From NCBI GenBank assembly GCA_024762535.1, contig JANTHG010000005.1, positions 1-41,445 on the forward strand: a stretch of 41,445 nucleotides of DNA. Reading direction: 5' to 3'. Position 1 is the first letter of the stretch, and each line of letters opens with the position of its first letter. This DNA comes from Calditrichaceae bacterium. GTDB taxonomy: Bacteria > Calditrichota > Calditrichia > Calditrichales > Calditrichaceae. Positions 1 to 41,445 of this stretch are shown in pieces. Under the pieces are notes generated by a model. That model saw only the letters and a program-made list of their open reading frames with translations, was not told the origin of the DNA and did not search any database. Made by a program: the position numbers and the translations under genes.

Positions 1-53
1 GGATAACTTATCGAACTGTGCGCCTTCCCGCTTCTGATCACTTCTATAGCCAT
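1..53 (-). CDS. 5' fragment of an unidentified gene, cut by the window start
   Basis: An ATG at 53-51 on the minus strand opens a frame of 17 complete codons that runs off the window edge. It begins MAIEVIRSGKAHSS. Directly upstream is a very strong ribosome site, GGAGGTAAAGTT, ending at the ATG. That makes this a real start although the product cannot be identified from so few residues. It lies downstream of the large activase gene on the same strand, 135 bp after its stop codon, so it could be the last gene of that transcript or have its own promoter in the gap. The start codon lies in a hairpin (see 52-83). Confidence 0.55.
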   Translation of the reverse strand, partial: MAIEVIRSGKAHSSISY

Positions 54-83
54 AACTTTACCTCCAAATTAGTGTAAAGTTAT
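52..83 (-). promoter_or_regulatory. Perfect 10-bp hairpin enclosing the RBS and start codon
   Basis: ATAACTTTAC (52-61) and GTAAAGTTAT (74-83) are exact reverse complements separated by 12 nt. In the minus-strand mRNA the GGAG part of the SD is at the 3' end of the loop, and the AU of the start codon is inside the stem. The geometry suggests that folding limits translation initiation of the truncated gene at 1-53. The arms are seen directly; the regulatory role is inference. Confidence 0.45.
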
Positions 84-188
84 TTCAGGACGACACAATG
101 GTCGCATACCCTTATTCCCAATATCTAACTAACCAATCCTTTTAGATTTTCTTAGAAATTTTTCATTTGTCCGTTCCATTAACCCCAT

Positions 189-3100
189 TTATTCTTTCAT
201 CGAAAGGAAGAGTTCCAGGCGGTTTAAATTATTGACTTCACTGGTTCCGGATTCGTAATCCAAAAGCAGCATATTCACATCATAATCGTCTTTTAACTGA
301 CGGTAGGCGCCCTTCGCTACGATGTGGTTGGATATACAGCCAAAGGGCTGCAAAGAAATTATATCTTTAACTCCTTCACTGGCCATGGCAGCAATTTCCA
401 TAGGTAGCAGCCAGCCTTCACCAAATTGCAGATAGAGCGGCATGGGTGCATCGACAGCTCTAATGGATTCTCCCAATGTATTTTCGTGTTCATAGCGACT
501 AAACTGTTTCAACTCAGCTTCAACCAGTTTCTGATAATGAAAAATGGTTTGGTGGTAAGCACGACGAATTAATCTCTTAAATAACGGTCGTTTTTCAATA
601 TTTTCTTTGCGGTTGTTTTCTTCTGTAAAATGATCATATTCAAAAAACTCCAGCATGGCAGGTAACACCACTTCACGGTTCCGTTCTTCTAACCAGTCGA
701 TAAGATAATTATTAGAAAAACAATTGTTCTTTAAATAAATCTCCCCTACAATGCCCACTTTGGGGAATGCCTGGTCGTAATGAACGTCTATGGCATTAAA
801 AGATTCAACAGCGTAGCGCATAAAATTGCGCAACATTTTTTTGGACGGCTTTTGTTTATATACCAAATCCTTCAGCTCGTCAATCAACCGTTTAACCAAT
901 TCAATGGTTTCGCCCTTTTTCACTTCATAGGGTTTGGTGCGCAATTTCATCCGCTGAATACCGTCGGCCATGGCAAACATCATTACCGAATATTTGGTAA
1001 ATTTAACAGGGTTAAAACGGAAGCCTTCTACGAAAGAATCAGCGCTTAAGCTGATAACGGGTGTGTTCAGATAACCTGCGTCGATCAGCGCTTTTTTTAA
1101 CAGCGGTACATAATTAGAAGCCCGGCACTGCCCGTTGGTCTGGCTTAAGGCTACAACCGTTTCATTTGGATCGTATTTTCCGCTTTTTAAAGCTTCCAAA
1201 ATATCACCGATAACCACAATAGCCGGATAACACATATCGTTGTTTACATATTTTAATCCGGTTTCTACCGCTTCTGAAGATTGATTGTACAAGGTAACAA
1301 TTTTATAGCCCAGCTGGTCAAAAACAGGTTCTAGTAAATTGGAATACATGGTAGCAAAATTTGGTACCAAAATCGTTTTTTTACGATCTGCTTTACTAAA
1401 GGGTTTGGTGTAAACCCGCGGGTGCAGTTCGATTTTTTTGTTTTGCCCCAGGGCTTCCAGTACGGAACGGATACGAATTTTAGCCGCGCCGATATTAGAC
1501 ATTTCATCTATTTTGATGGAAATATATATCTTTCCACCGCTGTCGATGATGGATTTAACTTCGTCCACTACCACAGCGTCCGGGCCGCAGCCGAAGGAAT
1601 TCAGTTGCACCGTGGCAATTTTATCATATTTTTGATTTATGACCCATTTGGCTGCAAGGTACAGACGGTTATGGTATGACCATTGTGTAAGGGGAAGAAC
1701 ACCTTTCAGATTCATTTCGTGTAAATTTGGAATGGCGCTTTCGGGGATGGCATAGGCGCCAAGGTCATAAATTAAATCCATAATTCCCGTATTGATCATT
1801 GGGTCCTGGTGATAGGGACGTCCCATCACAACGATAAGCGGTTTATCTTCGCTGATAGCCTTGTCGATTATTTTCTGCCCCAACTCCTTCTGCATATCAA
1901 TTGATTTTTTTTCGGTTCTTAAACCAAAACTGATAGCGTGGTTTACATCGTGCTGGCTCACACCGTATTCCTTTAAATATTCATATATTTTTTGTTTAAC
2001 GCCCGGCAAATACGTAAAACTCATGGGAAAGGAATCAACAGGAACATCCGTTTTCATGTTGTGTTTAAGCACTTCGCCATAGCCGGTTACAATAGGACAA
2101 TTGTAGCTGTTTTGAGAATCCTTGGTTTCAGGCGCTTCAAAAATAATGGATGGAACAAAAATCCGGTCCACCTTTTTATCAATTAAATTGAGCACATGAC
2201 CATGCGCTACTTTAGCCGGTAGGCAAAGATTATCTGCAGAAACGGTCCGCAGACCACTGTAATACATTTTTTGATTTGTGTTATCCGACAAAACAACTTT
2301 AAAACCCAGTTTTCTAAAGAAGCTGTAGAAAAAGGGGTAATGTTCGTAAACGGCCAGTACACGGGGAATCCCGATGACCGGCTTTTGAGGATCGATTTCC
2401 GGAAGCGAACCTTCCGGCAGGTATGAATCCACATCAAATAAAAATTCTTCCTTTTCACGGAAATAGTTTTCGGTAATCCGGCCGGTTTTTGTTTTGTTGG
2501 AAAAATATCGTTCGCAGCGGTTTCCTGTGTAAAATTTATTTTTATTGGCAAAGGTGAATTGCGTGATGCTGCACTTGTTGCCGCAGCCGTTACAGTGGAT
2601 TTCCTTGCGTTTATAGTCAATTTGCTCCAGTACATCTAAGCGGAACGCGGTTTGGTGCTCCGGATGTGTTTCGTAAAATTGTTTGGCGTACAGCGCCGCG
2701 CCATATGCGCCCATATATTCGGATATGTTTAGGCGCATTACATTTTTCCCGGTCAGCAGTTCAAAAGCGCGCAGAACCGCATCGTTTTTAAAGGTACCAC
2801 CCTGAACAAAAACATTTTCTCCCAGCTCATCCGTGTTGCGGATTTTAATGACTTTGTACAAAGCATTTTTCACCACGGAATAGGCCAGGCCGGCGGCTAT
2901 ATCGCTTACCGGCATTCCATCCTTTAAGGCTTCTTTTACCTTGGAGTTCATAAACACCGAACAACGTGTTCCCAAATCGACCGGTTGTTTGGCAAAGAGA
3001 GCCTGATTAACAAAATCATCTAAAGACAAATTAAGGCCGCTGGCAAAGGTTTGGATGAAAGAGCCTGTACCGGAAGAGCAGGCTTCGTTCAGTTGAATAT

Positions 3101-4409
3101 CACTCACAATCCCGTTTTCAATTTTAATGGATTTGATATCCTGGCCGCCCACATCCACGATAAAACTCAACTGGTCATTAAACAGAGAGCCCGCGCTAAA
3201 ATGGGCCATGGTTTCAACGATTCCCCCGTCTAAACCCAGAGCGATTTTAACAAATTCTTCTCCGTAACCGGTCGCAAAGGCAGCACGTAAACGGTTTCCT
3301 TCCAGGTAGGGTCGGAATTGTTTTAAGCCTTCGATGGCCACATTGAGTGGAGTCCCCCGGTTTACCGAATAGTATTGATCCACAATATTATTTTTTTCGT
3401 CCATTAAAATTAATTTGGTTGTAGTGGAACCGGCATCGATTCCCAAAAAGAAATCTCTCGATTTTTGAATTTCATTTTCGTTGAGTTTGCGCACCGTAAA
3501 ATGGGCATGCCGCTTTTGAAATTCCTCGTATTCGTGTTTAGACGCAAACAGAGGCGGGAGCGAACCCTCGATATGAACCGCTCTTTTTTCGTCCTTCAAT
3601 ATTTGAATTAATTCATTAAGAGTGTATTCTTTTTCGGTATTTTGGGAGGTAAGCGCAGCGCCCACAGCTACCAATACTTCGGAGTTTTCCGGCAGCATAA
3701 AATTTTCCTGTGGCAATTCCAATGCTTCGATGAAAGCTTTACGCAATTCGGAAAGAAATGTGAGCGGACCACCGGCAAATAAAACCTTACCTTTTATTTC
3801 GGCTCCGGCCAGTAAAGAGGTGATGGCCTGGTTGGCAACAGCAATAAATACGGCCCGGGCGATATCTTCTTTCCGCTCCCCTTTATTTAAAAGAGCCTGA
3901 ACGTCTGTTTTAGCGAACACACCGCAACGGGAAGCGATATACAGTTTTTTATCTGCCTGTTTGGCCATTTCATTTAAATCGGATGGAGTCACATTCAATA
4001 AGCTGGCCATTTGGTCGATAAAAGAGCCTGTGCCTCCGGCACAACTGCCGTTCATTTTCATCTCCGGCGCCTGGTGCTCGCTAAAAAGAACAATTTTGGC
4101 GTCTTCCCCGCCCAACTCGATAAAGGTGCTAAATTCTTTGTAAAACGTACGAATCGTCTTAGACAGTGCAATTACCTCCTGAACAAAGGGCAGATGAATG
4201 CGTTCAGCCAATCCCATTCCCGCGCTGCCTGTAATATTTATGGTGAAGGATTGTTCCGCATATTTAGGATGTAATTGCTGAAGAACATTCTGCAGGGTTT
4301 CTTTTACCTGGCCATTATGCCGAATATACGTTTTGAACTGAATAGTATTTGTTTCGGAAAGCAGAACAACTTTTGCCGTTGAAGATCCTAAATCGATTCC
4401 CAGTTTCAT
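189..4409 (-). CDS. Giant acyl-CoA dehydratase activase (two BadF/BadG ATPase domains plus DUF2229/HgdB-like region)
   Basis: This 1406-residue protein belongs to the 2-hydroxyacyl-CoA dehydratase activator family. These are ATPases that use a [4Fe-4S] cluster to inject an electron into a dehydratase or reductase. Two ASKHA-type ATPase domains are visible. The first (about 1-260) has DLGSST near residue 6 and cluster-ligand-like cysteines in NGSCAGGTGSF (Cys123) and SRCGVF (Cys162). The second (about 320-580) has DAGSTTTK, Cys444 in ACSSGTGSF and Cys483 in TRCSVF. A Cys cluster follows (606, 609, 613, 632), then a DUF2229-type region and a long C-terminal part resembling the dehydratase subunit family. 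The SD AAAGGTG precedes the ATG. The substrate is unknown: no separate dehydratase subunits are seen nearby. It follows the SPW gene on the same strand, past a terminator hairpin. Confidence 0.88.
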   Translation of the reverse strand: MKLGIDLGSSTAKVVLLSETNTIQFKTYIRHNGQVKETLQNVLQQLHPKYAEQSFTINITGSAGMGLAERIHLPFVQEVIALSKTIRTFYKEFSTFIELGGEDAKIVLFSEHQAPEMKMNGSCAGGTGSFIDQMASLLNVTPSDLNEMAKQADKKLYIASRCGVFAKTDVQALLNKGERKEDIARAVFIAVANQAITSLLAGAEIKGKVLFAGGPLTFLSELRKAFIEALELPQENFMLPENSEVLVAVGAALTSQNTEKEYTLNELIQILKDEKRAVHIEGSLPPLFASKHEYEEFQKRHAHFTVRKLNENEIQKSRDFFLGIDAGSTTTKLILMDEKNNIVDQYYSVNRGTPLNVAIEGLKQFRPYLEGNRLRAAFATGYGEEFVKIALGLDGGIVETMAHFSAGSLFNDQLSFIVDVGGQDIKSIKIENGIVSDIQLNEACSSGTGSFIQTFASGLNLSLDDFVNQALFAKQPVDLGTRCSVFMNSKVKEALKDGMPVSDIAAGLAYSVVKNALYKVIKIRNTDELGENVFVQGGTFKNDAVLRAFELLTGKNVMRLNISEYMGAYGAALYAKQFYETHPEHQTAFRLDVLEQIDYKRKEIHCNGCGNKCSITQFTFANKNKFYTGNRCERYFSNKTKTGRITENYFREKEEFLFDVDSYLPEGSLPEIDPQKPVIGIPRVLAVYEHYPFFYSFFRKLGFKVVLSDNTNQKMYYSGLRTVSADNLCLPAKVAHGHVLNLIDKKVDRIFVPSIIFEAPETKDSQNSYNCPIVTGYGEVLKHNMKTDVPVDSFPMSFTYLPGVKQKIYEYLKEYGVSQHDVNHAISFGLRTEKKSIDMQKELGQKIIDKAISEDKPLIVVMGRPYHQDPMINTGIMDLIYDLGAYAIPESAIPNLHEMNLKGVLPLTQWSYHNRLYLAAKWVINQKYDKIATVQLNSFGCGPDAVVVDEVKSIIDSGGKIYISIKIDEMSNIGAAKIRIRSVLEALGQNKKIELHPRVYTKPFSKADRKKTILVPNFATMYSNLLEPVFDQLGYKIVTLYNQSSEAVETGLKYVNNDMCYPAIVVIGDILEALKSGKYDPNETVVALSQTNGQCRASNYVPLLKKALIDAGYLNTPVISLSADSFVEGFRFNPVKFTKYSVMMFAMADGIQRMKLRTKPYEVKKGETIELVKRLIDELKDLVYKQKPSKKMLRNFMRYAVESFNAIDVHYDQAFPKVGIVGEIYLKNNCFSNNYLIDWLEERNREVVLPAMLEFFEYDHFTEENNRKENIEKRPLFKRLIRRAYHQTIFHYQKLVEAELKQFSRYEHENTLGESIRAVDAPMPLYLQFGEGWLLPMEIAAMASEGVKDIISLQPFGCISNHIVAKGAYRQLKDDYDVNMLLLDYESGTSEVNNLNRLELFLSMKE

Positions 4410-4440
4410 TTTTTCTTTGCACCTTTCTTTTCTTTAAATA

Positions 4441-4467
4441 ATAAGCCGGGCTAAAAGCCCGACTTAT
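4441..4467 (-). terminator. Hairpin terminator/attenuator between the SPW gene and the activase
   Basis: Twelve-base arms, ATAAGCCGGGCT and AGCCCGACTTAT, pair with one mismatch across a 3-nt loop. On the minus strand the hairpin is followed by a T-rich TTATTATTT stretch. It lies 30 bp past the SPW stop codon and 31 bp before the activase start. I see no convincing promoter between hairpin and activase, so it may act as a partial terminator inside one transcript. Confidence 0.6.
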
Positions 4468-4496
4468 TTGTAGTGATATGAGGGGATTGAGGAAGT

Positions 4497-4814
4497 TTAT
4501 TTAACATCAATTTGTTTACCCTGTAAAGCTCCAAATCCGGCAACCATTATCAAAGTTCCACTGATCACATCATTCCAGAGATAACCGAATCCAACCTGGA
4601 GGGAAGGAATAAAGGCAGCAATAATTAACCAAATGCCCACAATCATACCAAGCCAAGCCTGCCAGGATTTGTCTTTGAGAATGGTGTAACTTACATACGC
4701 CACAAGAGCGCCTATTACCAAATCATTCCATAAATTAAGAGTTGCGTTAAACTCTAAAAATGCGGAAATAAAAATCCACACGCCAAGTAAACCGTTTGTC
4801 CATGCCTGCCACAT
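4497..4814 (-). CDS. SPW-repeat small membrane protein (copy 1)
   Basis: This 105-residue protein is almost entirely hydrophobic, with about four membrane helices arranged as two copies of one unit. The repeats start WQAWTNGLLGVWIFISAF (residues 2-19) and SWQAWLGMIVGIWLIIAAF (about 50-68), each followed by a second helix. This matches the SPW-repeat family, whose biochemical function is unknown. It is a clear paralogue of the gene at 12842-13177: WQAWTNG, GIWLI.AAF and the LWND.ISG segment are shared. The SD AAAGGAG lies just before the ATG. A sigma-54-type promoter at 4862-4877 and a palindrome at 4960-4977 lie upstream. It is probably a single-gene unit with read-through into the activase. 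Confidence 0.8.
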   Translation of the reverse strand: MWQAWTNGLLGVWIFISAFLEFNATLNLWNDLVIGALVAYVSYTILKDKSWQAWLGMIVGIWLIIAAFIPSLQVGFGYLWNDVISGTLIMVAGFGALQGKQIDVK

Positions 4815-4861
4815 TTTATTCTCCTTTATGTTAGGTTTTGTTCAGGTTCACTTTAAGTTAA

Positions 4862-4877
4862 AGCATCTATTATGCCA
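4862..4877 (-). promoter_or_regulatory. Sigma-54-type promoter of SPW copy 1
   Basis: The minus strand reads TGGCATAATAGATGCT. It matches the RpoN consensus TGGCAC-N5-TTGCA with the essential GG and GC exactly 10 nt apart. The -12 GC is about 49 bp from the SPW start codon, which leaves a normal leader. The second SPW gene has an equivalent element at nearly the same distance, which strengthens the call. Confidence 0.6.
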
Positions 4878-4959
4878 AAAAATATGACATTTCATAAACA
4901 CATAAATAACAATAGCTAAGGTCGTTTCCATATCAGCAAATTTTTGAGAAACCAATAGA

Positions 4960-4977
4960 AAGTGGGAAATCCCACTT
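4960..4977. promoter_or_regulatory. 18-bp palindrome, candidate enhancer (UAS) for an NtrC-type activator
   Basis: AAGTGGGA and TCCCACTT are perfect 8-base arms separated by AA. The site is about 85 bp upstream of the -24 element of the sigma-54-type promoter, within the range used by bacterial enhancer-binding proteins. Half-site-like sequences (AGTGGGA at 13384-13390, ATGGGAA at 13330-13336) lie upstream of the second SPW promoter. Binding by the regulator at 13413-14819 is inference. Confidence 0.4.
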
Positions 4978-5060
4978 CGCGGGCAAGGATGTTTAAAATT
5001 TAAGATTGAGGAATAGCTTAAAAGAAGGGTGTGAATTGCAAGTTCGCAGTACGGAATCAT

Positions 5061-5133
5061 AAAAAAACCTTCACTGTTAGACGGATCGAATGGTAAACTT
5101 TTCGCTAAGTACTAAATCTAACAATGAAGGTTT
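5061..5133 (-). terminator. Long-stem terminator after the universal stress protein gene
   Basis: Arms at 5065-5081 and 5117-5133 are 17 bases long with one mismatch and enclose a 35-nt loop. Reading on the minus strand, the downstream arm ends GAAGGTTTTTTTATG, giving the U tract of an intrinsic terminator. It lies 7 bp past the stop codon of the UspA-like gene and closes the operon that begins at 11289. Confidence 0.7.
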
Positions 5134-5139
5134 ACAAGG

Positions 5140-5970
5140 CTATTGGCCTATGAAAAGCGGCTTGTTTCCTTCCCGTATTAAATATTTTGCATGGCTGCCA
5201 ACGATGATTTCTTTTATGGAATGCTTCGAATGTAAACCGGTAACGATTAGATCGGCCCAGTCCGCATATTTTTCTTCCAGAGCCCTGCGAAGATCCATTT
5301 CGGTGTAAGTCTTTATAATATTCTTTACATTATAAGAACGTAAATATTTTTCTGCATAATTTAAATAATATTGTGCTGTTTCCTCATCGGAACCTGCCAT
5401 CAGGATATTAACTTCAAAATTAAATCCACTGGCTAAATGGGCAAACCGTTTCATAGCACGGGCTGCAGGAAAACTGCCGTCAAAAGCAATTAAAACCTTT
5501 TCGATCGGTTTGAATTTTTTAGGAACAGCTAAAATGGGGGTAATTGAATGCTGAATGATTTTTTCCAACGAATCACCGTACCGGGAATCCGTTTCAAAAT
5601 GAAAATGAGTTCGAAGTCCCATTACAATCAGGTCATAAAAAGTGCCTTCGAATAAAACCTGTTCGCTCGGAGAGCCCTGAACTTCGGCTTCAACATGTCT
5701 GATGTTTTTTTCGCTGCAAAGCTGTTTAAATTCGGAAAGCATTTCTTCCACATGTTCTTTTGCATCGTTGATTTTTGCCGCTTCAAAACGTTTTGCCCAA
5801 TACATGCCTCCCGGAGCAATGGGGCCTACGGATTTGGTTATTTCCGGAATATCCAGTACAACTACACCGGTTACTTCGGTACGGTGTCCGCTTGCTAAAA
5901 AACAAGCATAATCGATAACTGACTTCCCGTATAAACTGGGATCTAACGGTGCTAAAATACGTCTAATCAT
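5140..5970 (-). CDS. Tandem-domain universal stress protein (UspA family)
   Basis: This 276-residue cytoplasmic protein has two Usp domains (about 1-140 and 150-276). The first begins RRILAPLDPSLYGKSVIDYA and the second EKVLIAFDGSFPAARAMKRF, the standard first strand and acidic residue of the fold. The family's ATP-binding G-2X-G-9X-G(S/T) motif is imperfect in both: GLRTHFHFETDSRYGDS in the first, GLHSKHSIKEIIVGSH in the second. ATP binding is therefore uncertain. The SD AAAGGAC fits the ATG. It starts 27 bp after the TetR gene and is probably the last gene of the efflux operon. The exact role is not inferable beyond stress response. Confidence 0.85.
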   Translation of the reverse strand: MIRRILAPLDPSLYGKSVIDYACFLASGHRTEVTGVVVLDIPEITKSVGPIAPGGMYWAKRFEAAKINDAKEHVEEMLSEFKQLCSEKNIRHVEAEVQGSPSEQVLFEGTFYDLIVMGLRTHFHFETDSRYGDSLEKIIQHSITPILAVPKKFKPIEKVLIAFDGSFPAARAMKRFAHLASGFNFEVNILMAGSDEETAQYYLNYAEKYLRSYNVKNIIKTYTEMDLRRALEEKYADWADLIVTGLHSKHSIKEIIVGSHAKYLIREGNKPLFIGQ

Positions 5971-5997
5971 TATTTTGTCCTTTCTAAAGAAACAAAA

Positions 5998-6606
5998 CTA
6001 TTTTTTTAAAATTTTTTCAAACAGAGGGAGCATACGTTTACAAAAATTTAAAGGTGCTGCTTCCTCCTGGGAAAGTGTAATCCGGATATTCATCATGACC
6101 GGCATGCCCAAATAAAGAGTTCCAATATCATCAAGAGAAAATTTATCCGTCCAGATACCGGCGGAGATACCGTCTTCGATGATATTTTGAATATATTGGA
6201 TTTGTGTGTTCAGGATATCATTAAGGCCGGATTTCAGCTCAGCATCATTCAGGTGAGCCACTTCCGCGAATAGCAGAATTGTGATACCTTTGTTTTCGAG
6301 CAAATAGGATATGTGTTTGCAGAATAGTTGTTCTAACCGTTCCTGTGCCGGTATTTCTTTTTGGACAATGGCTGCCATATCCTTTAATAAGCCGGATTTC
6401 ACATCCTCAAGAATATCCAGAAGAATATCTCTTTTACTCGCGTAATGCCGGAAAATGGTTCCTTCGCTAATCCCCACAGCTTTTGCCAGATTGCGGGTAG
6501 AAAGCTGATCTAATCCCTGACTAAAAATAATACTCAGAACAGCTTCCTTAATTTGTGCTTTACGAACAGCTGTGGGCTGCCTTTGGGTTTTCTTTTCCGG
6601 ATTCAT
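5998..6606 (-). CDS. TetR/AcrR family transcriptional repressor
   Basis: About 202 residues. The N-terminal HTH domain is typical: IKEAVLSIIFSQGLDQLSTR, then NLAKAVGISEGTIFRHYASK with the recognition helix around residues 43-55. A divergent ligand-binding C-terminal domain follows. I use the ATG at 6606, 8 nt after an AGAAAG site; a GTG three codons upstream (6615) is also possible. It is encoded 9-18 bp after the CMD-like gene, inside the efflux operon. The operon promoter at 11338-11366 has a palindrome at 11322-11333 beside its -10, so autoregulation with relief by a pump substrate is likely but inferred. Confidence 0.87.
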   Translation of the reverse strand: MNPEKKTQRQPTAVRKAQIKEAVLSIIFSQGLDQLSTRNLAKAVGISEGTIFRHYASKRDILLDILEDVKSGLLKDMAAIVQKEIPAQERLEQLFCKHISYLLENKGITILLFAEVAHLNDAELKSGLNDILNTQIQYIQNIIEDGISAGIWTDKFSLDDIGTLYLGMPVMMNIRITLSQEEAAPLNFCKRMLPLFEKILKK

Positions 6607-6624
6607 TTGATTCACTTTCTGTGC

Positions 6625-6993
6625 TTATTTATTTTCTTCTAACATCAGGTGCATCGCATCGTGTGCCGTGCTTACCACCTCCGAAGAAACTATAAAACGC
6701 GCTAAGAGAATAGCTTCCATTATTTCTTCTTTGGAAATCCCCTTGTTTCGCGCAACCTGTGTATATGTTTTGGTACAATTTTCGGAACCTGTTGCAGCTG
6801 CTACAGAAATACTCATTAGCAGTTTGTATTTTGCGGGAATCTTGTCGCCGCCCATGGCAAAATTCTTATTCTCCGCATGTTCAAATACAGCGTCTGCATG
6901 GAGACGGGACAGCTTTTGCATGACGATTGGCTGACCACCAAATTCATTTTCCATCGCTTTCAATAATTGATCGATACTCATCTTGTTTCGCAT
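6625..6993 (-). CDS. Carboxymuconolactone decarboxylase/AhpD-like protein with incomplete active site
   Basis: This 122-residue protein has the CMD fold signature GSENCTKTYTQVARNKGISKEEIMEAILLA in its middle, split here as GSENCTKTYT followed by QVARNKGISKEEIMEA. AhpD-type members have C-x2-C-x3-H at this place. Here the first Cys is Ser, the second Cys is kept and the His position is Tyr, so classic disulfide peroxidase chemistry is unlikely. SD AAGGATG precedes the ATG. It sits 32 bp after the TolC-like gene and before the TetR gene. It could be a binding or redox accessory; the substrate is unknown. Confidence 0.78.
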   Translation of the reverse strand: MRNKMSIDQLLKAMENEFGGQPIVMQKLSRLHADAVFEHAENKNFAMGGDKIPAKYKLLMSISVAAATGSENCTKTYTQVARNKGISKEEIMEAILLARFIVSSEVVSTAHDAMHLMLEENK

Positions 6994-7025
6994 AATATTA
7001 CATCCTTTTTTAGTAATTTTACAAA

Positions 7026-8402
7026 TTAATTATTTTGCCCCTTTAAAAGCTCAATATTCGCCTTAGCCAAAAAGGCATCTTTTTCGATTTTCAGAATCGC
7101 CGTTTTTACACGGGTGACATTAAGCTGGGCATCTTCCAACTGGATATTGGTAATCACGCCGTTTTTATAGCTGATTTTAGCAATTTCGTACGCTTTTTGC
7201 GCTACGCTTAAATTGGCTTTAGCCGATTTCAACTGGGCTGCGAGGGCTTCCAGTTTTACCAACGTTTGTTTCAATTCAAAACGCAGTTTAAGGGAATAGC
7301 CCTTTTCAAATTCCTGAATCCGGCTCAGGTTAGCCCTGGATTCCTGGATTTTTCCATCGGACATTTTGCCATCAAACAGAGTCATCGAAATACCAACGCC
7401 GGCTGCGTACCCCGAACGCCAGGTCTGGTCGTATGGAGGAAAGTCGATGCCATGATAGACATGATAGTTGGCAAACATAAAAAGTGTCGGTTTCTTCCCG
7501 GCCTTTTCTATAGCGCCCTGATTGTGCACTAATTTTTCTTTTATTTTAAGAGCCTGCAACTGATGATTTCCATTTAAAATCTGGTTAAGTAAAGCCTCCT
7601 CTTTTTCTGCCTGAAAGATAGCCTCTTCCCCGCTATCTACACAGCGCAGCGAATCATTCATAGGAAGAGCGAGAAGATTTTTAAGACCGGTTTCTGCGAT
7701 TTGTGATTTTCCTTTTAGGTCGGTAAGTCTGGATTTAAATTCTTCAATTTTACTCTGAAACAGTAAAATATCCAGTTCAGAACGCACGCCTTCTTCATAG
7801 GCTTTCCGGGCTAATTCCAAATGTTGATTCATTTGCCCCAGGGCATCTTTAGTAACCTGAATCACCTTATTTAGGAAAACAATATTGTAAAAAGCTGTGG
7901 TTACTTTATAAGTAATATCTGCTTTGGTCTGTTTCGTTTCCTGAATATAATTTTCTTCTAATTTTTTGGTGCTTTCATTGGCTTTGTCAATTTTACCTCC
8001 GGTGTAAAGCGGGTAAACTAAATTGATATCCGACTTAAACACATCTCTGCTTAAGGATGGATACGGCGCCATGGGACGTAAGGGTACAAATTCCCCTGCC
8101 ACGGGTCCGCTGCCACTCATTACAGGTGCTTGTACCATATGCTGTAAGAGCATGCCCGGCAGATTGTTTGTGTAAAAATATTTTGTTAAAAACGTTACCT
8201 TTGGCGCATACAGAGAATGTGTTTGCACCTGCTTTGCACGGGCAGCCTTTATTTGTGTTTCCGCCGCTTTAACCAAAGGGTTTTTATCCAATGCTATCCG
8301 AACAGCATCATCCAATTTTAATATATGATTGGCCGCAAAAATTTCCTGCGCGAAAAACATGAGCAGCACAAAAAATATCAGGCCCGATTTATTCCATTTC
8401 AT
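7026..8402 (-). CDS. TolC-family outer-membrane efflux channel
   Basis: 458 residues with a signal peptide (hydrophobic 7-23, cleavage probably near FAANH). LKLDDAVRIALDKNPLVKAAETQIKAA is the usual start of the outer-membrane efflux protein domain. Long helical repeats follow, with the second-repeat hallmark YEIAKISYKNGVITNIQLEDAQ near the C-terminus. It forms the outer-membrane exit duct of a tripartite exporter. Its ATG overlaps the ABC-2 permease stop as ATGA, with the SD GGAGGTAAATTC inside the permease gene, so the two are translationally coupled. Neighbours supply the adaptor and the inner-membrane permease. Confidence 0.9.
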   Translation of the reverse strand: MKWNKSGLIFFVLLMFFAQEIFAANHILKLDDAVRIALDKNPLVKAAETQIKAARAKQVQTHSLYAPKVTFLTKYFYTNNLPGMLLQHMVQAPVMSGSGPVAGEFVPLRPMAPYPSLSRDVFKSDINLVYPLYTGGKIDKANESTKKLEENYIQETKQTKADITYKVTTAFYNIVFLNKVIQVTKDALGQMNQHLELARKAYEEGVRSELDILLFQSKIEEFKSRLTDLKGKSQIAETGLKNLLALPMNDSLRCVDSGEEAIFQAEKEEALLNQILNGNHQLQALKIKEKLVHNQGAIEKAGKKPTLFMFANYHVYHGIDFPPYDQTWRSGYAAGVGISMTLFDGKMSDGKIQESRANLSRIQEFEKGYSLKLRFELKQTLVKLEALAAQLKSAKANLSVAQKAYEIAKISYKNGVITNIQLEDAQLNVTRVKTAILKIEKDAFLAKANIELLKGQNN

Positions 8403-9598
8403 GAATTTACCTCCAAATTCAAATCATTTTGTTTCGAAGGAATCTGAAACTTTTTCCTTTCAAATGATCCGATGATAATCGAAATTGCGGAAAGTGTTAA
8501 GAAACCTGCCGTAAATTTTAAAAGCGTCTTGATTGGCTGAACAACTTCTCTTAAGGGAAGATGGTGATTAAACACGCCATAAATAGCCTGAAGATAATAG
8601 CGCAATGGGAACCAGCCTCCGGCCATTTTTGGAAAATGTGCCATCTGTTCCAATGGAACCAGAAATCCGGAATACATAAAGGCCGGAAAGACAATCACGG
8701 TAACGATTGCGATAAGCGCAACTGAATTATCAATGTTCAGCGTCAGAAACAAAGCGATACTTTGCATAGCGAGAACAAATAAAAATATAATGCCCACCAC
8801 ATTCCATATGTTCGGTGGTATCGGCACAGAGAATAAATACATCGTAGTAAAGAATGCCAGAGAAATTGCTGTACCTACAATCACCCAGGATGAAAGAATA
8901 GGAATCAGAGTCGGTTTGAGCGGCATTTGACGTGCGCGCTTAATTTCCGGGAAGAGATTCTCCAACAAGCGGTGGCTGGTACGCAGCCCCAAAATAATAA
9001 TTACCATGGAAACAATTTGCATGGCCAGGCCCATAAAAGCCGGCAACATTGAAGATTCCATATTCATCGTCGGTGAATAATAGACGCGCTCACTAACCAT
9101 TAACAACGGCGCTTTGGCATGGCGAACATTTGGAATAGCTCCAAGGTCTTCTACGGGAACATGCATGGCATATTGATTATTAACCGTCATCACAACCCGG
9201 TTTAAACCGCCTAACGCCAACTTGGGAATGATTGGATTTGCAGTACCGTTTAATACCGCAAGAATTCGCACATTCCGTTTATTCAAAATATCTTTATACG
9301 CATCATGCGGAATAACAACACCTAGGTCAACTTTACCTTGGTCCACCAGTTTTTGTAAGGCAAGATAATCCGTTGGATGATGTTCTACCTTAAACAGGCT
9401 GGATGCCTGAATATTAAAAGAAAGTGCCCTACTTAAAGCGGAAAAATCTTCGTCACAAATGGCTGTACGGATAGCTCTGGGTTCGCTTTTATAGTACATA
9501 CCCGCCATCATGCTAAAAAAGAACAGTAAGGCCGCCGAAATAATAATTGTTCTGAAAAGCAGAACAACGATACGCGGTTTTGGTTTTGGGGAATTCAT
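8399..9598 (-). CDS. ABC-2 type inner-membrane permease (YhhJ/YhgE-like)
   Basis: 399 residues. One N-terminal membrane helix (about 12-31) is followed by an extracytoplasmic domain of roughly 160 residues and then about five C-terminal helices, the ABC2_membrane_3 layout. It has the family's PAFMYSGFLVPLEQMAHFP segment before the final helices. It should move a drug, lipid or polysaccharide-like substrate across the inner membrane together with the adjacent adaptor and TolC-like channel. The SD AGGAGG lies within the upstream HlyD gene and the genes overlap by 4 bp. There is no ATPase gene in the cluster, and this protein has no Walker motifs. Confidence 0.87.
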   Translation of the reverse strand: MNSPKPKPRIVVLLFRTIIISAALLFFFSMMAGMYYKSEPRAIRTAICDEDFSALSRALSFNIQASSLFKVEHHPTDYLALQKLVDQGKVDLGVVIPHDAYKDILNKRNVRILAVLNGTANPIIPKLALGGLNRVVMTVNNQYAMHVPVEDLGAIPNVRHAKAPLLMVSERVYYSPTMNMESSMLPAFMGLAMQIVSMVIIILGLRTSHRLLENLFPEIKRARQMPLKPTLIPILSSWVIVGTAISLAFFTTMYLFSVPIPPNIWNVVGIIFLFVLAMQSIALFLTLNIDNSVALIAIVTVIVFPAFMYSGFLVPLEQMAHFPKMAGGWFPLRYYLQAIYGVFNHHLPLREVVQPIKTLLKFTAGFLTLSAISIIIGSFERKKFQIPSKQNDLNLEVNS

Positions 9599-10386
9599 TC
9601 TGCTTTACCTCCTGCATCCTGCGGATTCAATTCCAAATACACATAAATGCCGGGTTTGCATAATTCCTTATGATCCAAGATTTTCATTTTTACAGAGAAC
9701 GAACGAACATCCCGCTGGTCACGAAGGGTGGTAGGGGTTTTAGTGGCAAAATCAGCCATGGGCATAATTTGAATGACCTTTGCCGAGATTATATGTTTAC
9801 TACCGGCGGTAGAAATTTTAAAAACTTTACCCAGGCTAATTTGGTCTAAATAGGATTCCGGAATGCTAAACCGTGCCCAGGTTGCTGTTGTGTCGGTAAC
9901 AATTACTACCGGCATACCCGGCGGCATCATTTGCCCCACTTCGAGAATGCGCACATTAACAATTCCGTCAATCGGACTAACGATACTCATATCTTCCAAA
10001 CGCGTATTTAAGGCGGCCAATTTGCTGGTTACCACATTATATGCTGTTTCAATTTCATCCAGTTTTTGCTGTGGAACCGCCCCTGCTTTATAAAGATTCT
10101 GTACCCGTTTACGGTTCACATTAATATTTTTCAACTGGGATTTAAGTGCATTGATATTGGCAGAAAGTTCACGTTTATCTAATTCCGCAACCACCTGGCC
10201 GGCCTTTACCTCGTCTCCTTCGTCCACATTAATGGCAATAATTTTACCGGGCATACGGGTCGTTACGTTAAACTGTGTATTTTCGATATATCCCATAAAT
10301 TCGGGTTTCTTCGGCGTCTCGTTCTGAGAGCAGGCGCTTAATATGAGTAAAATAAACAAGCTTATTATTAAATATTGTTTGTGCAC
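9595..10386 (-). CDS. HlyD-family membrane fusion (periplasmic adaptor) lipoprotein
   Basis: 263 residues starting with GTG at 10386; the SD GGAG lies 6 nt upstream. The signal peptide ends in the lipobox LSAC with Cys19, so the protein is probably lipid-anchored. The biotinyl-lipoyl-like hairpin is evident: VTTRMPGKIIAINVDEGDEV KAGQVVAELD, and later MSIVSPIDGIVNVRILEVGQ MMPPGMPVV. A short coiled-coil hairpin (about 75-125) lies between them. It links the ABC-2 permease to the TolC-like channel. It is the second gene of the operon, 12 bp after the barrel protein gene. Confidence 0.9.
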   Translation of the reverse strand: MHKQYLIISLFILLILSACSQNETPKKPEFMGYIENTQFNVTTRMPGKIIAINVDEGDEVKAGQVVAELDKRELSANINALKSQLKNINVNRKRVQNLYKAGAVPQQKLDEIETAYNVVTSKLAALNTRLEDMSIVSPIDGIVNVRILEVGQMMPPGMPVVIVTDTTATWARFSIPESYLDQISLGKVFKISTAGSKHIISAKVIQIMPMADFATKTPTTLRDQRDVRSFSVKMKILDHKELCKPGIYVYLELNPQDAGGKAE

Positions 10387-10398
10387 GGGAATCTCCTT

Positions 10399-11289
10399 TT
10401 AATCGTTTAATCCAAATATTTTGTCGAATTGCAATTGTACAGCATAGCTGGAAAACCAGCCGTCATTTTGATAAATCGTATAGGGAATACCAATACGGAA
10501 AAATATTTCTTTACTGTATTTATAACTGAATCCTAATAAAAATTGTATGCGGAAATCATCGGAATATACAATCTTCCTTCCGCTCATTTCGTTTTTAAAC
10601 TGTTTGCTTACGGCAAAGCCTGTTTCCGATTGAAAATCACCAAATGTGCTTTGATATGATTTTTGCAGCAAAGCATAAACACCCGCAGCGTCGCCAAGCT
10701 CTGTATTATTATTATCAGTACCCCGGTAACGGTAAAAAACCGAATAGACAATATCATATGAATCTATTAAAAAGATGCCGTTTAGTTCAGGTTGAATTTG
10801 CCAGGCGCCGGTACCCAAAGGATATTCCGTCGGCTTTAAGTTCTTATTTTCTCCGGTTGGGAAAATAACCGCGATCTTTGCACTCAGTGCAGAAGAAGTG
10901 GATTGAGATTTCCAAATCCGGTAGAAACCGCCCCATTCCAGGTCGCCAAAGCCCTTGGCACTCTGGTTAAGATTAAGAGAATAATGATGAATGAATAAAA
11001 ACGGAACACTCAGATAGGTGTTAAAATTATCTGCCACTCCATATTCGGCAAATACCTGCCAGGCCGCCTCGTTGAGAATGGTGTTATCCGGCAGATCGAC
11101 CATCTTACCGTTGGTCATATCTTTCATTTTCATATATTGCGGAAAGCTTCCCTGAAACGAAATATAGGTTTTATGAGACCCGATTGTATTGGGCTGAAGG
11201 CCAAATACAGATCGATTATCCTGTGCCTGCAATACCGTAAAAACAGACAGGGTCAATAGAAATAATTTAGTTATTCTGCTTATGTGCAT
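10399..11289 (-). CDS. Putative outer-membrane beta-barrel protein, first gene of the efflux operon
   Basis: 296 residues with a signal peptide (about 1-22, cleavage near LQAQD). The rest alternates aromatic and polar residues in strand-like segments such as YKYSKEIFFRIGIPYTIYQ, and ends in an aromatic-rich strand. It resembles the uncharacterised transporter-like barrel proteins found beside exporters, but I cannot name a family with confidence. The ATG has an excellent SD, AAAGGAGTTTTGA. It is directly behind the operon promoter. It may form an additional outer-membrane pore or a substrate-binding barrel for the tripartite pump. Confidence 0.7.
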   Translation of the reverse strand: MHISRITKLFLLTLSVFTVLQAQDNRSVFGLQPNTIGSHKTYISFQGSFPQYMKMKDMTNGKMVDLPDNTILNEAAWQVFAEYGVADNFNTYLSVPFLFIHHYSLNLNQSAKGFGDLEWGGFYRIWKSQSTSSALSAKIAVIFPTGENKNLKPTEYPLGTGAWQIQPELNGIFLIDSYDIVYSVFYRYRGTDNNNTELGDAAGVYALLQKSYQSTFGDFQSETGFAVSKQFKNEMSGRKIVYSDDFRIQFLLGFSYKYSKEIFFRIGIPYTIYQNDGWFSSYAVQLQFDKIFGLND

Positions 11290-11321
11290 TCAAAACTCCT
11301 TTCAGCAGATTTATTGTTAGC

Positions 11322-11333
11322 AAGTGATTACTT
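11322..11333. promoter_or_regulatory. Palindromic operator, probable TetR site
   Basis: AAGT and ACTT arms surround GATT. In transcript direction the site lies 4 bp after the -10 hexamer, over the expected transcription start. A repressor bound here would block initiation. The only local DNA-binding protein of the right type is the TetR-family product of the same operon, so the match is inferred from context. Confidence 0.5.
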
Positions 11334-11337
11334 ACAT

Positions 11338-11366
11338 AATATACTGAGATAAATTCTTTTAGTCAA
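11338..11366 (-). promoter_or_regulatory. Sigma-70 promoter of the efflux operon
   Basis: On the minus strand, TTGACT (-35, 11366-11361) and TATATT (-10, 11343-11338) are separated by exactly 17 bp. The expected start is about 40 bp before the first ATG at 11289. The palindrome at 11322-11333 overlaps the start region. Confidence 0.7.
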
Positions 11367-11543
11367 CTCCAAGTTAACATGCAATCTAATTCCTTCATAA
11401 ATACGCACACCATTGAAACATTTTTTTTTATTCACCAATAGAGAAAACATATCCCTCTGCCCTGGTACGGTGTGTTATTTTTTTATTGAGTACTATTAGT
11501 ATTCGGTTAAATTCTCGTAAACCACATACAAGAAAAAAGAACC

Positions 11544-11631
11544 TTACTTTTTGTCTGGCCAAAAAGTAACAAAAAGGCCAGGGCGAAATTTAACTCGTCC
11601 CGAAACTCGGGACTCAAACAGAAATTTCGCC
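11544..11631. repeat. Compound inverted repeat (three nested or adjacent hairpins)
   Basis: Three perfect inverted repeats occur in 88 bp. TTACTTTTT/AAAAAGTAA are at 11544-11552 and 11561-11569. GGCGAAATTT/AAATTTCGCC are at 11582-11591 and 11622-11631. Inside the latter, GTCCCGA/TCGGGAC are at 11597-11603 and 11607-11613. GGCC also recurs in the first loop and the linker. The structure resembles dispersed palindromic intergenic repeats rather than a simple terminator, because no U tract follows. Only one copy is in the window. Confidence 0.6.
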
Positions 11632-11742
11632 ATAAGCTAAGCTTCTTTCAAGTCCTTCATTTGGTCTTGGTTTGAAAAGTTGACATTTTAATCGGACGAT
11701 AAAAGAATGTTTCTTCAAATTATCCCATGCCTGCCAGATTGA

Positions 11743-12282
11743 TCAGTCAAAATCGAGCAGTGCGGACATCTTTTCTACTAATCCGTCATCTATTTGATGA
11801 TGATACAAAACCGGTGCCCTGAACATGGGATTTTTTCCGCGTGCATTTACGGGAATCAACAATTGAAAATTATCGGAAAAATCTTCGAAATCAATTAAAA
11901 TGGGGATCTCGAGATTAAAACTTAAACAGGCATGTAAAGATGAATAATAATCGATTGATTTAAACAAAGGCAAATAATCTTTAATATCTTCCCTGTTTAA
12001 ATAGGTTATAACTTTTAATTCCTTAAGTTTGTTATCATCAATGGCAATCTTGGTCTGATATACTAATGTTTTGCCTTTTCTAAAGCGTACAAATTTTGTG
12101 TTTGAGTCCAACTCATAAGTATATGCCGGCCGGCCGATAATTACGCCATCGATTCTATGATTTTTTAATTCCGATAAAACCATACCTGCGCTGGGCATCG
12201 CAATAAAATTAATTTCGGGCAACTGTTCCTGAAGTTTTAGAATATAAGGTTCCATAGTTGGACAATATGCGATTGAAGTCAT
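11743..12282 (-). CDS. Cytosolic solute-binding-like protein, unknown function
   Basis: 179 residues. I start at the ATG at 12282 because AAGGGATTACAA precedes it; a longer frame to 12378 would overlap the previous gene by 71 bp and has a basic, unrelated leader. There is no signal peptide. The sequence opens MTSIAYCPTMEPYILKLQEQ, then contains IDGVIIGRPAYTYEL and KTLVYQTKIAIDDNKLKELKV, an alternating alpha/beta pattern reminiscent of half a type 2 periplasmic-binding fold. This is a fold impression only. It follows the EIIA-like gene by 25 bp and is probably co-transcribed. It could be a sensor domain protein of the same signalling unit. Confidence 0.6.
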   Translation of the reverse strand: MTSIAYCPTMEPYILKLQEQLPEINFIAMPSAGMVLSELKNHRIDGVIIGRPAYTYELDSNTKFVRFRKGKTLVYQTKIAIDDNKLKELKVITYLNREDIKDYLPLFKSIDYYSSLHACLSFNLEIPILIDFEDFSDNFQLLIPVNARGKNPMFRAPVLYHHQIDDGLVEKMSALLDFD

Positions 12283-12307
12283 TTGTAATCCCTTCCATTT
12301 TGGTTTA

Positions 12308-12760
12308 TTAAAGTTCGTTAAAAATCCGGAATATTTCCGTTTTTGTTTTCGCACGACGTATTTTTTCGGCCTGCTCATGTTGGCATAAAAAACGCTTCAA
12401 TTTAAGTAATGCATCTGCCAAACTGTTATCCATCTCTTCAGGAACGGCAAGAAGAGAAACCAGATCAATAGGCTTTTTATGTTTTGAATAATAGCCAATT
12501 CCTTCATCAAAACGGCCAAAAATAAATAAGGGCTCGCTAATCGAATTGGTAACCGCATAAAAAGAAATATTGCAACACCCTCCTACAACCGAATCGTAAA
12601 GTTCGGAATCTACAACTACTTGTGCAAACTCGGAGGGATTGATGACACCGGGGTTATTGATAGCAAGATTAATCATAACCCGTAAAGCGCTTAATTCCGA
12701 ATGAGCCTTTAGACCGAGATGAATATTCTCTAAACGAAGCCAATTTATTATACGTTCCAT
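12308..12760 (-). CDS. PTS EIIA (PtsN-like) domain protein lacking the phosphorylated histidine
   Basis: 150 residues. The C-terminal two thirds follow the EIIA-Ntr/fructose-type pattern: EPLFIFGRFDEGIGYYSKHK, then KPIDLVSLLAVPEE, then a helix with LADALLKLKRFL and a final TKTEIFRIFNEL. In the family the active His lies in GNGIAIPHAR just before this; here the aligned stretch is GGCCNISFYAV, with no His. A regulatory, non-phosphorylated role is likely. The ribosome site is modest (TGGGGC). The gene starts 18 bp after a strong terminator hairpin, with no room for a normal promoter, so it probably depends on read-through from the SPW promoter. Confidence 0.68.
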   Translation of the reverse strand: MERIINWLRLENIHLGLKAHSELSALRVMINLAINNPGVINPSEFAQVVVDSELYDSVVGGCCNISFYAVTNSISEPLFIFGRFDEGIGYYSKHKKPIDLVSLLAVPEEMDNSLADALLKLKRFLCQHEQAEKIRRAKTKTEIFRIFNEL

Positions 12761-12778
12761 ATTTGCCCCAGGTATATC

Positions 12779-12808
12779 AAAAAACCGGGCGCGAAACCCG
12801 GTTTTTTT
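12779..12808. terminator. Bidirectional-looking intrinsic terminator after SPW copy 2
   Basis: AAAAAACCGGG (12779-12789) pairs perfectly with CCCGGTTTTTT (12797-12807) around a 7-nt loop, giving an 11-bp stem with A and T tracts at its feet on both strands. It lies 34 bp past the SPW stop codon on the minus strand. As in copy 1, a gene follows immediately, so it may work as an attenuator. Confidence 0.8.
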
Positions 12809-12841
12809 GAACCGTTTATCAACTGCTTTTGTTACTGGTGG

Positions 12842-13177
12842 TTAATGCGCCGGTTGATGCGTTGTATGGTGCGTTTCACCGGAAGAAAGCGCAGCAAAAC
12901 CGGCTGTAGCTATCAATATTCCACTAATCAGATCATTCCAAAGATTTCCAGAATGCATTTGCAATGCCGGAATAAAAGCAGCTACGATCAACCACAAACC
13001 CATAATGCCTGCCAGCCATCCTTGCCATGATTTTTTACTAATCATGCCGAACCCGGCGACCGCTACGATAATACCCACGATTAAGTTATTCCACATATTA
13101 CCAGTTGCTGGCATGGGTAAAAAGGCTGCGATTATTAGCCAGATCCCCAAAACTCCGTTAGTCCATGCTTGCCACAT
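12842..13177 (-). CDS. SPW-repeat small membrane protein (copy 2)
   Basis: 111 residues, four predicted membrane helices in two repeat units: WQAWTNGVLGIWLIIAAF (2-19) and SWQGWLAGIMGLWLIVAAF (about 49-67). The tail is short, soluble and His-rich (ETHHTTHQPAH). That tail is missing in the copy at 4497-4814, otherwise the two proteins align throughout. It belongs to the SPW-repeat family of unknown function. SD AAAGGAGG precedes the ATG. A sigma-54-type promoter lies 51 bp upstream and the NtrC-type regulator gene ends 235 bp upstream, which makes it a natural candidate target. The His tail could bind a metal; this is a guess. Confidence 0.82.
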   Translation of the reverse strand: MWQAWTNGVLGIWLIIAAFLPMPATGNMWNNLIVGIIVAVAGFGMISKKSWQGWLAGIMGLWLIVAAFIPALQMHSGNLWNDLISGILIATAGFAALSSGETHHTTHQPAH

Positions 13178-13227
13178 TTTAGACCTCCTTTATTTAGTTG
13201 AACCCTGTCGTTTTCAATTTTAACTAT

Positions 13228-13243
13228 TACAAAGGATGTGCCA
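13228..13243 (-). promoter_or_regulatory. Sigma-54-type promoter of SPW copy 2
   Basis: The minus strand reads TGGCACATCCTTTGTA, a perfect TGGCAC -24 element with a -12 element of TTGT instead of TTGC at the correct spacing. It lies about 50 bp from the start codon. The intergenic region separates it from the sigma-54-dependent activator gene. Confidence 0.65.
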
Positions 13244-13412
13244 AAATATATTAACAGGCATTAACTTATTGAAAAACAATAATTAACATTGATAAAAATT
13301 AATATAAGAAATATGTGTATCAAACTAAAATGGGAAGCAGGATTTCACAGTAAAATCAGATTAAATTTCTATGCCCTGCAAACAGTGGGATGGAACTGCG
13401 CAATGAAATTTC

Positions 13413-14819
13413 TCAGTGTTTAAAATTTTCGATGTTTACATTATGTTTCTTAATCAAATTCTGAATCTGACGCCGGTCGTAACCGCTTTTCTCAGCCGCA
13501 TGAGAAATATTGCCGGATGTAGATTTCAGTAAACGTTTTAAAAAATCGTATTCAATTTCCCGCAAAATATTTGCCGTTCGTCGTTGTTTTTCCTGTTGTA
13601 ATTCTTCTTTTGTTTCCGCCTTTTTAACAAGACCTGTTTTAATCTCTTCCGGCAGGTTATTAATTCCAACGATTCCTTCTTTGGCAAAGATGATGGCCTG
13701 TTGAATTACATTTTCCAGTTCGCGCACATTACCCGGCCAGGGATATCGTGTCAGGGCTTCCATCGCATCATCGGAAACGGATAAGTTATGAGCACCTTCC
13801 ACATTCAACTGTTGATGTTTATCTATAAAATAACGAACCAAAACCGGGATATCTTCTTTACGATCCTTCAGAGGGGGGATTTGAATGAATACAACTTTTA
13901 AACGATAGAATAAATCCTGACGAAAACGGCCTTCTTTAACTTCCCGCGCCAAATCACGGTTTGTTGCCGCCACAATGCGGACATCGGTTTGTAAATATTG
14001 GGTTCCCCCTACCCGGGTAAAGCGCTGGTTTTCCAGAATATGTAATAATTTTACCTGTAACTCTAAGGGCAGCTCGCCAATTTCATCTAAAAAAAGAGTG
14101 CCGCCACTGGCCATTTCAAACTTCCCTTTACGCGTCTGAACCGCTCCGGTAAACGCACCTTTTTCATGACCGAACAATTCGCTTTCCATCAATTCCTTAG
14201 GAATAGCTCCGCAATTTATTTCGATAAAGGGTTGGTCAGCACGTGGGCTCATATAGTGAACAGAGCTGGCCACCAATTGCTTTCCGGTTCCGGATTCTCC
14301 CTGAATCAAAACAGTAGCATTCGTTTGGGCCACATCTTTAACTGTTGATAAAATGGCTTGCATGCGCGGATTGGCTGTAACAATTTCCCGCTGACCTTCG
14401 TATTTCTTAAGCCGTTCTTTTAATGTTTTATTTTCTTGCACGAGGCTTGCAAAATGAAGCGCTTTTTCGATGAGCGGCGTAAGCTCGGCCAGCTTAATCG
14501 GTTTTAAGATATAATCGAAAGCGCCCAGTTTCATGGCGTTAACAGCATTTTCTACAGTGCCAAATGCTGTGATAATAATAATGGGAATTTGTTTAAAATG
14601 CTCTTTAACATATTCCAGTAGCTGCAAACCGTTTACTTTACCGGGCATTTTTAAATCGGTTATCACAAGATTAATTACTTCATTTTGAAGATGCTGCTGT
14701 GCTTCTTCTCCGCTCTTTGCCAAAAACACAGAATACTTTTGTTGCAGATTAATTTTAAGCACTTTGCGAATCTTTTCTTCATCGTCAACAATCAAAATAC
14801 TCGGTCTGTCAGGATTCAT
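13413..14819 (-). CDS. NtrC-family sigma-54-dependent response regulator
   Basis: 468 residues with all three domains. The receiver domain (1-120) has acidic pocket DDE at 12-14, phosphoacceptor Asp55 in VITDLKMPG and Lys106. The AAA+ domain (about 145-385) has Walker A GESGTGKQ (174-181), GAFTGA (221-226), which contacts sigma-54, and Walker B TLFLDEIGE (241-249). A Fis-type HTH lies at about 440-465 (NISHAAEKSGYDRRQIQNLI). All residues needed for ATP hydrolysis and sigma-54 activation are present. SD GGAGATAG fits. It overlaps the kinase gene by one base (TAATG), so the kinase is the cognate partner. Likely targets are the two SPW promoters (inference). Confidence 0.95.
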   Translation of the reverse strand: MNPDRPSILIVDDEEKIRKVLKINLQQKYSVFLAKSGEEAQQHLQNEVINLVITDLKMPGKVNGLQLLEYVKEHFKQIPIIIITAFGTVENAVNAMKLGAFDYILKPIKLAELTPLIEKALHFASLVQENKTLKERLKKYEGQREIVTANPRMQAILSTVKDVAQTNATVLIQGESGTGKQLVASSVHYMSPRADQPFIEINCGAIPKELMESELFGHEKGAFTGAVQTRKGKFEMASGGTLFLDEIGELPLELQVKLLHILENQRFTRVGGTQYLQTDVRIVAATNRDLAREVKEGRFRQDLFYRLKVVFIQIPPLKDRKEDIPVLVRYFIDKHQQLNVEGAHNLSVSDDAMEALTRYPWPGNVRELENVIQQAIIFAKEGIVGINNLPEEIKTGLVKKAETKEELQQEKQRRTANILREIEYDFLKRLLKSTSGNISHAAEKSGYDRRQIQNLIKKHNVNIENFKH

Positions 14820-16963
14820 TATCTATCTCCAAAATTTTTATGATCTAACTTTTTAGAAAGCCGGATATGAAACGTTGTTTCTCCCGGTTTGGAATCCAGC
14901 GAAATCTTCCCGCCAAGGGTCTCGATTAAATGTTGCACAATGGAAAGCCCCAGCCCGGTTCCGTTTTCTTTAGTGGTAAAAAAAGGTTCAAAAACATTAT
15001 CCTTCAATTGGTCCGGAATACCAATCCCGTTATCCTTTAAATATATATGAATCGTTTTGGGCAGGATCTCAAATCGGCATTCCAGTATTCCCTGCTCAAT
15101 TGAAAAATCATCCTGCTTTTCGGCGCGCTCTTTGATTGCCGCTATCGCATTTAGCCCCAAATTCAATAATATTTGTTTTAAAATGGCTGGATCACTTATA
15201 AATGATGACCGGGGATGATTCACACTAAAACGGGTTTGCAATTTTTCTGTTTCCTGCAGAGCTAAATTCATTTCCAGATATTCAATCAGCTCTTCAGCCT
15301 GAACCGTGATAAACTCTGGCGGTTTGATGCGGGATAAATTTAGAAAATCTGTTAGTATATTATTTAGACGGTTCACCTCTTCAATAATGAACTGTTTAAG
15401 TTCCTGCTGATCCTCCCATCCGATATTGGGTTGCAATAGTGTTTCGGCTGAGGTTGAAATCGTATTGAGCGGGTTGCGGATTTCGTGCGCGATACCGGCT
15501 GTAAGCTGCCCCAGGGCCGCTAATTTTTCAAGCTGGAAATGTTCTTTAAAATGATCGTGCATTTGGCGGATTATATTATTCCGCTGAAAGGATCCGGCAA
15601 TATTACTGGCAAATATATTGTAAATTTCGATTTCATCTTCTGTATATTCCTGATTAAATTTTTTCTTAGAAAATAAAAGAATTCCTAATAGTTCCTTGTC
15701 AAAAATCAGAGGAAGGATAATCTGAATCCGTTTCTTCTCTAAATAATCATGAACCCGGGAATCCAAAGCCTGATGATCCAATTCATAAAATTCCATAGCC
15801 TTTTTGTGTTTAATTAATTCTTTAACAAAATGGCATGAAGCCGGTATCTCGGGCGCTTCTTCATCTTCATGCGCTTCTGTATATGTGCCGGCGTCATCCT
15901 CAAGATAAAAGGATGTTACGGATTCAATATAAAAATTTTTAATTAAGAATGTTTCCACCGTTTCGAAAAAAAGTTTGGGTTCGGCATAGGTTTGCAACTC
16001 TTTAAAAAGTTCCAGCGATTTCTTCCGATACTGGTGGATATCTTTATTTAGCATACGATCGAACAGTACATTCAATTTTTTTTCAAACGGACGGATCATT
16101 AGAATCAATGTAAAAATGAGGAGCCCGCTTAGGGTAAAGGAATCAATATTAAAATAGTGCACCAGACTATCTGTAATGCTTTTAATTACTACAAAATAAA
16201 CCGCCAGTGCAAAGGATGACAAAATAGTGTAGCTTAATCCGCTGCTAAGATATTTTTTAGGTCGAAATAATTTAAATTGTACAATAGCGACAAAGAAAAA
16301 TATGGCAATCAATAAAGTAACAACGGTGGATAAAAAATAGAGTGATAAAACACCATGCATAAAGGGGTGGCTGAGCTGAATAAGGATAAAGCTTAAAAAG
16401 ACGATAATCATTCCAAAGGTAAAAAACCTGGTTTGATTACGAAGGCGGATGGTACGTATTTTATGAATTTTCCCGATGAGGATCCAATTTCCCCAAATAA
16501 CATAAACCAGAGCGATGATGAGCAACAAAACAAAGCGAAAATTATTGGCAAAGCTGAACTGAAAATAATAGATATTCTTCATATCTGATAGCGATACCAG
16601 TTCAAACTGGAAATCAGGAAAGGAAAGGCTCAGGGCAAGAATGGGTAAAGCGAACACAGCTGCATAGAAAAGAGGTCTGGCCGTCCAGGGATGAAAATTT
16701 TTCGGGAAATGGTAGGCTATGATTACAAAAAAAGCAGGCGATAAAAATATTATTCGATAAAGAATCTGCCCCCAAAACATGGCGCTTGCTTCCGCCTTGC
16801 TGTTCAGGATAATCACTTCCGCAAGATTCCAAAAGGAAAAGCTAAAGATAAAGGCGGAAAACCAGCGGTTCAGCGTAGATCGTGGCGCATCCATTAATAC
16901 AATGAATGCCAGACTGAAATTCATTGTAAATGAAATTAACCCTGGGAGGGAATAGATATTCAT
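14819..16963 (-). CDS. Membrane-bound sensor histidine kinase (7TM-type N-terminus, GAF, HisKA, HATPase)
   Basis: 714 residues. About the first 250 hold seven or more membrane helices, as in HisKA_7TM kinases; a further hydrophobic pair lies near 250-290. A GAF-like domain (about 310-460) contains LPLIFDKELLGILLFSKKKF. The HisKA domain has AALGQLTAGIAHEIRNPLNT with His493. The HATPase region shows ILLNLGLNAIAAIKE, DNGIGIPDQLKDNVFEPFFT and GTGLGLSIV. It resembles PrsK-type kinases that work with NtrC-type partners. Its ATG overlaps the patatin stop as ATGA. With multiple helices and no large periplasmic domain, it probably senses a membrane or intramembrane cue. Confidence 0.93.
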   Translation of the reverse strand: MNIYSLPGLISFTMNFSLAFIVLMDAPRSTLNRWFSAFIFSFSFWNLAEVIILNSKAEASAMFWGQILYRIIFLSPAFFVIIAYHFPKNFHPWTARPLFYAAVFALPILALSLSFPDFQFELVSLSDMKNIYYFQFSFANNFRFVLLLIIALVYVIWGNWILIGKIHKIRTIRLRNQTRFFTFGMIIVFLSFILIQLSHPFMHGVLSLYFLSTVVTLLIAIFFFVAIVQFKLFRPKKYLSSGLSYTILSSFALAVYFVVIKSITDSLVHYFNIDSFTLSGLLIFTLILMIRPFEKKLNVLFDRMLNKDIHQYRKKSLELFKELQTYAEPKLFFETVETFLIKNFYIESVTSFYLEDDAGTYTEAHEDEEAPEIPASCHFVKELIKHKKAMEFYELDHQALDSRVHDYLEKKRIQIILPLIFDKELLGILLFSKKKFNQEYTEDEIEIYNIFASNIAGSFQRNNIIRQMHDHFKEHFQLEKLAALGQLTAGIAHEIRNPLNTISTSAETLLQPNIGWEDQQELKQFIIEEVNRLNNILTDFLNLSRIKPPEFITVQAEELIEYLEMNLALQETEKLQTRFSVNHPRSSFISDPAILKQILLNLGLNAIAAIKERAEKQDDFSIEQGILECRFEILPKTIHIYLKDNGIGIPDQLKDNVFEPFFTTKENGTGLGLSIVQHLIETLGGKISLDSKPGETTFHIRLSKKLDHKNFGDR

Positions 16964-17838
16964 TCCGGACTTCCGTGTTTCAATAGTTTTTCCAATTGGG
17001 GTAATGCTGCTTCTGCCGCCTCTTCCCCTGCTTTAATGATATCATCAATACTTTTTATAGCTGCCCACGAATAGTGACGCACTTTCGGCCGTATTAGCAA
17101 ATCAGCGCCTGCAAGACGTTCCTGGGTAAGATGGTACGTTACAATGTCTTCGGCCCGATAGATAATCTGAATGCCTGTGTCTAATTTACTCACATCTTCT
17201 ACACAATGAGTTACGTCCACAGCAATCACATATTGCGCACCGCGTCCTTTCACAATTTGTACCGGTATGCTATCTGAAGAAGCGCCATCTATCAAAAGCA
17301 AGCCATCGATTTCTACAGGTGGGAAAACACCCGGTATGGCAGAACTGGCCATTACAGATTTTTTTAAACTACCTTCTGTCAGCACAATTTCCCTTCCGGA
17401 AATCAAATCAGTTGCAATCGTGGCAAAATTAACCGGTAGTGTTTCAATGGGCTTATCAGGGAAGGTTTCAAATAGTTTTTCAACCAGCTTTTCATTATAG
17501 ATGGATCGTGCTTTTAAGGTCTTCAACATCGAAAAATACATTTTAAGGTTATTCAGATACTGATTAAGATGATTCATCGCTCCCGAATGTTCCGTAGAAT
17601 CAAACACTTCCATATCCAGTTCATTAAAAACCGGGCGTTTAATCAAGTCATAAATAAAATCTTCTACCGCCTCTGCATTTTGAAATGTGGCATACAGGCC
17701 TCCAATAATTGCTCCGATACTACAACCTGTAATCTGATTTATGGGTAGGTGTTCACGTTCCAGCACTTTTAGGACACCAATATGTGAAAGTCCGCGAGCA
17801 CCGCCGCCACCCAAAGCTATTCCTAATTTGCTATTCAT
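16960..17838 (-). CDS. Patatin-like phospholipase
   Basis: 292 residues, the RssA/YchK-like bacterial patatin layout. The oxyanion loop is GGGGARG (9-15), the nucleophile elbow GCSIG (38-42) contains Ser40, and the partner Asp184 is in DGA (184-186). These are the full catalytic dyad motifs. There is no signal peptide, so it acts in the cytoplasm or on the inner leaflet. The SD AAGGGA is 8 nt from the ATG. It is the first gene of an operon with the kinase and the NtrC-type regulator, coupled by a 4-bp overlap. This suggests that membrane-lipid hydrolysis and signal transduction are functionally linked. Confidence 0.9.
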   Translation of the reverse strand: MNSKLGIALGGGGARGLSHIGVLKVLEREHLPINQITGCSIGAIIGGLYATFQNAEAVEDFIYDLIKRPVFNELDMEVFDSTEHSGAMNHLNQYLNNLKMYFSMLKTLKARSIYNEKLVEKLFETFPDKPIETLPVNFATIATDLISGREIVLTEGSLKKSVMASSAIPGVFPPVEIDGLLLIDGASSDSIPVQIVKGRGAQYVIAVDVTHCVEDVSKLDTGIQIIYRAEDIVTYHLTQERLAGADLLIRPKVRHYSWAAIKSIDDIIKAGEEAAEAALPQLEKLLKHGSPE

Positions 17839-18207
17839 ACGTCATTCCCTTCGGTGAAAAAAAATGGGGATTTAGTAACTCCAATATTTGGAATATAAAA
17901 AATTGGGCCAGAAAAAAAAATTGTTCTTCAAAACCCGGATAAGAGAAAAATGAAAAAAGCAAAACCGATGTTTGCTGGCAGGAATTCATCGTATGGATTT
18001 AATGCATTGGATACTTAACCGAGTACGACGCCAAAGTTCGTGGTGTGTGCCAATTGTCCATCAAAGGGATGATTTACTATATTTCTATTTTTAAATTTAA
18101 TCTGCTATTAAGCCTAACAGTACAGAAACTTAAATACTCAAAACTCGGGGATTTTGCTTATGAAATAATTGATTCTTAGATTAGAGATTTAATTAATGGG
18201 AGATAAA
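17839..18207. other. Divergent intergenic region between the patatin operon and the RdhA-like gene
   Basis: No gene is seen in this stretch of about 370 bp. It must contain the promoters of two divergent units. A weak candidate for the plus-strand gene is at 18054-18083. A small inverted repeat CCAA-TAT-TTGG lies at 17880-17890 near the patatin start. I see no sigma-54 consensus here. Confidence 0.6.
18054..18083 (+). promoter_or_regulatory. Weak candidate promoter for the RdhA-like gene
   Basis: TTGTCC and TATATT are separated by 18 bp. The match is partial and would leave a leader of about 115 nt. Confidence 0.25.
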
Positions 18208-19560
18208 ATGGCATTTGTCTTTATAGTGAGTTTTTCTGCTATCATAAGTGCAGGAATGCTTATCTTTGCATTTGCTTCTTTGAAAGAAAACGAAAAACGA
18301 GCGGCGCAGCGCGCATTTTTACTGGCCATCTTACTTCCCACAGTTTTTCTTTTGCCCTTATTTTTGCCCTATAATTTTCTGATTTATGTCAGTCTTCTTT
18401 ATCTGCTATCCTTTGTGACTGGATTCCTCATTTTATTTCTTCCCTTGCATCGGCATCGTATCCACCTCGACACCATACCTGCCGGTCAAATTGACGAACG
18501 TGATATTATGTTTTCACGCAGATTGCTGGTACCGGGCTCTTCCCGCTATGAAGAATACTATACTGCTAATCCCGATAAAAAAGAGGTGGATGACCGTTTT
18601 CGAAAAAATCCGGGTTTACTGGAAAAAGGAACCCGGTATTATGACCCTTATTTGTTTGCTGCGGCAAACGCCAGTTTTAGCAGCGTAGCCGCTCTACACT
18701 CAATTCTGGAACGAGAACCGGCTATATCCAAAACGGAACAAAATGATGCGAAACAAAATACACACTTTATTAAAGCCTGGGCTAAAAAATTAGGCGCTTA
18801 CTCTATCGGTATAACAAAGTTACAAAGCTACCATCTCTATTCCCATGTGGGACGCGGACCGGATTTTGGAAAAAAGGTTACCCTTAATCACCGCTATGCG
18901 ATCGCTTTTACTGTAGAAATGGACAAAACCATGGTGGATACGGCACCTCTAGGGCCAACCGTAATGGAATCGGCTCAGCAATATATGAATGCCGGTTCTA
19001 TCGCCGTGCAGATTGCCGAATTTATTAAACATCTTGGGTATCCGGCCCGGGCGCATATAGATGGCAATTACAGAGTGGTTTGCACATTGGTCGCTAAAGA
19101 TGCCGGACTCGGCGTTTTGGGGCGCATGGGGTTATTGATGACCCCGACACTGGGTCCCCGTGTACGAATCGGAGTGATTACTACAGACTTCCCTCTCGAA
19201 ACAGATGAAGTTAAAGAAGATAAAGCAGTATATGATTTTTGTGCGCGTTGTAAAAAATGTGCAGATGTGTGCCCCAGTAAGGCTATTTCTTTTTCCGATC
19301 CTAAAGAGATAAACGGTGTACGGCGCTGGCAAATCAACCAGGAAAAATGTTTTACATATTGGACTATTGCTGGTACTGATTGCGCACGCTGCGTAAGCGT
19401 TTGCCCTTATGCGCATCCGGATACCCTTTTACATAATTTGGTAAGGCAAGGTTTAAAACGTTCCGACACATTCCAAATAGTGGCGCTTAAAATGGACGAC
19501 TTTTTCTACGGACGTAAGCCTGCGCCTAAAAAACCGGAGGGCTATTTATCCCTTTCCTAA
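18208..19560 (+). CDS. Membrane-anchored reductive dehalogenase-like corrinoid/Fe-S protein
   Basis: 450 residues from the ATG at 18208, which has GGGAG 5 nt upstream; an ATG at 18196 lacks a site. The N-terminus holds about three membrane helices (to about residue 78) and no Tat motif. The rest has the RdhA order: an EMDKTMVDTAPLGPTVMES segment, then DAGLGVLGRMGLLMTPTLGP, then two [4Fe-4S] motifs. The first is C-x2-C-x2-C-x3-CP (Cys345, 348, 351, 355); the second is Cys381 then C-x2-C-x3-CP (392, 395, 399) in GTDCARCVSVCPYAHP. The distant relative QueG is less likely given the helices and the second cluster. No RdhB or corrinoid genes are adjacent. Substrate unknown; dehalogenation is unproven for such forms. 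Confidence 0.82.
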   Translation: MAFVFIVSFSAIISAGMLIFAFASLKENEKRAAQRAFLLAILLPTVFLLPLFLPYNFLIYVSLLYLLSFVTGFLILFLPLHRHRIHLDTIPAGQIDERDIMFSRRLLVPGSSRYEEYYTANPDKKEVDDRFRKNPGLLEKGTRYYDPYLFAAANASFSSVAALHSILEREPAISKTEQNDAKQNTHFIKAWAKKLGAYSIGITKLQSYHLYSHVGRGPDFGKKVTLNHRYAIAFTVEMDKTMVDTAPLGPTVMESAQQYMNAGSIAVQIAEFIKHLGYPARAHIDGNYRVVCTLVAKDAGLGVLGRMGLLMTPTLGPRVRIGVITTDFPLETDEVKEDKAVYDFCARCKKCADVCPSKAISFSDPKEINGVRRWQINQEKCFTYWTIAGTDCARCVSVCPYAHPDTLLHNLVRQGLKRSDTFQIVALKMDDFFYGRKPAPKKPEGYLSLS

Positions 19561-19662
19561 TGAAATTTTAACCAGTGTTTTTTTGTTGCGCTTTATTCTT
19601 TTTTTTGTTTATTTCAATTCTGTTTATTTAATCTGTAAAATGCCATTCAAAAAGGAATTGCC

Positions 19663-20277
19663 ATGAGTATATATAAACCATTTTTTATAATTAGTTTACT
19701 GGTGTTGATGACTTGCCAGAACAATCAGGCACAGGATTTTAAAATTGAAACGCTCACTTACCCAGACAGCCTCCATATTATACGCCGGGCGGACTGGGGC
19801 TGGAAACCCTTACAAAGAATACTTCCCGAACAGAAAATTCATTATATCACGATCCACCATGGTGGCGAAACATTTGATCGGGACCGTGATCCGGTAGAAT
19901 ATATCCGACATTTGCAGGATTGGAGCCGCAGTGAAAAAAAATGGATTGACATTCCCTACCATTTTATGATTGATCTTCAGGGTCGAATATATGAAACGCG
20001 CCCCATAAATTACCCGGGCGATACAAACACCAGCTACAATCCACGCGGTCATGCACTTATTTGTATGATTGGGAATTATGAAAATATTACTGTTTCGAAG
20101 CAACAATTAAAATCTCTGATCGATCTCACTGCATTTTTAGCCAACACTTATCATGTACCGATTAAAGATATCCGCGGACATAAGGATTACACCGAAACCC
20201 TTTGTCCTGGGAAAAATCTGTACAAATATCTTAAAAACGGATATATACGCCAGCAGGTGGCCAGACAATTGCATTAA
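19663..20277 (+). CDS. Exported N-acetylmuramoyl-L-alanine amidase (Amidase_2/PGRP fold)
   Basis: 204 residues with a signal peptide. LVLMTC around Cys18 could be a weak lipobox, or cleavage may follow NQAQ. The zinc amidase pattern is complete: ITIHHGGE (His65/66), IPYHFMIDLQGRIYE (Tyr99), and GHKDYTETLCPG (His173, Cys181), equivalent to the His-Tyr-His-Cys set of T7 lysozyme. It should cleave the amide between MurNAc and L-Ala of peptidoglycan in the periplasm. SD AAGGAATTGCC precedes the ATG. It lies 102 bp after the RdhA-like gene on the same strand; co-transcription is possible but there is no functional link. Confidence 0.9.
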   Translation: MSIYKPFFIISLLVLMTCQNNQAQDFKIETLTYPDSLHIIRRADWGWKPLQRILPEQKIHYITIHHGGETFDRDRDPVEYIRHLQDWSRSEKKWIDIPYHFMIDLQGRIYETRPINYPGDTNTSYNPRGHALICMIGNYENITVSKQQLKSLIDLTAFLANTYHVPIKDIRGHKDYTETLCPGKNLYKYLKNGYIRQQVARQLH

Positions 20278-20301
20278 TACATCCCGGCTATCTGAAAGAA
20301 A

Positions 20302-20331
20302 TTGACATAATAATCTTAACTTTTCTCATAT
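20302..20331 (+). promoter_or_regulatory. Candidate upstream promoter of hybrid sensor 1
   Basis: TTGACA, an 18-bp spacer, then TCATAT. The second candidate at 20374-20402 uses the same two hexamers. Confidence 0.4.
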
Positions 20332-20373
20332 CTATCCGATAGCTCAAAAAAGATCCGGTTTCCACTTAATATT

Positions 20374-20402
20374 TTGACATACCGGACAACATTTAATCAT
20401 AT
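20374..20402 (+). promoter_or_regulatory. Candidate promoter abutting the start codon of hybrid sensor 1
   Basis: TTGACA and TCATAT separated by 17 bp. Transcription would start about 5-7 bp before the ATG at 20415, giving an almost leaderless mRNA. No SD-like sequence precedes that ATG, which agrees with this reading. Confidence 0.45.
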
Positions 20403-20414
20403 TACCAGCGATCA

Positions 20415-23400
20415 ATGAATATAAAATTAATCTCAAGAAGTCTGTTATTCTTCTGGCTTCTTTCTTTTTCGAATATCTTTGCAGAGCATATCACATGGCG
20501 TTATGAGGCCCTTAGAACCAACGAGGGCCTTTCCAGTAACCATATAACTTGCCTATTACAGGATAATGAGGGTTATTTATGGGTCGGTACAAATAACGGA
20601 CTTAATCGCTATTATGGGTATGGTTTTGATATTTTCCGTCAACATCCAGGTTACGAAAACTGTATAAGCAGTTCTTTTATCTTTGATTTAAAACAAGGTA
20701 GAAACAACCAAATTTGGATTGGGACGGCAAATGGCCTAAACATGTTTAATTCTGAAAGCGGTTCGTTCAAACAATTTTTTATTTCCGATACAAGCGAAGC
20801 CATACCAGTTTTCAATGTTTTACCCTTTGACTCCACTACCATTTTTGCCGGTACGTCAAAGGGATTAGCCATACTGGACAGACAAGCAAACCATTTTCGC
20901 TTACTTAATATACCCGAAATCAACATCAATTTTTCTTTTTTCTCGGTTGTTTACGATTCATCGGGTTCGTTATGGTTGGGGACAGATACAGGCTTATACC
21001 GATATCAGATTGACTCTAAAAAGCTCTCTCTCATCCCCATACCTAATGCTATAGAAAAATTTTCTCTTCGAAATATGCTTTATCGACCTAAGCAAAAGGA
21101 CCTTTGTTTTACCTCGAGATCAGGATCCATTGTCTCTTTTAATATTCAGGAAATGGAATTCAGCCCACTAACATCACCTCTGGACAACAGTTCACATTCA
21201 AGTATTTCAGCTTTTGTTCAGGACAAAGACAATTCTTTTTTAGTAGGATTTGATCACCACCCTCTTATTCAGGCATTGGTAAAACAAAATTCAAATATGG
21301 ACGTCTCACAATTTTCCCCTTCTTCAAAATTAATTTCCACTTCTACCGTAACCTCCATTCTGCCTACTTCGGATTACGTAATATGGGTTGGTACACGCAC
21401 TAAAGGGCTTATTAAAATTATCAATAATTACATGGGATTTAACCATTTTACAATAGTATCCGACTCTGCCAGGAATATTAATGCAAACAGTGTCCAGGCT
21501 ATTAGCGAAAAGGAAAACGGACGATTTATCCTCGGTACATTAGGTGGCTTATTTGCTTATCATCAGCAAACCGGAATAATCCAAGCCATCCCAGTAAAAG
21601 CTATCTCTAAAAACAGATCCATTCGAATATACAGTTTATTTACAGATTCTTTACAAAACACCTGGATTGGTACTGAAAATGCCGGATTACTCATTCTAAA
21701 AAAAGGGTCTTATCAAGCCGAACCCTATTTTATTAAAAGGGCTAATATACCCTTCTTAATTAATAAAACAATTTACTCCATTACCATGGATAACAAAGGC
21801 ATTCTTTGGCTAGGAACAAATCAGGGGCTTTATTCCCTTAATCCTCAAACAGAGCAAACCCAATTATTTTCTAAACGATTCAATAGAGTCAACAGCCTAT
21901 CCAGTAATAGTATCCGGACTTTATTTTTTGATACAAATAATATCCTTTGGATTGGAACGTTAGGAGGCGGATTAAACCGCTTTGATATCCAAAAGAAGAA
22001 GTTTAAATATTATCTTTTTAATCCCAAGAACCCTCATTCCCTTAGTTCAAACGATATCCTTTCCATTAGTCAGGATACCACTGGTAAACTTTTTATCGGA
22101 ACCGATGGTGGCGGATTAAATATTTTCGACCCCCAAAATGGTAATTTTTCTATTCATCCTTTTTTGTTTAAAACTTCAGGCTTATCCATAAATTTTATTC
22201 AGAAGGACTCCAATAATTTTTTTTGGTTAGGTACAAATATTGGACTAATCCGAACCAGTATATATCATAGGCACAGTTACCTTTTTAACAAATCAGAGGG
22301 CTTGCAAAGCAATCAATTTAATATTGGTGCCAGTTTTTTATCGAAGGAAGGATTTATATTAGCTGGTGGGACCAATGGCTTCAATTGCTTTCGCAAAAAT
22401 GAATTAATTACAAACTCCCGGATCCGTAAAAATGTTATAACAGGGATACAAGTGTCAGGTAAAGATATTTGTTTCATTAAAAAAATACCCCCTAACAGCA
22501 TGTCTTTTAGGGCCTGTTTGACCAAAAACAACACATTGTTTCTATCTCACAATGAAAACGATCTCCGATTGAGTTTTGCCAATTTATCTTTTACTGATCC
22601 CGGTCAAAATGCGTATTTATATAAAATGGAACCCATCGATAAAAAATGGCACTTTTTGCGGGAATTCAAACCCGTCACCTATAATAGTTTAAGCCCGGGA
22701 GAATATACCTTCTGGGTACGTGGTTCTAACAACGACAATAAATGGAATAAAAATAATGCATCCATTAATATAAACATCCGGGCAGCTTTTTGGCAGACAG
22801 CCTGGTTTAAAACAATATTGGCTATTTTCTTTTTAAGTCTTATTTATATTTTATATAAACTACGTTTACAATCTATCAGAGCGCGTAATGACGCATTAGA
22901 AAAAATAAACCATCAATTAAATGCAGAAATTCAAAAACGTATTAAAACTCAGAACCATTTAACTGAAAGCGAACGCCGTCTTTCCACCTTAATAGAAAAC
23001 CTTCCCGGTGTAACATATCGTTGTCGGCCGGATACTCACAGGACAATGGATTTTATAAGTCAAAGCTGTGAGGCTCTCACCGGATTTACAGCAGAGATGT
23101 TTCTCAAAAATAGATTTCCATCCTATACATCCTTAATATTTCAGGATGACATTTCAGATTTTTGGTTAAAAATCAAACAACAAACAAAACACAATGCGGC
23201 ATACGAGCTGACGTATCGTATAAAACGAAAAGATAACCGTATTATATGGGTTTGGGAAAAAGGACGGGCTATATTCGAAGATAATGCTATTATTGCCTAT
23301 GAAGGATTTATTACGGATATCACAGACCGCAAACAATTAGAACAAAATTTACACCAGGCACAGAAAATGGAAGCAATCGGCCTCTTGGCCAGCGGTGTCG

Positions 23401-24473
23401 CTCACGATTTCAACAACATCTTAACCATTATAAGAGGATACGGTGAGCTGGCCTTATTGCTCCTGGATAAAACTCATCCAGCCACTGAAAAAGTGAAAGA
23501 TATCTTAAACACCACCGGACGAGCCGAAGAACTAACCAGGCAATTGCTTGGTTTCAGCAGAAAAAATAATCTTAAAATGACTGTTTTCAATTTAAACAAA
23601 CTGATTTCTGAAGAGTATAAAATGCTTAGCCGGATTCTGGGTGAACAAACAAAACTTGAAATCGATACACAGGCTGAATTCGCGTTTATCAAAGCTGATT
23701 TTAGTCAAATACAACAAGTGATAATGAATTTGGCCATTAATGCCCGAGATGCTATGCCGAATGGCGGTAAGCTAACCATTCGTACGTCCAATCAAGCATC
23801 GCCTGATGTTTCTGAATCCAGGACAAATCCGCACAATATCCTTTTATCCATTACAGATACGGGTGAAGGTATTCCGGAAGAAACATTGCCTCATATTTTT
23901 GACCCTTTTTTTACTACCAAAGAAAAGGGTAAGGGTACAGGGCTGGGATTAGCAACGGTCTATGGAATTATCAAAGAAAGTAATGGGCATATCGAATGCA
24001 CCAGTAAAGTTGGTGCAGGAACTTCGTTTATTATCCAATTCCCTTGTATCGAACCGGAGAAGGAAATAAATGAACAACCCTCAGGCCCTGCTCAGATTAA
24101 TGGCACTGAAACCGTTCTACTGGTAGATGACCAACCTGAGGTCCGGGAAGTTGTAAAAGACAATTTAATCAATCTAGGCTATGCTGTTGTCGAGGCAGAA
24201 AGCGGTAATAAAGCTCTTGAAATTTGCAAGAATTCTCAATTCGAAATAGATCTTTTAATCACAGATATCATTATGCCTGGGATGGATGGAACAGCTTTGG
24301 CAGAAACAGTACAAAAATTATTTCCAAAAATAAAAATTCTATTTATGTCGGGATATACGGATAATATGTTTGGTCGGAGCGGAATGATTAGCCTTGAGAC
24401 CAGTTTTATACAAAAACCCTTTACAATAACACAGCTTGGCGAAAAAATTAAAACAATTTTAACGCATCCTTAG
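20415..24473 (+). CDS. Hybrid two-component sensor 1 (Reg_prop propellers, Y_Y_Y, PAS, HisKA, HATPase, REC)
   Basis: 1352 residues. A signal peptide (about 1-23, ending IFAEH) leads into a long periplasmic beta-propeller region (about 25-690) with many Reg_prop repeats such as GYLWVGTNNGLNRY and ILWIGTLGGGLNRFD. A Y_Y_Y domain (about 720-790) and one membrane helix (about 797-815) follow. Inside are a PAS domain (about 860-975), the H box GVAHDFNN (His997), an ATPase domain with GTGLGLATVYGI, and a C-terminal receiver with Asp1284 in LITDIIMPG. Unlike classic Bacteroidota HTCS proteins there is no AraC-type HTH, so phosphate must pass to another protein. No SD precedes the ATG. Its stop overlaps the HD-GYP gene tail to tail. 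Ligand unknown. Confidence 0.93.
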   Translation: MNIKLISRSLLFFWLLSFSNIFAEHITWRYEALRTNEGLSSNHITCLLQDNEGYLWVGTNNGLNRYYGYGFDIFRQHPGYENCISSSFIFDLKQGRNNQIWIGTANGLNMFNSESGSFKQFFISDTSEAIPVFNVLPFDSTTIFAGTSKGLAILDRQANHFRLLNIPEININFSFFSVVYDSSGSLWLGTDTGLYRYQIDSKKLSLIPIPNAIEKFSLRNMLYRPKQKDLCFTSRSGSIVSFNIQEMEFSPLTSPLDNSSHSSISAFVQDKDNSFLVGFDHHPLIQALVKQNSNMDVSQFSPSSKLISTSTVTSILPTSDYVIWVGTRTKGLIKIINNYMGFNHFTIVSDSARNINANSVQAISEKENGRFILGTLGGLFAYHQQTGIIQAIPVKAISKNRSIRIYSLFTDSLQNTWIGTENAGLLILKKGSYQAEPYFIKRANIPFLINKTIYSITMDNKGILWLGTNQGLYSLNPQTEQTQLFSKRFNRVNSLSSNSIRTLFFDTNNILWIGTLGGGLNRFDIQKKKFKYYLFNPKNPHSLSSNDILSISQDTTGKLFIGTDGGGLNIFDPQNGNFSIHPFLFKTSGLSINFIQKDSNNFFWLGTNIGLIRTSIYHRHSYLFNKSEGLQSNQFNIGASFLSKEGFILAGGTNGFNCFRKNELITNSRIRKNVITGIQVSGKDICFIKKIPPNSMSFRACLTKNNTLFLSHNENDLRLSFANLSFTDPGQNAYLYKMEPIDKKWHFLREFKPVTYNSLSPGEYTFWVRGSNNDNKWNKNNASININIRAAFWQTAWFKTILAIFFLSLIYILYKLRLQSIRARNDALEKINHQLNAEIQKRIKTQNHLTESERRLSTLIENLPGVTYRCRPDTHRTMDFISQSCEALTGFTAEMFLKNRFPSYTSLIFQDDISDFWLKIKQQTKHNAAYELTYRIKRKDNRIIWVWEKGRAIFEDNAIIAYEGFITDITDRKQLEQNLHQAQKMEAIGLLASGVAHDFNNILTIIRGYGELALLLLDKTHPATEKVKDILNTTGRAEELTRQLLGFSRKNNLKMTVFNLNKLISEEYKMLSRILGEQTKLEIDTQAEFAFIKADFSQIQQVIMNLAINARDAMPNGGKLTIRTSNQASPDVSESRTNPHNILLSITDTGEGIPEETLPHIFDPFFTTKEKGKGTGLGLATVYGIIKESNGHIECTSKVGAGTSFIIQFPCIEPEKEINEQPSGPAQINGTETVLLVDDQPEVREVVKDNLINLGYAVVEAESGNKALEICKNSQFEIDLLITDIIMPGMDGTALAETVQKLFPKIKILFMSGYTDNMFGRSGMISLETSFIQKPFTITQLGEKIKTILTHP

Positions 24474-25687
24474 GATATTGTCAGGTATTCCTGCAAATTA
24501 ATCCCCCATTTTTGAGGAGATTCGGATTTAATAATTTGATGTAACGAACCAACTCCTTCGCCCAAATCCAGTTTTCTGGGAATAATGGGACGATCTTTTT
24601 TAATATCATAGATCATTTTAACAACCGGCCGTTTCAAATCATTTTTGGCTGTTTCAACAACAACTGCCAGAAAGCCACTATTTAAACGGACCAGAGCGCC
24701 AACCGGATAAATCCCGACAGAACTAATGAATTGCTGCAATAATTCCAGATCAAATACATCCGGAGCTGATTTAAACAAATATTTTAACACTTCCGTAGCA
24801 GTATCAGCTGTTTTGTATGGACGATCCGAGGTTAAAGCATCATAGACATCAACAATGGAGGCCATTCTTCCTTCCAAACTGATTTCATGCCCTTTTAATT
24901 GTCTTGGATAGCCATTCCCGTCCATCCGTTCATGGTGTTCATAAACGACATTAATAATTTCTGGATCCAGGTCTTTCATATCCGATAATATTTCTCTTCC
25001 AAAGCGTGGATGTTGTTTCATCATCTCATATTCTTCATCCGTGTAGCGGCCGGGTTTCAATATCAGCTCGTCAGGAATTAATACTTTTCCTAAATCATGA
25101 AACAAGGCTCCGGTTGTTAATCGCCGTGTTTGATCTTCATCCATTTCCCTTACTCGGCAAAAACTCGCCATCAATACCGCGACATTAATAGAATGATTAA
25201 ATGTATATTCATCTTTATTTTTTATAGAAGTCAGTGTTAATAATGCATCCTGGTTTCGGGCCAAAGAATCAACCATTTCATCAACTAACTCCGTGGCCTG
25301 TTCAAATTCTATTTTTTTACCCATCTTAATGGAAGTATTCATTTGTTCTACAAAAGAACGTGCTTTGGTTTTTACCTCCTTGGCACGTACCATTTCTTTT
25401 TCGAGGGGTACCCATTTTGAATCTTCAAGCGTAATCTTTTTAACAACAGCTTCGTTATCTCCAAATGATTTTTTCCAATCTTTTAAATCAAGCGAATCCG
25501 TAATATCCAATCCACGCTTGGTATCAATAAAAACCTCATTAATTCCATACTCTTTGATCCGTTCAATATCGGAAGTACTTCGTAAAAGCTTCTGATTGGT
25601 AAGGAAGGGATGATTGAACCAGCCTTCACCGAAATCGTGTATAAATACACCGGGACGTAATTTGTTGACTTCAACTTTTTTTATCAT
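24470..25687 (-). CDS. HD-GYP domain c-di-GMP phosphodiesterase
   Basis: 405 residues. The N-terminal DUF3391-type domain (VEVNKLRPGVFIHDFG onward) is followed by an HD-GYP domain with His165, HDLGK (His197, Asp198), the helix LKPGRYTDEEYEMMKQHP, HHE (251-253) and DGNGYP with GYP at 259-261. All key motifs are intact, so it should hydrolyse cyclic di-GMP. It has no membrane segment or receiver domain. The SD is weak (GGATTCGAA). It converges on hybrid sensor 1 with a 4-bp overlap and diverges from the CocE-like gene, so it is probably monocistronic. Confidence 0.92.
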   Translation of the reverse strand: MIKKVEVNKLRPGVFIHDFGEGWFNHPFLTNQKLLRSTSDIERIKEYGINEVFIDTKRGLDITDSLDLKDWKKSFGDNEAVVKKITLEDSKWVPLEKEMVRAKEVKTKARSFVEQMNTSIKMGKKIEFEQATELVDEMVDSLARNQDALLTLTSIKNKDEYTFNHSINVAVLMASFCRVREMDEDQTRRLTTGALFHDLGKVLIPDELILKPGRYTDEEYEMMKQHPRFGREILSDMKDLDPEIINVVYEHHERMDGNGYPRQLKGHEISLEGRMASIVDVYDALTSDRPYKTADTATEVLKYLFKSAPDVFDLELLQQFISSVGIYPVGALVRLNSGFLAVVVETAKNDLKRPVVKMIYDIKKDRPIIPRKLDLGEGVGSLHQIIKSESPQKWGINLQEYLTIS

Positions 25688-25812
25688 TTCGAATCCGTAT
25701 CCATACTTATTTGTAACCTGGAATAAACATATTCGGATATATTTTGCGAAAGTTAAAGATTTATCTTATTTTTCTGCATAATCGCTTTCAATGAATATCC
25801 GGAGTGCTTTTA

Positions 25813-27657
25813 ATGCATTATATCTTTTTATTTATTTTTTGCTTTTCTATCTTTTTTACAGCTTGTAAACCCACAGAATATATTATAAAAGATCATTACA
25901 TCAAAAAAGAATTCCGCATTCCCATGCGTGATGGCGTCACCCTGTTTACGTCGGTATATCTTCCTATAGACAGTAGTAAAACCTACCCGATATTATTAAA
26001 TCGTACTCCTTACAGAGTTGCGCCGTATGGTACCAGTTCCTTTAAAAAATCATTGGGGCCATCTCCTCAATTTACCAAAGACGGTTATATCTTTGTCTAT
26101 CAGGATGTGCGAGGCCGTTTCATGTCCGAGGGTACCTTTGTAAATATGCGTCCTTTTATATCCAATAAAACCGATTCCACAAAAATCGATGAAAGCAGCG
26201 ATACATACGATACAATCGACTGGCTGTTAAAACATCTTTCCTATCACAACGGGAAAGTGGGTATGTGGGGTATTTCTTATCCCGGGTTTTATGCGGCTAT
26301 GGGTATGATTGATGCCCATCCGGCTCTTAAGGCCGTCTCACCGCAGGCGCCTATTGCCGATTGGTTTATTGGAGATGATATGCACCATAATGGCGCCCTA
26401 AGCTTAACAATGAGCTTTAATTTCTTCTCCTCTTTTGGCGTTCCTCATGACAGTTTAACAACCAAATGGCCTAAACGATTTGATCATGGTACCCCCGATG
26501 GCTATCGGTTTTTTCTAAATCTTGGTTCCCTTAACAATATCAACAGAAAATATTTTAAACACCGTATTGCCTTTTGGGATAGCACCGTTCAACACAGTAC
26601 ATACGATTCGTTTTGGCAACGCCGAAATATCTTACCACATGTTAAAGATATCAAACCCGCTGTACTCATTGTGGGCGGCTGGTTTGATGCAGAAGATTTG
26701 TACGGTCCTCTGCATATTTTTAAACAGCTAAAAGGCAAAAACCATTATATGGTAATGGGCCCCTGGTCTCATGGGGGCTGGTCACGCAGCAAAGGGAATA
26801 AACTGGGCAATATTTATTTTGGCAGTAATACAAGTACACTATTTCAGGATTCCATCGAATATCCCTTCTTTAAACATTTCTTAAAAGATCAAGAAACATT
26901 TGAGCAGCCTTCTGTACAAGCCTTTGATACCGGCTCCCGCCAATGGCACAAATTTAACCGTTGGCCACCTCAGAAGAGCTTAAATAAAAAACTTTTTTTA
27001 ATGAACCACCAGCAAATTTCCTTTTCCGGCAATGAACAGGCCAATGGATATGATGAATATATCAGTGACCCGGCTCATCCGGTTCCGTTTATAAACAAAA
27101 TAACCAACACCTGGGATCGGACGTATATGACGGCTGACCAGCGTTTCGCTTCGACCCGGCCGGATGTACTTACCTTTCAGACGGAAATTTTGCAAGATTC
27201 ACTGACCTTTGCCGGACCACTGACAGCAGATTTGTACGTTTCCACCAGCGGAAGCGATGCGGACTGGGTTGTAAAATTAATTGATGTGTATCCTGATACC
27301 TTTAAATGGGCACAGGGAAAACAAAGTGCTGTTCCCATACAAGGATATCAGCAACTCATCCGGGGTGAAATTTTTCGTGGGAAATTCCGAAACAGCTATA
27401 CCCACCCCAAACCGTTCACGCCTAACAAGATTACCAGCGTACGCATACCCTTGCAGGATGTCTTTCATACGTTTTTACCGGGACACCGCTTAATGGTTCA
27501 GATTCAAAGTAGCTGGTTTCCGTTATTTGACCGGAATCCACAAACATTTGTTGATATTTATCACGCAAACGAAAGCGATTTTAAAATAGCTTATCATAAA
27601 GTCTATCATTCGGAAAAATATCCATCCAATATTGTTTATACGATCATAAAACCATAA
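25813..27657 (+). CDS. CocE/NonD (X-Pro dipeptidyl-peptidase S15) family hydrolase, lipoprotein
   Basis: 614 residues from the ATG at 25813, with GGAG 8 nt upstream; an in-frame GTG at 25804 is inside that SD. A lipoprotein signal ends FFTAC with Cys18. The alpha/beta hydrolase domain shows RIPMRDGVTLFTSVYLP, DVRGRFMSEG and the nucleophile elbow GISYPG (Ser155), followed by the helical cap and the C-terminal jelly-roll (LTADLYVSTSGSDADWVVKLIDVYP). Such enzymes cleave acyl or X-Pro amide and ester bonds; the substrate here is not determinable. Probably anchored facing the periplasm or cell surface. Divergent from the HD-GYP gene. Confidence 0.9.
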   Translation: MHYIFLFIFCFSIFFTACKPTEYIIKDHYIKKEFRIPMRDGVTLFTSVYLPIDSSKTYPILLNRTPYRVAPYGTSSFKKSLGPSPQFTKDGYIFVYQDVRGRFMSEGTFVNMRPFISNKTDSTKIDESSDTYDTIDWLLKHLSYHNGKVGMWGISYPGFYAAMGMIDAHPALKAVSPQAPIADWFIGDDMHHNGALSLTMSFNFFSSFGVPHDSLTTKWPKRFDHGTPDGYRFFLNLGSLNNINRKYFKHRIAFWDSTVQHSTYDSFWQRRNILPHVKDIKPAVLIVGGWFDAEDLYGPLHIFKQLKGKNHYMVMGPWSHGGWSRSKGNKLGNIYFGSNTSTLFQDSIEYPFFKHFLKDQETFEQPSVQAFDTGSRQWHKFNRWPPQKSLNKKLFLMNHQQISFSGNEQANGYDEYISDPAHPVPFINKITNTWDRTYMTADQRFASTRPDVLTFQTEILQDSLTFAGPLTADLYVSTSGSDADWVVKLIDVYPDTFKWAQGKQSAVPIQGYQQLIRGEIFRGKFRNSYTHPKPFTPNKITSVRIPLQDVFHTFLPGHRLMVQIQSSWFPLFDRNPQTFVDIYHANESDFKIAYHKVYHSEKYPSNIVYTIIKP

Positions 27658-27823
27658 TTCAAGATTAAGAACATCCGAATCTGGATCATTTTAATCCTGA
27701 TTGAACATATGTATAGGATATTTATTTAATACTATCATTACTATAGAAAATGAGATAATTATTTTCCTCAACCTTTTACATACGATGACGATATAAATAG
27801 CATTCTACCTTTTGGGAGTCAAA

Positions 27824-30800
27824 ATGAAAAAAACTTTGCTAGTAAGCACAATCATACTTTTTAGTATTGGAGCAGGTATCCATTCACTAAAAACGATTTC
27901 ACATTCCAATAATGAAACACAGGCTTACCGCAATCCAAAATTATTACGTCAACATCTCTTTCAGCACAAAAAGGAAGCAAAGAAACATCAAAAATACGAC
28001 CGGCCGGACCAGGCAATGCAGGAAGAAGTATTACTGCGTTCCGAATTGGGCAAGCCCTTTTCTTACAAGGGAAGCTGGCGCCTCGCGGCCCAAAAAGAGG
28101 CTTTGCAACAACCCCGTCTGTTTAAAACATCCGGCGAGCTTATTTGGGAAGAAAAAGGCCCTGGCAATGTTGGCGGCCGAACCCGCGCCATCGTGGTTCA
28201 TCCACGGCAGGCAGATACCTGGTGGGCCGGCGCTGTTGGGGGTGGTGTGTGGAAAACAACTGACCGTGGCAGCAGCTGGAACTGTTTAACCGACAGCCTG
28301 CCCGTCTTATCGGTAACTACCATGGCCCTTTGTAAAAGCCACCCGGACACCCTCTACTTTGGTACCGGTGAAGGGTTTTACAATTCCGATGCTATTGTTG
28401 GCGATGGTATTTTTCGTACCAATGACGGTGGTATGCACTGGGAACAACTGTCCTCCACCATATCCAACACCGACTTTCGCTATGTAAACCGACTGATCGT
28501 TCATCCGGAAAATCCGGATACGGTTTTGGCAGCTACGAACGAAGGCGTTTATAAATCTGTAGACGGCGGCACTTCCTGGGATGAGATTTTTAATATCGGA
28601 AATCGTGTACAACAAATTCTGGCAAATCCGAAAAACTTCCATACTTTATTTATTGCTGTCAACAGCAAAGGTATTTACAAATCCACTGATATGGGTACTG
28701 AATGGAATAAAGTAAGCGATGAAATAACCAGCCACTACCGTATCGAAATGGCTATTTCCGAAACTGACACCAATTACGTGTACGCTTCTGCTGTGAATGG
28801 CGATTCGGGCTTACGCGGATTTTATCAATCCACGGACGGCGGTCAAAACTGGACCGATCTTGGAAGTAGCACCAACTGGTTAGGCGGCCAGGGCTGGTAT
28901 GACAATACCTTACTGGTAAGTCCATTAAATCCAAATACCGTTTTTGTAGGCGGTATTGATTTGTACCGGGTGGATGCGTCTTCCCAGCCGGCAAATGTTA
29001 CGCCCATTAGCCAGTGGTACGGTGGCAACGGCCTGCCCTATGTGCATGCTGATCAACACGCAATCGTTGCCATTACCACATCCGATACTTCTTTTGCGCT
29101 GATTGCCGGTAACGACGGCGGTGTATTTTTATCGGAAGATAAAGGGGAAAACTGGGTTAGCAAGGATAACGGATATAATGTAACCCAATTCTATGATGCG
29201 GATAAAAATCCCTTTAGCAAATACTATATTGCCGGCGCTCAGGATAACGGGACCAATGTTTCACCGGAGAATCCGGACAAAACCGCTTCATGGAGCGAGC
29301 CGGTTGGGGGAGATGGCTTCGATTGCGCCTGGGATAAAGAAGATTACGAAACCGTATATGCCACTCTGTACAGTTCACGTATCTATCGTTCCGCTGATGG
29401 CGGCGAACATTTTGGCGATGCTACCAACGGACTGCCGGAAAGCGATGTCTTTCATACGCCATTGGCCATGGATCCGCATAATTCTCAAAAACTTTTTACT
29501 ATTTCCGAATCCGATAAGGTTTATTACACCACAGACGGTGCGCACAATTGGCAGGGCGTTTATTGTGACTTAGATGGTCGTCGATGGGTCAAAATATCTG
29601 TTTCGGAAGCAGATTCCAACATTGTGTGGGCGGCTTCAACCAATAGCCATATCAATGTTTCGACTGACGGAGGCCGGACTTTTCAATTGGTCAACAATCC
29701 TGACAACAGCTTTACGGCTTATGTTACCGGGCTGGCGACCAATCCCGTTGACAGCGCAACCGTTCTGGCAACTTTCGGTGTTTATGATCATGGCAAAATT
29801 TTTCGTTCGCACGACCTCGGCAATTCCTGGGAAAACATCACTGGCAATCTTCCCGAAATTCCGGTGCACTGCGCTTTAATTATGCCCTACGATTCTACTG
29901 AAATCTGGGTTGGAACGGATATCGGCTTGTTTATTTCGCACGATAATGGTGCACACTGGGATTATTCAAACCAAAATTTACCAGCTGTATCCATTCGCCG
30001 GCTTAAAATAGTGGGGAAGGAAATTGTGGCAGCCACCCATGGCCGTGGCGTCTGGTCTGTAATCAACGACAAACTGGATCAACAGGAAATCCCGCTCAAT
30101 CCACCGCGTCTTGCAGGGTTGAACTATCCAGACGCCAACACCGGTGCGCTTAAAATCAACTTTACACCACGCGGGGAATACGATTCCCTAACCATTAGCG
30201 TTAACGATGAAATCGTTGAAACCGTTACACAGTTTACGGCTTATCAGGATACATTTGTTGTTATCTCAACAACGATCCCCGATTATCTTGATATTTTAAT
30301 CCATGCCTATAAAGATGCACAAATTCTGGATTCCGACGTTCAGTCTATTGCCACCTATGATGTTATTGACAGCCTGCAGGAGAATTTCGACAGCGGCAGT
30401 AGTTATTTTGAAGGCGATTTCACCATTTCAAAAGACAATGGGTTTAGTTCCAATGCTTTGCACACGGTTCATCCTTATGGAAATCAACAGGAATACATCG
30501 CCGTTTTGGCTGCACCTTTACACATAAGCGAAGGATTGCGTTTACGTTACAAAGATGTCGCTTTGGTGGAACCGGGTGAAGTGAATGCCAGCTATCCGGA
30601 TGAGCAGATGTGGGATTATGCCGCTGTTGAATACAGTACGGATGGATTTACCTGGAATTTATTATGCGAGCCTTATGACTCCCGTTTTCATGAAGACTGG
30701 AAGTTTTATTATGATAACAACATCGATGCAGATGAATTCTTGTTTCAGGAACACGAACTATTTATTGCCGATTCCATCGGAAGCGATACCAATGCATATC

Positions 30801-31177
30801 TTCGTTTTCGCTTGTTTGCAGATGCGTATACAACCGGTTGGGGATGGACTATTGACGATATTTACGTTGGCACCCAACCTCCCACCGGTATAGAAGGAAC
30901 CAATCCGGTTATTTATTCGTATGAATTGAAAACGAATTATCCAAATCCTTTTAACCCGAGCACAGTCATCGGCTATCAGCTGGCAGCTGCCGGCCGGGTA
31001 CAATTGGATATATTCAATACGCTTGGGCAAAAGGTTAAAACATTGGTGGATCAACAGCAAAAACCGGGAAAATATTCGGTTACATTTAATGCTGCTACAT
31101 TAGCGAGCGGCGTCTATTTTTACCGAATTAAGGCCGGGAACTTTAGCCAGACACGCAAAATGATTTTATTACGATAA
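27824..31177 (+). CDS. T9SS-secreted Asp-box (BNR/sortilin-like) propeller protein
   Basis: 1117 residues from the ATG at 27824, preceded by GGGAG; a TTG at 27812 overlaps that site. A signal peptide is followed by VPS10/sortilin-like propellers with about eleven Asp-box motifs, for example TTDRGSSWN, SVDGGTSWDE, STDGGQNWTD, SADGGEHF, SHDNGAHWD, and the family segment YVHADQHAI. A beta-sandwich region follows. The last 85 or so residues are a T9SS type A sorting domain: NYPNPFNPSTVIGYQL, FNTLGQKVKTL, ASGVYFYRIKAG, ending KMILLR. It is therefore exported to the surface or medium. The propeller may bind or degrade a polymer; no catalytic signature is obvious. Confidence 0.9.
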   Translation: MKKTLLVSTIILFSIGAGIHSLKTISHSNNETQAYRNPKLLRQHLFQHKKEAKKHQKYDRPDQAMQEEVLLRSELGKPFSYKGSWRLAAQKEALQQPRLFKTSGELIWEEKGPGNVGGRTRAIVVHPRQADTWWAGAVGGGVWKTTDRGSSWNCLTDSLPVLSVTTMALCKSHPDTLYFGTGEGFYNSDAIVGDGIFRTNDGGMHWEQLSSTISNTDFRYVNRLIVHPENPDTVLAATNEGVYKSVDGGTSWDEIFNIGNRVQQILANPKNFHTLFIAVNSKGIYKSTDMGTEWNKVSDEITSHYRIEMAISETDTNYVYASAVNGDSGLRGFYQSTDGGQNWTDLGSSTNWLGGQGWYDNTLLVSPLNPNTVFVGGIDLYRVDASSQPANVTPISQWYGGNGLPYVHADQHAIVAITTSDTSFALIAGNDGGVFLSEDKGENWVSKDNGYNVTQFYDADKNPFSKYYIAGAQDNGTNVSPENPDKTASWSEPVGGDGFDCAWDKEDYETVYATLYSSRIYRSADGGEHFGDATNGLPESDVFHTPLAMDPHNSQKLFTISESDKVYYTTDGAHNWQGVYCDLDGRRWVKISVSEADSNIVWAASTNSHINVSTDGGRTFQLVNNPDNSFTAYVTGLATNPVDSATVLATFGVYDHGKIFRSHDLGNSWENITGNLPEIPVHCALIMPYDSTEIWVGTDIGLFISHDNGAHWDYSNQNLPAVSIRRLKIVGKEIVAATHGRGVWSVINDKLDQQEIPLNPPRLAGLNYPDANTGALKINFTPRGEYDSLTISVNDEIVETVTQFTAYQDTFVVISTTIPDYLDILIHAYKDAQILDSDVQSIATYDVIDSLQENFDSGSSYFEGDFTISKDNGFSSNALHTVHPYGNQQEYIAVLAAPLHISEGLRLRYKDVALVEPGEVNASYPDEQMWDYAAVEYSTDGFTWNLLCEPYDSRFHEDWKFYYDNNIDADEFLFQEHELFIADSIGSDTNAYLRFRLFADAYTTGWGWTIDDIYVGTQPPTGIEGTNPVIYSYELKTNYPNPFNPSTVIGYQLAAAGRVQLDIFNTLGQKVKTLVDQQQKPGKYSVTFNAATLASGVYFYRIKAGNFSQTRKMILLR

Positions 31178-31202
31178 TGACTAATTAACAGAAAGGAAGA
31201 AC

Positions 31203-31706
31203 ATGGCCGCATTAAAGGCAACCATTGTCACCAATAAAGGTGATATCCATTTAAATTTATTTGAGGACAAAGCACCTGTAACAGTTGCAAATTTCATTAA
31301 CCTGGCCCAACATGGGTTCTACGACAACCTTACATTTCATCGTGTAATTGACGACTTCATGATTCAGGGCGGCTGCCCACGCGGCGACGGACGAGGCGGC
31401 CCCGGCTACCGTTTTGAAGATGAATTTTCTTCTGACCTGCGGCATGACCAACCCGGGAAATTATCCATGGCTAATGCCGGACCCAACACAAATGGAAGCC
31501 AGTTTTTCATTACCCATGTTCCAACACCATGGCTAGACGGTAAACACACAATCTTTGGCGCCGTGGAATCTCAGTCCGATATGGACGTAGTTAATTCCAT
31601 TATGCAAAGCGATACCATTAAAACGATAACAATCGAAGGAGACAGCACAACTTTACTGGCACAATATCAAAACCGTGTTGATGAATGGAATAAGCAACTA
31701 AATTAG
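31203..31706 (+). CDS. Cyclophilin-type peptidyl-prolyl cis-trans isomerase
   Basis: 167 residues, the short bacterial cyclophilin. Active-site landmarks are visible: [13 protein letters not shown] (catalytic Arg and the FxxQGG motif), [10 protein letters not shown] and [11 protein letters not shown]. There is no signal peptide, so it is cytoplasmic. SD GAAAGGAAGAAC is strong. It follows the exported Asp-box protein by 25 bp and precedes the alarmone synthetase by 8 bp, so the three may share a transcript. Confidence 0.95.
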
Positions 31707-31714
31707 AACAGACT

Positions 31715-32965
31715 ATGAGAGCTATGCTACAACCGAAATCTGCAACGACATCAATCCCGGAACGGAAACGTCTGGGATTGCTGTATGACCGTTACCGTCA
31801 TGAATACCAGGAAACGTTAAATAGATTATATAAACAAATTCGTAAATTACTGGTAAAAACGGATATTAATTTTAACATTAAATACCGTTTAAAAACATTT
31901 GACAGTTATTTTGAAAAATTATTACGTATGCGCAGGGAAGGTGAAAGCTTTACACTGCTCAATGATTTGCTGGGTATGCGGGTTATTGTTCCCTTTTTGG
32001 AAGATGTCCAGCAGGTACAAAATATTATTTCTAAACATTTCCGAATTGTTGAAATAGAGCACAAAGGTGCTAAAAATTCATTCCGGGAATTCAGTTACGA
32101 TTCGATTCATATTCTGGTTGATATATCCGAAGCGCACACCGGAACCACTATCCCCTATATGCGTAAAGTCTGCGAAATTCAAATTCGGACGATTTTACAG
32201 GATGCCTGGGCCGAAGTAGAGCATGAATTGATTTATAAAGCCGACTTAAAACTACCCAACCATTCTATCAAACGAAAACTTGCTTCGTTAAATGCCTCAT
32301 TAACTCTGTCGGATATTATTTTTCAGGAAATCCGCGATTACGAAAAAGGGCTGGCGCACTGGCGTGAACAAAGGCACGAAAGCTTTTTGGAAAAGGTAAA
32401 AGAAGATTCGCCCATATCTTTAATGGACACACTATCCAATCCGGAACTACCGGCAAAAGAAAAAATAGCCATGGAACCGTTAAAGCCTAAAAATTCTTTG
32501 GAAAAAGATATTTTTGAAGCCTTGGAAGCGCATAGTTCCCATAAATACAGCGTTGCCATTAGTATCTACAACCGTATTCTACACAACCGTCTGGAACCAC
32601 GTATTCGTTCCATTATTTACAATCACCGGGGGATGGCACATTTTGTTCAATCTGAATACCAAAAAGCTTTAAAAGATTTTTCCAAAGCTATAAAATTTGA
32701 TAACCAGAACGCAAATGCACATAATAATCGCGGAATGACTTACAGAATCTTACAGGATTTCGCACATGCCCTGGATGATTTTACGGTTTCGCTGGATTTA
32801 AATCCCTATCAACACGAAACGTATCATATGCGTGCTCTAACATATCACGATATTAACGATTTTTCCAGTGCATTGGACAATTGCCATAAATCCTTAAACC
32901 TTAAACCGGATTTTAAACCGGCAAAATATTTAAAGAAGCTCATTACATCCAAGATGGGATATTAG
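31715..32965 (+). CDS. RelA/SpoT-type (p)ppGpp synthetase domain fused to TPR repeats
   Basis: 416 residues. The synthetase domain (about 20-215) has IKYRLKTFDSYFEKLLR, NDLLGMRVIV (Asp84), SYDSIHILVD and the hallmark CEIQIRTILQDAWAEVEHEL (153-172). There is no HD hydrolase and no TGS or ACT domain, so it is a small alarmone synthetase by class. The usual GYRSIH motif is SYDSIH here, which may affect substrate binding. Residues about 262-410 form about four TPR units (HRGMAHFVQSEYQKALKDFS and HNNRGMTYRILQDFAHALDD). The SD is weak. Tail-to-tail overlap with hybrid sensor 2. TPRs suggest protein-controlled alarmone synthesis (inference). Confidence 0.88.
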   Translation: MRAMLQPKSATTSIPERKRLGLLYDRYRHEYQETLNRLYKQIRKLLVKTDINFNIKYRLKTFDSYFEKLLRMRREGESFTLLNDLLGMRVIVPFLEDVQQVQNIISKHFRIVEIEHKGAKNSFREFSYDSIHILVDISEAHTGTTIPYMRKVCEIQIRTILQDAWAEVEHELIYKADLKLPNHSIKRKLASLNASLTLSDIIFQEIRDYEKGLAHWREQRHESFLEKVKEDSPISLMDTLSNPELPAKEKIAMEPLKPKNSLEKDIFEALEAHSSHKYSVAISIYNRILHNRLEPRIRSIIYNHRGMAHFVQSEYQKALKDFSKAIKFDNQNANAHNNRGMTYRILQDFAHALDDFTVSLDLNPYQHETYHMRALTYHDINDFSSALDNCHKSLNLKPDFKPAKYLKKLITSKMGY

Positions 32966-35900
32966 ATATTTATTGTTTTTTGGATTGTTCGAATTAATGT
33001 GTCCGGATCAAAAGGTTTTTGCAGAAATTGGATACCATCTTCTTTTACTCCATGTTGGAATATTTCGTCATCCGTATAACCAGACATAAAAATGGCTGGA
33101 ACATCAGGAGCCGTTTTCTGAAGAATACGCACCATTTCCATGCCACTCATTCCCGGCATCACCACATCACTTAAAATCAGATCAATTTCATTTTTATGTA
33201 AATCAAAAAGTTGCAGCCCCTTATTTCCACTGTCTGCAATGTAAGATTTATAACCATACAATTTTAACATTTTGCTAATCATCGAACGAACACTATTTTC
33301 ATCTTCAATGACTAAAATGGTTTTATTACTGTCAGATATTACCACTTCACCCTGAGCCTCTTCTTCTTGATCACTTACTTTTTCGGACTGTGGTAAATAG
33401 ATGGAGAACATACTTCCCTGCCCCGGTTCACTTTCTACAAGAATATAACCATCACTTTGCTTAACAATACCGAACACAGTTGAAAGACCAAGACCGGTTC
33501 CTTTACCTGTTTCTTTTGTGGTAAAAAAGGGATCAAATATTTTAGTAAGCCACTTCTTTTCAATCCCTACCCCACTATCAGATACATGAATCCCAATATA
33601 GGATCCGGCTCGTGGATCTCTAACAGCATGAAGTTCTTTTTCTGAGGAAATATTTTCAGTACAAATCAGTAATTGCCCGCCATTCGGCATCGCATCTTTT
33701 GCATTTACCACTAAATTCATCAGAACCTGTTCCATCTGTCCGGGGTCTGCTAAAACTGGTTTTAAATCGGATTCCAGTTCCAATTTCAACTGTATATTTT
33801 CGCCTATTAAGCGTTTCAATAATTTATACAGGTTGGTTATTAACTGATTTAAATCTAAAACCTTGGGTTTCAATAGCTGCTTTCTGCTAAATGCCAGTAA
33901 CTGTCTCGTTAGCGTTTGGGCGCGTTCACTGGCTTCATCGATTTCATGAATACTTGCGAGAATATCTTCAGTTGCATTGGTGTTTTTTAATAACAAAAAA
34001 CTGTATCCACGTATAACTGAAAGTAGATTATTAAAATCATGTGCTACACCACCGGCCAAATTACCTATGGCTTCCATCTTTTGAGCTTGCCTTAATTTTT
34101 CTTCCAATTCAACCTGTGCAGTGGTTTCTGCCATAACACAAAGCACCAAAGGTTTGTCATCTCCCTCATTTTTTAAGGGTTGAAAGGAAATATGAAAATA
34201 TACCGGTTTTTCATTCCGGGTAATTTCTACACTTATTTCTTGTCCGGTATTAGCCTTGAGAACATTTACGGTAGTATGCATAAAATCCTCAAGGAGTTCA
34301 GTAGGTAAAAACTGTTTTATGTTTCGACCGCTCAGCTCCTCCGGTAAACCATTTAAATAGGAAGCGGCCCTATTATTTAAAAAATAGAGAATCCCGTTGT
34401 GATCAATGGTAAGAATACCTTCATCAATACTTTCCACAAGAGTTCTATATTTTGATTCTGATGTACGCAGTAATTCTTCGACCTGCTGGCGAATAATAAT
34501 TTGTTCATTTAATTGTTTGTTAATGATCTCTAATTCTTTATTACGGTTCCGAATGGCACGAATCCGCAATTTAAATAAAAAGTAGCCAATAGAAACAAAT
34601 AGCAAAACCACCAAAGACCAGAACCACCAGGTTAGCCAAAATGGAGTTTGAATCCGGAAGCGAATATTCTCTTTTTTTTCTACCCATTCACCACCATAGG
34701 ATTTTCCTTTTATATGGAGTGTGTATGCGCCTGACGGGAGGTTCAAAAATGTAATGAGGTGACTGGCCCCCAAATTCTGCCAATTCCTGTTTAATCCTTC
34801 CAGCTTATATTGAAAGCGGTTAATATTGGGGCTCTTAAAATTTGTAAGGAACAGATCAAACATAAAAATGTACGAATTGTACGGTAAGCTTATCGAACGA
34901 CCGTTATAGATGGCGTCGTAAAATAAACGTTTATAATCCGAATTTGAATTATTAGGTACAATATTAACCTCAGATATTTCGATATTATCCTTAAGCTTTG
35001 CTGAGCTTAATTCTTTCGGTGGATAAAAAGCCGTAATTCCGTCGGAATTGCAGAACAAGAGCTGGCCGTCTGTTGCGCGGTAACTCTCACCTTGCGAAAA
35101 AATTGGATTAGCAAGTCCGTCCAGGTAATTGAAGTTTGTAATCTTTTTCGTTTTATATTGAAAACGGCTTAATCCCAAACCATGGCTCAGCCATATATTT
35201 CCATACACATCCGAAAGCATACAGTACAATTTATCTGTTATAAAGCCATCCCGTAATGTATAGTGATGAAATTTTTTAGTTGCCGGATTGTATTCGAAGA
35301 ATCCTATTTGACTTGTAAAATATACCATTCCTTCTTTATTAATTAGAATACTTCGGATTGATCCCTTTTTAAAATTGATTTCTGTTTTTATGCTCTTTGT
35401 ATTTTCGTCATATGTCAGAATTTTCCCTTTACTCCCGGCCATATATATAGTATGATCTGGTGACTCGGTTAGAGAGAAAATATGTAGCTGCCTTTTTTTT
35501 AACTTCTCTACATAATGCAGAGGGAAATACTTCGTTTCCTTTGTACCGGGCTTAAATAAAATGAGTCCTCCGTAAATAGGAGAGATCCAGATTCTTTTTT
35601 TAGAATCCATGAACGCTGTCTGAATACGCTCTAACTGTTGCCTGTCTCCATATACAATCTTTTCTTTTTTAAAAGAACCCGTTTGTTTATGAAACCGTAA
35701 TATGCCTTCCTTGGATGTAAAAACCCACAAATGCGTTTTATCATTAGCGATAATTTTTTTTATTCCATTCTTTTTATGGGAAGAAGAAAATGGAAATTTC
35801 TTAATTTTATTGGTTTTAGGATTGTATTGCAACAAGATGGTCTTATGCAGGCTTCCAATCCAAATGTAGCCATCCGAATCTTTATAAACTGACCATAGTT

Positions 35901-36957
35901 TAAGCTTCTTGGCACCATCAATTTTATAGGGATAAAAATTAATCCCACGGCTATTGAAGCGTCCGACACCCGTATTACTGCCTCCCAGCCAGGCCAGACC
36001 ATTTCGATCCAGATAAATAGTATTCAACCGTTCACTTAAAAAGGCGGAACCATTCGGATCATAGCTTTGATATTTAACCAATGTATTAATTTTTCTATCT
36101 AACCTGTATAGCCCGTTTTCATAAAACGAGGCCCAAACATCCGTATCTGAACATATAAAGCCCGAAATATACTTACCATTACTAATACTGTTTCGGATGG
36201 GGATTATCTTAACTGTTTTCTGCATGGGATTAAACCGTACCAGGCCGAAATTGTAAACAGCCATCCACAAATTACCTTCATAATCTAACTTAATCTTTGT
36301 TATTTTAGTACCATGAACTGGTAAGTCATACTCAGACGTCAATTGCTCTGAGTTTAGGTTTAATCGGTACAGACCTTTATCGGTACCCAGCCAAAGATTG
36401 TTTTTCTTGTCCTTTTCAATGGATAAAACCAATATATTTGTTTCCGATGGAAAATTTAAGATTTTCTTTATATTATATTTTTTTATGGTTTTATTCCGGT
36501 AATCTGTTTTTATCAATACGTTTTTAGCTCCAAGCCAATACATATATGCAGAATCAGCATATACGGTAATAATTCTTTTATCACTTCGTGAGAGAGTTGT
36601 ATCCTGATTCCACCATTTCAGCGGTTGAATCGTTTGGATAATACGATCGTATCGAAACAAACCCGCCGTTGTCCCTATAAGCAGATCTCCGGCTTTATTA
36701 TTGATATCAGCAAGAGCATTAATTTCGATGTGGAAATTAGTATCTACAACAAAGGTTTTAAAATGGTATCCGTCATAACGATTCATCACATTCGCGGATG
36801 CAAACCACATAAAGCCTTTTGAGTCCTGAAAAATTTTTTTGATATTGTTACTTAAGAGGCCATCCTGCGTATTTAATGTTTTTATATATACTGTAGGAAC
36901 CTGAGCAAAGGTTACGGTAAAGGCGAGAAGCAGGAATATTGTCAGGAATCGTTTCAT
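32962..36957 (-). CDS. Hybrid two-component sensor 2 (Reg_prop, Y_Y_Y, PAS, HisKA, HATPase, REC)
   Basis: 1331 residues, same architecture as hybrid sensor 1. Signal peptide MKRFLTIFLLLAFTVTFAQ, propeller region (about 20-690) with repeats such as NNLWLGTDKGLYRLN, a Y_Y_Y domain, a membrane helix (about 783-803) and a coiled linker. The PAS domain is YRTLVESIDEGILTIDHNGI. The H box is GGVAHDFNN (His973); the ATPase domain has DSGVGIEKKWLTKIFDPFFT and GTGLGLSTVFGI. The receiver has Asp1264 in LILSDVVMPG. There is no DNA-binding domain. It follows the K+ channel gene by 11 bp and ends overlapping the RelA-TPR gene by 4 bp. It differs enough from sensor 1 to imply another ligand. Confidence 0.93.
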   Translation of the reverse strand: MKRFLTIFLLLAFTVTFAQVPTVYIKTLNTQDGLLSNNIKKIFQDSKGFMWFASANVMNRYDGYHFKTFVVDTNFHIEINALADINNKAGDLLIGTTAGLFRYDRIIQTIQPLKWWNQDTTLSRSDKRIITVYADSAYMYWLGAKNVLIKTDYRNKTIKKYNIKKILNFPSETNILVLSIEKDKKNNLWLGTDKGLYRLNLNSEQLTSEYDLPVHGTKITKIKLDYEGNLWMAVYNFGLVRFNPMQKTVKIIPIRNSISNGKYISGFICSDTDVWASFYENGLYRLDRKINTLVKYQSYDPNGSAFLSERLNTIYLDRNGLAWLGGSNTGVGRFNSRGINFYPYKIDGAKKLKLWSVYKDSDGYIWIGSLHKTILLQYNPKTNKIKKFPFSSSHKKNGIKKIIANDKTHLWVFTSKEGILRFHKQTGSFKKEKIVYGDRQQLERIQTAFMDSKKRIWISPIYGGLILFKPGTKETKYFPLHYVEKLKKRQLHIFSLTESPDHTIYMAGSKGKILTYDENTKSIKTEINFKKGSIRSILINKEGMVYFTSQIGFFEYNPATKKFHHYTLRDGFITDKLYCMLSDVYGNIWLSHGLGLSRFQYKTKKITNFNYLDGLANPIFSQGESYRATDGQLLFCNSDGITAFYPPKELSSAKLKDNIEISEVNIVPNNSNSDYKRLFYDAIYNGRSISLPYNSYIFMFDLFLTNFKSPNINRFQYKLEGLNRNWQNLGASHLITFLNLPSGAYTLHIKGKSYGGEWVEKKENIRFRIQTPFWLTWWFWSLVVLLFVSIGYFLFKLRIRAIRNRNKELEIINKQLNEQIIIRQQVEELLRTSESKYRTLVESIDEGILTIDHNGILYFLNNRAASYLNGLPEELSGRNIKQFLPTELLEDFMHTTVNVLKANTGQEISVEITRNEKPVYFHISFQPLKNEGDDKPLVLCVMAETTAQVELEEKLRQAQKMEAIGNLAGGVAHDFNNLLSVIRGYSFLLLKNTNATEDILASIHEIDEASERAQTLTRQLLAFSRKQLLKPKVLDLNQLITNLYKLLKRLIGENIQLKLELESDLKPVLADPGQMEQVLMNLVVNAKDAMPNGGQLLICTENISSEKELHAVRDPRAGSYIGIHVSDSGVGIEKKWLTKIFDPFFTTKETGKGTGLGLSTVFGIVKQSDGYILVESEPGQGSMFSIYLPQSEKVSDQEEEAQGEVVISDSNKTILVIEDENSVRSMISKMLKLYGYKSYIADSGNKGLQLFDLHKNEIDLILSDVVMPGMSGMEMVRILQKTAPDVPAIFMSGYTDDEIFQHGVKEDGIQFLQKPFDPDTLIRTIQKTINI

Positions 36958-36968
36958 GAAAATCGTTT

Positions 36969-37991
36969 CTAATCTTGAACTAAGGTTTGTAATTTTTTAA
37001 TTTTTTCCGCCTCACCAAGCACAATAACTTTATCATCATGCTTTAAAGTTAAATTAGAACCCGGGTTAAAATTCCACCGGGCAGAATCTTCATGTTTAAC
37101 GGCAAGCACAATGAGGCCTGTACGCTGAGGGATCTGGGCCTGGGCAAGCGTAATACCGTTAAAAGATGAATGGGGTGGGATGCTGATTTCTTCCATTCGT
37201 AAAGATAATCCCTCTTCACGCATCATCACTTCCAAAAAATTGATTACGGTCGGACGTAAAATTACCGAAGCCATTCGTGTACCTTCCACTAAGTTAGGGG
37301 AAATAACATACGTGGCGCCGGCATTGTACAATTTGCTTTCGGTACTTGGCTCTACGGATCGTGAAATAATAACTAAATTGGGATTTAAAGCCCGGGCGGA
37401 GACCACTACAAATAGATTATCAGCATCCAGTGATAAGGCGGAAATCAATCCACCGGCTTCTTCTATATTTGCTTCCTGAAGCACTTCATCTTTGGTTGCA
37501 TTGCCCTCAATAATATAAATACCAGGATAATGGTCACGTATATCGCTAACTATTTCGGGCTTTTCTTCTATGAGTACAAATTTCTTGTGAGCGCGTATAA
37601 ATTCATTAATAACAGCCACACCGGTATTGCCGCCACCACAAATGATGATATGTCCATTCAAACGGGAAATTTCCTGTTTCATCTTAAAAATCTTTCTTTT
37701 AGTTAAAAGTTCATTACGCACAAACCAACTGGTTACACTGGCGGAAAGCATAGCAATGACAACCATTCCAAACAGGACGAGTCCCATGGTTAACAAACGT
37801 CCGCCCGTACTTAAAGGAAACACTTCCTGAAAACCCACTGTAGAGAAGGATATAAAAGTCATGTATAGCGCATCAAACCAGTTTCGGCCTTCTATTTGCG
37901 CATACCCAAAGGTGCCGATTAAAAGCAAGAGGATGAGAACAAGCACAACGGTTATAAGATGTTGAAATAAATTCGTTTCGCTGCGCGCCAT
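36969..37991 (-). CDS. TrkA-type (RCK) potassium channel
   Basis: 340 residues from the ATG at 37991, chosen because AGGA lies 6 nt upstream and because a longer frame to 38090 would overlap the GroES-like gene. It has two membrane helices around a pore loop. The selectivity filter reads STVGFQEV where canonical K+ channels have TVGYGD. The cytoplasmic part has an RCK/TrkA-N domain with HIIICGGGNTG and a TrkA-C domain ending VIVLGEAEKI. The family gates K+ flow in response to nucleotides or ions. It lies between the GroES-like gene and hybrid sensor 2 on one strand, so it is probably in an operon with them. Confidence 0.9.
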   Translation of the reverse strand: MARSETNLFQHLITVVLVLILLLLIGTFGYAQIEGRNWFDALYMTFISFSTVGFQEVFPLSTGGRLLTMGLVLFGMVVIAMLSASVTSWFVRNELLTKRKIFKMKQEISRLNGHIIICGGGNTGVAVINEFIRAHKKFVLIEEKPEIVSDIRDHYPGIYIIEGNATKDEVLQEANIEEAGGLISALSLDADNLFVVVSARALNPNLVIISRSVEPSTESKLYNAGATYVISPNLVEGTRMASVILRPTVINFLEVMMREEGLSLRMEEISIPPHSSFNGITLAQAQIPQRTGLIVLAVKHEDSARWNFNPGSNLTLKHDDKVIVLGEAEKIKKLQTLVQD

Positions 37992-38049
37992 TGCTTGTCC
38001 TGATTTAGTGTTTGGATGAAAGAAGTATTCGGAAAGAGCAAAACATACT

Positions 38050-38439
38050 TTAGTCTTCCAGCTCTTTTCCGATCTGGCCCAGGATATCATCCCGGATGAG
38101 CATTAAAATTGCTGCCTGTGGAACAATCAGATATTTTTCATTATCCAGTTCAATTTCCACGGCTGCTTTACGAACAAACAGGGCGTAATCTCCTTCTTCC
38201 ACCTGAAGCGGTAAATATTTAGGTTCGAATCCACGGGTATCCCAGGGTTCTTGTCCGCCGCCCTGAGGATCCGGCAGTAAATAGCCGGGGCCCACTTTTT
38301 CCACATAACCGCCCTGAACGCTCTCTTTGCTTTCAACACCCTGGGGCAGATAGAGCCCAAAATTAGTCCGTGCTCGGGCTTCATCGGGTTTGATGAGAAC
38401 ACGATCACCCACAATAATAATTTTTTTATTTTTTTCCAT
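38050..38439 (-). CDS. GroES-like (Cpn10 family) protein
   Basis: 129 residues against about 95 for GroES. The N-terminal core fits: VGDRVLIKPDEARARTNFGL with YLPQGVESKE as the mobile-loop equivalent, then GGYVEKVGPGYLLPD. A Gly/Pro-rich insertion of about 15 residues (DPQGGGQEPWDTRGFEPK) follows before the closing strands EEGDYALFVRKAAVEIELD and LIVPQAAILMLI. No GroEL is nearby, so this is probably a divergent paralogue of the main co-chaperonin. It is the first gene of a minus-strand set with the K+ channel and hybrid sensor 2, and divergent from the barrel gene. Role as a GroEL cap is uncertain. Confidence 0.8.
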   Translation of the reverse strand: MEKNKKIIIVGDRVLIKPDEARARTNFGLYLPQGVESKESVQGGYVEKVGPGYLLPDPQGGGQEPWDTRGFEPKYLPLQVEEGDYALFVRKAAVEIELDNEKYLIVPQAAILMLIRDDILGQIGKELED

Positions 38440-38525
38440 TCTTCATTTCGTAATTGGTAGATAATACTGTAAATTTATCACTAAGGTACAACAATCGCAA
38501 ACCTAATCTAAAGAGAATATTAATC

Positions 38526-39614
38526 GTGCCAATAAAACGAAACTATTTCATTGTACTGTTCTGCCTGTTTAGCACGATTGCTTTTTCCCAATCCATTGAT
38601 TTTCGCGGGCAACTATCCGGTTGGGGTTCCGCAGCCCGGCCGCAGTCAGACTGGAAAAGCGCTGCGGGCATTCGCTATTTACCGGAACTCTCGTTTACAC
38701 AGCCGTTATCGGAAAGCTGGTTCTGGAGTCTGCTTGCCGGCGGAAACGGTGTATTACGCTTTAGCAGTACGGCACAGCCGGAATTCAACTTAAAGCTCTA
38801 TCGCCTGCAAACGCGCCTGGCCACAGCGCAGAGCGAAACACGACTCGGTTTGCAAAAAATCACTTTTGGACCGGCACAACTTTTACGCAGTCTGCAATGG
38901 TTTGACGGGATTGATCCCAAAGATCCGTTGCGCTTAACTTCCGGTGTGTATGCTGCCCGTTACCGATACACCTTTTTAAACAATAACAATCTCTGGCTTT
39001 GGTCGCTCTACGGCAATTCCGAACGGCGCAGCAAAGATCGGTTCGCTTCGGTTCCTACACAACCGGAATGGGGCGGCCGTTTTCAACTGGAACTACCGGA
39101 GGGCTCTGTTGCGCTTAGCAGCCATTACCACAAAGTGGACGCCAACTTTTTTACTTATCATGAAGCACGTTATGGGCTGGACGGCCGCTGGGACGGTTTT
39201 ATCGGAATTTGGGCTGAAGCGGCATTAATTCAAAACCAACATACGCAACGCCTGCCTCATTGGCAAAAATGGCTTACCATCGGTGGTGATTACACCTTTG
39301 ATGTGGGCAACGGGCTCTATCTTTTAGGGGAACACCAGAATATTTCTTCCGGCAATGAATTTCTGACTTTAAACCAACAAACCAATACCAGTGCACTCAT
39401 GTTGTCCTATCCGCTGAATTTACTGGACTCGTTTCGTATGATTTCGTATTATTCCTGGGAGACCCGATCCGTTTACCAGTTTTACAGCTGGCAGCGCGCT
39501 TACGATACACTGCTACTTGATGTGAGTCTCTTTTCATTTCCCAAAACAGCCAACCCTGTTTTGGGCGCTTATGCAGGATACGGTGCACGAATTATGCTTG
39601 TTTTTAACCATTAA
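38526..39614 (+). CDS. Probable outer-membrane beta-barrel protein, unknown function
   Basis: About 362 residues from a GTG at 38526; AGAG lies about 10 nt upstream and the signal peptide (PIKRNYFIVLFCLFSTIAFSQ) begins right there, so the TTG 24 codons upstream is less likely. The mature part is dense in alternating aromatic and polar residues (LWLWSLYGNSERRSKDR, YYSWETRSVYQFYSW) and ends in an aromatic strand followed by a short tail, as in barrel proteins. I recognise no named family. The ABC ATPase starts 13 bp after its stop, so it probably belongs to an exporter or lipoprotein-trafficking operon. Confidence 0.7.
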   Translation: MPIKRNYFIVLFCLFSTIAFSQSIDFRGQLSGWGSAARPQSDWKSAAGIRYLPELSFTQPLSESWFWSLLAGGNGVLRFSSTAQPEFNLKLYRLQTRLATAQSETRLGLQKITFGPAQLLRSLQWFDGIDPKDPLRLTSGVYAARYRYTFLNNNNLWLWSLYGNSERRSKDRFASVPTQPEWGGRFQLELPEGSVALSSHYHKVDANFFTYHEARYGLDGRWDGFIGIWAEAALIQNQHTQRLPHWQKWLTIGGDYTFDVGNGLYLLGEHQNISSGNEFLTLNQQTNTSALMLSYPLNLLDSFRMISYYSWETRSVYQFYSWQRAYDTLLLDVSLFSFPKTANPVLGAYAGYGARIMLVFNH

Positions 39615-39627
39615 TCAGGATTTTTCT

Positions 39628-40338
39628 ATGGCAACAGAACCTTTAATTTACATCCGGCATCTCTTTAAACGCTATCACATGGGTGAAAGTGACTTTACCG
39701 CCTTAAAAGACATTACTCTGGATTTTGCTCAGGGAGAATTTACGGGCTTCGTGGGTCCCAGTGGCTCGGGCAAAACCACTCTGCTCAATATCATTGGTTC
39801 GCTGGATGTTCCTTCCGAAGGCGAAGCTACAGTTTTGGGTCATGCCATTTCAACACTCCCGGCCAAACAGGCGGCACAAGTGCGCAACCGGCATCTTGGT
39901 TTTATTTTTCAAACCTTTAATCTTTTGCCTGTGTACACGGTATACGAAAATGTGGAATTTCCTTTGCTTCTGTTGGGAATGGAAAATAAAAAACGGCGAC
40001 AGGCAGTGCTTCAGGCTTTGGAATGGGTCGGCCTGACCGATAAATTACATTCCAGACCGGCCCAACTTTCCGGTGGCGAAAGTCAACGGGTAGCCATTGC
40101 CCGGGCTATGGTAAAGCAACCCAAAATCGTTTTAGCGGATGAACCTACCGCGAACTTAGACGCCGAAAACTCACACCATATTCTTAAAACAATGAAAAAG
40201 CTGAACCGGGAACTGCAAACTACGTTTATTTTTGCAACCCATGACGAAAAAGTAGTTACCTATTTAGATCGTAAAATTACCTTACAGGACGGACGAGTGG
40301 CAAAGGATGAAATCATGCAGGAAGATAATCATGCTTAG
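39628..40338 (+). CDS. ABC transporter ATP-binding protein (LolD/MacB/FtsE type)
   Basis: 236 residues from the ATG at 39628 (AGGA 7 nt upstream). The motifs are complete: Walker A GPSGSGKT (43-50), Q-loop FQTFNLLP (94-101), signature LSGGESQR (147-154), Walker B IVLADEP (167-173) and the switch His in ATHDEKV. The sequence type IFQTFNLLP...ENVEFPL is that of the LolD/MacB group, which powers FtsX-like permeases acting on periplasmic substrates without transporting through the membrane core. It overlaps the FtsX-like gene by 8 bp, which fits coupled synthesis of the pair. Confidence 0.95.
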   Translation: MATEPLIYIRHLFKRYHMGESDFTALKDITLDFAQGEFTGFVGPSGSGKTTLLNIIGSLDVPSEGEATVLGHAISTLPAKQAAQVRNRHLGFIFQTFNLLPVYTVYENVEFPLLLLGMENKKRRQAVLQALEWVGLTDKLHSRPAQLSGGESQRVAIARAMVKQPKIVLADEPTANLDAENSHHILKTMKKLNRELQTTFIFATHDEKVVTYLDRKITLQDGRVAKDEIMQEDNHA

Positions 40339-41445
40339 CCTGAAACTGGCCTGGAAAAATTTAAAAGGCGCCGGATTGCGCACCTGGCTGAATGTAGCGG
40401 TGCTTTCCATTTCATATGTGATGATTATCTGGTACCAGGGTCTGCTCGACGGCTGGCAACAACAGGCCAGGCATGACACAATCGAATGGGAAATAGGGGG
40501 CGGACAATACTGGCATTCGGCTTACGACCCCTTTGACCCTTTTTCCCTCGGTGACAGTCATGATCCGCTGCCACCGATGCTGACAGAGTCGGTACATCAG
40601 GAGAAGATAGTTCCCATCCTGATTGCACAGGGAAGCGTGTATCCACAGGGACGCTTACAGTCGGTTTTACTAAAAGGTATTCCGCCCACACAAACGATTT
40701 TAAAATTACCCACGCATTCTCTGCAAAAAGAATCCGATGCCATTCCGGCAATCATTGGGCAACGGTTTGCACAATCCACCGGCCTCAACCAGGGCGACCG
40801 TGTGATACTGCGATGGCGGGATGTTCACGGCACGTTTGATGCTACCGAAATTGAAATTATGGCCATTTTTCACACCAATGTACCTGCCGTGGATGCACAT
40901 CAAATTTGGATTCCGCTCAAACGATTACAATCCATGCTGCAACTTCCCGGCGAAGCAACCATTCTGATAAACAGTACGGGATTGAAACCGGTTCAATCTA
41001 AAAATTTTATTTACAAAGATACTTCTTTTCTCCTTAAAGATATTGAAGAAATCATCAAACGAAAATCCATTGGCGGGATGGTGATGTATCTGATTTTGCT
41101 TTCACTGGCGCTATTGGCTGTTTTCGATACGCAGGTATTATCCGTTTTTCGCCGCCAAAAAGAAATTGGCACCTTAATCGCACTCGGCATGACTCAGGGA
41201 GCCGTGGTGCGCCTGTTCACCTTAGAGGGCGCCATGCATGCTATTCTGGCAGCGGTGCTTGCTGCACTTTATGGTATTCCCCTGCTGATTTTTCAGGCAA
41301 CCAACGGCTTTTCCATCCCACAGAGCAGCCAGGATTTTGGGTTGGCCATTGCTGATAAAATATATCCGGAATACGGAATGGCTCTGATTGCAGGAACCAT
41401 TTTTATTATATGGATCGCAGCCACCATAGTCAGTTATTTCCCTGC
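40331..41445 (+). CDS. FtsX/MacB/LolC-type permease, truncated by the window end
   Basis: An ATG at 40331 inside the end of the ATPase gene opens a frame of 371 codons that reaches the window edge with no stop. It starts MLSLKLAWKNLKGAGLRTWL, typical of the family's N-terminus, followed by a first helix (about 20-38). An extracytoplasmic domain of about 200 residues (40-240) follows, then a helix near 250-270. The cytoplasmic coupling segment FRRQKEIGTLIALGMTQG comes next, then a third helix and most of a fourth. It lacks only the C-terminal end. With the ATPase and the barrel protein it may move lipoproteins or lipids off the inner membrane. Confidence 0.9.
   Translation, partial: MLSLKLAWKNLKGAGLRTWLNVAVLSISYVMIIWYQGLLDGWQQQARHDTIEWEIGGGQYWHSAYDPFDPFSLGDSHDPLPPMLTESVHQEKIVPILIAQGSVYPQGRLQSVLLKGIPPTQTILKLPTHSLQKESDAIPAIIGQRFAQSTGLNQGDRVILRWRDVHGTFDATEIEIMAIFHTNVPAVDAHQIWIPLKRLQSMLQLPGEATILINSTGLKPVQSKNFIYKDTSFLLKDIEEIIKRKSIGGMVMYLILLSLALLAVFDTQVLSVFRRQKEIGTLIALGMTQGAVVRLFTLEGAMHAILAAVLAALYGIPLLIFQATNGFSIPQSSQDFGLAIADKIYPEYGMALIAGTIFIIWIAATIVSYFP

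Follow-up and report, generated by a model that had tools for sequence, protein, structure and literature searches.

The question raised by this locus is whether the two SPW genes carried on the 41,445-nt stretch of DNA analysed here (the window) are served by a sigma-54 regulon of their own. A sequence-only reading had proposed such a regulon on the basis of two RpoN-type promoters in front of paralogous SPW genes. SPW1 (4497..4814, ATG at 4814) and SPW2 (12842..13177, ATG at 13177), both on the minus strand like all features given below, encode four-helix membrane proteins of 105 and 111 aa. They matched Pfam family SPW (PF03779) with E values of 3e-15 and 7e-16 and scores of 56.8 and 58.9 bits, above the curated cut-off of 31.5 bits, and were 55% identical to each other, in agreement with their description as paralogues. 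The S-P-W triad of the family is replaced by AAF in both repeats of the SPW1/SPW2 subfamily. A structure model of the family is available (PMC8078820). In our fold model of SPW2 (pLDDT 89.5), two repeats of two helices each were seen; a search of the PDB by structure and by sequence gave no significant match, and a function derived from the fold was therefore rejected in spite of the confident model. Our literature search found neither a function nor a mode of regulation for SPW proteins, nor any sigma-54 regulon of Caldithrix.

The sigma-54 boxes of SPW1 (TGGCATAATAGATGCT, 4862..4877) and SPW2 (TGGCACATCCTTTGTA, 13228..13243) have the GG-N10-GC/GT spacing of RpoN promoters, and their positions on the minus strand were confirmed. 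They end 47 and 50 nt 5' of the respective ATG, close to the nearly equal distance of about 50 bp noted earlier, and both are kept in orthologues. RpoN is encoded in the genome of the window (E 1.2e-59). By pattern within the window, the boxes alone are no commoner than chance: TGGCACNNNNNTTGCW with up to three mismatches was counted 168 times against 162 expected, and a box score of at least 9/12 was reached in 10% of shuffled 300-bp upstream regions. Despite this chance-level frequency, the comparison of orthologues led us to reject chance boxes; they stand far above chance because they are conserved at orthologous genes and have paired dyads upstream. In the training set, each of the 18 SPW genes had a sigma-54 box 47–77 bp 5' of the ATG, and among the 27 modules compared the −24 TGGCA and the −12 TTG were nearly invariant. 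The −24/−12 element TGGCAC-N5-TTGC was thus recovered, its final C being often T or A, and the upstream enhancer sites typical of sigma-54 promoters are represented by the predicted dyads. The boxes could also be taken for ordinary sigma-70 promoters, with TTGGCA as the −35 hexamer, a −10 hexamer 16–17 nt further on and a coincidental GG-N10-GC match; a consensus scan did place TTGGCA-16-TAAAAT and TTGGCA-17-TAAAGT exactly at the two window boxes. However, a −10-like hexamer was present in only 2 of the 27 modules, both of them the window copies, while nearly all modules retain the −12 TTG, and conserved activator dyads stand upstream of the boxes. The sigma-70 reading is strongly disfavoured, and we regard it as most improbable. 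A riboswitch or other leader RNA was rejected as well, since the Rfam scan of the window gave no match.

New relative to the sequence-only reading are two dyad copies upstream of each box, TGNGAAAT-N4-TTTCNCA, with centres 65–71 bp apart and the pair ending 59–88 bp before the sigma-54 box. At SPW1, the proximal dyad (putative UAS; CCCGCGAAGTGGGATTTCCCACT, 4961..4983) has a 19-bp core ending 85 bp before the box, and the distal one (ACTGCGAACTTGCAATTCACACC, 5028..5050) lies 67 bp from it. The corresponding putative UAS of SPW2 are ACTGTGAAATCCTGCTTCCCATT (13329..13351), the 19-bp core of which ends 87 bp before the box, and, 66 bp away, ACTGAGAAATTTCATTGCGCAGT (13395..13417), which overlaps the stop codon of the NtrC gene. 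A third, partly conserved dyad (TTAATTATTGTTTTTCAATAAGTTA, 13261..13285) is located at SPW2 between the UAS and the sigma-54 box. The perfect palindrome AAGTGGGATTTCCCACTT upstream of SPW1 was considered as a special or terminator-like element and discarded: its symmetry is local, and the conserved part is the dyad register GCGAA-N6-TTTCCCA. The dyad score attained by all training promoters save one was reached by 0.7% of shuffles. In motif-model searches, on which all genome-wide statements on the window's genome are based, the dyad-pair model R2 matched exactly two places, the SPW1 and SPW2 promoters; it gave no dyad pair in any of 19 control genomes, all of which lack a full-length kinase. 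The predicted dyads are the strongest evidence for a dedicated SPW regulon.

The layout of box and dyads recurs at SPW genes of Calditrichota, Ignavibacteria and Bacteroidales. Among 13 held-out SPW loci with an identity of 49% or more, 9 had the box and the dyad pair; of the other 4, at least 3 stand at the end of an efflux operon with a dyad pair and box of its own. In 39 Calditrichota genomes, all 10 matches above 40 bits were SPW promoters; in five additional genomes, every match over 37 bits was one too. Nearly all dyads predicted from sequence thus stand at SPW genes or at the efflux operon. As the module is missing from distant SPW genes of other phyla, the circuit does not account for the control of PF03779 genes in general.

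A patatin-like phospholipase (16960..17838; motifs GGGGARG, GCSIG and DGA), a membrane histidine kinase (14819..16963) and an NtrC-type response regulator (13413..14819) are encoded directly upstream of SPW2, which bears out the reported adjacency of an activator and its membrane kinase; the patatin gene is the first of this operon. The proposed sensor consists of HisKA_7TM, GAF-like, HisKA and HATPase domains, that is, a 7TM region and a cytoplasmic GAF-like domain without a large extracytoplasmic domain. The proposed activator contains a receiver with the phospho-acceptor Asp, a sigma-54 AAA+ domain with an invariant GAFTGA and a conserved Fis-type HTH, as is characteristic of NtrC-type enhancer-binding proteins. 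At a score of at least 14.5, dyads were found at neither the kinase operon nor the efflux operon of the window, and for the kinase operon there is thus no sign of autoregulation.

The kinase, and likewise the kinase/NtrC pair, was found in exactly 6 of 40 Calditrichota genomes, the same six that carry the module. In Ignavibacteria, 11 genomes encode the kinase and 11/11 have SPW, and the gene order of the kinase/regulator/SPW locus is common to the three phyla. The kinase was not found in the module-bearing draft genomes G099 and G236, perhaps because of missing contigs. From co-occurrence and adjacency we infer that the regulator binds the dyads. That binding is itself deduced and NtrC-type genes can regulate distant genes, so that the dyads might belong to another activator, with the kinase/NtrC pair merely travelling with SPW. 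The shared distribution in both phyla and the common gene order argue against this, as do genomes with only a related regulator, which have no dyad pair; the dyad-less related regulators fall into a clade of their own, in which the HTH differs. We consider another activator very unlikely. The boxes, the predicted dyads, their spacing and their co-occurrence with the kinase and regulator are evident at the level of sequence. The elements of the sequence-only reading are conserved upstream of orthologous SPW genes, where their absence would have spoken against it, and the comparative data bear out the proposed SPW-specific sigma-54 regulon with its link to the kinase/NtrC pair and patatin.

Between SPW1 and SPW2 lies the operon OMP–HlyD–ABC-2 permease–TolC–CMD–TetR–USP (5140..11289). 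A PTS EIIA-like protein (12308..12760), encoded downstream of SPW2 only in the window and in L030, is probably co-transcribed with SPW2. The ORF that follows it (11743..12378) encodes a protein of no known family with a length of ~180 aa in L030, and its true start is probably internal. In Ignavibacteria, an OMP–HlyD–ABC2–TolC–reductase operon is preceded by a dyad pair, and SPW is its last gene in several loci; relatives of the window's OMP-to-TolC genes there bear the UAS pair. The predicted regulon of Ignavibacteria also takes in the efflux operon, and patatin is placed in the SPW operon; patatin and, in Ignavibacteria, the HlyD/ABC-2/TolC efflux operon are thus members of the neighbourhood and, in part, of the regulon. 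The same circuit might serve specific detoxification or export, of a hydrophobic compound or antimicrobial via HlyD/ABC-2/TolC, with SPW as a pump accessory and not a general membrane protector. The Ignavibacteria operon, the position of the window's pump operon with its TetR regulator and a pump near SPW in one Bacteroidales locus agree with such a role. However, the pump operons of the window and of other Calditrichota have no dyads, and outside Ignavibacteria the majority of module loci have SPW but no pump. An export function is unlikely in our estimation. The stress-type neighbours of the module (BI-1, FtsH, DUF308, CFA synthase, USP and patatin) vary from lineage to lineage; BI-1, FtsH, DUF308, CFA synthase and USP make an envelope-stress role plausible.

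Among known systems, the circuit resembles in kind the PEP-CTERM PrsK/PrsR circuit (Haft et al. 2006, PMC1569441), which was found through matching phylogenetic profiles. As described there, that circuit comprises a dedicated membrane histidine kinase, an NtrC-type regulator and an activator motif, in some cases present more than once, which lies ~63 nt ahead of a −24/−12 box; its sites precede operons that belong to one protein family and mostly contain a single gene. The SPW circuit also combines a kinase, an NtrC-type regulator, an activator motif and a sigma-54 box, and its kinase and regulator gave long matches to TIGR02916 and TIGR02915. These matches missed the cut-offs (88 vs. 300 and 414 vs. 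502.6 bits, respectively), and no exosortase exceeded its cut-off in 40 Calditrichota genomes; membership was rejected on both grounds. The motifs also differ, that of PEP-CTERM ending in TTTACA (PMC1569441) and that of SPW being TGNGAAAT...TTTCNCA, and the targets here are SPW membrane proteins. The circuit is thus not the PEP-CTERM system. With AtoSC, ZraSR and NtrBC it shares the receiver, the sigma-54 AAA+ domain with GAFTGA, the Fis-type HTH, paired activator sites and a sigma-54 promoter, but its target genes are different. None of the NCBIfam equivalogs reached its cut-off with the kinase or the regulator (AtoC 467/714, NtrC 445/558.6 and ZraR 364/760 bits, score/cut-off).

The Psp response is sigma-54-controlled with effectors acting at the inner membrane, and its activator, PspF, works as a single component and has no receiver domain. 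The SPW circuit is also of sigma-54 type, with membrane proteins as proposed effectors; it differs from the PspF type in the presence of a receiver (Response_reg) and a kinase, and SPW is presumably none of PspA/B/C.

We propose that the adjoining two-component system governs a small sigma-54 regulon made up of the two SPW genes. The membrane histidine kinase would respond to a change at the inner membrane or close to it by phosphorylating the NtrC-type regulator, an oligomer of which would bind both dyads upstream of each SPW gene. The bound regulator would loop to RNA polymerase–sigma-54 at TGGCAC-N5-TTG and hydrolyse ATP to open the promoter. Large amounts of SPW1 and SPW2 (~105 residues, four helices) would then be produced and would stabilise the inner membrane or seal it, while patatin would remove or remodel lipids; in Ignavibacteria, the same sites would switch on the efflux operon. 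Support for the deduced regulatory circuit is very good; that the kinase phosphorylates the regulator, that the signal arises at the membrane and that SPW is protective are our inferences. As a whole, a kinase/NtrC-driven SPW regulon protecting the inner membrane is, in our judgement, probable. More tentatively, it may constitute an undescribed membrane-stress response that Calditrichota, Ignavibacteria and Bacteroidales have in common; making SPW would be the main purpose of its 7TM–GAF kinase and twin-dyad sigma-54 activator.

The circuit would add a sigma-54 regulon in Calditrichota and Ignavibacteria, phyla not mentioned in a recent cross-phylum survey of sigma-54, and the SPW motif with models R1 and R2 can be used for annotating further genomes. 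SPW proteins are widespread in bacteria and archaea, and a dedicated kinase and activator with a predicted binding site and promoter give this unstudied family a testable role. Its function becomes a concrete question: what induces the SPW promoters, and what damage occurs without SPW? If the proposal is true, SPW proteins would represent a novel class of effectors that protect the inner membrane, with a role like that of PspA/B/C, and patatin-driven lipid turnover and the efflux pump would be further outputs of the membrane-stress response.

The two SPW genes, both assigned to the Pfam SPW family, lie on the minus strand at 4497–4814 (SPW1) and 12842–13177 (SPW2), and their products share 55% identity. 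Each groups with different orthologues from other Calditrichota; thus, both copies predate the genus of the organism and both promoters were retained. The fold was modeled confidently as a four-helix protein, but without a solved relative. The S-P-W triad, the source of the family name, was missing from the subfamily of SPW1 and SPW2, which has AAF instead.

Sigma-54 boxes were confirmed, on the minus strand, at the positions proposed by the sequence-only reading: 4877–4862 (TGGCATAATAGATGCT), 47 nt ahead of the SPW1 ATG, and 13243–13228 (TGGCACATCCTTTGTA), 50 nt ahead of the SPW2 ATG. RpoN was encoded in the genome. Judged by pattern frequency alone, these boxes are unremarkable: with up to 3 mismatches allowed, the window contained 168 matches versus 162 expected, and a box scoring 9/12 was present in approximately 1 in 10 shuffled 300-bp regions. 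An overlapping sigma-70 element was confined to the two window copies, and the reading as sigma-70 promoters was rejected. No Rfam RNA was found in the window.

The closest relatives of this Calditrichota genome were Calditrichaceae/Calditrichia MAGs. The first (training) set comprised 18 SPW upstream regions from Calditrichota, Melioribacteraceae, BMS3Abin04, and one Bacteroidales MAG; a TGGCA..N..TG-type box was found 47–77 nt ahead of the ATG in all 18 (TGACA in one), bearing out the expectation that such elements recur upstream of SPW genes in related genomes. A second motif, TGNGAAAT-N4-TTTCNCA, which had escaped the sequence-only reading, occurred in two copies ahead of almost all SPW genes, 65–71 bp apart (mostly 66–68), with the proximal dyad ending 59–88 bp ahead of the box. 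In the window, these dyads were located at 4961–4983 and 5028–5050 (SPW1) and at 13329–13351 and 13395–13417 (SPW2), the last overlapping the NtrC stop codon. A dyad score of at least 12/14 was reached in 17/18 real SPW regions versus 0.7% of shuffled ones. This layout is that expected of sigma-54 activator sites, and the dyads are predicted to be such sites. Across 27 modules (box plus dyad pair), T-G-G-C-A and the −12 T-G were almost invariant. At locus L037 (8296–10324) of a Bacteroidales MAG, four SPW genes stand in tandem, two of them with a dyad/sigma-54 module.

A third dyad, TAACNTATT-N7-AATANGTTA, begins 40–42 bp ahead of the box in Melioribacteraceae, at window SPW2, and in G037 and G188. 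It lies between the activator dyads and the box in Melioribacteraceae and some Calditrichota: at SPW2 it occupies 13261–13285 (minus strand), with equivalents in L032–L035, L038, L045, and L158; equally good dyads arose in 0–9 of 1000 shuffles, and elsewhere it was weak or absent. It could be the site of a bending protein or of a second regulator.

Only the training set was used to build the motif models. For the held-out test, SPW genes were then sought in Ignavibacteria (197 genomes of the class to which G098 belongs) and Bacteroidales (198 genomes of the order that includes G102). Box and both dyads were present in 9 of the 13 independent SPW loci (at least 49% identity) and missing in four. 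In at least three of these exceptions (L144, L148, L149), SPW closes an OMP-HlyD-ABC2-TolC-reductase operon that has a dyad pair of its own, together with a CGGCAC-N5-TTGG box; in the fourth, L146, SPW lies downstream of the same reductase gene, where the contig ends. Distant SPW proteins (below ~45% identity) had no module except in G188, which encodes kinase and regulator and has a weak form of the sites.

The sites were also searched for genome-wide. R1, which models dyad and box together from sequence only, gave 10 matches above 40 bits in 39 Calditrichota genomes, all SPW promoters; in five other genomes every match above 37 bits was an SPW promoter. R2, modeling the dyad pair alone, had exactly two matches in the window's genome, each at an SPW promoter, and none at E ≤ 0.001 in 19 genomes without full-length kinase; its matches in module genomes are partly circular because many of these sequences went into building it, while the absence of other or control matches is not circular.

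Directly upstream of SPW2, on the same strand, an NtrC-type regulator, a 7TM histidine kinase, and a patatin were encoded. Searched with its N-terminal 470 residues, the kinase exceeded 600 bits in exactly those 6 of 40 Calditrichota genomes that have the module (Fisher p = 2.6e-7, not corrected for kinship); an additional one, G012, had a fragment of the kinase where a contig ends. In Ignavibacteria, SPW was present in 11/11 genomes with full-length or contig-edge kinase. Other module genomes had the kinase whole or at a contig edge, except the drafts G099 and G236, where it was not found. The order kinase-regulator-SPW was retained in three phyla. In the regulator, GAFTGA, the phospho-acceptor Asp, and the HTH were conserved, and a branch with full support set all dyad-associated regulators apart; related regulators that accompany similar kinases, with neither SPW nor dyads, formed another clade (HTH ALDMDRR versus SGYDRRQ). 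Among described circuits, PEP-CTERM PrsK/PrsR (Haft et al. 2006, PMC1569441) comes closest; identity with it was rejected, kinase and regulator both scoring below that system's cut-offs, and no exosortase exceeded the cut-off in the 40 Calditrichota genomes.

In Ignavibacteria, R2 additionally picked up an efflux operon, OMP-HlyD-ABC2 permease-TolC(-reductase-SPW), with dyad pairs at L142 2841–2929, L144 3828–3916, L148 16201–16290, L149 407–496, L197 3274–3363, and L200 5203–5293; the regulon there thus includes the pump. Further pairs lie at L164 1068–1156, L198 2427–2516, L199 3714–3803, and L201 4395–4484, one of them upstream of a radical-SAM gene. A specific export or detoxification role for the regulon is the main rival to a membrane-stress response. 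The window's ABC-2 permease of the pump operon (8399–9598) had no adjoining ATPase gene.

The patatin belongs to the kinase operon in Calditrichota and, in Ignavibacteria, directly follows SPW behind the same promoter. At L149 (7957–8240) the module precedes a membrane-type ORF of ~41 aa, with patatin next in line; SPW has apparently been lost or replaced downstream of its own promoter. A 1406-aa CoA-dehydratase-activase-type protein (189–4409) follows SPW1, as in L030, L036, and L042, and a hairpin at 4447–4461 may separate the two. A PTS EIIA-like protein (12308–12760) is encoded behind SPW2, only here and in L030; a link to PTS-Ntr is possible.

No large outside domain accompanies the 7TM region and GAF-like domain of the kinase, suggesting that its signal lies in the membrane or the cytoplasm. 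Other neighbours across lineages were a universal stress protein, FtsH, BI-1, DUF308 repeats (as in HdeD), cyclopropane-fatty-acid synthase, and an M50 protease. The theme shared by all these features is membrane upkeep, so a membrane-stress response with SPW as main output is favoured over export. Of the envelope-stress system first proposed, the dedicated SPW regulon and its wiring to the kinase and NtrC-type regulator are supported by the conserved box and dyads, their specificity, co-occurrence, and gene order; the envelope-stress role is plausible from the neighbours. This is a new sigma-54/two-component regulon, whose effector family has no assigned function.
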